Assembly: GCA_018350325.1 (NCBI GenBank)
Contig: JAEVLN010000044.1
Coordinates: 88,668 to 152,667 of the forward strand
Source: Globodera rostochiensis
Lineage: Eukaryota > Nematoda > Chromadorea > Rhabditida > Heteroderidae
DNA length: 64,000 nucleotides
Direction of reading: 5' to 3'
The notes under the pieces are model-generated. The model saw only the letters and a list, made by a program, of their open reading frames with translations. It was not told the DNA's origin and did not search any database. A program made the position numbers and the translations under genes. Below, one piece after another: positions 1 to 64,000 of this stretch. Every line of letters starts with the position of its first letter. Position 1 is the first letter of the stretch.

Positions 1-3000
1 CCCCCCCCCCCCCATCGGCCGCCCACGTCCACCTTGGCAATTTGTGCGTTTTGTCCGAGTCGCCTTTGCTCAGCCCCCCGCTGCTCTCTGAACATTGCCA
101 ATTCCGCGTCCACTCGCGTCAGTTCCTCCTCGAGTTGGGCCCTCTTCGCTTCCATTTCCTCAAAAGTTGCCTATCCCTCCCCACATTCATCGCGTCCCAA
201 TTGTTTACTCGGCTTTTCGTCCCCAATTCCTCCCTAAGTGTCTCCGAATTGGCCATTCTTCCAATGGAGTCAATTTCCGTTTGTTTGGATCGCTTTGAGG
301 CGAGTTCAGTGCGAAGCAAAGTCTCATTCTGGCCAAGGGTTATCAGCTCTTCCTGCAGTCGGACGTGCACTCAATAGAGCAAAGAATGGTTGCAGTCATT
401 CATTCAATTTGCTCTCATCTGCTCACATTCTTGCAGTTCTGCCGCGCTGACCCCGGCACTTCCCAGTGCCAAAACGGACTCGTCCAATCCGCTAACATTG
501 GTCATCACCATTTCCAAATGTCGGCAGTTTAGGGAAATCAGCTGCAATTGACGCACGATCTGTGCCGAAAGTGCTCTAATTTGCGACTCTCGCTGAGACT
601 TGGACAGTTCGAAGCTCTCCTGACAAAAAAATGGCCAAATGAGGACAGAACCAGCAGAGGGGACGGACTAGGAAAGAGTCCATTTGGAGTTCCCGATTCT
701 TCAGCTCCCTGAACTTCTCGCTCTTGTCCCCCGCCAGCAGTTCAAACTCGTTGTGGAACTCCTGAAGCTCCTCCTGCGACTGTGCCAAGCGTTCCTTCAT
801 CTCTTGCAGTCTCAAAACGGCCAAATCAATTGTGCCCTCCCCTCCCCCTGGACCACTGACTGCGTCTGCATGTGAGAAATTTCTTCGTTGTCGCGTTGGA
901 TGCGTTGTGCGAAGTGCTCCCGTTGCACCTCGGGGGTCTCCTCCGAGTTGAGCTCGGCCAGAATGGCCATTCTCCTCTCGCGCAGCTCCTGCAGCTGCTC
1001 CTCCAGCATCACTTAACTCTGGAGTCGTGTCCAACCCCACCCCCCCCCGTCACACTGGCTTGCTTCTTCAGCGGAGAGTTGACCAGTGCCAAGTCCATCT
1101 CCTCTTTTCGCCTGCACAGCTCCTCGAGCTCCGTCTGTCTCTTGGACAGGTCTCCGGCCAAAGTCTCGGCCTCTGCGCTGACCCTCTTGAACTCCTCCTT
1201 CACCTCCCGCTCCTCAAATGCGATGCCAACATTATGCCTCCGATTGCGTATCCATCAAGACCAACCATGTCACTCAGCTTCAACGTGTTCTCCGCTTTCA
1301 TCCGCTCAATGCGTTGTTCCAGCTCGTGCATCGCTTCTTCCCTTACCTTCCTCTCCCGGAATAAGCCTTCCACCGTGGCAACCATTTCTGAATGGCCCAT
1401 TTCATCATTTGGCCAAAGGGTCGAAATTTGCCCCGATTTATTCGATTCGCCTCCACAACTTCATTCTCCAGCATCCGCAGGTCGGAATTGGTGTTTTGGC
1501 GGCTAATTATCTGTCAGCAGAGCTTGTAATTGTTTACGCCAATATCGCTCCAAAAACAAAACCAAGTTGTAGTCCGCCAGTCCGCCCTGTAACTGCTTCA
1601 ATTCGTTGGCTTGTTCTTCTGCTCTACGACCATTAAATAAGTCACAAATGCAATTTTTGTTACATTTTACACCTTTGTTCATATGCAAGCAAATTCTCTC
1701 GTCCCTTCTCCGCCTTTTGCAACTCGAGCCCGAGGGAAACGATCTCAGTCTCCAACGCGTTCAGTTGGTTGTTCAACAGACCAATGAAGTAACTTTTGTC
1801 CGCAACCATTCTGCCCCTCATAGCCGCTAATATGTAACAAATCAATCACTTCCCCCCCCCAATGACTAACTTCCCAACCGGCTGCCCATTCTCGACCCCT
1901 CATAGCCGCTAATATGTAACAAATCAATCACTTCCCCCCCCCCCAATGACTAACTTCCCAACCGGCTGCCCATTCTCGACCCCTCATAGCCGCTAATATG
2001 TAACAAATCAATCACTTCCCCCCCCCAATGACTAACTTCCCAACCGGCTGCCCATTCTCGACCCTCATAGCCGCTAATATGTAACAAATCAATCACTTCC
2101 CCCCCCCCAATGACTAACTTCCCAACCGGCTGCCCATTCTCGACCCCTCATAGCCGCTAATATGTAACAAATCAATCACTTCCCCCCCCCCCCCCCCCAA
2201 TGACTAACTTCCCAACCGGCTGCCCATTCTCGACCCCTCATAGCCGCTAATATGTAACAAATCAATCACTTCCCCCCCCCCCCAATGACTAACTTCCCAA
2301 CCGGCTGCCCATTCTCGACCCTCATAGCCGCTAATATGTAACAAATCAATCACTTCCCCCCCCCAATGACTAACTTCCCAACCGGCTGCCCATTCTCGAC
2401 CCCTCATAGCCGCTAATATGTAACAAATCAATCACTTCCCCCCCCCCCCAATGACTAACTTCCCAACCGGCTGCCCATTCTCGACCCCTCATAGCCGCTA
2501 ATATGTAACAAATCAATCACTTCCCCCCCCCCCCCAATGACTAACTTCCCCAACCGGCTGCCCATTCTCGACCCCTCATAGCCGCTAATATGTAACAAAT
2601 CAATCACTTCCCCCCCCCCCAATGACTAACTTCCCAACCGGCTGCCCATTCTCGACCCCTCATAGCCGCTAATATGTAACAAATCAATCACTTCCCCCCC
2701 CCCCCCAATGACTAACTTCCCAACCGGCTGCCCATTCTCGACCCCTCATAGCCGCTAATATGTAACAAATCAATCACTTCCCCCCCCCCCCCAATGACTA
2801 ACTTCCCAACCGGCTGCCCATTCTCGACCCCTCATAGCCGCTAATATGTAACAAATCAATCACTTCCCCCCCCCCCAATGACTAACTTCCCAACCGGCTG
2901 CCCATTCTCGACCCCTCATAGCCGCTAATATGTAACAAATCAATCACTTCCCCCCCCCCCAATGACTAACTTCCCAACCGGCTGCCCATTCTCGACCCCT

Positions 3001-5671
3001 CATAGCCGCTAATATGTAACAAATCAATCACTTCTCCCCCCCCCCCCCAATGACTAACTTCCCAACCGGCTGCCCATTCTCGACCCCTCATAGCCGCTAA
3101 TATGTAACAAATCAATCACTTCTCCCCCCCCCCCCAATGACTAACTTCCCAACCGGCTGCCCATTCTCGACCCCTCATAGCCGCTAATATGTAACAAATC
3201 AATCACTTCTCCCCCCCCCCCCCCCCAATGACTAACTTCCCAACCGGCTGCCCATTCTCGACCCCTCATAGCCGCTAATATGTAACAAATCAATCACTTC
3301 CCCCCCCCCAATGACTAACTTCCCAACCGGCTGCCCATTCTCGACCCCTCATAGCCGCTAATATGTAACAAATCAATCACTTCCCCCCCCCCCAATGACT
3401 AACTTCCCAACCGGCTGCCCATTCTCGACCCCTCATAGCCGCTAATATGTAACAAATCAATCACTTCCCCCCCCCCCCCCAATGACTAACTTCCCAACCG
3501 GCTGCCCATTCTCGACCCCTCATAGCCGCTAATATGTAACAAATCAATCACTTCCCCCCCCCAATGACTAACTTCCCAACCGGCTGCCCATTCTCGACCC
3601 CTCATAGCCGCTAATATGTAACAAATCAATCACTTCCCCCCCCCCCCAATGACTAACTTCCCAACCGGCTGCCCATTCTCGACCCCTCATAGCCGCTAAT
3701 ATGTAACAAATCAATCACTTCCCCCCCCCAATGACTAACTTCCCAACCGGCTGCCCATTCTCGACCCCTCATAGCCGCTAATATGTAACAAATCAATCAC
3801 TTCCCCCCCCCAATGACTAACTTTCCAACCGGCTGCCCATTCTCGACCCCTCATAGCCGCTAATATGTAACAAATCAATCACTTCCCCCCCCAATGACTA
3901 ACTTTCCAACCGGCTGCCCATTCTCGACCCCTCATAGCCGCTAATATGTAACAAATCAATCACTTCCCCCCCCCCCCAATGACTAACTTCCCAACCGGCT
4001 GCCCATTCTCGACCCCTCATAGCCGCTAATATGTAACAAATCAATCACTTCCCCCCCCCCCAATGACTAACTTCCCAACCGGCTGCCCATTCTCGACCCC
4101 TCATAGCCGCTAATATGTAACAAATCAATCACTTCCCCCCCCCCAATGACTAACTTCCCAACCGGCTGCCCATTCTCGACCCCTCATAGCCGCTAATATG
4201 TAACAAATCAATCACTTCCCCCCCCCAATGACTAACTTCCCAACCGGCTGCCCATTCTCGACCCCTCATAGCCGCTAATATGTAACAAATCAATCACTTC
4301 CCCCCCCCCAATGACTAACTTCCCAACCGGCTGCCCATTCTCGACCCCTCATAGCCGCTAATATGTAACAAATCAATCACTTCCCCCCCCCCAATGACTA
4401 ACTTCCCAACCGGCTGCCCATTCTCGACCCCTCATAGCCGCTAATATGTAACAAATCAATCACTTCTCCCCCCCCCCAATGACTAACTTCCCAACCGGCT
4501 GCCCATTCTCGACCCCTCATAGCCGCTAATATGTAACAAATCAATCACTTCTCCCCCCCCCCCAATGACTAACTTCCCAACCGGCTGCCCATTCTCGACC
4601 CCTCATAGCCGCTAATATGTAACAAATCAATCACTTCTCCCCCCCCCCCCCCAATGACTAACTTCCCAACCGGCTGCCCATTCTCGACCCCTCATAGCCG
4701 CTAATATGTAACAAATCAATCACTTCTCCCCCCCCCCCCCCCAATGACTAACTTCCCAACCGGCTGCCCATTCTCGACCCCTCATAGCCGCTAATATGTA
4801 ACAAATCAATCACTTCTCCCCCCCCCAATGACTAACTTCCCAACCGGCTGCCCATTCTCGACCCCTCATAGCCGCTAATATGTAACAAATCAATCACTTC
4901 CCCCCCCCCAATGACTAACTTTCCAACCGGCTGCCCATTCTCGACCCCTCATAGCCGCTAATATGTAACAAATCAATCACTTCCCCCCCCCCAATGACTA
5001 ACTTTCCCAACCGGCTGCCCATTCTCGACCCCTCATAGCCGCTAATATGTAACAAATCAATCACTTCCCCCCCCCCCCCAATGACTAACTTCCCAACCGG
5101 CTGCCCATTCTCGACCCCTCATAGCCGCTAATATGTAACAAATCAATCACTTCTCCCCCCCCCCCCCAATGACTAACTTCCCAACCGGCTGCCCATTCTC
5201 GACCCCTCATAGCCGCTAATATGTAACAAATCAATCACTTCTCCCCCCCCCCCCAATGACTAACTTCCCAACCGGCTGCCCATTCTCGACCCCTCATAGC
5301 CGCTAATATGTAACAAATCAATCACTTCTCCCCCCCCCCCCCCCCCAATGACTAACTTCCCAACCGGCTGCCCATTCTCGAGCCTGGAACTACCGCCTTT
5401 GCCCCACTGATCCCTTGCTGAGTGATCGGTCGTTGCTGCATCGAAGGACCCCCAACAGAAGGCACGGGCACCGACCCTCCAGCAGGAAACATTGCGTTGT
5501 GCCGCGATGCGGCCGAATGGAGCCCACGGCGACTCGAAGAGCGAAGAGAATCCTTACAAATTGGAAATTAGGGGAGGATTTAGTCAAAAAATGCTTTTAC
5601 TGTTGCTGATTTGGGTAGCGGGGCGCCGTTTCCGTCGCTGGCGCCGACCGTTCCTTTGGGATAAATGACAT
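1..5671 (-). CDS. ift-74: Intraflagellar transport protein IFT74 (partial, 3' end beyond window)
   Basis: Coiled-coil subunit of the IFT-B complex that carries cargo along cilia with IFT81. The N-terminal exon (ending at 5357) has a basic, Ser/Gly/Pro-rich segment followed by QRPITQQGISGAK, matching the animal IFT74 motif RPVTQQGLTG. The next exon (from 1826 downwards) reads MVADKSYFIGLLNNQLNALE, then LQGGLADYN, both IFT74 landmarks. Further exons at about 1400-1200, 1200-1020, 1012-812 and 800-690 continue the coiled coil (DNEEISHM, KFRELKNRELQMDSF), and pieces at 620-430 and 370-14 carry it to the window edge. The exon 1 donor (GTTAGT) and exon 2 acceptor (ATATTAG) join in phase 1. A likely start is the ATG at 5671 (MSFIPKERSAPATET), joined over a 68-nt intron; this start is inferred. 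The intron between exons 1 and 2 is filled by the 82-bp array at 1827-5357. Confidence 0.88.
1827..5357 (-). repeat. 82-bp tandem array of intron-plus-exon-edge units in IFT74
   Basis: About 43 nearly identical units. In gene orientation each unit has an exon-like 38-nt part (37 nt in a few). Its first 13 nt are the start of exon 2 (CGGCTATGAGGGG) and its last 25 nt are the end of exon 1, finishing GCCGGTTGGGAA. A 44-nt intron-like part follows, starting GTTAGTCATT, running through a G-tract of about 7-17, and ending TTGTTACATATTAG. Units differ mainly in G-tract length, plus occasional T-for-C changes beside the tract. The final unit runs directly into true exon 2 at 1826, and the first is the true end of exon 1 at 5357. 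Confidence 0.95.
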
Positions 5672-7122
5672 TTTATCAGACATTATTTGACTTTTTAAGC
5701 TAATTTTTCTTAAAGTGCACTAAATTTTACCTGTCGCTGGCCTATGCCCTCCAGCGCCGATCATTTCGCCGCCGGCGAGTCCCATGCGACTCTTTGGGCG
5801 GTTGGCTGAGATTGGCGTTTGCTGCGGCAGTAGGGGACGCCCGGTGCTCGAGAGCGGTCGTTCAGAATCTGCAACATTTGTTCTGAAGTCGGCTCCGAAA
5901 GACTGGAAGGAAAATCCCCCGCGGGGATTCGCTCTTTTTGTTCATTGTTTTACTTCCCATAAGTCCGTCGTCCTCACATACTTCGTCCGGCCGTTTTTGG
6001 CCTTCGCACACTCGCAGTTCCGGGACGTTGTGGCTGTTGGCGAGTGGAGGGACGGGCGGAGGGGGGCCGCGTGTCCATAGGCCAATCGGTTGAGTGAAGG
6101 GAGCAATTACTGATTCCCGAAGATTCTAATTACCCTCGGGGGATTAAACGGGATGAATGAAATGGAAAAGAAAAGAGAGAGTGGAGGGGGGGGGGGGGTG
6201 CCGGGCCGACAATCAAAACCATTGGCATGGCAACAAAACATCAAATCAAAAATATAAATTTCAAGAAATCTTTTCGACTAAAAATTAAAATAAATTTATT
6301 GCAAACCAAAAGAATTATGTGCATACAGTCGAATAACAGGAATTAAACCTCAGAACTCATTGCTTTCATTAACCCCCCCCCCCGGGGAAATTTATATACC
6401 TAAATTTAAATAAGTTTTGGTGTTCGGAACCGTGCAATTGGAGGACGAAATATGTTTAATATATTTTTATTTGTATAAACAATTCGTTTTGAAGGCTCAG
6501 TTCGGGTACGGAGTTCGGAATTGGTCTAAAATTCGTATTGTACGGCCCCGAAAATCCTATAAAAGTCCCTTTTGTCAAATTTTAAAACTCAGTGACAAAA
6601 TGATTGGCCGGCCACAATTTTCTCATATTCATTTTGTCGAATCTTTTTGTCCATTCAATCAAATGCAATCTTTTCCCCAAAACTTCTAATTGCCCTTTAA
6701 TCCCCGTCAAAGTGTTAAGTGCCCTTCCTCAATTAATGATGTCGTCCGCGAGCTGATCGTCAACATTTATTTCATCGTTCAAAGATTCATAAATAGGAAA
6801 TTCTTAGCAATGATCGAAAGCAAATAAATTATACAAAATCCAATATTTATTTGAAATAAAGCAAAAAGATTAATTGGGATTGTGAAGAGCGAGAAAGGAG
6901 GGGGGGGGGGGGGGGGACCCGCAGGTTTTAATGACCGATCGGGAGTGATCGGAATGATGGAAAGCAAAAAAGGGATTCGGAGAAAGAACAAATGGGATCA
7001 GCGAAAAGTAATTTAATGCCCAAAGGTATGTAATAAAGAACGAACATCAATTAGCATTAATTACACTTACAAATACATAAACTGATTCTATTGCAGAAAG
7101 TGAAAGCTCATTGGGTGCTTTG
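5672..7122. other. Intergenic region upstream of IFT74, no supported gene
   Basis: No reading frame here could be tied to a family. A 98-codon forward frame at 5784-6080 has no recognisable motif. The stretch holds G-runs near 6185 and 6900 and a C-run near 6372, with AT-rich sequence between. It must contain the IFT74 promoter if the start at 5671 is right, but I see no defined promoter element. Confidence 0.4.
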
Positions 7123-7130
7123 ATTTGAAC

Positions 7131-8475
7131 TAGGGTTCGGACGGGCGCCCGGTTCGGGCGGGCAACGGGCGGGCATTCGGCCGGGCGGGCGCCCGACTTG
7201 GAAATATTCGATCCGGGCTAAAGCCCGGTATTCGCCCGGCAAAGCCCGCCCGGACGAAAAACCAAAAAATATTCGCCCGGCAAAGCCCGCCCGGACAAAA
7301 AATCAAAAAAAGCCCGCCCGGCAAAGCCCGCCCGGCCCCTTTTAGGTAGCCCGGAAAAAAGCCCGCCCGGCCCCAAAAAACCGAATATTTTCCGAATATT
7401 TTTATGTCATTTTTGCATGTTCGTATTTTTAAATTAACTTCCAACAGGATGCCAAACTATTATAAATAAAAGCAATAAATACATCGCACAGTTATAGTAC
7501 TATTATAAATGCAATTTATATTTGTTGATTTTCTTTTAATCATTTCTTAATTATGCCGAGAGGCGCCGTCGAGGAAATTTTAATTTTTGACTCTATTGTT
7601 AAGTTTGAAAATACGGTACTTTTTTAAAGGGTTTTAGGCAGGCGCATATGCAGGGAGTGGATGCCCCCTCCGAAATGTTTTTTGAGAACAAAACCATAGT
7701 AGGGAATCCATTTGCTTTGCAAATTTCGTAATTTTTGGACCAATTTTCTTTACAAATCTCATCAAAAATCAAAAAAATTCCTCGCATTCGTAAAAACTTC
7801 AAAAAAAGGTACCGTATTTTTAAATTTTGGATGAAAATCTCTTTTGAGTAAAAAATTCAAAAATTATTACGATATTTACGATTACGATACGATACGATAC
7901 ACCATCCCTTGTCTATATTAGAGCCCGGTAAAAAAAAATTTCCGGGAACGGGAACGGGAACGGGGTTTTCAAAAAGAACGGGACGGGAATTCCGAACGGG
8001 AATCCCGTCTTTTTCCCGTTCCCGTAGAAATCCCGTTTAATTTTTAAAGGGAATCCCGCGGGAACGGGAAAAATTTTGAAAATAAAAAGACGGGAACGGG
8101 ACCGGGATTCCCGTACTTTTCCCGCGGGAATCCCGTTCCCGCCGGGCTCTAGTCTATATCGTACATGATCAGGAATGATCAATCTCTAACTTTTAAGCTG
8201 TTTCAAAAAAATTTTTAAATATTCGCCCGGTATTCGGATTTTTTCCAAAATCCGGGCTAAAGCCCGGTATTCGCCCGGCAAAGCCCGCCCGGAGGAAAAA
8301 CCAAAAAATATTCGCCCGGCAAAGCCCGCCCGGACAAAAAATCAAAAAAAGCCCGCCCGGCAAAGCCCGCCCGGAGGAAAAACCCAAAAATATTCGCCCG
8401 GAAAAGCCCGCCCGGCCACTTTCGGGTTGCCCGGAAAAAAGCCCGCCCGGCCCCAACCCGATTATCCGAACCCTA
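7131..8475. mobile_element. hAT-like non-autonomous element with another nested inside
   Basis: Perfect 11-bp terminal inverted repeats TAGGGTTCGGA (7131-7141) and TCCGAACCCTA (8465-8475) are flanked by an 8-bp direct repeat ATTTGAAC (7123-7130 and 8476-8483). Eight-bp target duplications and termini of the form TARGG are typical of the hAT superfamily. The interior is low-complexity GC-rich sequence built from the CCCGCCCGGCAAAG motif at both ends (7140-7380 and 8220-8460, arranged as an inverted pair around an AT-rich core). It has no transposase-like frame. It ends 71 bp downstream of the ABL stop codon. Confidence 0.85.
7919..8151. mobile_element. Small hAT-like MITE nested in the larger element
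   Basis: Perfect 10-bp terminal inverted repeats TAGAGCCCGG and CCGGGCTCTA, flanked by the 8-bp direct repeat GTCTATAT (7911-7918 and 8152-8159). The 233-bp interior is almost entirely variations on GGGAACGGG and its complement, so the whole element can fold back on itself. No coding capacity. Confidence 0.88.
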
Positions 8476-8546
8476 ATTTGAACTTAAAAGAACGAAGGCA
8501 AAGTGAAAATGGACGAAATGTCCGTCCGATTGATTGACTAATTGCA

Positions 8547-11500
8547 TTATTTGACGACCAATTGCATTATTTGACGGACCAATCGTTCGGTGTCCGCCAG
8601 AATTTGTTGGTCTTTGCTGAGATTGCCCGCGTTGGTTTTGCCGACCGCTGGCACGCACGTCCGAAGTTGGCGAATAAAGCCTTCAACTCGGCACAAAAGT
8701 TCCCTTAAATAAGTGAAGGCACTGCCCACGGGGTGAGACAATGCCAAAACATACGTAAACTTGAACTTGGAGTAGGGCGTGATGTTCTCCGCGTAAATTT
8801 TGCACGTGTCGTGAAACTGCTGAAGCAAATCCCCGATTCGGATAAGTTCGACGTGCCTTTGATTCTGTTGCGCGTCGCTTAGCCCGATTCCTTGAGAACT
8901 TTTGGAAGCGATCGCTTTGGACAGAAGAAAAACGCCGACGGATTGGGCGGAAGAAATGGGAGAGGAGGAGGAGGGCCTCCGACTGTGCAGTTCCTGGATG
9001 CTGGCTAAACGGGAGGAGGGACGGTGTTCTAATTTTGGGACTTGGACGGACTAACCATCAAGTTGGGCATAGAGCTCCTGCAAGTACTCCTTGCTGACTG
9101 GTGGTTGTGAATTCAGTCCCTCCTCTTGTTGGACGGCCATCGGAGACTCGTGGTGATGTCCCAACGTAGAGGAAGCCGGGGCCATGGGTTCTACTAACAG
9201 AGAACGACGCTTACCGGGGGGATGGACGTGTTGCAAATCTGCAGCATGAAGAGTCAAGCAGATGAACTCGAATTGATTCCTTTTCACGCACCCTTCAGCA
9301 GCTTCACGTCGTCCCGGTCAAAGTTTGCGAATTCCCCCAGTGAATGGATTCGATCGTCGTCGGTCTCTCTGTCGACGCCTTCCGGACTGGCTTGGCGTGG
9401 TTTCTGACAAAAGTCCCCGTCCCCCGTGGCGCAATTGTCTAATGATAGCTTCTTCTGCTCATATGCCGCCCCAACGGTGACAGCGACTCCCCTCGGGCGA
9501 ACGCAAATTTGTTTCTGTAGAAGTAATTAACTAATTTCCGCTGTGCCAATGCCCACCCGTTGCGTCCTGCCCCTCTGGAGGGTGGCAAAGGACGGCATTC
9601 GGACGGTAGCCCTTCCAGGGCTTCTTTCTTCCGTCCGGCGCGTCGTCTCTGTGCCGGCCTCCCGTGTCACGTCTCCGCATTTACTGTCCATTCTCCTCAC
9701 ATCCTCCACCGATGCTGACATAACGTCCGACTTCTCCGCGCCGTTCGGCTGTTCCCCGCCCTTAGGATAGGCACACTCGTCCCCCTCGGCGACCGCCTGC
9801 ATCGAGAAGGGTCTGCGGACGCGTGGAGGGAGTCGCAAACTGTTAAATATCAACGGCTTACCGGTGATGTTGCAGTGGTGCCACTTTTTGCGTCACGAGA
9901 TGCCGAATCTTCGCCTCGCCAATCTTCGGCATTGTCGGCGCGTCTCCTTTTCTGAAATCGCTTAATGATCATCAATCAAGCAGCATCTTGCCAAGATGAT
10001 CAACAACAGCCAAACCTGTCTTTGTCTTCTCCCTTCCGTTGAACATGACGTAATTGTCTTATTTTTGCGCGCAATTCGTTTTCCTCCTCATCTTCTTCCT
10101 TTCCATCGGCCTCTTCGCTGCTTTCTTTTGAAGCAAAAGTGTTGGGAATAGTTCTAATAATTGCCGTTTTCGTGGGTAGAGAAGAGTCCGGCGGGGAATC
10201 TGAAGTGGCCGGGACGGAATATTTGGGATGTGCCAATGCTCTCCGCTCACTTGAACTGCTTGAACTGGACGCGCTCCTCCCCATGCCTAACATCTTCGCC
10301 TTCCCCTCGATGGACCGCCTCGGCTTTGGCTCCGGTCTCTTCAGTCGGTCGCTATTTTCTTGTTCCTGTTTACTTTCCCCTCGGGGGCCCATCGCACTGC
10401 TTTCCGAGACGGTCTTCTTCAGTCGCAGCTTCAAATGTTGCAACGGCAACATCCCCAATTGATCTTGCCGACAATCACTCGTCCGACCATTCCTAAGGCT
10501 AATTACTTCAACCTCACGCCAAGCTAATGGGCCTTTTACCTATTCTTCCCCTCCCACTGCTCCTCCTCTTCGTCCTCGTCCTCCTCCGACGCGCCGTCCT
10601 CCCCCTCCGCTTCCCTTTGCCCCTCGCCTCGTGCCGAGGCCGGAAAGTCCAAGTCGGCGGACCCGCCCCTCTTTATGGACTCCAAAAACGCCTCAACTTT
10701 GGCTCCTTTGCCCATCGTCCCCACCATTTGCATTTTGCCAAATTCATCTCCCGTCCATTCTTCCTCTGTAAGAAAAGACTTTTAGTTCACTTTTTGGTCA
10801 TTTAACCTCGCGAAGATTGCTGCCTTTTGCTTTGCAACGGCACTTTTGGAGCACAAAACGTTTTTTGTTGTCGGAAATGAAAGGCACCGCCCGGGGGTAT
10901 TTGAATTTGAGGCGTTTTGCGTGTGCCAAAAGGCGAACATCTTTCAGAAGGACTTCTGCTGCCCATGGCCCCCGGGCTGTTCTCCCGGCACATTTGGACT
11001 CCGCCGACCATTTGTGCGGGCTCCGCCGGGCGAAATGTGGAAGCAAACTGCTGCTGTTGCTGCGGGTTCCTGGGCTGACTCCGATTGGGCCGTGGGGGTG
11101 GCGGGGGTGGGGGCGGTTCCGGGGACGGGGGACGGCCGCGGGGATGGCTGGCGCGAGGCTCGCCCAGCGAAACCGCCCGCTCTCTGAGAACATTTTCCTG
11201 GGCCGCGTGCGATATGCGGGCACTGTTCAGTAAAGGAAGTGCGCCAACGCCATCCAGATCGGCAGTCCTTCAACGAATGGGTGCCCGATCACTTCAGCTC
11301 AATCAGCCCTATCAGAAGACCGGCGGGTTATGAAATGGCTGCTTCTAATCGGGTTATGAAATAGGCTTCTTCTAATCGAGTTATGAAATAGGTTTCTTCT
11401 AATCGGGTAAATAGGCTTCTTCTAATCGGGTTATGAAATAGGCTTCTTCTAATCGAGTTATGAAATAGGTTTCTTCTAATCGGGTTATGAGAATAGGCTT

Positions 11501-14500
11501 CTTCTAATCGAGTTATGAAATGGCTGCTTCTAATCGGGTTATGAAATAGGCTTCTTCTAATCGAGTTATGAAATAGGTTTCTTCTAATCGGGTAAATAGG
11601 CTTCTTCTAATCGGGTTATGAGAATAGGCTTCTTCTAATCGAGTTATGAAATAGGTTTCTTCTAATCGGGTTATGAGAATAGGCTTCTTCTAATCGAGTT
11701 ATGAAATAGGTTTCTTCTAATCGGGTAAATAGGCTTCTTCTAATCGAGTTATGAAATAGGCTTCTTCTAATCGAGTTATGAAATAGGTTTCTTCTAATCG
11801 GGTTATGAGAATAGGCTTCTTCTAATCGAGTTATGAAATAGGTTTCTTCTAATCGGGTTATGAGAATAGGCTTCTTCTAATCGAGTTATGAAATAGGTTT
11901 CTTCTAATCGGGTTATGAGAATAGGCTTCTTCTAATCGAGTTATGAAATAGGTTTCTTCTAATCGGGTAAATAGGCTTCTTCTAATCGGGTTATGAGAAT
12001 AGGCTTCTTCTAATCGAGTTATGAAATAGGTTTCTTCTAATCGGGTTATGAGAATAGGCTTCTTCTAATCGAGTTATGAAATAGGTTTCTTCTAATCGGG
12101 TAAATAGGCTTCTTCTAATCGAGTTATGAAATAGGCTTCTTCTAATCGGGTTATGAAATAGGTTAAGCCCAAGTTTTCCAAAAAAAAAAGTAAGTTCATT
12201 TACTTTTTGGTGACCAAATTCGGGGCCCGCGTTGCAACTGACCTTTTCGTGTCCATTTCCGGCCCTTCCAATTCGTTGCGCTTCCGTTCTTCCCGTTTTT
12301 GTGCCGCAGAAGCGGCTGCGAATGCCAATGAACTGGCAGATCGGATGCGTTCCGGGTCGGCATTTTCCGAAGGTTGTTGGGAGGAGAGGCTGAGCAGTAA
12401 GTCTTTGAAACGGGGCCGATCGGAGGGGGACCAATTCCAACACTGCAGCATCAGTCGGTGGACACTGTCCGGACATTCTGGCGGAGAGTCCATGCGAAAT
12501 CCGCGTTCCAACAATCCGTAAACGCTGTTCAGCTCCACCCCGGGGTACGGGGCCATTCCGTAGGTGTAAATCTCCCACAAAAGTACCCCGAACGCCCACA
12601 CGTCCGATTTGGTGCTGAACAACGATGCCACAATATTCAGTAAATCAAAATAATTAAGGTTTATTTGAAAAAGAGGCAATGGTTTACTAATGAAAGTGAA
12701 AAACTAAAGAATCTGAATTTTCCTTTTGTCACAGCCCCGGGGGTCCAGACTTCCTTATGACCTGAAAGTGTTGTAAGCCAACCCTTCGGGCGCTGTCCCT
12801 AAAAATGCGGCATTAGATGCCAAACACTTTGCACGATGGCACAAACATTTGATGGGGAATTTGGCACCGGCGTGGGCTGTGTAAGTGTCTTCCGTCCGCA
12901 TAAAGCGGGCCAAACCGAAGTCGGCCACTTTGACCACATTGTCGTCGCCGACCAAACAATTGCGAGCCGCCAAATCACTGAACATTCAAAAAACGTTCGT
13001 TCGTTCACCCGCCGCCCATTCATTGCCAACCGATGGATGAAGTTGCGACTTTCCAAATACGCCATTCCGGAGGCCACTGACAGCGAAAGTGTTCAAACAA
13101 ATGGCAGGAAAAGGAAACGGACCCTGGACCGTCAAGTGCAAGAGGGACGGCTGCGGCAGCCTTTTGTGGTCGGAGTTTCGCAGAAAGTCCAACAAATTGC
13201 CGCGGGACATGAACTCGGTCAGAATGAAGTAGGGCGCCTCCCGGGTGCAAACACCCAAAAGCTGGACCAGGTTCGGGTGATTCAAGCCTTTCATTATCTC
13301 GGCTTCCGCCAGATAGTCCGGCAATGCCATTGTGTCCTCCTGGGATGGGATGGGATGGCACATTCAATTAACACCCAAAATCCTTCCAAATGGAACCGGT
13401 TTCTTCCGACTGACTTTGAGCGTTTTGACCGCCACTGTGACTGGCTCTTCCGCTTCCGTGCCGTGTCTGCCGCTTCCCCCCGACCTCCTCCAAATCGCCT
13501 CATAAACGTCCCCGTATTGTCCCATGCCCAATTTGTTGTTCATGGTTATCTCCGCCCTGTCCACCTCCCAACCGTCCGCTTGGGCAGGCGACGGCGAGAA
13601 CACAGTAGAGTGGGGCTGTCCGATCAGCCGTTTATTCACCGGGTACATTAAAGTGCCTTCGGGGAAAATAAAACAAAACGGAGGCAAAGAATACGCACAG
13701 ATCAAGCCCGAGGCGGACACGGAGTGATTGTGAACGAGTTCGCCTAACGTTTTGAATTTGGCACTCTCAGTGATAAACAGCTAAAATGAATTGAAGGTAA
13801 TGGAAGGACGTGGCGAACGTCGCCGGCCGAACCCACCCGGAGGTTGGCATCGAAGCTGATACGGTAATGGTAGACCCGACCTGAATGAATTCGTCTCGAC
13901 TAAAAACACATCATCCATCGCCCATTCTGCTGACCTTCGTGCCGCAGTGAGATGGAGAACTGGCCGGGGTTGGTCTCCGACTCCCTAACCAAAAACGACC
14001 CGTTGATGCCCGAACTAAGCAGGTGCTCGGCCTCGGCTCGAGTGATCTTCCCGTGGTACCAGCTGTGCCAATGACCGAACATCGAGCCCTCGAAGCCCAA
14101 ACAAACCTATGCTTGTCCAGTGAGTTGGCAGGAGCGATATACAGGCTGGGCACCCAGCCAATCTGTCCGCATTGGCTGGAGCAGGATGCCAATGAAGACG
14201 AGGAAGAGCCGAGGACCGGTGAGCATGTGGCCAGGTTGGAATGCACGCTGGGACTGGTCAGCTTGGACGTGCTGCAGCGACGGACGAGTTGCACCTCACA
14301 CCACTCCCTGCTCTTGTTGTAGCCCAACACCCGGACCTGAACGTTGATGGCCACAACGGGTCATTTCAGTGTCATTTCGTCGACCTGGTCCCCCTTCCTC
14401 ATCGACATCTTCTCCACTCCCAAGCCGCTGAAATCGTACAGGGCAACAAACACGTGAGAGGAGTAGCCGCTGCCCTCGCCCCCTCCGTCCCCCTCATCCG

Positions 14501-14615
14501 CCTCCACGTCCAGCTGCTGGTGAGTTACAGCCATTGCAAAGGTTTTGTCAGAAGCCGACATGGACTGTCCTCCACTGATGGCACTGCTCCACGGCATTTT
14601 CCTTTGTTTTGCCAA
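8547..14615 (-). CDS. abl-1: ABL-family non-receptor tyrosine kinase
   Basis: Cytoplasmic tyrosine kinase with the full ABL domain order. The SH3 domain starts in exon 14615-14385 (FVALYDF) and continues after a 48-nt intron in exon 14336-14107 ([15 protein letters not shown] ... [10 protein letters not shown]). A 44-nt intron then leads to the SH2 exon 14062-13935 ([16 protein letters not shown]). The kinase domain runs from about 13600 to 12300: glycine loop [17 protein letters not shown] lysine, HRDLAARN catalytic loop (split by an intron), DFG, GAKFPIKWTAPEG and [14 protein letters not shown] low-complexity Pro/Ser/Glu-rich tail spans about 11300-9050. The C-terminus (9000-8547) resembles the ABL F-actin-binding domain and ends IMQLVVK. 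The start is the first ATG of the SH3 exon (14615) or a second at 14597. SH3 has a long insertion relative to vertebrate ABL. Tail exon limits are uncertain. Confidence 0.9.
11325..12170 (-). repeat. Short-period tandem array in an abl-1 intron
   Basis: Units of about 22-30 bp mixing three variants. On the gene strand each has the form AAGAAGCCTATTTC followed by ATAACCCGATTAG or ATAACTCGATTAG. The array lies between the kinase-end exon (donor AAAAA|GTAAATG near 12190) and the proline-rich tail exon, with a possible acceptor CTTCTGATAG near 11310. Every unit ends in an acceptor-like GATTAG, and I see no GT on the gene strand within the array. Reading frames through it are accidental. Confidence 0.85.
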
Positions 14616-15449
14616 ATAGAATTGGATTATTGGTAATTAGATTGGCCAGTTTTGTTTGTCGGTTGACTATGGGCATTACTCAAAGAAGCGAAATTAGCAC
14701 TGGTGGACGAAACGGTTGGGGGGGGGGGGGTATTATTTACACAATTTGAAAAGATTGAAGAATGGCCTGGCTGGGCAAGTAAAACGGGAGATTAGTATTT
14801 TGAGTGTCTAGCAGCAGTGATAATATCGTTGATGGCATAAACAATGAAATCATTCATTATTCGTCTTTCCCTTTCATCCAATTCACCCGCCGGGCCTATT
14901 TCTTTTTGTTGGTTAAATAGGTTAGAGTTAAATATGTACATTTCGGGAAGATTGTATTCAGAAAGTTGAAGAGAGAGGTCACTCCACTCACTCCCCTCCC
15001 CTTCAAACTCCCTCTTTCTATTTCTCTCTCCTCCCACTTCAAACTCCTTTCTCTCTATCTCCTCCCCCTTTCAACTTCTTCTTTCTCTCTCCCCTTCCCC
15101 CTTCTCCCTTCAAATTCCTTTTTATCTCTCTCTCTCTCCTCCCTCAAACTTCTCTTTCTCTCCTTCCCCTTCTAACTTTTTTTTGTCTCTCTCTCTCTCT
15201 CTCTTCTCCCTCAAACTTCTCTTTCTCTTTTTCTCCTCCCCCCTTCTAACTTTTTTTTTTGTCTCTCTCCTAGTCCTACTTTCCTTCTTCTCTTATGCTT
15301 CTCACTTACTGGCCTCTCTCTGTATGACCATCCCCATTTACATTGTGTTATTGCTGAACATTGCGTGGAGTGAGTCGAAAGGGGAAGTGAAAGTGTAGGT
15401 GGAAGTGAAAGTTGGAGGAATTTAATCGAAGAAAAGCCAAAAGAGAGGT
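14616..15449. other. Upstream of abl-1: pyrimidine-rich tract, no supported gene
   Basis: From about 14985 to 15280 the + strand is an almost continuous C/T tract with CTCTCTCT runs, the kind of tract that can adopt triplex or other non-B structure. A G-run lies at 14718. A reverse frame at 15037-14792, whose unbroken 81 codons end ...DIITAARHSKY, is not recognisable and could be an upstream exon or chance. It would be expected to hold abl-1 regulatory sequence. Confidence 0.35.
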
Positions 15450-18400
15450 CGGCCTGTGGGGTTGGGAGGCCTGGAGGCCTGTGGGGTTGGGAGGCCTGGA
15501 GGCCTGTGGGGTTGGGAGGCCTGGGGGCTTGAGAGGCCTGTGGGGTTGGGAGGCCTGTGGGTTGGGAGGCCTGGGGGCTTGAGAGGCCTGTGGGGTTGGG
15601 AGGCCTGTGGGGTTGGGAGGCCTGTGGGGTTGGGAGGCCTGTGGGGTTGGGAGGCCTGGGGGCTTGAGAGGCCTGTGGGGTTGGGAGGCCTGTGGGGTTG
15701 GGAGGCCTGGGGGCTTGGGAGGCCTGGGGGCTTGGGAGGCCTGTGGGGTTGGAAGGCCTGGGGAGGCCTGTGGGGTTGGGAGGGAGGCCTGGGGGCTTGG
15801 GAGGCCTGGGGGCTTGGGAGGCCTGTGGGGTTGGAAGGCCTGGGGAGGCCTTTGGGGTTGGGAGGGAGGCCTGGGGGCTTGGGAGGCCTGTGGGGTTGGG
15901 AGGCCTGTGGGGTTGGGAGGCCTGTGGGGTTGGGAGGCCTGTGGGGTTGGGAGGCCTGTGGGGTTGGGAGGCCTGTGGGGTTGGGAGGCCTGGGGGCTTG
16001 AGAGGCCTGTGGGGTTGGGTGGCCTGTGGGGTTGGGAGGCCTGTGGGGTTGGGAGGCCTGTGGGGTTGGGAGGCCTGTGGGGTTGGGAGGCCTGGGGGCT
16101 TGAGAGGCCTGTGGGGTTGGGAGGCCTGTGGGGTTGGGAGGCCTGTGGGGTTGGGAGGCCTGTGGGGTTGGGTGGCCTGTGTGGGTTGGGAGGCCTGTGG
16201 GGTTGGGAGGCCTGTGGGGTTGGGTGGCCTGTGGGGTTGGGAGGCCTGTGGGGTTGGGAGGCCTGTGGGGTTGGGAGGCCTGGGGGCTTGAGAGGCCTGT
16301 GGGGTTGGGAGGCCTGGGGGCTTGGGAGGCCTGGAGGCCTGTGGGGTTGGGTGGCCTGTGGGGTTGGGTGGCCTGTGGGGTTGGGAGGCCTGTGGGGTTG
16401 GGTGGCCTGTGGGGTTGGGAGGCCTGTGGGGTTGGGAGGCCTGTGGGGTTGGGAGGCCTGTGGGGTTGGGAGGCCTGTGGGGTTGGGAGGCCTGTGGGGT
16501 TGGGTGGCCTGTGGGGTTGGGAGGCCTGTGGGGTTGGGAGGCCTGTGGGGTTGGGTGGCCTGTGGGGTTGGGAGGCCTGTGGGTTGGGAGGCCTGTGGGG
16601 TTGGGTGGCCTGTGGGGTTGGGAGGCCTGTGGGGTTGGGTGGCCTGTGGGGTTGGGAGGCCTGTGGGGTTGGGAGGCCTGTGGGGTTGGGAGGCCTGTGG
16701 GGTTGGGAGGCCTGTGGGGTTGGGAGGCCTGTGGGGTTGGGAGGCCTGTGGGGTTGGGAGGCCTGTGGGGTTGGGTGGCCTGTGGGGTTGGGTGGCCTGT
16801 GGGGTTGGGAGGCCTGGGGGCTTGGGAGGCCTGTGAGGTTGGGAGGCCTGTGGGGTTGGGAGGCCTGGGGGCTTGAGAGGCCTGTGGGGTTGGGAGGCCT
16901 GGGGGCTTGGGAGGCCTGGAGGCCTGTGGTGTTGGGTGGCCTGTGGGGTTGGGAGGCCTGTGGGGTTGGGAGGCCTGTGGGGTTGGGTGGCCTGTGGGGT
17001 TGGGAGGCCTGTGGGGTTGGGAGGCCTGTGGGGTTGGGTGGCCTGTGGGGTTGGGAGGCCTGTGGGGTTGGGAGGCCTGTGGGGTTGGGTGGCCTGTGGG
17101 GTTGGGAGGCCTGTGGGGTTGGGTGGCCTGTGGGGTTGGGAGGCCTGTGGGGTTGGGTGACCTGTGGGGTTGGGAGGCCTGTGGGGTTGGGAGGCCTGTG
17201 GGGTTGGGTGACCTGTGGGGTTGGGAGGCCTGTGGGGTTGGGTGGCCTGTGGGGTTGGGGAGGCCTGTGGGTTGGGTGACCTGTGGGGTTGGGAGGCCTG
17301 TGGGGTTGGGAGGCCTGTGGGGTTGGGAGGCCTGGGGGCTTGAGAGGCCTGTGGGGTTGGGAGGCCTGTGGGGTTGGGAGGCCTGTGGGGTTGGGAGGCC
17401 TGTGGGGTTGGGAGGCCTGGGGGGTTGGGAGGCCTGTGGGGTTGGGAGGCCTGTGGGGTTGGGTGGCCTGTGGGGTTGGGAGGCCTGTGGGGTTGGGAGG
17501 CCTGTGGGGTTGGGTGGCCTGTGGGGTTGGGAGGCCTGTGGGGTTGGGTGGCCTGTGGGGTTGGGAGGCCTGTGGGGTTGGGAGGCCTGTGGGGTTGGGG
17601 AGGCCTGTGGGGTTGGGAGGCCTGTGGGGTTGGGTGGCCTGTGGGGTTGGGAGGCCTGTGGGGTTGGGGAGGCCTGTGGGGTTGGGTGGCCTGTGGGGTT
17701 GGGAGGCCTGTGGGGTGGGAGGCCTGTGGGGTTGGGTGGGCCTGTGTGGGGTTGGGAGGCCTGTGGGGTTGGGTGGCCTGTGGGGTTGGGAGGCCTGTGG
17801 GGTTGGGTGGCCTGTGGGGTTGGGAGGCCTGTGGGGTTGGGAGGCCTGTGGGGTTGGGAGGCCTGTGGGGTTGGGAGGCCTGGGGGCTTGAGAGGCCTGT
17901 GGGGTTGGGAGGCCTGGGGGCTTGGGAGGCCTGTGAGGTTGGGAGGCCTGTGGGGTTGGGAGGCCTGGGGGCTTGAGAGGCCTGTGGGGTTGGGAGGCCT
18001 GGGGGCTTGGGAGGCCTGGAGGCCTGTGGTGTTGGGTGGCCTGTGGGGTTGGGAGGCCTGTGGGGTTGGGAGGCCTGTGGGGTTGGGAGGCCTGGGGGCT
18101 TGAGAGGCCTGTGGGGTTGGGAGGCCTGGGGGCTTGGGAGGCCTGGAGGCCTGTGGGGTTGGGTGGCCTGTGGGGTTGGGAGGCCTGTGGGGTTGGGAGG
18201 CCTGGGGGTTTGGGAGGCCTGGGGGCTTGGGAGGCCTGTGGGGTTGGAAGGCCTGGGGAGGCCTGTGGGGTTGGGAGGGAGGCCTGGGGGCTTGGGAGGC
18301 CTGGGGGCTTGGGAGGCCTGTGGGGTTGGAAGGCCTGGGGAGGCCTGTGGGGTTGGGAGGGAGGCCTGGGGGCTTGGGAGGCCTGGGGGCTTGGGAGGCC

Positions 18401-18605
18401 TGTGGGGTTGGGAGGCCTGGGGAGGCCTGTGGGGTTGGGAGGCCTGTGGGGTTGGGAGGCCTGGGGGCTTGAGAGGCCTGTGGGGTTGGGAGGCCTGGGG
18501 GCTTGGGAGGCCTGGAGGCCTGTGGGGTTGGGTGGCCTGTGGGGTTGGGAGGCCTGTGGGGTTGGGAGGCCTGGGGGCTTGAGAGGCCTGGGGGCTTGGG
18601 AGGCC
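15450..18605. repeat. 17-bp GC-rich satellite, about 3.15 kb
   Basis: Roughly 185 copies of GGCCTGTGGGGTTGGGA and variants (GGCCTGGGGGCTTGAGA, GGCCTGTGGGGTTGGGT, and a shorter GGCCTGGA). Each unit carries an AGGCCT palindrome at the junction and clustered G-tracts on the + strand. The period is not a multiple of three and units contain no stop codon in any frame, so all six frames stay open. Higher-order patterns recur: for example the stretch around 16860-16930 is repeated around 17950-18020. It lies between the abl-1 start and the next possible gene, so it may be intergenic or in a 5' intron. Confidence 0.95.
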
Positions 18606-19738
18606 TTGAGCTTATGTAGGAGACGAGACATACATATGGGTTGGAGAATGAAAATTGGGGGGGGGATTAATTAATGGAGAAGGAGGGGGGGGGGGGACTG
18701 ATTTGCATTCGGATGAAGCATTGCGGATGAGGATGTAACGGATGAAGAGGACGAACAACGCGATAGGTCCTGGGGATCTCTGTATAGATGGGGGGGGGGG
18801 GGCTATGATTGTAAAAGGACAGCAAGCAGCAACAGCCAAAATTGGGGAGGGGGGACAAAAACGGAACAAAGGCAAAGGGAGTGTGGGGGGGGGGGGTGCC
18901 GCCGGAGGGGTGGATGATGATGTTAATGCTCGTCGAGTGGGGGGGGGGGGGCGGGCAATTATCGATCGGTGACACAATTCTGTTGCTTAAATTGGATCGG
19001 ATCGGACGTGTGGGCGGGTCGGGTGAAGAGGCGATTAGTGCGGATGTAATTTTCTGACCGGATAATTAATCCCTCGCCATTTCCCATTCATCGCTCGCTT
19101 TTAGCACTTCAATACACAAAATGTCGTTGCGGTGCGGCGGCGTCAGTCGGTCAAAGAGAGTTTATTAGAGAGTTTTTGTCGTCGAATTTTCGCGGAGACT
19201 CACTGTTCGTCCCATCCTCAGCGATTCCAACTCGTTCAGCAGCAATTTCCGAGAATAGAAACGCCGCAAATCGTCCCCCGACAATATCTTCAAATCCTGT
19301 CCTCCTCCCCTCCGACTTTATCTTCCGTTCTGATCGCATGGATTGGGTTACATTCAGCAACAGAGTGAGAGGGGGAGGTGGAGGGAAGCACACACACACT
19401 GCTGTAAATCGGGGGGGGGGGGTCTATCTGTGCTCTCAACCTAATCGGACACTATTTATACATATTTATGCATGCTTAGTCTGGATAAGTATCCGGGGCC
19501 TTTACCAACCTAATCGGACACTATTTATTCATATTTATGCATGCTTAGTCTGGATAAGTATCCGGGGCCTTTACCAACCTAACTATAGGCACCGCCGATT
19601 TGCAATCTGCGGAGAAAGGGGTTTCATTTTTACTTTTGGTACTGAAGATCCGTTTTACTTCCTTAATTTTCATGTTTTAAACCGGTTCAAAAACCGCTTT
19701 AAATTCTCAATTTTGGTTTTTTTGAAAGCCAGTATGAG
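18606..19738. other. Intergenic or intronic region with G-runs and a 69-bp direct duplication
   Basis: G-runs of 8-14 at about 18657, 18687, 18790, 18883, 18938 and 19411. A 69-bp segment beginning CAACCTAATCGGACACTA is present twice in tandem (about 19439-19507 and 19508-19576), differing at one base. Reverse frames around 19400-19150 are open but match nothing I recognise. Confidence 0.45.
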
Positions 19739-20134
19739 GGTGTCAGTACGTTTTGCCAACGAACGTTTTGCCAACTGTACTGCCAACCCAGCAAAAATGT
19801 TAATTTTGCCAACTCATCAAAAACTTAATTTCGATCAATTTCGAACCACGGACCCGAATTCGAAAGTTTTTCGATTTCAAAATTTTTTCGGAATCTTTTG
19901 GCCATAAAAACATTCAAAAATGCTCAAATTCATCCAAAAATGTAAAGTTGGCAAAAATGTACAGTTGGCAAAACGTACCATTTTTGCTGGGTTGGCAAAA
20001 CGTACCATTTTTGCTGGGTTGGCAAAACGTACCATTTTTGCTGGGTTGGCAAAACGTACCATTTTTGCTGGGTTGGCAAAACGTACCATTTTTGCTGGGT
20101 TGGCAAAACGTACAGTTGGCAAAACTAGGGTAAC
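19739..20134. mobile_element. Probable MITE-like insertion with internal 27-bp repeats
   Basis: Flanked by an exact 10-bp direct repeat CCAGTATGAG (19729-19738 and 20135-20144). Both ends carry inverted copies of GTTTTGCCAAC/GTTGGCAAAAC. The right half contains about five 27-bp tandem units beginning GTTGGCAAAACGTACC. The left part holds the inverse sequence (19745-19800), so the element is largely self-complementary. No coding capacity. The superfamily is unclear because the outermost bases match imperfectly. Confidence 0.6.
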
Positions 20135-20629
20135 CCAGTATGAGTGATTTTTTGCATTTTGTAATCAGTGGACAACTGAGTCCCCAGTCAAAAGACACTT
20201 CAGTCCCGGGTCTGGGTTTTCCAGCAAAAATTTTTTCGGATTCTTACATTGCAACCCGAGAGGAGTCGATTGATATATATTTCGTTCGATTTGGGCGCGG
20301 CGGTATGACCGATATTTAGCAAACGCACCTTTTAAAAATCAACTTTTTCCCCCCGAAAAATTTTCTGGCTACGAGCCTGGCATAATTATTTCCTTTCTCA
20401 ACTAAAGTTGCTCAAAATGGTGAAAAGCGGTGATAAATATACTAATTAATGATTGTTCGAGAAAAATGGGTACGTTTTTGAACTCGTGTGCCACCTTTTT
20501 GGGTTTTGGCCATGGCAACCCTGGGCGGGCGCGGGCGTGCAAATTCCGTTCCGCTCTCAAAATCATTTAACGATCAATCAGGCAAAAGTCCTTTGTCAAT
20601 TTCATCGGAAAGTTCTTTTCTCTCTCGGA

Positions 20630-21955
20630 AGTTTTGTGCCTACGGCGGCTTAGTTAACTTTGAAGTGTATTGTGGAGGCGACCTCAAGCCGATTTGGAGC
20701 AGTCTGTTGAGCAGTCTTTCATTGTCCTCCACGACCCGCCGCCGCTCATTCATCTGCAAACGAAAGGCCTTTTGCTCGTCTTCGGGGGGTTAGGTTTGAC
20801 TATTCGGATTCGGGGGGTTAGGTATTTGACTATTCGGGTTCGGGGGGTTAGGTATTTGACTATTCGGGTTCGGGGGGTTAGGTATTTGACTATTCGGGTT
20901 CGGGGGGTTAGGTATTTGACTATTCGGGTTCGGGGGGTTAGGTATTTGACTATTCGGGTTCGGGGGGTTAGGTATTTGACTATTCGGGTTCGGGGGGTTA
21001 GGTATTTGACTATTCGGGTTCGGGGGGTTAGGTATTTGACTATTCGGGTTCGGGGGGTTAGGTATTTGACTATTCGGGTTCGGGGGGTTAGGTATTTGAC
21101 TATTCGGGTTCGGGTTTATTCTTAACCCAGCAAAACATCTTTTTATCAACTTTGAAAACAAAATTGTATTTTTTTTTAAAATGTGGGGCACCAGCCAAAC
21201 GTGTGTAGCAGTTAAAATAAGGGTCGGATTGGACCAAAGCCCCCCCCCCCCTCTTTTGCCCACAATTGTCCACCTTTCTTGCCCCACTTGCAGGCACTGA
21301 TTTCGCCCTCCTTTTCCTCCCATCCTGCGCGTAGATGCTGCCCCTTCTCGCCGCTGAACTGCTCGCAGTCGATGGCACCATTGTTGACGATTGCGACATT
21401 CGTTTCGATGCGGGAATGGAGTTGTCCACCCGGGGACGCGCGTTTAACACCTTAAATAGCAACAATAAACGAACGCCGGAGGGGATAATTGTTTTTTAAC
21501 CCTCTGGCAGTGCTGAAGGTAGGAACGCATTTCGGCATGTCTTTGCACAATTCCGCCAGCGCCCGCACTAAATCCGGATGTTGTTGAAGCGCCCGAGGCA
21601 CTCATTGCCCTCGCTCGCCGTTGGCGTTGCCACTCCAATTGGACGGGCGTTGGGCCCGAGTCAAACATTCTGAGAATCCAGCGACTTGCGACAGCAAATT
21701 GCCGACCCACCGGATGGCCCCTCTCTCTTCCACTCCGGGGGGCTTTGCCGGAGGCCATCTCCCCTGCGGCGACGGCTGCTGCTGCTGACGGGGAGCCCCG
21801 CGGGGCTCTCCAAATACGTTCGACCTCCCCACGTACTGTCGATAAAGCTGGACACTTTTCCTCCTTTGCGGATTGCTTTGCCTCGGCACCACTTCCGGCA
21901 CGGTTTCTCTTCCGTTTGACCTTTTCTTTCGATCGGCGGCCATCAGTTGAAGCAT
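20630..21955 (-). CDS. Unidentified gene, possible CFAP97-like C-terminus
   Basis: A run of reverse-strand open segments suggests exons. 21955-21670 starts MLQLMAADRKKRSNG and is basic and Gln/Pro-rich. 21660-21490 includes PVQLEWQRQRRARAM. 21460-21280 is Ser/Ala-rich and basic. A last segment, 20790 down to the stop near 20650, reads RRRVVEDNERLLNRLLQI then RSPPQYTSKLTKPP. That final stretch resembles the short coiled motif of CFAP97/Hemingway proteins (basic, then ..EN..LL.RL), but this is a weak similarity from memory. The 30-bp array at 20785-21117 would lie in its last intron. Exon joins were not established. Confidence 0.35.
20785..21117. repeat. 30-bp near-perfect tandem array, 11 copies
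   Basis: The unit begins GGTATTTGACTATTCGGG and ends TTCGGGGGGTTA. All copies but the first, which has a small deletion and one substitution, appear identical. The period is a multiple of three, so both strands show periodic decapeptides, but the array borders an exon-like segment on the reverse strand and is more likely intronic than coding. Confidence 0.93.
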
Positions 21956-21959
21956 TTGG

Positions 21960-23240
21960 GCGAGTTATGCCGTGAATTGTGGGGTGTGGATAAGTGACTG
22001 AGAATGGACGGCTTCCTGAGCATTTTCGTGTCGGCGGTTGGATGATGTGGCCACTTTAACGCCGGTCTCCCTGGAAACGCTAAAATATCGCCTTTTGCCA
22101 ATATTTCTTAAATTGGTAAATGCGTCGAATGAATGTTTTCGGTTGAAGCCAAAAATGGTGCTTTATTCAATGAAAGAAACGGTCAAAATTGGCATTCTCA
22201 TTACAAATAGAACCGGATCCGTTGATTAATCCGTTAAGATCAGAAATGACAACTTATTGTTTTTCTTGTGGTTTTTTGAATCAATTTTGATTATTTTACT
22301 TACCTTTCTGATACATACTTTAAAGAGCTATTAAAAACACAATTTTTAGGGCTTATCGTGGTCGCTAAACACCAATAAATCATCAGCAAATTCGTTAGTG
22401 TCCAAAAGCATAAAATTAAATATTGGCCACGACTACGGCGGCTGCCAGTAGTTGGCGCGTTGCTCGGTCGGTCCTCCCATCGCTCGTCCTGACGTCGTGC
22501 CGCTCACAGCCTTTTATTCTTACGGAATGTCAAAAAATGTTTGTCGATCAATTTGAGGATATTTTCGTCAAAATTGTTGAATTCAAGCCTCAATTATTTT
22601 GTTACCAAAAAACCCCCGAAATAGGCACTAAAAATGCCTCTATTGTAAGAATTCGTCATCGACTTTCTTCATTATGGGGTCATAAGCACCCAGATTTGTC
22701 GAAAAAAAGCCTAAAAACAATGCATTTATAAATTAGGGGAAAGTAAGAAGAAACTTCTCTCCAAGTTTTTTCGTTAAAGCAAAAATATTTGCAGAAAGCG
22801 CATTCATTCCCTCCCCCAATTTACAAATTAGCTGTCCTCGCCGCTCTGCCCGTCCGTCCACCCAATCCCTCGCTCTAACCTGAAATCCCTCCGCCGGTGG
22901 AAGGAAATGAGTCTCATGGACTATTCATTCAGGGGGAAGTGCTTGAGTAAGTGGAGTTGAGAGGAGTTGAGAGGAGAGGGGACAGCACAAGTTCAGATCG
23001 TTGGGGACACTTCGGGGCAAATTCTATTTTTGTGCACAATGCGAGGGATTATTGGCTTGGTTTCAGAGGGCTGCTGGTGCGAGTGGGTCGGGTCGGTGGA
23101 CCTCCGTCCGATCGCCGTTTCATTGTCCAGCCGTCCGTCCTTCGACTCCCTCCCGTCCGAGTGGCCAAACGATGGCTGGACGCGGCTGGACGCTCTTCGT
23201 CATTGCTCATCAATTTTGTTTAACAGTTTGTTAACCCTAT
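21960..23240. other. Region without a supported gene
   Basis: Mostly AT-rich sequence with short unrelated frames (for example 22423-22731 on the + strand, 102 codons, no motif). It lies between the divergent starts of the unidentified reverse gene and the astacin gene, so it is a plausible place for both promoters. I see no repeat array or mobile element in it. Confidence 0.4.
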
Positions 23241-23267
23241 TAATGATTGGACGCTTCCGACGGATGA

Positions 23268-26200
23268 AATGGACGGAAAGTCGCCTTTCTATGGAGCCGA
23301 CGACTTTGTTTTACCTCCCCCCAATTCCTCTCCCCGCTGTGCTAATAATTGCCCATTTAATTTCGCCATTAATCGCTTCTGCCGCCGCCGTCCATGACGA
23401 GAGAATTTACACAATCGACCGCGAGGAATACGAAAGTTGGCTTTTATGATCGTAAAGCCATGCCCCCCCCCCCGGAGAGCCCATTCTGAAAAGAATGTGT
23501 TCAGAGTCCAAAGAATCCGAGAATCTGACTTCCGTTCCAAGCAATTTCGAACATTTGGTTGAAAAAAACAGATTTCCAAATTAAAATTTAAATAAAAGAA
23601 AAGCGCTGTAATGAGGTAGGCGTAAAAGGTGATTTAAACATTCCAATTTTCGATCGGAATCATTTTTGGAGGAAAGGAATAAAAAAACCCGTGGCAGCCG
23701 TTGCAGAGGAACAAACATCGCCTTCGGCAACAGAAAAACATTCTCAAAGGAACAAATTCGTTAGACAATAACCGGAATTTTGCTTTTCTGCCCAAATGTT
23801 CGAATGGATGTTCAAATTTTGGGGCAACTAATCCTTCAACGTGTTGATTATGCCACATTACCACACTCTGCTTCTCCCGACAGGATTTGCCGAACAGTTT
23901 CTTCTCCCCGAGGATTTCGATCTCGCCGAGAGCACTCCAAGTAAGGGATGGATCCAGTGAATCCGAGTTTTCCCATTTAACTTTTTTTAGTTCGAAAACC
24001 GACTCCACAAGATTTGGACTCAATTTTGAACCACGAATTATTCGAAGGTGATTGAGTTAGTTCCGCTGTTTAAGAAAGCTAATTGAAAGCCTTTAGGGGT
24101 GTTTAATCATTATGCTGAATTTTATGTAATTTAATTGAAGGTGACATCCTCGGAATGACCGCTCCGCCCACAGCGTCCACCACCCAAAAGTCACTATTCG
24201 GTTATGCGCACGATACACCACCCGCCGACGATGGACATCAGCCAAAAAAAGAGAATTTAGATCGGATCTTTTCGCAGCCAGTAAGAGAAATGGACACTGA
24301 AACCAGAAATGCCTTTTGACTAGGGTTGAGCGGGACCGGTACCGGGACGGGATTTCCCGGTTTTTTCAGGTCCCGGTCGGGACGGGCTTTTTGAAATCTA
24401 AAAGTCCCGGTCCCGGTTTTTTGGTTGAGAAAAATGAATAAATATGGCATTTCTGGACACACAGTTGCCGTCTATTCGTTGTTGAGCCTCGGCGGATGAC
24501 TAAACTAATTATCCCATTCGGGTCAGTATTACAGTTCACTGAACACCCAAACATATCCGAACAAACTGTGGCATGACGGCAACGTGCCATACATTCTGGA
24601 GGAGGGAATGAGTGCGCCGTAAGTGTGGGGTTGGCCTCTGGTGCGCAATTGGTCACATTTCAGGCAACGGGCAGCCATTGCCAGCGCTTTTGACGAGTAT
24701 AAAGGCAAGTCGCTCGTCGGGCAATCATTGGGGGAGGGAGGGGAGAGGGCCTCGGGCCAAGGGAATTTGAGAGCAATCATTGGGGGAGGGAGGGGAGAGG
24801 GCCTCGGGCCAAGGGAATTTGAGAGCAATCATTGGGGGAGGGAGGGGAGAGGGCCTCGGGCCAAGGGAATTTGAGAGCAATCATTGGGGGAGGGAGGGGA
24901 GAGGGCCTCGGGCCAAGGGAATTTGAGAGCAATCATTGGGGGAGGGAGGGGAGAGGGCCTCGGGCCAAGGGAATTTGAGAGCAATCATTGGGGGAGGGAG
25001 GGGAGAGGGCCTCGGGCCAAGGGAATTTAAGAGCAATCATTGGGGGAGGGAGAGGAGAGGGCCTCGGGCCAAGGGAATTTAAGAGCAATCATTGGGGGAG
25101 GGAGGGGAGAGGGCCTCGGGCCAAGGGAATTTGAGAGCAATCATTGGGGGAGGGAGGGGAGAGGGCCTCGGGCCAAGGGAATTTGAGAGCAATCATTGGG
25201 GGAGGGAGGGGAGAGGGCCTCGGGCCAAGGGAATTTAAGAGCAATCATTGGGGGAGGGAGGGGAGAGGGCCTCGGGCCAAGGGAATTTAAGAGCAATCAT
25301 TGGGGGAGGGAGAGGAGAGGGCCTCGGGCCAAGGGAATTTAAGAGCAATCATTGGGGGAGGGAGGGGAGAGGGCCTCGGGCCAAGGGAATTTAAGAGCAA
25401 TCATTGGGGGAGGGAGGGGAGAGGGCCTCGGGCCAAGGGAATTTGAGAGCAATCATTGGGGGAGGGAGGGGAGAGGGCCTCGGGGCCAAGGGAATTTGAG
25501 AGCAATCATTGGGGGAGGGAGGGGAGAGGGCCTCGGGCCAAGGGAATTTGAGAGCAATCATTGGGGGAGGGAGGGGAGAGGGCCTCGGGCCAAGGGAATT
25601 TGAGAGCAATCATTGGGGGAGGGAGGGGAGAGGGCCTCGGGCCAAGGGAATTTGAGAGCAATCATTGGGGGAGGGAGGGGAGAGGGCCTCGGGCCAAGGG
25701 AATTTAAGAGCAATCATTGGGGGAGGGAGGGGAGAGGGCCTCGGGCCAAGGGAATTTGAGAGCAATCATTGGGGGAGGGAGGGGAGAGGGCCTCGGGCCA
25801 AGGGAATTTGAGAGCAATCATTGGGGGAGGGAGGGGAGAGGGCCTCGGGCCAAGGGAATTTGAGAGCAATCATTGGGGGAGGGAGGGGAGAGGGCCTCGG
25901 GCCAAGGGAATTTGAGAGCAATCATTGGGGGAGGGAGGGGAGAGGGCCTCGGGCCAAGGGAATTTAAGAGCAATCATTGGGGGAGGGAGGGGAGAGGGCC
26001 TCAGGCCAAGGGAATTTGAGAGCAATCATTGGGGGAGGGAGGGGAGAGGGCCTCGGGCCAAGGGAATTTAAGAGCAATCATTGGGGGAGGGAGAGGAGAG
26101 GGCCTCGGGCCAAGGGAATTTGAGAGCAATCATTGGGGGAGGGAGGGGAGAGGGCCTCGGGCCAAGGGAATTTGAGAGCAATCATTGGGGGAGGGAGGGG

Positions 26201-28673
26201 AGAGGGCCTCGGGCCAAGGGAATTTAAGAGCAATCATTGGGGGAGGGAGGGGAGAGGGCCTCGGGCCAAGGGAATTTAAGAGCAATCATTGGGGGAGGGA
26301 GGGGAGAGGGCCTCGGGCCAAGGGAATTTAAGAGCAATCATTGGGGGAGGGAGGGGAGAGGGCCTCGGGCCAAGGGAATTTGAGAGCAATCATTGGGGGA
26401 GGGAGGGGAGAGGGCCTCGGGCCAAGGGAATTTGAGAGCAATCATTGGGGGAGGGAGGGGAGAGGGCCTCGGGCCAAGGGAATTTGAGAGCAATCATTGG
26501 GGGAGGGAGGGGAGAGGGCCTCGGGCCAAGGGAATTTGAGACTTATTGTTAAAGAAGCCAATGCCTTTAAGGCAAAACGTGCATTCGTTTCGTCCCACGA
26601 CAGAACACTGACGCCGACTACATTTATGTGAAGCGCAACTACGGGTTTGGGTGCGTTTCTGAGTTAATTTACATGGAAGGCACAAGAGACCGGACACAAA
26701 CCTTAGCCTAAACCGATACTTTCGGTAACCGGAATGCCAATGAAAACTTACCGTTCCCGCGGGATCCCGAATTCAATCTCGACGGAATTCCGAGAAATCT
26801 CGACGGCCGGTCTCTAGAAGGCACTCATTGTCAGATGCTCTTCGTACGTTGGAAGGGCTGGTGGGAATCAGACGGTCTCTTTGGAAGTGGACAAATGCTT
26901 CTCCAAGGGAATTATCGCTCATGAGCTGGTAAGTATAGAGTAGTAGGGACCGCGCCATGTGTTTCCGACAGTGAGTGATTTCGACAGTGAATTCCAAATA
27001 ATGTTTCGAACTTGTTAGACATTTCGAATTTTACTTTTAAATGCTTTTTAGACCTGTACGTTATCCGTTTTGCTAAAAAAACGCATTTTTAAGCTTGCCT
27101 CAAAATTACAGTTTTTGAATTGTTCGAATTTTTTCTTTTTTCAGGTATTTTATATCATTACGTGGGTCGAAATGCCTAAAAATAAGAATTTTATATTTCT
27201 TGGAAAATCACAGAATTTTCAACAATGGCACTGTCCGAAATCACTTATTGCCGAAATGATGCCGCAGGGACGTTGCCCCTATTCATTGTTCACTCCGTCC
27301 CCTCCCTGCCGCAGATGCATGCTTTGGGCTTCTTCCATGAGCATTCTCGCACAGATCGCGATGAATACGTGGACATTTTAGAGGACAATGTGCGTCCGGG
27401 GATGCTGAGAAATTTTGAGAAGTATCCAAAGAAAATAATCGACCCGCTTGGGATGCCGTACGACTACGGTTCCGTTATGCATTACCACAAATTGGCATTT
27501 TCTCGCAATGGAAGGTCGACTATTGTGCCGGTTTGCAGGGGATGAACTTTTCGCGCGTAACGCACTCTCTTTAGAAATCGAAGGCCACGGAGATTGGCCA
27601 AAGGTTTTGGGATGGGGGAGAGGTAAGACGAATTCACTGACTGAATGTTTGAAGGTACAAACTGAGCGAAATCGATGCAAAGAAAGTTAACAAATTGTAC
27701 CGATGCGACGGCGCCGGAATTGCGAAGGAAACAACCAACACGGAAACAACAACGGCACAAATTCCCAACACGGAAACAACAACAACACAAATTCCCAACA
27801 CGGAAACAACAACGGCACAAATTCCCAACACGGAAACAACAACGGCACAAATTCCCAACACGGAAACAACAACCGCACAAATTCCCAACACGGAAACAAC
27901 AGAGGCGAACACGACGACCGATGAGGACGAGGAGACGACGGCGGAAGGCAGCACAGAAACGGCCCCCGGGGAGGAAGAAACGGCCGCTTCTACGGGAGAA
28001 CCAGCAGCGACGGCTATGACAACAGACGGCGGAATGGAGGAGGAAACCACAACGGAGACGGGGGAGGAGGGCACCACAGCGGAGCCTAGGGGGACAACAC
28101 CTTTGACGGTTAAGAATAAAGTTTTGCCGAAAATGAGGAGGACCAAGGGAGAATGGACGGGGGACAGGGCGAAATGGCCGAATGTGGCTAAAAAGTTCAT
28201 CACTCTGTCAATTTGGTCCACACGAAGCGGCCGGAAGCACAACAAAGGCAATGCGAAGACGAAAAGCGAATGAGACACAGAAATTTTACAGGAAATGGCA
28301 CCCCCAAAGCACAAACGCTGGGAGGGGAGAAGCCGGGGGGGCTCATCAGAATACGCGGCGGGGGGAGGGAGAGAGAGCGTTGCGTCGACCTCAACGCGCA
28401 CTGTGAAATGTGGGAACGGTTGAGCCATTGTTTGCACTCGGCCAAATATATGCGCCATTATTGTCGCAAGTCGTGCGGTTTTTGTGACGAAACAGAGGAA
28501 AAGCAAAGTGTTACGGTCTAAAAAGCAAAAATAAAATCAATTATTTAGCAGACCGGTTCGAAGCGTGCACCGACAAGAACCATTTCTGCACTTATTGGGC
28601 TCAGAACGGCGAGTGCGACAAAGGGTCCAAGTTTATGAAACTCTTCTGCAAACGATCCTGCAGATTGTGTTGA
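23268..28673 (+). CDS. Astacin-family (M12A) zinc metalloprotease with two ShK domains
   Basis: Secreted nematode astacin (NAS type). A hydrophobic leader ([17 protein letters not shown], about 23330-23385) is followed by pro-region exons at about 23890-23941, 23990-24048 and 24141-24282. These include LFEGDIL, the FxGD aspartate switch that holds astacins inactive. The mature domain begins [16 protein letters not shown] (24530) and [20 protein letters not shown] (across a GC-AG intron). It continues [19 protein letters not shown], then the zinc site [19 protein letters not shown] split by an intron (26930/27315), and the Met-turn SVMHY. A linker of 30-bp in-frame repeats follows (27745-27900). 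ShK-like six-cysteine domains lie at 28380-28490 and 28565-28670, the second ending at the stop. The first-exon start is inferred from phase. Introns hold a 52-bp array and a small MITE. Confidence 0.9.
24321..24425. mobile_element. One-ended GC-rich element remnant in an astacin intron
   Basis: Starts TAGGGTTGAGCGGGACCGG, a hAT-like left terminus, followed by low-complexity GTCCCGG/CCGGGAC motifs. No matching right terminus or target duplication was found nearby, so it appears truncated. It resembles the interior style of the elements at 7131-8475. Confidence 0.45.
24721..26540 (+). repeat. 52-bp tandem array in a GC-AG intron of the astacin gene
   Basis: About 35 units. Each begins GCAATCATTGGGGGAGGG, continues through AGGGGAGAGGGCCTCGGGCC and ends AAGGGAATTTGAGA or AATTTAAGA. 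The G-rich strand is the coding strand. Units differ by G/A at two or three sites. The host intron has donor AAAG|GCAAGT (24705) and acceptor CCTTTAAG (about 26571), which join DEYKG to KTCIRF in phase 1. No GT dinucleotide is seen in the unit on the gene strand. Confidence 0.95.
26684..26816. mobile_element. 133-bp hAT-like MITE in an astacin intron
   Basis: Termini AAGAGACCGG and CCGGTCTCTA are inverted repeats except for the outermost base. They are flanked by the exact 8-bp duplication GAAGGCAC (26676-26683 and 26817-26824). Its ends match those of the element at 57508-58424. It sits in the short intron between the exons encoding YVKRNYGFG and [10 protein letters not shown]. Confidence 0.8.
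27745..27900 (+). repeat. In-frame 30-bp coding repeat in the astacin linker
   Basis: Five 30-bp units encode [10 protein letters not shown] (one with TQIP), followed by an acidic Thr/Glu/Ala-rich tail. Because the period is 30, the reading frame is preserved. The Thr-rich content suggests an O-glycosylated spacer between the catalytic and ShK domains; that role is inferred. Confidence 0.85.
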
Positions 28674-28765
28674 TTTTGTTTGCTCTTTTTGTTTTATTTT
28701 TTTGGCAAATTGAATATTTAAATTGAGAAATGATTCATTTCGTTTTTCCGTGCGTTTTCGCCACA

Positions 28766-31700
28766 TCAATGGGAAGATGCACCGCCGCCAATCAACGCGT
28801 TGATGTTTTTGAGGTCCTGCAACGAATATTTTATCCGTAAGAAACAAATCGTCCGTCCGTCCGTCACCTTTGAAGGCGATTGGTGGAAATTATATCGGCC
28901 GCGCACGAAACGTCCCGGTTGTGAGGGGGCGAAGTTTTGTGCGTATTGCGACATTGACATGACATTTATTCGATCCGCGACAATTTTGACGGGCGTCAAC
29001 GGATTCAGTGGGATTTTTGGAAAAGGAATCAGCGGAACGACATTCTGAAACGTTAAGTCAGATTACTCAATAAATGGACCTTACCGACCTCTTTGCCGTC
29101 GGATCCCGCTGGGTGTAACATTTTGACGAGCTCTTTCACGCAATTCACAAAGACCCGATTATAAAAACTAAATATTTAACAAATTCCAAAAAGAAATGAC
29201 GTCAATTGACTGTCAGCTCCACCTGATCAGATCATCGTAATTCTTTTTTTCCGATTCACTGCTTAATGCCTTTGATGTATTGCCGTCTTCAATTAAAACG
29301 GCTCTGTAAATACGACTCGATGCTTGGGGTTGACGGCGATAGTGACACCTAAGAAATTGGGAAAGGACTGTAAATTCACTTCGGCACATCTGCTCTGCTT
29401 CACATTATGTTCTGGAAAGTGATGTCCAGCATGCACACTTTAGCGATTATGTAAAGTACACACATCAGAAGCTGGTCCAGATGACGATCCATCAAAAGAT
29501 GCGTTTTAGTCCGAAAGACGTGCTAAATGTAAAAGGACCAAAATGAACAAGGGGAGAGGGCAGTCGCTGGTTGTTCATATGAAAGCACCTCAAAAAGCGT
29601 CCAAATTTTGTGCCGAGTTAGGTCGTCTACTATACGCAAACGTTCACAAAGATCGGAAAGACGTATCGCCGACAAATGGAAAACCTAAAAAACCTATCCA
29701 AATATGTGCCGATCGGCAACTAATGCGACCTTCTTGAAGAAAATGACGATGGCCGGGGGGAGGTCTATGCTCCGCTGAATGTACGCCGTCGATGAAGGCG
29801 ACAAAATTTGTGACCCGGGCACAGTCGAAGGCTCCCCAAAGGCTTCAACAGAGCGACTGACGCTAAGAATAGACCAAAGTTGAGAATCGGCCTTCCACGC
29901 AAATTCGTCCAGGACGCTCTCTTCGACCTTTGTGAACATTCTCATTAATTAACAATACATTCCCTCACTCTGTTCAAATGGTTGACGGCTCCTCGACTCA
30001 GTCCGACCCCCGCTCCAATGACCAATTCAAAGATTTTGTAAAAGGCAATCGGAGCCACGACTCCCCGGAAAAGTTCGAAAGTCCACGGAAAATGTCGTTC
30101 ACTGTTGTAGGCAAACAAAATAAGTTCAGACGCGCAAAGGAAAACGGACGCCAGAAATTCCACATTTTGAAAGATCACCTGAATGGAACTCGGATTACCA
30201 TTTGAGTTGGGCGAAATTAGAGGATAAAACATTTTTCAATTAGATCAACCGTTAAAGTAAACTCAGAATAGGAATTTTTTATTCCAAAAATAACTGTCAC
30301 CCCCAGGTCCAATTGCATTTCCATGCCCAAATTCACTGCTCTTTCTCTGTCGTGCGTTACTACTCTTAGCAACAGATAATAGAAAAGTTGTTCAATCTGC
30401 GAATATCCAATTTAATTATTCCGCAAAAACGTTAAACATTTTATACGTCGGCTATCCGCTGAGTAATATTTGATTGGAATTCGCTGTCAAAGTCGGAATT
30501 CAGAATCACGTCTTCGGCCGCTCTCGAAGCGAAGTTCCGAGACCAAATTTCAACTAAACCAATCAGACTTTGGGAGCTAAATTAGTAAGCCGGTGCCTTG
30601 TTCCAAGACAAATTCCCTGGGGTCCTCCTGGCAGTCGCCGAATAGATAAACGAGCAGTTCATCTTCAATTCCCTTGAAACCAGACAGCAAATTGTGAAGC
30701 TTTTGCGCCTCATTTTGCTCATTAGAAGACAATGCATTAGGGCAAATTGTCTGAAGTTCTTTATGTTACAAAGGCGAACAGCAAAAGCAAACTTCAGTGG
30801 TTATAACATAGGATTTGCCGGACAGCGGCGCTCTGCTGCTTGTTTTGCGACTGCTCAGCTTGTCAAAACAGTCCTGGGCGTTGATCTTGATCATCAGTTC
30901 CACGTCCATTGTCTGCTGTTGATCCAAATCGCCAACCATTCGCAAAACTGACACAGCAGCCACCTCTACCATTGGATAAATCGAATTATAATGCCATAAA
31001 AATGTTCTCACCACAAAAAGATATTTGTTAAGGACAATAAACGTACCATCAAACTCGCCGTAATAAGTCGATGAAAAGTTTTGCAAAATGGGGGCTAAAA
31101 AGATCCGTTCGTCCACTTCAGAACGTCCCATCAATGCCGCTTGGTAAAGCTGATTAAATGCCTTTCTTAAACAAAATATTGGTCAGTTCTTTGCTTTACC
31201 AAAGTCAATAAACCTATTCTCTTCAACATTAACCAACAATCCGCCGTTGTCCGTTCCGTACCCAACGATTTCGCACTCGGAGGACAATTTGTGTAAAAGC
31301 GGAGAAACCCAATGGATTTGCAAGTGCTTGGCATCCAAAACTACGCCTTCAAACTCCTCACAGAGCAATTCGAGCGGGGATTGGCCCTTAACTCGTAACG
31401 ATTGGACTGAAAATGACATTTATCAACGATTTAACGGAATGCATCACCAAACGAAGAACTCAACAGTCTTTGCTGCCCTGACCGTTGAAGAGCATTGAAA
31501 ACATAATCAAACAAGCACAAAAGGAGGTGAAACGAATGCAACAGGTCCTCCTGCGACGAAGTGAACTGTTCTGAAATGTAATTAAAGTCAAATGTTAACT
31601 TTAATTTCAAACCGGCAACCCAAAAACTCCAACGCGCATAGCCGGACGGAGGAGTGGGGGTCTTTACAAATATCGTTAGAATCTTCGAAAAATTTTCCAG

Positions 31701-32487
31701 GATATTTTAAAATTTGGTTGCAAATCTCTTAACTAATTGGGTCTAAATGTTCTCCCTGGTCTCTAATAAAATCAACATACTTCTAAGGGCAACAAACAAA
31801 GTCCAAACAAATTCAAAGAGTGAACAACTCGTCAGTTTAGGCAACAGAGGATATCTTTGAGGTGAATCTCCGGTTGAAGATGGACAAGTTACATTTTCAA
31901 ATACACGTCGAAAAATAGGTAGAAACTGAAATTTGTTTAAAAAGTTCGTCGAATTGTTGAACCTTTTTGAAGACCACTGCAGCCACAGCCAAATTAGATT
32001 GGACATGCCTAACATACTCCAAAAGACGCCGAGAAGCAACGATCAATTCTGCCCAACTGTCGAGCTTGTCAAAGAATTCGAGCACGCTGATTTCGCATAT
32101 GGAAAGCAATTTTGACAGCGAATATTTGCAGACGAGCTCTTTTCCGATTGGTGTTGCCTGCCAAACATTCGTAAAGAAAGCACATGCCATCCAAGAATTG
32201 CGATTGCCCTAATATTAGTGAAGAAGTACTTTCTTCCATGAGTTCCTGATTATATGGACCCATACCTCTAACACAATCTGTTGACCAATTGTATCATACT
32301 GTTTCCACGCTTTCTCAATAAGTTCGCCGCTTATCGTTGAGTCCAACTTTGAGAAAAGTTCTAAAAATTCTTTCGAAGGCTGATCACCAAGCTCCAACAT
32401 TGGCGCCTGGCAATTGTCAGAAATAACTGCATCCGCGTTATCCTGATCTTCCATTCTCTTGAAAAGGTAGAATCGATCATCAACCAT
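28766..32487 (-). CDS. lin-35: Retinoblastoma-family pocket protein (p107/p130/LIN-35-like)
   Basis: Transcriptional co-repressor acting with E2F/DP and DREAM-type complexes. The N-terminal domain (32487-31570) matches p107/p130: SLSKLLSICEISVLEFFDKL, NLAVAAVVFKK and LFEFVWTLFVALRSM, then EDLLHSFHLLLCLFDYVF. The region 31419-30766 includes a p107-like DERIFLAP segment. Pocket A is recognisable at 30230-29700 (LFAYNSERHFPWTFELF, FYKIFELVIG, GLSRGAVNHLN). Pocket B lies at about 29690-29220 (RLSDLCERLR, MDRHLDQLLMCVLYIIAKV, YRRQPQASSRIYRAVLIE). The C-terminal part has FYNRVFVNCVKEL and PLIPFPKIP and ends GGGASSH at 28766. The start is the ATG at 32487, or the Met at about 32454. Introns are short. 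It converges on the astacin gene with a 92-bp gap. Confidence 0.92.
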
Positions 32488-32825
32488 CTTTATTCTGATT
32501 TCTAATGAGCATAAAAGGAAAAAAGCTATTTAAGACGAACAAAAACTTCAGTATCTGCTTCACAGCACGGGCTTTAAGGCCCTGGAAACTATTCTAGCGC
32601 TGGTATTATTTGTTAAGGACGTACCAGCGAACGCGGACTGACTTTTGCCTTGCCTTTTAAAGCGTTGGCATAATGTAAATGTAAAATTTTTTTGAAAAAC
32701 AAAAAAATTTTGTTGGGGGGAGACGTAAACGGCACACTTACATATCAATCACTTAAATTAAGACTTACTGATTTACTCAGTTACTGGGAGTATGTTTATG
32801 CATTCATTGCTCAAAAAATTTTAGA
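32488..32825. promoter_or_regulatory. Shared divergent promoter region of lin-35-like and RtcB genes
   Basis: The two start codons point away from each other with only 338 bp between them, so both promoters must lie here unless there are distant 5' exons. The sequence is AT-rich with a poly-A/T patch at 32690-32712. I could not assign individual transcription-factor sites. Confidence 0.5.
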
Positions 32826-35309
<2,484 letters not shown>

Positions 35310-36844
35310 TAAAATGTTATTTTATTGTTAGATTAAAGTTTTGTTGAGATTTGCAGCTTTATTACAATAAACACGTATTTGTGACTATAATTATTTATTC
35401 CATGCCCAAATTTCTCTTCCAATTGAAATGAATTAAATCGTTTTTCCCTTCCTTTCGCGAGGCTTTATGAAGCGTAGAAATCCCTTTTTATGGGATACGT
35501 CCACTCAAAAACCGAATCATGGAATTGATTTATGGAGTGAGGTGGAAGTTCGAATGGGAAAGAATAAATGGAGACGCGGGGATTTTGTAAATTTGCGAAA
35601 GAAATCCTCAGATAACTTTGCCCCTTTCTCTTTACCCCTCAGGGGCCGTCGGAATTTCCGTCCCTTTAACGTTCCCTTCCATCCGATGCCAATGAATGTA
35701 TTCGTCGCCAATTTCCCTTTCTCCTTTTTGCATTCATTTTTTGCTTCTCAACTCAATAGGATTTACGAACGGCAGCAACAAAAACGAGAAAGAAGCGGAG
35801 ACGGGGGAGGGGAGGGGGGGGGGGGGGTCATCGTCTCATAGTCAGCGAGCAGTGTGTGGTGTGCTGTGTGAATGTGGAAGAACACCGTTCACCCCCCCCC
35901 CCCCCCCAATTAGTGAGCAAGTCCCCCCCCCCCCTCACACATCGCGGTGTTCTTCACAGTGATTTTCCAAAAGATTTTATGTTTATTTTGGGTTCCTCAC
36001 TATCCGCCATTCGCATTTTCCCCCCCCCCCCCCCTCCCCTCCCCCCTCCCTCCCTTTTCACTTATAATGGGACAGACAAAACAGCCAACAGCAACCAGTT
36101 GGGCGGGGAGGCGGAGGATGAATTGTCGTTGGCGCCAAAAGCAGATCCTCCCATTCCAGCTCATCTGATCCCCCCCCCCTCTCCCCCCCCCCCCCCCCCC
36201 TCCCCCCCCCCTCCCGCCATTTATATGCATTTTCACCGAAATTCCCTCCGCTTTCCCATGCCCTCGGGCATTTCTCTCGCCCTCCAGCCAATCCATCACT
36301 TTCCCCTCCTTCCCCGCGGGCGATCCTTTCACCATCGCGCAGACCGCGCTTTTCCCATTTCAAAACAAATTTTGGAGGCCAAAGGCTGAATTTATCCGTT
36401 CATCACTTTTTCGGATCAGTTTCTGAGAGCAATCCGTTGGAATCGAAGTCTTCACGGATAAAAGAAAATTATTTTCAGTAAAACGGACCGATGGACATTA
36501 TTCAGACGGTGCCACTCCCTCCCTCCCCAGCTGCTGCTGACCAACATCCCCTTCCCCCCCCCCCCCCAATCAAATCCATTGCCACTTAGCTGAAGGGGTA
36601 CTTGAGCCAGACACGCCCGTGGGAATTCGTTCTGGGGGGGGGGGGGGGGGGCAATGTGATGAGTGAATACGGATGGAAGTAGACGGACAATTGATCCCTT
36701 CTCCGGGGACAACCGAAACGAAATCCTTCCCCATTTTTCCCACAGAGCAACACATTGTCCCAACGGTGTCATTTTATTCGCGCACTATCTCATTACCCCC
36801 CCCCCCGTCGATTCACAGAAGTACGTCCCCGCCATCTGGACTCC
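35310..36844. other. Low-complexity region between RtcB and ADAMTS, no supported gene
   Basis: After the RtcB stop the sequence becomes rich in C- and G-runs: G-run near 35815, C-runs near 35892, 35923, 36020, 36170, 36182-36210 and 36555, a G-run near 36636 and a C-run near 36797. Forward frames here (for example 35856-36389) are Pro-rich by-products of those runs. No family resemblance seen. Confidence 0.4.
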
Positions 36845-37425
36845 CTTCTCCTCAACTCCTCCGTCCGCCTGTTGTGTTCATCTTCTTCCCTTCCTCAACT
36901 CCTCCGTCCGCCTGTTGTGTTCATCTTCTTCCCTTCCTCAACTCCTCCGTCCGCCTGTTGTGTTCATCTTCTTCCCCTCCTCAACTCCTCCGTCCGCCTG
37001 TTGTGTTCATCTTCTTCCCCTCCTCAACTCCTCCGTCCGCCTGTTGTGTTCATCTTCTTCCCCTCCTCAACTCCTCCGTCCGCCTGTTGTGTTCATCTTC
37101 TTCCCCTCCTCAACTCCTCCGTCCGCCTGTTGTGTTCATCTTCTTCCCCTCCTCAACTCCTCCGTCCGCCTGTTGTGTTCATCTTCTCCCCCTCCTCAAC
37201 TCCTCCGTCCGCCTGTTGTGTTCATCTTCTTCCCCTCCTCAACTCCTCCGTCCGCCTGTTGTGTTCATCTTCTTCCCCTCCTCAACTCCTCCGTCCGCCT
37301 GTTGTGTTCATCTTCTTCCCCTCCTCAACTCCTCCGTCCGCCTGTTGTGTTCATCTTCTTCCCCTCCTCAACTCCTCCGTCCGCCTGTTGTGTTCATCTT
37401 CTTCCCCTGCTCTTCTTCTTGCTCT
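36845..37425 (+). repeat. 43-bp pyrimidine-rich tandem array
   Basis: About 13 copies of a 43-bp unit reading CCTCAACTCCTCCGTCCG, CCTGTTGTGTTCATC, TTCTTCCC in succession. The first two copies have TTCTTCCCTT, the rest CCCCT. The period is not a multiple of three and the unit lacks stops on the + strand, so three overlapping frames of about 260 codons stay open with the same periodic peptide. It lies upstream of the ADAMTS pro-domain and ends shortly before an acceptor-like AATCGCAG (37453), so it may be in a 5' intron. Confidence 0.92.
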
Positions 37426-37835
37426 TCCGCCCTCATCCATCCAACTAATCGCAGAAGCGGCTAACCAACTGGTTTGTCTTTCGCCGGGCGTTCTTTTGAA
37501 GTTCCTTGCCGACCGATGGCTGTGTTGGGTTGGGTGATGTGGTTAATTATGCAAAGGATGAGCAAAGTGATCAGAGGACAAAATAGGAAAAGCCGAAAAC
37601 ACGAGCGATTGATCCGCTGATCTCCCAGCATAACTCATCCCCTCCCTCACACATTCCACAAAACATTTGTCTCTTCAATTCATTCCAAGCAGCATCATCG
37701 CAGCCTTTTTGTCAGATTGCTTGTCAGAATGACGTATTTGCTGTCTTCTTTTCCATTGAGCAGTTGAACCTTTGAACTGCTTGCTCTTCTTTCCCATTTG
37801 GTCTTTCCGTTCAATGCTCCTGACTCTCCACTCCG

Positions 37836-40800
37836 TTGTCCTACTTGTCCAACTCGACCTCCTCCTCGTCATCCCTCTCCTGCAGGTTGGTACTACTCCG
37901 GCTCTGCCCCTATTCTCTACATCACATTCCCAAGGCAATTCATCGCACTTTCACTGTTCCGGAGCTTCGACACACTTTTGGAGTCGATCGTCATGACCAA
38001 GTTCCCGAGTACAACTTGCTGACTTCGGTTAAGCGTGAACTAAGCGCCGATGGGACCACGCGGAAAATACAATTCCGGGCCTGGAACACGTCCTTTCTGA
38101 TCGAACTCCGCCCGAACCATCGACTAATCAGTCCCCACATGGTAAGCCAGTACTGAGTTTGAATTACATTCATTTACAAACCAGATCTCAGTTGTTCGCC
38201 ATGCTAACCAAACAATATCGCGCCAAGGCCTTCCTCGTCGATCATTTTCCAATTGCCATTTCCATGGCCACGTCCTTTCTCACGGAGGTTTTCGTGCAGC
38301 CATTTCGGACTGTCATCGACTTATGGGCATCATCGTCCAGAAAAGTCACTTTTTGGTGTTGCAAACAGTGCCTGAAAGGATGAGGAGGAAAAAGAAGAGA
38401 AGGAGGAGGAGGAAGAAGAGGTCGGACGGACAGGAAAGAGATGCCGAATATTTAGTGTATAAGCGAACGACGATGGTTAATTCGTTGGAGGAAAAACTCA
38501 CCGGGTGGAGGCTAAAACAAGAAAACGGGAGAGGCCCATTGACAGGACGTCCTGATACTGGTCGGGGACTGAGGATGGTCAGCAGGATCAATGAGGTGAG
38601 TGACTTGCGGAGACTGATCAACAGAAAGAAACAAATGATAATTGAGGAAACACGAGAGAATTATGAAGAAAGGGAAGAGGAAGTGAAAAGTGCGGCCGAA
38701 GCTGCAGCCGCTGAGGACGGGCAGCTGTTCTGCGACGTGTCCAGTCAGTCGCCGCCGCCAACCAAATGAATGCCAATTGCTTTAACCCCCCATTTAGCGG
38801 ACAACGGCACTTTGTCAGTTCTCCCCCCAGAACTTGCCAACTACACTCTCCCGTCAGCGGCCAACCTGAACTCTCTGTTCATCTTCCCCCAGTTGGACCC
38901 AATAACCTTGGCAATTCAAATCTCCCCCCCCTCCAAAAATCAATTGTCCCTCACTTTCTCAGGAAATTGGCCTTTTCCTCGACTCGATGCTTTTCGAGCA
39001 TTTCCGACGGGAGTTCACAGCCGAGCCCGAACAGCATTTGACCGACTTTTCATTGGCACTGATCAACAATGTGAGAGAGCGTAGAGGGGGAGGAGAAGCC
39101 CCAATAATTCCATTTACCCTCCAAAAAGGTGCACGTTCTTTACCAACAGCCGAGCCTTTCCCCTAATTTGGACATTGTCGTCGTCCATTTTGAACTGTGG
39201 AAGGCCCAACCGGTAAAGTCATCAGAAGTTTGTCTAAAAAGTGAGACGCCACCCCACCACTCCTTAAGGCTCCTCTGGCAACGGAATTGCACCGGAATGG
39301 CCAAGCCCAGTCTCTGGTCGGTTTCTGGTGCCGTGCCGTTCTCCGCAGTCGCTTCCCCTTCCAGTTGGACTCCTTTTGTCGTCACCAAGCCCGCGTCAAT
39401 CCTGGCACCGACCTGACTGACCCAAACCACTGGGACCACGCGGTGCTCCTCACCGGGTGAATTCTTCTCACTTAGCATCCGAAGCGATCAAATTTAAAAG
39501 CATCCCAAAAATGATGAACTCGCCATGTCCTACCAAAACAATTCCTCTCATTTCTGCAGCTACGACATTTACCACACAACTTCGAGCGTTGCCGGCGTTG
39601 CCCCGGTTGGCAGAATGTGCGACGAGCTGTTCGCGTGCTCCCTGGTGGAGGGACTCCATTTGGGACGCTCTTTTGTCCTCGCACACGAAATGGGCCACAA
39701 GTTGGGGATTTAAAATTTCCCAAAACTTCCAATGGCCTCTTCTCAGCATGGGAATGGTCCACGACGGGGTGCAGAACCAGTGTGGACGGAGCTGTTGTCT
39801 GATGTCAGCCGTGAACGGTGCCGGCAAGACCACATGGAGCAGCTGTTCCGTCCGCGAGTTCAACTCCTTTTTGCTCCAATTGGAGTTTGTGTGGCCAAGT
39901 TGATAAAAGCATTTACTTTAGCCCCTAAGTGATCAAAATGGCCTTTTTCAGGGCCTTGATAGGCAATTTATAATTTTGCAATTTAGCGAAAGCGGCAGGG
40001 GAAATTGTCTACGGGACCCGGCAGAGTCCATCGCTTCGCACGACCATTTGAAGGACGGGCGGCTTCCGGGCCAACGTTTTACTGCGGACCAGCAATGTTC
40101 GTACTTTTGGGGAAGAGACTTCCAAGTGGAAATTCCCAATGGTCGCTCCTTCGAGGTTCTCCGATTGGAAGCATTCTCTTCATCTTTCGTTCGTTTAATT
40201 GTTAGGATATCTGTCGCATTTTGTGGTGCGGTAACAGCGGCTCCACCATCTCCACAGCACATCCAGCCCTTGAGGGGAGTTGGTGTGGAGACCAACGGGT
40301 GAGAGATTGGCATTGCCTATTTGCCTTGACCACGTCCATCTTCAACAGTGGTGCCATCGCGGACAGTGCGAAGAATGGCATTCCGAAATGGGCGCTTTCC
40401 CAACTGCGCTCGATGGAAAGTGGTCTGACTGGACATCAGCTGAGAAACAGTGTCCGATCACTCAGTGCCAGATCACTGGATCCATCGCTCTCATCAGCCA
40501 ACTCCGAACTTGCACTGCTCCAGCGTAAGTGTTTACTTTTAACACATATATTTGTCTATTTCGGGCCCAACAACGGCGGCCGAACATGTGAAGGGTCCAA
40601 CGTCCGCGGCATCGTTTGCGGGGGGTCGCGCTCTCTCTGCGAGGGGTTCACGGGCAAAGAGTTCGGAGACCGCCTTTGCAGTGCCATTCTTCACGACCAG
40701 ATCAGACCGGACAAGCAGCTCAGCGGGGACAGCTTTTTGCGTTTGTTGCATTGCCTTTGCTCATTTGGCACTTAACGCCACCATATTCATTCATTAGATC

Positions 40801-43800
40801 AAAGTCAGCCGTGCAAAATTTGGTGTCATGTTCGAGATTCCGAACTGATTCGAAATAAGGGACAATTCCCGAACGGTAATTAACAATTTGATTTATTGTT
40901 TTGCATTCTCCGCATATTCAGGTTCCCCCTGCGGCCCCAACCATTTTTGTGTCGGCGGTGTGTGTCTGATGGTAATTAAGTTAATGACAATATGCCGAGA
41001 ACACATTACGAGACTGACTGGGTCTAATAATCATTCAATTATGTACTTAATTACCATCTAATCATTCATTCTCTGTGCTCAGATGGGATGTGACGGGCGC
41101 GCTTTGGTTCAGAGTCCGTCCGATTGTCCTTCGGCAGATTCGACAGAACTGAACGTTAAGCCCCAATTAAAGCATTCATTCGTCATTTCCATATTCAGTT
41201 CATCATTTCGACTGGGAATCTCCGAAAACATTCGACGAAAGCCGAAAAATGGGACCAATGGGGGCAATGGTCCGTCTGCTCCGCCACTTGCGGTGACTTC
41301 GGCGTTCAGAAAAGGACGCGAAAATGCCGTTTCCCCGTGGAATCGGTAATTGGAAGAGGGCGAAGACACTTTAATAATGGCGGCACCTTCTGAAGGAATG
41401 TGCGGGAAAGGACAGCGAAGTGAGGGCGTGTGACCCAACGCCGTCCCGGTGTGAGGCAATGTTCTCGGAATGGACAGGTTTTGTCCAATTGGGGAGGGCC
41501 AAATGAATAAGACAAACGAAACTCTAAAGAATGGTCCGATTGTGATGGGCCGTGCGGACAGAAAGACGCGGGAAGGCGGAGACGACGGAGGAAATGCATG
41601 GCAAATGTCGCGGACTGCACGGAAGCGACGGTCGAAGAGGAGCCATGCCGAAGGGTTTGAATCGAAAAGCACACGAAAAAAAGGATTTGAAAACAATTAT
41701 TAATTTAAGGTAAACTGTTCGGAGTGGGGCCAATGGACTGCTTGGACAGAATGTGTGGGGAGATGCGGGGAGGAGGGCGAGAGGAGCAGGGAGCGCAAGT
41801 GTTCTGCGGAAGGTTGGTGGGTTGATGGAGTGTTGGGGGGGGGGGGCAGGAGTTCGGGGGGCATCGGAATCATTAATTAAGTGTTGGGGGGGGGGAGTTC
41901 GGGGGGCATCGGAATCATTAATTAAGTGTTGGGGGGGCAGGAGTTCGGGGGGCATCGGAATCATTAATTAAGTGTTGGGGGGGGGGGGGGGGGAGTTCGG
42001 GGGGCATCGGAATCATTAATTAAGTGTTGGGGGGGGCAGGAGTTCGGGGGGCATCGGAATCATTAATTAAGTGTTGGGGGGGGGGGAGTTCGGGGGGCAT
42101 CGGAATCATTAATTAAGTGTTGGGGGGGGGGGGGCAGGAGTTCGGGGGGCATCGGAATCATTAATTAAGTGTTGGGGGGGGGAGTTCGGGGGGCATCGGA
42201 ATCATTAATTAAGTGTTGGGGGGGGGAGTTCGGGGGGCACCGGAATCATTAATTAATTCAGGTGGGGAGGGAGACGCCGAGTTGGGATGTGAGGGGCATT
42301 CTGTCCAGAGAGAGCGATGCAATGAGACTAAGTGTGAGATGGCGCTGAATGACGAAAGAGGGTGGGGAGAGGTGATCGGAGGGGGGGGGGGGGGGGGGGG
42401 GCGTCTTTCGATTACGGGAAAAAGGACTTTTGTAGTGGCAGCCTTGTTCGGTGAGCTGCGGGATCGGATTTCAATTCAGGGAAAGGCTATGCGGGGACAG
42501 ACAATGTGCCGGCAGTGGGAAGCAGGCGAGGACGTGCAATGTTCAAGTGCTATTGGGGGGGGGGGAAGGCAATTCGCTAATTGTTTCGTTTAAGGACTGT
42601 TCCCGAGTGCTCGACATGCCGGTTTGGAGTGAGTGGTCGTTGTGGAGTGTTTGTTCCCGAACTTGCGGCCAGGGGGTTCAGCAACGTTTCCGACGGTGCA
42701 TGAACGGACTTTGCTCCGCTGGAGAATCGTTAAAGGAGCAGAAACGATGCGTACTTGGCCCGTGTCCACAGGCAATTCACTCAGAGTTAATAAACGACCA
42801 GCCAATTCTTTCAGTGGTCAATTTGGTCTCAATGGACAAAATGTGCGTCTTGCAGTGTATTTGAAACACGCAAAAGGCAAAGACAATGTGTCGTAAAAGT
42901 GGCAATAGCGGAAGGACAACAGGAAGAGACTGAGTTGGGCCAGGAAGCTTGCAGCTCGGGTAGGAAGGATAATGATCGAGGAGGGTGGGGGCGGGAGGTG
43001 ATCAGAAAGAGTACGTCATCAACTTCTCCGATTAGCAGGTGCCCCCATTGAGTTCGACACTTGCGAACGGTCGTGTGCGGAAGAGGAAAGTGCCAAAGTG
43101 CACGGGGTAAAGATAGTTCAAGCGACCGGTAACGTCAGTGAGTCATTGACCGGGAGTTGGACACAATGGGGCGACTGGTCACAGTGTTCCGCGACTTGCG
43201 GGAATGGAACGCGTCGAAGGGAGCGTACCTGCGAAGGCGGAGGGAGAGGCGGATGCGGTTGGCAGGACGCGGAGACGGAGCAGTGCCGCGAGCAACGATG
43301 TGAGGGACACGCGAACGCGCACAATGTTTCCGGAAATGCTTTGGCAGAAGGTCAGTCGCACTTTTAAGGGGGACGAACGGATTGGCATCCAAACATTCAG
43401 CAACAAAAAGCGTCGTCCGTTACCCGACTTGGTCAGAATGGTCCGAATGGTCCGCCTGTTCTTGCTTCTCACTCAAACGCTACAGACGGCGTTTCTGCCG
43501 CGTTCATGACCCCCAGTTGAAGGTGGGCTGGGATTATTCTAGAAAGTTTTAAAATATTCTTTGCAGGGATTCTGTGCCGGATCAATCATTGATCAGAGCC
43601 CATGCATCCCTCCCGATTTGTCCACATCCCTTGAGGGGAAACAATGTGTTGCCATTGCAGGCAGTTGGTCGGACAAGCACCGAAAGGAGATTAACCACAC
43701 TGAGTTTATTTTGACAGGTCCGCTTGGTCGGAGTGGTCGGACTGCTCCCAAGACTGCGGCACGCGGGGACATCGCATTCGGAACCGAATGTGCGCCAATC

Positions 43801-46800
43801 CGCTCCCGTCCAATAGGTAAATGAATGGCAATAATCGCGCAGCTTTTTCTTTCACCGATCAGCCAATTTTCCGATTTTAGGGGCTCCTATTGTGTCGGTT
43901 TCTCATTCGACCAGGTCCCCTGTGACCAAGCCGCCATTATTTGTCGTGGTGATCCAATCGATGGCCGTTGGAGTGAATGGTCCGATTGGTCTCAATGTTC
44001 GAATCCATGTGCCAACGGACAAAGGTCGCGGTCGAGATACTGCTCTAACCCCCGCCCTCAAAATGGCGGCAAACAATGTTCCGGAACAGATTTTGAGTTG
44101 CAGGTCCTGTGACCGCCCCCCCCCCTCAAATTGCAACATTCGTTTAGGCTTGTTCCGAGCCGGCTTTGTGCCAAATCTGTGAGTTAAAGCGCCAACAAAA
44201 GCCCCCCCCCCTTCGCTCACTTCACCCCTTTCATTTCAAAGTTCACTCACCGCTAAGTCTCTCGCCAAATGTTTCATCCACCAACACATCTTTGCCTTCA
44301 CCACCTCAGCCCCTATGGGGCCCCTGGTCCCCGTGGTCCAATTGCACTTCCAATTGTGCTTTTGCCCTCCGGCGACGATTCCGCTTGTGCGAGTTGTCCA
44401 AAGAGGCGCAACTTTCGACAAAAAGCTGCGAAGGAATTGCTCAAATGACAGCAATGTGCGATACGCCCTTTTCCTGTCCAAATGGTCTCTTCTAACATTC
44501 ACAAATCACAAAAATAACCAACCGATCACTAACAAATAAACTAACAAAACGCACAGATACGGCGGTGACAGACGGACGATGGACGGAATGGAGCGAATGG
44601 TCGGCGGCTAACTGCGAATGGGGGACGTGCAACGGCGGGAGGGATTCGGCAGAGGACGAGGAAATGGGGGAGGAGGAGACGGAAGAGGACGGGGGAGGCT
44701 CCGGAGAGGAGGAAACTCCGACGGAAGAGGACCGGGAGCAGCACTTTGGGGGTTATTCTATGGCATTGGCACACGCACTTAACACTCGAACAAGGTCCGA
44801 AAATTATCGATTTTAACCCAACCACCACACATTCACAAATCAAATCACATCCTTAGTTTTTGGCACCCTCGTCAATCTGTGCCCTCCCTTCCCCTATTTC
44901 CCAATGCCCCCCCCCATTTCCTCACATCCTTAGTTTTTGGCACCCTCGTCAATCTGTGCCCTCCCTTCCCCTATTTCCCAATGCCCCCCCCCATTTCCTC
45001 ACATCCTTAGTTTTTGGCACCCTCGTCAATCTGTGCCCTCCCCTTCCCCTATTTCCCAATGCCCCCCCCATTTCCTCACATCCTTAGTTTTTGGCACCCT
45101 CGTCAATCTGTGCCCTCCCCTTCCCCTATTTCCCAATGCCCCCCCCATTTCCTCACATCCTTAGTTTTTGGCACCCTCGTCAATCTGTGCCCTCCCCTTC
45201 CCCTATTTCCCAATGCCCCCCCATTTCCTCACATCCTTAGTTTTTGGCACCCTCGTCAATCTGTGCCCTCCCCTTCCCCTATTTCCCAATGCCCCCCCCA
45301 TTTCCTCACATCCTTAGTTTTTGGCACCCTCGTCAATCTGTGCCCTCCCCTTCCCCTATTTCCCAATGCCCCCCCCCATTTCCTCACATCCTTAGTTTTT
45401 GGCACCCTCGTCAATCTGTGCCCTCCCCTTCCCCTATTTCCCAATGCCCCCCCCATTTCCTCACATCCTTAGTTTTTGGCACCCTCGTCAATCTGTGCCC
45501 TCCCCTTCCCCTATTTCCCAATGCCCCCCCCCATTTCCTCACATCCTTAGTTTTTGGCACCCTCGTCAATCTGTGCCCTCCCCTTCCCCTATTTCCCAAT
45601 GCCCCCCCCCATTTCCTCACATCCTTAGTTTTTGGCACCCTCGTCAATCTGTGCCCTCCCCTTCCCCTATTTCCCAATGCCCCCCCCATTTCCTCACATC
45701 CTTAGTTTTTGGCACCCTCGTCAATCTGTGCCCTCCCCTTCCCCTATTTCCCAATGCCCCCCCCATTTCCTCACATCCTTAGTTTTTGGCACCCTCGTCA
45801 ATCTGTGCCCTCCCCTTCCCCTATTTCCCAATGCCCCCCCCATTTCCTCACATCCTTAGTTTTTGGCACCCTCGTCAATCTGTGCCCTCCCCTTCCCCTA
45901 TTTCCCAATGCCCCCCCCATTTCCTCACATCCTTAGTTTTTGGCACCCTCGTCAATCTGTGCCCTCCCCTTCCCCTATTTCCCAATGCCCCCCCCCATTT
46001 CCTCACATCCTTAGTTTTTGGCACCCTCGTCAATCTGTGCCCTCCCCTTCCCCTATTTCCCAATGCCCCCCCCCATTTCCTCACATCCTTAGTTTTTGGC
46101 ACCCTCGTCAATCTGTGCCCTCCCCTTCCCCTATTTCCCAATGCCCCCCCCCATTTCCTCACATCCTTAGTTTTTGGCACCCTCGTCAATCTGTGCCCTC
46201 CCCTTCCCCTATTTCCCAATGCCCCCCCCCATTTCCTCACATCTGTGCCCTCCCTTCCCCTATTGCCCAATGCCCCCCCCATTTCCTCCACATCCTTAGT
46301 TTTTGGCACCCTCGTCAATCTGTGCCCTCCCCTTCCCCTATTTTCCCAATGCCCCCCCCATTTCCTCACATCCTTACTTTTTGGCACCCTCGTCAATCTG
46401 TGCCCTCCCTTCCCCTATTTCCCCAATGCCCCCCCCATTTCCTCACATCCTTAGTTTTTGGCACCCTCGTCAATCTGTGCCCTCCCCTTCCCCTATTTCC
46501 CAATGCCCCCCCCATTTCCTCACATCCTTAGTTTTTGGCACCCCTCGTCAATCTGTGCCCTCCCCTTCCCCTATTTCCCAATGCCCCCCCCCATTTCCTC
46601 ACATCCTTACTTTTTGGCACCCTCGTCAATCTGTGCCCTCCCCTTCCCCTATTTCCCAATGCCCCCCCCATTTCCTCACATCCTTAGTTTTGGCACCCTC
46701 GTCAATCTGTGCCCTCCCCTTCCCCTATTTCCCAATGCCCCCCCCCATTTCCTCACATCCTTACTTTTTGGCACCCTCGTCAATCTGTGCCCAATGCCCC

Positions 46801-48162
46801 CCCATTTCCTCACATCCTTAGTTTTTGGCACCCTCGTCAATCTGTGCCCTCCCCTTCCCCTATTTCCCAATGCCCCCCCATTTCCTCACATCCTTAGTTT
46901 TTGGCACCCTCGTCAATCTGTGCCCTCCCCTTCCCCTATTTCCCAATGCCCCCCCATTTCCTCACATCCTTAGTTTTTGGCACCCTCGTCAATCTGTGCC
47001 CTCCCCTTCCCCTATTTCCCAATGCCCCCCCCATTTCCTCACATCCTTAGTTTTTGGCACCCTCGTCAATCTGTGCCCTCCCCTTCCCCTATTTCCCAAT
47101 GCCCCCCCCCCATTTCCTCACATCCTTAGTTTTTGGCACCCTCGTCAATCTGTGCCCTCCCCTTCCCCTATTTCCCAATGCCCCCCCCATTTCCTCACAT
47201 CCTTACTTTTTGGCACCCTCGTCAATCTGTGCCCTCCCCTTCCCCTATTTCCCAATGCCCCCCCCCCATTTCCTCACATCCTTAGTTTTTGGCACCCTCG
47301 TCAATCTGTGCCCTCCCCTTCCCCTATTTCCCAATGCCCCCCCCCCATTTCCTCACATCCTTACTTTTTGGCACCCTCGTCAATCTGTGCCCTCCCCTTC
47401 CCCTATTTCCCAATGCCCCCCCCCATTTCCTCACATCCTTACTTTTTGGCACCCTCGTCAATCTGTGCCCTCCCCTTCCCCTATTTCCCAATGCCCCCCC
47501 CCCCATTTCCTCACATCCTTACTTTTTGGCACCCTCGTCAATCTGTGCCCTCCCCTTCCCCTATTTCCCAATGCCCCCCCCCATTTCCTCACATCCTTAC
47601 TTTTTGGCACCCTCGTCAATCTGTGCCCTCCCCTTCCCCTATTTCCCAATGCCCCCCCATTTCCTCACATCCTTAGTTTTGGCACCCTCGTCAATCTGTG
47701 CCCTCCCCTTCCCCTATTTCCCAATGCCCCCCCCCATTTCCTCACATCCTTACTTTTTGGCACCCTCGTCAATCTGTGCCCTCCCCTTCCCCTATTTCCC
47801 AATGCCCCCCCCCATTTCCTCACATCCTTACTTTTTGGCACCCTCGTCAATCTGTGCCCTCCCCTTCCCCTATTTCCCAATGCCCCCCCCATTTCCTCAC
47901 ATCCTTAGTTTTTGGCACCCTCGTCAATCTGTGCCCTCCCCTTCCCCTATTTCCCAATGCCCCCCCCATTTCCAGGACTCGCGCCTGCTCAGCTCCTTCT
48001 CCCGGCGGCACTCCCTGCTTTGGGCCCTCCTCACAGCGCACTTCCTGCCCAAAGGGCGCCTCTTCCGCCAAATGCGACCGCTCCTCCACTTCCGTTTTGC
48101 AGCTGATTTCCAACATTTGGCAAATGGACAACGTATTCATTCGTCGGATGGTCAATTTCTAA
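37836..48162 (+). CDS. ADAMTS-family secreted metalloprotease with multiple TSP1 repeats
   Basis: Extracellular-matrix protease. The pro-domain exons (about 37836-38141 and 38185 onward) include PEYNLLTSV, FLIELRPNHRLISP and CHFHGHVLSHGGFRAAISDC. A very basic furin-type stretch (RMRRKKKRRRRRKKR) follows. Catalytic exons at 38963-39068, 39128-39213, 39270-39457, 39560-39697 and 39748 onward give HWDHAVLLTG, then HEMGHN|MGMVHDG (the zinc site, split by an intron) and SCCLMSAVNGAGKTTWS. Disintegrin-like and first TSP1 segments follow (40000-40720). At least seven more TSP1 repeats lie from 41240 to 44700, for example SEWGQWTAWTEC, WSEWSLWSVCSRTCGQG, WTQWGDWSQCSATCGNG and WSEWSDWSQCSNPC. The last exon (47976-48162) completes a TSP1 with RACSAPSPGGTPC. 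The catalytic sequence looks closer to nematode ADT-type than GON-1. Start and some TSP exons are uncertain. Confidence 0.88.
41835..42258 (+). repeat. About 50-bp G-rich tandem array in an ADAMTS intron
   Basis: About nine units of the form GTGTTGGGGGG(n), optionally CAGG, then AGTTCGGGGGGCATCGG and AATCATTAATTAA. Units differ in G-run length and in presence of the CAGG. The host intron starts at GTTGGTGG (about 41814) after the exon encoding ECVGRCGEEGERSRERKC. It ends at TTAATTCAG (42261) before the exon encoding EGDAELGCEGHSVQRERC. Confidence 0.92.
44850..47970 (+). repeat. 77-bp tandem array filling the last ADAMTS intron
   Basis: About 40 units, each reading ACATCCTTAGTTTTTGGCAC, CCTCGTCAATCTGTGCCC, TCCCCTTCCCCTATTTCCC, AATGCCCCCCC, ATTTCCTC in order. 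Variation is mainly C-run length (6-10) and TTAG/TTAC; a few units are shortened (near 46240 and 46790). The array runs to within 5 bp of the true acceptor: the last unit's CCCCCCCATTTCC continues directly into AG and the final exon at 47976. Long Pro-rich frames across it are accidental. Confidence 0.95.
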
Positions 48163-49767
48163 AGATTTCACTCTTTCGGCCATGAATCTCATTTTTTAAA
48201 GATTAATTTAGCCTTAACCAATATAAGTGCACTTCTCTTCATGTCCCTCTCAAGTCTTTCTCACTTTGAAATTTGTTAGGGTTCACCCGACCTCCCGACA
48301 CGGAAGTGTCGCTACTTGTCGGGGGGTCGGAGAGAATTTTCTGAAATCGGAGACTCCATCTGATCTGGGGGATAATTCATTTCAGAGAAAGCGCATTGAC
48401 TAATGAAAACATTGTTGCTCAAACCCTTAAGAAAGGGACCGGGCGGGCCCTGAACCTTAATTTATAACTTATTTAAAGTTCCATTATTAATGTGCTATCA
48501 TTCCATTCCAATACATTTTTACGTCTTTCACGTCGATTTTTATGTTTTCCATGTTCGAGAATAAATTTGATTTTAGTATTCATAATGTTAACAAAACATA
48601 CATTGGAATAAAGTGGGTGAATGCAATAAAAGTGGAGCTAGACCCTCAGATCATTTGTCAGACCCAACTTCACTATTATGTGAATACCGAATTATTTAGG
48701 GTGTGTCTTTTTTTAATGAAAATTATTGTTTAATTTAATTTAAAAATAATCATAAACTCAAAACATCCACTACTGTGATCGATGATATATTCCCCACGGG
48801 CATAGAAGTGGGGTTTGGTTGGATCGAAGTGCTCAAGTTCGGCAAGTTTTCTAAAAAGAGACAAACCCGGGTTTTTGGGGTCGAAACCGATGGTTAGCCA
48901 GGGGGAGCCACTGCTTTTTGTCCACAGATTCTTGTTGAATTCCATTCATCAAATGTCACAAATGACGTTGAAGCTGTTGTTGTGCGGCTGCCAAACGCTG
49001 ATTTTCTCTTGTTACGGTCAGTTCGTGGGCGCCCATTTTCCCTTCCCTTCCGCATTTGCTTCCCGAGTTTGTGCAAAATCCTGGCGATTTGCTTGAAGGA
49101 ACAGTTGAAGTCCTCCGCCAACATGGCGCGTATTCAACGACGGATCCGTTTCCTTCTTCCGTCATGAAATAGAATATTTTGAAGTGAAATTTGTAGAGCC
49201 CGACTTGGACCTTGGTACAGGCCTGGATTTTTCCTGTACCCAGAGTCCAGGTCCAGTGGAGCCTCCGCGACCCTGGATTTTCCTAGACCTGGACTTTGGT
49301 CCAGGAAATCAGGTCCAGGCACCTCCTTAAAATCCAGGTCAAGGCATAATAAACCTGGATTTCATGGATTAAAAATACACCCCTAAAGATGGTGTTTCTG
49401 AGCAACAAACGGCAGAATACCGCTTAAAATGAATCATAGTGGACAGTCCCCGGCCCCTAAAGTGGGCAGCCACTGATTTTGGGCGTTTTGTTTGACATTT
49501 GTTAGTTCGTCCAACGGTGCCGCATGACTCCACACGATTTGCGAAGTTCGGTTGACCATGACGAACTCTCGAGACACAACACGGAAAGAGACTGTTGGAT
49601 TCTGTTGTTTGACATGGTACACAAAGGTCCACCGTTGTGTCATTTCGGCAGTTATGAGTTTCCCTCCCAAATTTAGGTGTACGATTTAACGCAATATTTG
49701 GAGTTTCATCCCGGGGCGTTTTGACGAAAAATCCATTGACGAAAATCGTGCCACCCCCACAAGGAGT
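48163..49767 (-). other. Mostly unassigned; possible small reverse-strand gene at 48730-49670
   Basis: Reverse frames at 49670-49434 (starting MGGKLITAEMTQRWTFVYHV), 49165-48956 or 49124-48894, and 48945-48730 (WLTIGFDPKNPGLSLF, then HFYARGEYIIDHSSGC) look less repetitive than their surroundings and could be exons of one gene. I do not recognise the protein and could not confirm splice phases. Between them, 49193-49345 is a low-complexity CCTGGA/TCCAGG element starting TAGAGCCCGAC, a hAT-like terminus without a visible partner. The stretch 48200-48500 shows nothing else. Confidence 0.25.
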
Positions 49768-50398
49768 GTGGGTCGTTTCGGCCCCGCCCTTTCGGCCCCG
49801 AGACGTTTCGGGGGAACGGGGATCGATTCGTTCCCCACCGATTCGTTCACCTACGATTCGTTCCCCATATACGATTCGTTCCCCTCGAAAAAAATAAAAA
49901 AATTTCCAAAGTCCATAAAAAAGGGTTTATAGGGGGTATACGGGGGCATTGAACCTGAATATAACCTCCATTTCGACCAATTTCGAACCCCGGACCCTAG
50001 TTCGAACAATTTTTCAAAAACAAATTTTTTTGTCAAAACCGATTTTTATAACAAAATCGTTCAAAATTATATTTGTACGATCTCCCGTTCGTTCTTACAT
50101 GCTTTTTAGAACCATTTAAACGACTTTAAAAACAAATTTTTTTTTTGGAAAAAAACATTTTTTTTGATCAATTGTTCGAATTCGGGTCCGGGATTCGACA
50201 TAAGTAAAAACGGAACCCGAAACGTGTTCTCCGCACGTGTTTTAGACGATTTTTTGAGGTTTAAAGGCATTTTTGTGGAGGGGAACGAATCGTTACAAAG
50301 GGAACGAATCGTTACAAAGGGAACGAATCGTTACAAAGGGAACGAATCGTTACAAAGGGAACGAATCGTTACAAAAGGAACGAATCGTATATGGGGAA

Positions 50399-50843
50399 CA
50401 GGGAGGCCAACTCAACTGCGGTAAAATATGGCAACCGGCTCCAAAAATATGGCATTTTATGGCATCGAGGGGTCAAAAATATGGCATTTTTATGGCATGT
50501 TTTCTTTAAGAATGTTCAAAAACGTAAATTTTTTTGATAATTCTGCTTCACTGTTGGGGGAGGGGGGGGGGGGGGGGGGGGTCGGCGGTGCCGATAGGCG
50601 TCGCCGAGAAAATTTTGAATTTTTGACTCTCATTTGTTAAGAGATTTGCAACCAAAAACTTAAAATTGTACGAATCAAGGAGCACTATTTTTGGGAATTC
50701 TCATTTTTCCTTTAAAAATGAGATATTTTCAAATGTTCTAAAATATGGCAAAATTATGGCAAGTGTGGAAATATGGCAAACAATAAGGCAAATTTCCAAA
50801 ATTATCGCATTTGCCTTAAAAATAAGGCAATTTGGCATCCCTG
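50399..50843. mobile_element. hAT-like MITE nested in the palindromic repeat
   Basis: Termini CAGGGAGGCCAA and TTGGCATCCCTG are inverted with one mismatch, flanked by the exact 8-bp duplication ATGGGGAA (50391-50398 and 50844-50851). The 445-bp interior has repeated AATATGGCA motifs in inverse orientations near the two ends, a G-run at 50555-50581 and one copy of the hairpin module (50582-50607). Confidence 0.85.
50582..50648 (+). repeat. Hairpin module, copy 1
   Basis: Left arm TCGGCGGTGCC, loop GATA, right arm GGCGTCGCCGA (50582-50607), then the conserved AT-rich tail GAAAATTTTGAATTTTTGAC and CTCATTTGTTAAG. Other copies are at 57359, 58088, 63408 (+ strand) and 63732-63757 (- strand), with truncated ones at 7552-7603 and 57278-57300. 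Confidence 0.8.
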
Positions 50844-51173
50844 ATGGGGAACGAATCGTAGGTGAACGAATCGGTGGGGAACGAATCGATATTTTACCGT
50901 TTCGGGGCCGGGACGTTTCGGCCCCACCCTGCAATTTCTTTTTGTTTCCTTGGGGCCGAAACTCCTTTGGGCCGAAACATCCGAAACGGGCCGAATCGGC
51001 GGGGCCAAAACGTCCTGTTCCGCCCACAAGAACCTTGTTTTTGTTGTAAATAAATAGGATGGGCGATTTGAAGGGGAAAGGACTTTTGGGGGGCGGTGAG
51101 TCCGACCGACCCATTTAAGGCTTATCAGTTAAAGAAGAACACGCTTTAAATCTAATATTCGTAGTCTTTAGGC

Positions 51174-54100
51174 ATGTCTTCGAGACGGCCTTTGAGGGTG
51201 TCGGGGAAAGAGACGGCCGGCGGGGCTCAGCCTGCAGACGAAGGCGAGTTCAAAAAGGTAGAGAGTTTGTTCGTCCATGTGATTTGGCGCGTTATTTCTG
51301 ATTTTCGATTGTGATCGGAGTTTGCGCAATGCAGCGGAAGGCAAACAGCAAACCGATGAGCTCGATTATGGCCAAAATGGGCGAGTTCTACAAGGTATGG
51401 GTCCAATTTTGTCGGTTCTCTAATTTTAAACGCGTCGGTAATATTACTTATTTTAAATGTTATCGACATCGAAAAACTCATTTTTGATTTCAAAAAAAAT
51501 TCTTTATCAAAATCTTTTTGTTATTCTGTCAGGACTACCTCGACTTCATTATTTTCCCGGAGGAAACCATCCTCAGTGAGGCGGTGGAGAATTGGCCTCT
51601 CTGTGATTGCCTCATCTCTTTCCATTCCACCGATTTTCCGCTAAAAAAGGCAATTGAATATGAAAAACTGAGAAGACCTTATGTTCTGAATGATCTTCAT
51701 CGACAATTCGACTTGGTTTGACAAATTTTGGCTTACAAAGAGAGGGGCCTCGGATGTTTTGCAATTTTTTGGAGATTTTATCTTAATTTCAGAAAAAAAT
51801 GTAAGTTTTTGTCTGGATGAAATTATCTAAATCTTTTAAAAAGTAGACACGCTTAAGCATTTTTACAGAAATGCGAAGGCTCCCCTCCCCCGTTATTAGG
51901 GAATAACATTTTTTCTTCCCTAAATTTCAGTTGGACCGCAGAAAAGTGTTCCGGACATTGGCCCGTGCGGGCATTGACCACCCGCGACACTGTGTCTTGA
52001 TCCGGAATGAGAAGGGCGAATGTCTGTGCCGAACTTCTTGAAATTGCCGAAACTCATCTTTAAGTGGTCGGAGATGAATTGCGAGAGTTTGCCGACCACA
52101 TTGAAGTCAATGGGATGACCTTCAACAAGCCGTTTGTGGAAAAGCCCGTTAATGCGGAGGACCACAACATTTACATTTACTATCCGAGTTCGGTTGGGGG
52201 CGGCTCCCAGCGGCTGTTCAGGAAGGTTTTCGTCGGGCATTTGGTTTAGTCGGTATTGTTTTGTTTGAGGTTAATGATAGGAGCAGTTGGTACTCCCCGG
52301 TGAGCACTGTTCGCAAGGAGGGCTCCTACCTTTACGAGGAGTTCATTCCGGCTGATGGAACTGATGTCAAAGTATATGCAGTGGGCCCGTACTATGCCCA
52401 TGCCGAGGCGCGGAAGGCGCCTGGGTTGGACGGTTGGACACAATTAGTGATTAATTAAAAATAATTTGGGCTTAGCAGGAAAAATTGAACGAAAATACTC
52501 GATTTCCGACTTTTTTTTAGGGGACTTATTAAGCACTTATTTATATTAAAATTCACTTTTATATTAAAATTATTGTATTTGATATCATTGAAGGCAAAGT
52601 CGAGAGGGACGCGGATGGAAAGGTGGGCGGGCGACGGTTGATGGGTTAAAATGGTGTTCTTTTTTGAGGAAGTTCGGTATCCCGTCATATTAAGTGCCAA
52701 GGAGAAGACAATTGCCCGAAGGGTTGTGCTCGCATTTGGGGTAAGGGCGGGGACTGTCAACCGATGGACGCAATTTCCCGCATTTCATTCAGCAGAGCGT
52801 TTGTGGTTTTGACCTCCTCAGGGCCAACGGCTGTTCGTATGTGTGCGACGTCAACGGCTTTTCGTTTGTCAAAACTTCGACCAAATATTACGAAGACACA
52901 GCAAAAATACTCGGCAATACAATTCTGAGACGTTTGGCTTCGTCGCTGAGCATTCCCTGGCACATTCCGTTCCAGGATGGTCGTTCTGTTGTTATTTATT
53001 GTAGTTCTGTGTTGGGTCTAAACTTTTAAAACCCTTCATTTATCAGTTTTTAATGACCTTTTTTTTGTCCCCCCCCCCCAAATTATTTTATCGGAATTTT
53101 TTTCAACAGATGACCCGCCATTGGTATCGACACCGAGCGGTAAAATCATGGAATTGCGCTGTGTGTTGGCGGTAATTCGGCACGGCGACAGAACCCCAAA
53201 ACAAAAGATGAAAGTCGCAGTGAAAGACGAAAGATTTTGGAAGATGTTCCAGAAATACGACGGACTACGAAAGCGTGAACTGAAACTGAAAAAACCAACT
53301 CAACTGATGGAAATACTCGAAATAGTAAGCGCTTTTGCCTGAAAACAAATCTTTTGGCTCTTTCAAGGTAAGACAATTGCTCCAAGAAAGTTTGGAACAA
53401 CGTCGCTCATTGCTGGGTAAAAATACGCATTTTCTGTGGGAGAAAAGAGACGGTTCGGCATCGGTGGGGGCGGAGCATTCGCTGACGAACGAATTGGAAA
53501 AGTGCGAAGAGGCCATCAAAACGTGGGAGCAAATGCGCGCTGTGTTGGAAATGTTCGTAAATTTTGCATAAAACCCTTTTTTTGTTCATTTGCTTTTTCT
53601 GCTGCTGACACGACTTTGAATTTGAACACGGCTAACCGATTATTCTGCTATTACCTATTTGTATTTATTCCTCGTAATTTTGTATTCATTATTATCAAGC
53701 TTTTCGTCTTGCCACGGTCAACCTTTTTTAGTTGTTTTTTGTTGTTATTTTATTTTGCTTTTGTTAATATTCACAAAATAACTTAAATTAAGAGATGCAA
53801 TAAAAAGAATATTACATTGGCACTATAACCCAAAAAGCTGCTAAACTTCTCTATAGGCGGTGGTGGTGGTCTAATTTTGTTTGTTGGTTATCGGAATCTG
53901 TGCGCGTTGTGTGTGTCATCAACTGAACTGGTCGAAATTCGCTGCTCAATTTTAAAATTAACCATTCTTTTTATGTTTACTAATGGATGTCTTTTGTTAT
54001 GTTGTGGAAATGTTTTAGTGATATTATTACACGAATTTGTTATTATTAAGGTACGGTCATTTTTCTGGGATCAATCGGAAAGTCCAGCTGAAGTATCTGA

Positions 54101-57100
54101 AAACGAGGACAGAAAAGGGGACCGCGGGCAGCAAAGGGTCGTTTGTGCTTGAAGCCGGCAAGTCCGTGCTGCAAAATCCGAGTGGAGCATTGGGGGACGA
54201 CGATTCCCAATTTGCCTCAGTGCCCACTTTGTTTCTTATCCTCAAATGGGGGGGAGAGGTATTTTCAGATTAGGAAACACATCGGATCATTCAATTTCAG
54301 CTTACGACAGCCGGCGTTCTTCAAGCGGAAGCGTTGGGCCGTCTTTTTCGAACGCTTTACCCGGGAATTCGCAGAACGGACGGCAAAGAATCTCCGGAGG
54401 ACACGCAGGGCCTCGGCTTTCTGCGGTTGCACAGCACGTACCGGCACGACCTGAAGATTTACTCATCGGACGAAGGGCGCGTTCAAATGACAGCCGCTGC
54501 CTTTGCGAGGGTTGGTCAGCCAATGCAACCCAAATGGCTGTCTAATTTAGGGACTGTTGGCCTTGGAGGGCGAGTTGACGCCCATTTTGATGCAAATGGT
54601 GAAGTCGGCAAACACTGACGGGCTTCTGAACGACGATTACAACGCACGTCAGTTCCAGAACGACATAAAGTCTTTCCTTCACTCGGCATTACAAGTCCTA
54701 TCTTTGATTTGTAGTTTTCTGTCTTTTGAAGTTATGTCCCTTTTGAGGAGGACCGCGACTTCACCCCGTCCGACTATCAGTCGCTGAATCCGTCCGGGTT
54801 GCGTTCCATCAACAACGCGTTGGAGTTTATAAAAAACGCAAGGAAAATGTGTCATGAAATTGCCGGATATGTGCAAAGAATGTGTGAAATCATCCGTTGG
54901 CACAAATTGAACTTGAACAATACCGGTTGGTTAGTGGTTAGCTGGCCTCCTTAGGGGGTGGGGGGCACTCCGGTTGTAGGCGCCCCCAAGGATTTGGAGG
55001 GGGAGGAGGGCTACAAACAAAAGCTGACGAAAAGTAAACTATAAACGATGCCGAAATAAGGTTTTGTTAATAATATTGTCCTTTTTTTGCTAAGGAAATT
55101 AGACCAATATTCAAATTTCCGTTTTGCTGGGCTAAGGAAAACACCCCTCCCCCCACTCTAAAAGAATCAAATAAATAATTCAGAACGTACTTTGTATTTG
55201 AATGAAACGTGGGATTTGGCTGAGAGGAGATGGACAAAAGAGCTCCGCGAGTTTAGAAAACCTTCGAAAAATGGGGCCGGCGACGGATTTGACTTTGACA
55301 TTTCAAAAATACCAGACATTTACGACAACATCAAATATGACATGGAGGTCAGTGGATGCAATTGGGGCTTTTTACTTTTGAGAAACTCTTTCAGCACAAC
55401 CCGGACTTGTGCATTAACAATGAGGGGGAGTTCGAGCGGTTTTACCTTTGTGTGAAAAACATGGCGGACATCGTCGTCCCCCAGGTTGCATTTGCACAAA
55501 AGTTTTTTTATTTATTAATTTTTATTGTTTAGGAATATGGCATAAACGAAGAGAGCAAAATTTGCATAGCACAGCGTGTCTGTACTCCTTTGCTGGCAAA
55601 AATACGCAATGATTTGCACCGGTGTGTTCAGAGTACGTCTAACGAAGCGGGCGACGAAAGTCTGACGCGACTCGACCCGAGGTGGACGAACGGGCGTCCT
55701 AATTTGAACAAAATTAGCAAATTTCCTTCAGAGCGTCCGAAGGAATTGCAACTCCGATGCGTCATGTGCGAACTCGACTTTATTTTACGAGCGGTAAGTT
55801 TAGGAAGAATGAATTGTCGTCCAAAAAACTATCAATTTTCAGAGTCGCATATTCACACCCTCATGAATTTGATTCGCTACGGCGGACTCTGTTCCCCCGA
55901 CGACAAAAAGTGGCAGCGCGCAATGAATTTCCTTTCGGGAGTGACCGAATTCAATTAGTGAGTTTGGGGAACATATTTAATTCGTTTTCCATGCAAACTT
56001 CAGATTTGGGTAAATAAAATGCGCTCTTTTCTTTTTATTCTCTGGGTTGACGGTCTGTTTCAGTATGACTCAACTTGTGCTGATGGTCTACGAGGACAGC
56101 CGAACGGAGGAAGAAAAGAGTGAGGGCGGGAGGCAACAGGGCACGGACATCAAAGATCGCTTTCACATCGAATTGCTTTTTTCCCCTGGCCTCTATCCCT
56201 GTTTTCAGGTGGGGAACAAATTGCCCGTAAGTGATTGATTGGTTTCAGACTGAAAAGGAACGAATTTACGAGTCTCGCTACAGCAATCGGCACAAAACGA
56301 GCACTTCTGATGGCAACAAATGCACCAAGGGCAACCGACATAACAATTCAACCGCAGCCGGCGGTGGGAATGAGAACACTTTGAGCGGTTGTGGGGAAGA
56401 CAAAGTGATCAGAGCAATCGATAAGGAAGTGAACGTCCCCTTATAAACCCTTTCTTTTTAGGTTTATTCTTCCGCTTCTTTGGCTACCAAACTGACCGAA
56501 GTGTTGGACATTGGAAAATTTAGTGAAAACTCCCAGATCGATGATTGCCCCACGCGAGAGTCCGCGTCAACGCAGCCAAAGTGTTCAAATCGTGCAGGGA
56601 ATGAGTCGACTTCTGAAGAAAGTTATACGAAAGAGGTTTTTGCTGGTGTTTGGTTTAAACTTTGAAACGCAATTCAAAAAAGGAAGGCAATGGCGGAACG
56701 TATCGTCAAAATAGCAGAAAGTCGGCGGACGACGACGACGACCTTCCGGAGGAAAATGCCGTGAATTTGGTCGTTTTGGATGAAGTGTCGGCGGCAAGCG
56801 GAGCAAAAACTTTTTGTACCATCCGAAATGGATGAATTGTCTCAGTTTTTTCGCACAGGCAAAGGCGATTTGGCCAGGCACAGTCCCACTTCAATGGAAC
56901 ATCCAATGCGAAAGCGTCATGCGACCTTTGAGAGGGATTCGCTGAAAACGCTGAGCAAAAGCCGCGAGGAAGGGACGAAAGTGAAAGAAAAGACGATGAG
57001 CGAATTTGAGAAGAAATGTGAGGACGGCAACGGAGTCGGGGAACGACTGATCACTTTCGAAAGACGGGAAAGCGATGGACGTGAAAGACAAGGTGGGCGG

Positions 57101-59947
57101 GGCGGGGGCAGGGACGTATTTAGGATTTTGCTTTGGGGGGGGGGGTACCGAAAAAAGTCGGTTTTTAGGGGTGCATTTTTCTTAAGCAATCCGAAAATTT
57201 TTGCTTTTAGGAGTTGTATTATTCCGCTTTTATCGCATTTAAGCAATTTCCAAAAATGCATTTTTTGAGAATTCTGCAGGCGCCGTCGGGAAAAATTTTC
57301 ATTGGTTTTAACGAATTTGTGAAGAAATTTTTCAGAATTTTTGGGTTTTGGGAAAGGGTCGGCGGTGCCGACAGGCGCCGCCGAGAAAAATTTTGGGATT
57401 TTTGACTCATTTGTTAAGGAAATTGGTCAAAGAATTACGAATTTTGTAAATCAAAAGGGTACCCCCTATGGTTACCCCCCGTACCCCTCCCCCCCCCCCC
57501 CCTAAATTAGAGACCGGAAAACGAGACCAAACAAATATTTGGTCCAAATATTTGGCCATTATTTGGTATTTGGTAATATTTGGTTTTCCGAAAATTTGAC
57601 CCAAACAAATATTTGGTCATTATTTGTATTTGGTACTATTTGGTCAACTCCAACCCAAATATTTGTACAAATACCAAATAATGCTGATTTTTCCTAGCAA
57701 CTACAGAATGGCTAAAAAGTTCCCGGAATTTTTTCAATTGAATTTTGGGATCTAAACATCGCCTATTTCATCAGCAAACTGATTTTAGAATCGCATTATT
57801 CAGACTTTTTTAGTCATAAAACAAATAGAAAAACTTATCACTTCCCAGAAAATCAGCCATTAACAAAAATACAAGCTGGTTGGAATTCCGATTTCGGACA
57901 TTTTTGGGCGGAATTCCGGTTTCCGAAACTTGAGAAAAAAGTTAAAAATTTTGGACTAATTTTCTTCAATATGTTCTTCAAAAGTATCAAATGTAAAATA
58001 CGCACTTTTTGAGAAAAATAGTATCCGATTTTCGTTTTTTTTTCGCGCACTTTTTTCAACTACTTGCTTAGGCTTGGAGGTGGGGCGTCGGCGGTGCCGA
58101 TAGGCGCCGCCGAAAAAATTTTGAAATTTTTGACTCAATTTGTCGAGAGATTTGTGACCAAAATTTAAAAAATATCGTAATTTTTTGATGCTTTTTAAAA
58201 ATTTTCAATGACTATTTGGTATTTGGTATTTGGGTACTATTTGGGTTTTCAAAAATTTGACCAAACAAATATTTGTCCAAATATTTGGTCCATTATTTGG
58301 TATTTGGTAATATTTGGTTTTTCGAAAATTTGACCAAACAAATATTTGGACCAAATATTTGGTTTACTATTTGTACAAATATTCCAAATATTTTTCCAAA
58401 TATTTGTATTTGGTCCGGTCTCTACCCTAAATACGTCCCTGGGCGTGGGTTCCATTTTCGGCACCTGAAGGGACTTTTTTGTTTCCTAGAAGACCGAGTT
58501 GGGTGGTGTCATAAATGGGTTTCTTGCAAATTCAATTTTTAATAGAACGTCCGCACGGCCACCAGCATTACCAAAAGTCAATTGTGAAGTCGATGAGTGA
58601 TTTGTTTGCAAATCGTCAAAAATTGGAGGAAATTGCCAATGATGATGAAGACGACTTCAAAAGTGATGTCAATGATGGCGGTTGTGCTCCCTCCGGTGTA
58701 ATTGCACAAAGTGCAAACGAATTGAAGTTGGACGAAGGGCAGGCAACGGTTGGGCACGGGAGAGGCGAATGGGCGAAGCAATTGCTCGAGGGGACGAAGG
58801 TCAAAGAGGGACAATCGCCAACAAAACAACAAAATGGTGGGAATGAATAAAAATGGGAATGATTGTAAACAAACAGTGTCTGGTGACATCGGCATTGGCG
58901 AAGATGTGCGACCAAATTGTTCATCAACGAACATCGCTCGCATTCCTCTCTCATCGGTTTTCGAAGGGATTTCAACGGACGGGCAAAAAGAGGGCGCCGA
59001 CGGAAGCGATCGATCGACCGAAGAAGAAACGAACCGACGAAAGAAAGAACAACAGAAAGATACGAACAGTAAAGAACAAACGATTGGCACCCGAAACTCT
59101 CCCGACACGACGGAAAGCACTGAAAGTACAATCCACACGCAACAATCATCGGCTACCATTAAAGACGAGGACACCGAAGAACACAACCGGTTATCATGTG
59201 CGCAATCTCTTGCTAACAAACTGAACTCTATTCGCACCATTTGGATTACCTTTTGCAGTTCGCCGAACTCGTTTCCCTTATCGTTTTAAACATCACACCG
59301 TGAATCTGCTGACCGGAGGTTTACAGCATTCATAAACGACACAATTCGTTTCAACAGAAAAAAAATTCAGCTGCTACGGAGAATAGGTTGATCAGCACGG
59401 ACGTTCTGATGGGGAAATTTAGTGACAAAACAAAGAGAAAGGCGAGCAGCAGTGAGTGGACGAGGAGGGATGGGGAAAATACGTTTTGCGTATTCTCTTT
59501 AGATTCGGTCGTCCTTTCAACCGCAGTGATCGGAGTTCGGTCGTCGTCGGCGCCGCGACTTCAGACGTACAATGCCGGGGACGAGCTCAGTGTTAATGGT
59601 CAGTCCGACAATGACTTTGTTGTTATACCCTTCTTTTGGATGGTGCAATTTGTCTTGTTTCTATACTTACAGAAATTCGTCGTTTTTGGCCTCCGCTTCG
59701 TTCGTTGGAGACAATGCACGATAATTTGAGTTGGAAGGAGGTGGACGAGTTTTTAAAGCGAATGATGAAAAACTGCACGCCCCTCCCTTCGCCCCCGAAA
59801 ACGCCCGCAACGCATTTTGACGAGTCGGTCCCAATGTTATGTGAGCGGAAAGTTTTTTTTAAAGTTCAATTTATAACCGAATCTTTAGTTGCAGACAAAA
59901 GAAAATCCGACAGCACAATTTGCAGACTTCCACCTTTGGAACATTAG
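51174..59947 (+). CDS. PPIP5K / Vip1 bifunctional inositol pyrophosphate kinase-phosphatase
   Basis: Makes and removes the 1-position diphosphate of inositol pyrophosphates. The ATP-grasp kinase domain begins [20 protein letters not shown] (51318), then [101 protein letters not shown] and [10 protein letters not shown]. The histidine-acid-phosphatase domain has [12 protein letters not shown] (53175), [85 protein letters not shown] and [12 protein letters not shown] low-complexity tail (56460-59800) ends with [20 protein letters not shown] and a stop at 59945-59947. The first exon starts MSSRRPLRV at 51174. The acceptor before IVIGVCAM lacks AG in this sequence. An intron at about 57095-58487 holds nested mobile elements. 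Confidence 0.92.
57359..57420 (+). repeat. Hairpin module, copy 2
   Basis: Arms TCGGCGGTGCC and GGCGCCGCCGA around loop GACA (57359-57384), followed by the tail GAAAAATTTTGGGATTTTTG and ACTCATTTGTTAAG. It lies in a PPIP5K intron in the sense orientation. Confidence 0.8.
57508..58424. mobile_element. Inner hAT-like element nested in the outer one
   Basis: Perfect 10-bp termini TAGAGACCGG and CCGGTCTCTA, flanked by an exact 8-bp duplication CCCTAAAT (57500-57507 and 58425-58432). The target is the right terminus of the outer element. Both ends of the interior are dense in ACAAATATTTGG/CCAAATATTTG palindromic motifs. The middle holds a copy of the hairpin module (58088-58113). No transposase frame. 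Confidence 0.9.
58088..58150 (+). repeat. Hairpin module, copy 3
   Basis: Arms TCGGCGGTGCC and GGCGCCGCCGA around GATA (58088-58113), with tail AAAAAATTTTGAAATTTTTG and ACTCAATTTGT. It is inside the inner hAT-like element. Confidence 0.8.
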
Positions 59948-60194
59948 AAAAATGAATCAATTCTTCGACAAAGAAAGCGAAACTCAGTCCCATTCTTCAT
60001 CTGAAAAGCATAATATTTTTGACGTTCACATTGCCCAAACTCCACATTATTTGTGCATAATACAGTGAACACTCTTCACTTTTTGTCAATTTATGTCACG
60101 CCAAAGCATAATAAAGAAAAGCATCGGAATTCCAATGATCGTATTGACGTGTCCGTTTGTCGTTAACATTGCCTTCTTCCTTCCATCCATTCAC

Positions 60195-62558
<2,364 letters not shown>

Positions 62559-62808
62559 AATGAGTATATATCTGTTAATTAAAATTAATTCTCAGTACCA
62601 CACAATGAGTAAAACGACATTGAATAACCATAAATGTAATATAACTAATCAATAATCCGCGATTTCGTTACAATAAATATTAAACTCAAATAACCAATGG
62701 ATATGGGACTTCAAAAACAAAATACAAGTAAAAAATATAAATAGATTATTACTAAAAACGTCATTATTTGGTCAACATAAATAAGGAGGAAATATAGAAA
62801 TTGGTAAG
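62559..62808. other. Gap between the acetyltransferase stop and the U2AF65 start
   Basis: 250 bp of AT-rich DNA between two genes transcribed in the same direction. It should contain the U2AF65 promoter, or a trans-splice acceptor if the pair is a nematode operon. Nothing in the sequence settles which. Confidence 0.4.
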
Positions 62809-63356
<548 letters not shown>

Positions 63357-63407
63357 CTGAAAATGTCATTTTTAGGGGTGTCAAGTTTTTATTAGGAATG
63401 GGAGGGG

Positions 63408-63470
63408 TCGGCGGTGCCGATAGGTGCCGCCGGAGAAAAATTTTGAATTTTTGATTTGAATTTGTTTAAA
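63408..63470 (+). repeat. Hairpin module, copy 4
   Basis: Arms TCGGCGGTGCC and GGTGCCGCCGG around GATA (63408-63433), with tail AGAAAAATTTTGAATTTTTG. It is not inside an identified element; it lies just upstream of the acetyltransferase exon. Confidence 0.8.
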
Positions 63471-63578
63471 AAATTGTAAAAGTGCAAAAAAATAGGGGTA
63501 AAATAGGCTAAAGTTAGTTATCCAGGGACGTAACCAGAAAATTTTTGGGGGGGGGGGGGGGAAGTCGATTCTTAGGGG

Positions 63579-63948
63579 CAGGCCCGTAACTAGGGGGGGG
63601 GCAAGGGGGGCAGCTGTCCCCCCCCCAAAAATATTTTTTGACAAAAAAAAAACAAAAGGGGGGACCCTATTGTTTTGCACGTTTCATTTTTTTGACCTAA
63701 AACAAATTGCCATCAAAAATTCAAAATTTTCTCGGCGGCGCCTATCGGCACCGCCGACCCACCCGCGCCCCTAAAAGAAATAGAATTTGCAAAAAAAATT
63801 TGAAAATTGACAAAATTTTAGAAATTTCAACAAAAATGTTAAAATTCTAAAAAATTTACTGAAAATCCAACTTTTTTTTTAGCAAAAAATTCTTTAAGAA
63901 AAATGCAATAAAACTCAAAATCCACCATTTTTTCTAGTTACGGCCCTG
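63579..63948. mobile_element. hAT-like MITE carrying an inverted hairpin module
   Basis: Inverted termini CAGGCCCGTAACTAG and CTAGTTACGGCCCTG (14 of 15 match), flanked by the exact 8-bp duplication CTTAGGGG (63571-63578 and 63949-63956). It lies inside another element whose left end CAGGGACGTAACCAG starts at 63523 and whose right end is beyond the window. The interior has G- and C-runs and the hairpin module on the minus strand (63732-63757). Confidence 0.85.
63700..63757 (-). repeat. Hairpin module, copy 5 (reverse)
   Basis: On the minus strand the arms are TCGGCGGTGCC and GGCGCCGCCGA around GATA (63757-63732), followed by GAAAATTTTGAATTTTTGAT. It is inside the MITE at 63579-63948. Confidence 0.8.
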
Positions 63949-64000
63949 CTTAGGGGTGTATTTTTCCCTTTTATTGCATTTTTGTTAAGCAATTTTTCTC

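Follow-up and report, generated by a model that had tools for sequence, protein, structure and literature searches.

How does a conserved ciliary gene yield its protein when the junction between two of its coding exons has been copied dozens of times in tandem? The window analyzed here, a 64,000-nucleotide stretch of Globodera rostochiensis contig JAEVLN010000044.1, raises this question for IFT74. A single pre-mRNA from this gene would set up a natural splice-site competition between 42 identical donors and 42 identical acceptors, with 903 possible pairings (42 x 43 / 2), one of which directly makes the conserved protein junction. To make IFT74 protein, the cell would have to disregard dozens of identical false splice signals, and the animal's RNA would show, without an engineered construct, how proximity, first-come order and exon context weigh against each other.

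A minisatellite built from a complete exon-intron-exon junction

Tandem repeat detection with TRF across the window located an array on the minus strand at positions 1806-5381, exonic ends included, with a period of 84, 42.1 copies and 96% matches. When parsed in gene orientation, the 3530 nt running from the first donor to the last acceptor (1827-5356) alternate strictly between 42 donors and 42 acceptors, and thus comprise 42 complete mini-introns, each 43-54 nt long, interleaved with 41 mini-exons. All 42 introns carry the donor GTTAGT and the acceptor TACATATTAG. The first mini-intron (5303-5356, 54 nt, with a G-run of 17) contains the true exon 4 donor, and the last (1827-1870, 44 nt, with a G-run of 9) contains the true exon 5 acceptor. 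The mini-exons measure 38 nt in 37 of 41 cases, composed of 13 nt from the start of the downstream exon followed by 25 nt from the end of the upstream exon; 34 of the 41 are identical 38-mers and 3 carry one substitution. Two of the others are 39 nt long and two, restricted to copies 36 and 39, are 37 nt long, their exon 5 part being 12 nt instead of 13.

These results bear out the earlier note in its main points: the array is real, it amplifies an exon-intron-exon junction in tandem, and its donor and acceptor are those of the real gene. Several of its figures require revision. The copy number, estimated at about 43, is 42 by intron count; the unit, given as a fixed 82 bp, ranges from 81 to 92 bp (43-54 + 38), and the 44-nt intron attributed to every unit occurs in only 7 of 42.

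Differences among intron copies are confined to the length of the G-run (8-17) and to an AG preceding AAG (11/42). The AG variant occurs in blocks, at copies 1-3, 7-11 and 26-28, and is absent from copies 29-42. Of 29 lags tested on G-run length, one gave p 0.041, which indicates no firm higher-order period. A unit length in the tens of bases, a high copy number and high identity classify the array as a minisatellite, or VNTR. Its 42 near-identical copies rule out a chance origin, and a chance repeat or a simple intronic satellite is ruled out by a unit that contains exonic sequence along with both splice sites, as holds for 42/42 introns. A 151-base array probe searched against the organism's own genome returned at least 41 matches, a lower bound because the search ignores very common words, and 41/41 fell within the IFT74 array.

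The host gene and the outermost pairing

The identification of the gene as IFT74, proposed in the earlier note, is supported by phmmer matches to the IFT74 chains of PDB entries 8bd7 (E 9.7e-24) and 6ian (E 1.4e-16) and by nematode relatives. Among 7995 candidates scored, the 616-aa conceptual protein had 17 homologs at E <= 0.001, several of them named intraflagellar transport 74, the best being that of Heterodera schachtii, at 67%. The first 300 aa matched no Pfam family, and the first 233 aa had no homolog at E <= 0.001 among 968 candidates of 0.55-1.75 times the query size, a range that excludes full-length homologs.

In the gene model, which lies on the minus strand, the start codon is placed at 6078 on the basis of an open frame and of first residues similar to those of nematode relatives. 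The exons flanking the array, described previously as exons 1 and 2, are coding exons 4 (5552-5357) and 5 (1826-1673) in this model, following coding exons 1 (5982-6078), 2 (5731-5868) and 3 (5601-5653). Exon 4 encodes RPITQQGISG, conserved with relatives, and VADKSYFIGLL, from exon 5, is conserved in IFT74. From coding exon 6 on, open frames follow in order at 1-1623, bounded by an assembly gap that begins directly below window base 1; exon ends past exon 6 were placed by hand and include one GC-AG intron. The other short introns of the gene measure 113, 77, 48 and 49 nt. A search of the genome with 139 aa of the protein returned four matches, all on C39 at the IFT74 gene itself; no second copy that would make this one dispensable was found by this search.

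Both true exons are intact and join in phase, with 5357 as the last upstream base and 1826 as the first downstream base, as had been claimed. The product of skipping all mini-exons, reading GSRMGSRLG before the junction and TAMRGRMVADKSYFI after it, is gap-free and colinear with the H. schachtii sequence GSRMASRMGTVMRGRTVADKSYFI. In 9 of 11 aligned relatives the junction is flanked by residues on either side, with small gaps in a variable linker, and the joining of 5357 to 1826 is accordingly predicted from protein conservation. The two relatives lacking one side of the junction are P0003 and P0009; the latter, a Meloidogyne enterolobii prediction, misses exactly the stretch encoded by exon 5. 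Since this gap matches the exon, the exon boundaries, and with them the intron that carries the array, are probably old.

Predicted consequences of decoy splice-site use

Departures from the outermost pairing are predicted to be costly. If a single 38-nt mini-exon is spliced in and read from the normal frame, translation meets a TGA in the next exon, and retention of the first intron leads to a TAG inside the donor itself. Only 44 of the 2^41 possible inclusion patterns are productive. Under a model in which mini-exons are included independently, the productive share would be 0.68 at 1% inclusion per mini-exon, 0.51 at 1.7%, 0.14 at 5% and 2% at 10%. Coding VNTRs with in-frame exons are represented by the LPA kringle type. 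Such a repeat has a unit exon that is a multiple of three and is present in the mRNA, and the IFT74 array, with mini-exons mostly of 38 nt, does not belong among them.

Origin of the array and choice of splice sites

We consider it fairly probable that the array is a young minisatellite that arose from a poly-G intron, that its outermost sites are the ones used, and that it is carried as a passenger. On this account, a tandem duplication would have taken in a short IFT74 intron, whose poly-G run lies just within its donor end, along with 25 nt from exon 4 and 13 nt from exon 5, and the duplicated unit would have grown to 42 copies through the instability of G-rich minisatellites, by replication slippage or unequal exchange. 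The gene would still be expressed, its useful mRNA joining donor 1 (5356) to acceptor 42 (1827) with all 41 mini-exons skipped, while transcripts using inner sites would carry early stops and be subject to nonsense-mediated decay. The array would then impose a splicing load that depends on copy number, rather than constitute an evolved device. This account is supported by the anatomy of the array, the homogeneity of its copies and the variants shared in blocks, as well as by the failure to find a second gene copy in the genome search, the match of the junction to relatives and the existence of further G-run junction arrays. The poly-G run may have been the cause of the amplification, a step that is more tentative because run-bearing arrays lie mostly in a window chosen for an array.

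Two observations count against the skipping of all mini-exons. True and decoy sites share the 25 nt preceding the donor and the intron preceding the acceptor. In addition, the closest sites across a short intron are described as pairing with each other (PMC9225289), and this would favor removal of each mini-intron, inclusion of the mini-exons and a damaged gene. The gene may be broken, with nearest sites pairing, nearly all mRNA destroyed and the assembled allele a strong hypomorph or null. The size of the mini-introns, close to that of the other short IFT74 introns, makes them plausible intron-definition units, and the modelled productive share falls steeply at inclusion rates of 5% and 10%. 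We nevertheless regard a broken gene as unlikely, given that the other exons read remain open and align to H. schachtii at 69% identity, that the gene was found once in its own genome, and that 42 copies with block-wise variants suggest that carriers of the array have persisted.

Inflation of a shorter array, or of a single intron, during assembly appears very improbable. Tandem arrays with poly-G are hard to assemble, a poly-G run lying 1.8 kb away coincides with an assembly gap, and the 37-nt and 39-nt mini-exons could be read errors; the two ends of the array, however, differ in their variants, with AG blocks in copies 1-28 only and 37-nt mini-exons at 36 and 39, and other arrays in the window are comparable in length. 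A selected regulatory device, in which decoy splicing tunes the level of IFT74 or reinitiation at an exon 5 ATG yields an N-terminally shortened protein, is also very improbable: although 37 of 41 mini-exons would be poison exons if included singly, two in-frame ATGs lie near the start of exon 5 and a 250-nt stretch of array RNA folds more stably than its dinucleotide shuffles (z -4.05), exonic and intronic parts are alike near-identical. Such uniformity points to homogenization of the copies and not to selection acting on splice sites. Two mini-introns folded singly showed no gain over simple shuffles (z -0.26 and -0.87; the boundary of the last one was set one base too far upstream), and comparable arrays are present in unrelated genes, mtIF2 and astacin.

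RNA structure was also considered as a discriminator between true and decoy sites, and was dropped on the shuffle-like folding of single mini-introns and because the true donor lies in the same kind of hairpin as the decoys. No RNA family was detected at gathering threshold in the window.

Returning to the passenger account, a broader generalization would be that poly-G introns in this nematode lineage recurrently amplify their own junctions and yet the spliceosome pairs the outermost sites despite dozens of identical ones lying nearer, so that the choice would rest on exon context or recognition of the whole array instead of proximity. We regard this generalization as possible but rather doubtful.

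Junction-duplicating arrays elsewhere in the genome

In the sampled DNA of the same genome, the IFT74 case is accompanied by two further arrays with G-runs, each duplicating a donor junction, which brings the count to at least three, as detected through G-run-bearing arrays. The array in mtIF2 (L025) has 19 strict donor copies, and the gene aligns gap-free to mitochondrial IF-2 across the junction; at least one acceptor joining in frame was found. The array in an astacin gene (L019) has 6 donors, with TTACAG also present in each unit. Both are milder forms of the phenomenon seen in IFT74. With two examples in so small a sample, arrays of this type may commonly burden gene models in this genome.

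Among 38 arrays in 26 segments, seven contain a G/C run of at least 6, versus 4.6% of random pieces; four of these seven lie inside the window, itself chosen for an array, and the proportion outside it is 3 of 28. A G-quadruplex motif occurs in 3 of 38 arrays versus 2.0% expected, with all three in the window.

Comparison with known repeats at splice junctions

The closest known system is the VNTR in intron 18 of human ABCA7, whose 25-bp unit starts with the splice donor of exon 18; copy numbers range from about 12 to about 427 (PMC5954066). As described there, the first donor serves canonical splicing; when the next one is chosen instead, one unit stays in the transcript, with a frameshift and premature stop as the result. 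Longer arrays accompany lower expression; measured unit retention was 2 +/- 1%, and the length-dependent effect was skipping of the next exon. Both repeats are minisatellites at an exon-intron boundary with a splice donor in the unit, GTTAGT following the exon 4 tail in 42/42 IFT74 copies. The ABCA7 unit as described, however, is donor-only, lacking an acceptor or mini-exon, a pattern that the mtIF2 array fits better, whereas that of IFT74 comprises donor, intron and acceptor (42 acceptors in all) as well as a mini-exon that breaks the frame. The splicing behavior of ABCA7 is a measured one (PMC5954066), that of IFT74 a predicted one.

Internal tandem repeats at exon-intron boundaries have also been catalogued in human segmental-duplication genes, with units averaging 30 bp repeated four times and with novel introns (PMC2812944). 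These are likewise boundary minisatellites, which alter splicing and can create splice sites; in contrast to such novel introns in duplicated genes, IFT74 shows an existing intron amplified 42-fold in a gene found once. The view that no example had been described is thus too strong, ABCA7 providing a close half-example. In the available text of these two sources (PMC5954066, PMC2812944), no unit contains both a donor and an acceptor, and what is new relative to the closest known cases is the amplification of complete donor and acceptor pairs. The locus also illustrates that a G-rich minisatellite can engulf a splice junction of a conserved gene.

Intron gain by tandem genomic duplication (PMC4974935) shares with IFT74 the duplication of a segment that changes intron structure, but there the gain of an intron is reported, whereas that of IFT74 was probably old and became multiplied. 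The HYP effector of plant-parasitic nematodes (PMC11228951) shares a change in repeat copy number at a single-gene locus in a probably related nematode; its motifs form a variable effector domain, whereas those of IFT74, a ciliary gene, have to be removed by splicing. Finally, poly-G/poly-C tracts of Caenorhabditis, 121 of 396 of which lie in introns in C. elegans, need DOG-1 for their maintenance (PMC2211496). Nematode introns with poly-G tracts are thus common to both cases, but the Caenorhabditis tracts, in the available text of that source, are single, with no amplified tract-bearing junctions reported. Intragenic G tracts in Caenorhabditis are commoner on the non-coding strand (84 vs 47; PMC2211496), whereas those of the IFT74 array lie on the coding strand.

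An array of complete introns in an IFT74 gene

Among solved structures, IFT74 chains match the joined protein (E 9.7e-24 and 1.4e-16), which also has 17 homologs, with Heterodera schachtii on top (67% in the homolog search, 69% in the alignment). A search of the same genome with a 139-aa IFT74 query returned four matches, all to the IFT74 gene itself and none to any other gene. Read on the minus strand from the ATG at 6078, coding exons 1 to 3 occupy 6078-5982, 5868-5731 and 5653-5601, followed by exon 4 (5552-5357, 196 nt), exon 5 (1826-1673, 154 nt) and exon 6 onward from 1623. The remaining introns fixed in the model measure 113, 77, 48 and 49 nt, and the frames of the exons read stay open as far as an assembly gap just below window base 1. 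This gap of 2847 N (window base 1; 7154-10000 of the neighboring segment L009) adjoins a poly-G run in the gene's downstream part. An IFT74 intron at 1431-1388 (minus strand, read by hand) stays in frame only with a GC donor, in agreement with the GC-AG introns described for Globodera in part of an earlier study (PMC4901422).

The 3530-nt interval between exons 4 and 5 consists of 42 intron copies separated by 41 mini-exons, with donor and acceptor alternating strictly throughout. These results confirm, with small corrections, the minisatellite of mini-exon plus mini-intron reported earlier. The reading of an amplified exon-intron-exon junction stands, with exons 4 and 5 in place of 1 and 2, as does the array of complete introns, the count of about 43 units with a 44-nt intron giving way to 42 copies of 43-54 nt. 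Donor GTTAGTCATT and acceptor TACATATTAG are identical in all 42 introns, and the copies vary in G-run length (8-17) and in an AG present in 11. Each mini-exon joins CGGCTATGAGGGG, from the start of exon 5, to TCGAGAATGGGCAGCCGGTTGGGAA, from the end of exon 4; 34 of the 41 are identical, three carry one substitution, two measure 37 nt and two 39 nt. The intron and at least 25 nt upstream of the true donor are the same as at the decoys, and the intron plus 13 nt downstream of the true acceptor are likewise common to them. The plainest difference between true and decoy sites is exon length (196 and 154 nt versus 38).

Splicing across the array

At the protein level, the exon 4-5 junction GSRMGSRLG|TAMRGRMVADKSYFIGLL is gap-free and colinear with H. 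schachtii. Nine of the 11 aligned relatives have residues on either side of it, with small linker gaps, and two (P0003 and P0009) lack one side. P0009, a predicted Meloidogyne enterolobii protein, lacks exactly the exon 5 residues, which suggests that the same exon boundaries occur in that species.

Exon 4 breaks off after the first base of a codon. Once a 38-nt mini-exon has moved the reading frame, whichever exon follows, true or mini, starts CGG CTA TGA, a stop; retention of the first intron meets a TAG within the donor. Computed over all 2^41 inclusion patterns, 44 are productive, running through the 39-nt copies or through a 37-nt and then a 38-nt copy. Under a model of independent inclusion, productive mRNA is halved at 1.7% inclusion per mini-exon and reduced to 2% at 10%. 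If the gene works, the frames would nearly force functional mRNA to arise by joining the first donor (5356) to the last acceptor (1827), leaving out all 41 mini-exons. IFT74 products of decoy splicing would be expected to go to nonsense-mediated decay. In the sections consulted of a study combining an alternative-splice-site database with minigenes, the closest sites across short introns were favored to pair (PMC9225289), a proximity rule that counts against trouble-free skipping of every mini-exon; the chances that the skipped form is the major IFT74 product are about even.

The earlier remark that no described example is known is too strong. In the portions of the ABCA7 report available, the VNTR resembles half of the IFT74 array, having donor copies only; canonical splicing uses the first donor, and use of the next retains one unit with a premature stop, at 2 +/- 1% in the tissues studied (PMC5954066). 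Also close are the tandem repeats that a survey, known from extracts, catalogued where exons meet introns in duplicated genes of humans (PMC2812944). Among the open-access full texts searched, as far as their text was accessible, no array of complete donor-plus-acceptor units was found. The IFT74 array belongs to the known kind of splice-site-bearing repeats, its apparently new element being the complete donor-plus-acceptor unit.

Junction arrays elsewhere in the genome

Arrays with a period of at least 20 and at least three copies were surveyed in 26 segments totaling 306,153 bases (the window, two neighbors and 23 placed blind). A G/C run of at least 6 was present in seven of the 38 arrays found, versus 4.6% of random pieces; four of the seven lie within the window and a recount gave 3 of 28 outside it, making the enrichment only suggestive. 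Looser limits yielded 13 G-run arrays, three of which duplicate a splice junction: IFT74, an mtIF2 gene and an astacin gene. One other (41839-42256), with gene and exon ends placed by eye, appears wholly intronic in a thrombospondin-type-motif gene and touches no splice site. Outside the 13, a G-rich array with runs of at most 5 G (24721-26541) apparently lies, by eye, inside an intron of an astacin-like gene. In each of these five arrays within genes, the sense strand is the G-rich one. A rate of roughly 9 per Mb, with very wide uncertainty, would follow from the two junction arrays among the 23 segments placed blind (~225 kb without N).

Donor-unit analysis of the mtIF2 locus (sampled segment L025:8212-8815, contig position G000:C15:108212-108815, minus strand; array part 8284-8815) revealed an exon tail, CTCCAA|GTGATC, repeated with its G-run in 19 strict donor copies (about 20) spaced 22-52. 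In-frame joining to a downstream acceptor yields KCDVEGTLQ|AVQTVLDLYDANDRV, a sequence that lines up gap-free with mitochondrial IF-2 (Pfam IF-2, E 9.7e-25; PDB 3izy, E 5.8e-15), and donors 1-3 of the 19 give in-frame products. Similarly, the astacin locus (segment L019:2770-3094, G000:C9:102770-103094, minus strand; array part 2807-3094; Pfam Astacin, E 3.4e-29) carries six copies of the exon's last 27 nt, the donor AAG|GTGCCT and a G-run, with donors 1, 2 and 5 in frame with the acceptor used. Its units hold TTACAG, making mini-introns within the array conceivable.

Age and origin of the array

The IFT74 copies are near-identical in both exon and intron parts, and variants fall in blocks, with AG in copies 1-3, 7-11 and 26-28 and GGAAA in copies 5, 17 and 18; the 39-nt mini-exons are copies 4 and 33, and the 37-nt ones copies 36 and 39. 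This near-identity and block-wise variation fit recent or ongoing amplification with homogenization. Evidence for a constant spacing of higher order was weak, with p 0.041 at a single lag of the 29 tested.

Where units join, the exon 5 sequence is GGGG-CAGAATGG and that of exon 4 is GGC-TCGAGAATGG, and the AGAATGG common to both near the joint may have seeded the first duplication. In the mutational account that we favor, G-runs near donors would make short introns liable to tandem amplification, the repeat unit taking in whatever flanks the run: sometimes a donor, and in IFT74 both sites. G tracts are numerous in nematode introns, according to part of a published analysis (PMC2211496). We infer a causal role for G-runs tentatively; outside the window they are only weakly enriched.

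Other repeats were noted. Downstream of the thrombospondin-like gene, a G-rich 77-bp unit recurs ~40 times at 44845-47973. Its CACAG and GTGAGG could delimit a 49-nt intron, as acceptor and donor respectively, but the flanks do not look coding. At 15451-18606, ~189 copies of a 17-bp unit form a Pro-rich repeat open for > 1,000 codons in all three minus-strand frames. In segment L037, 9083-9361 (G000:C5:1509083-1509361) comprises three tandem 93-bp copies with tRNA-like sequence, as judged by eye.
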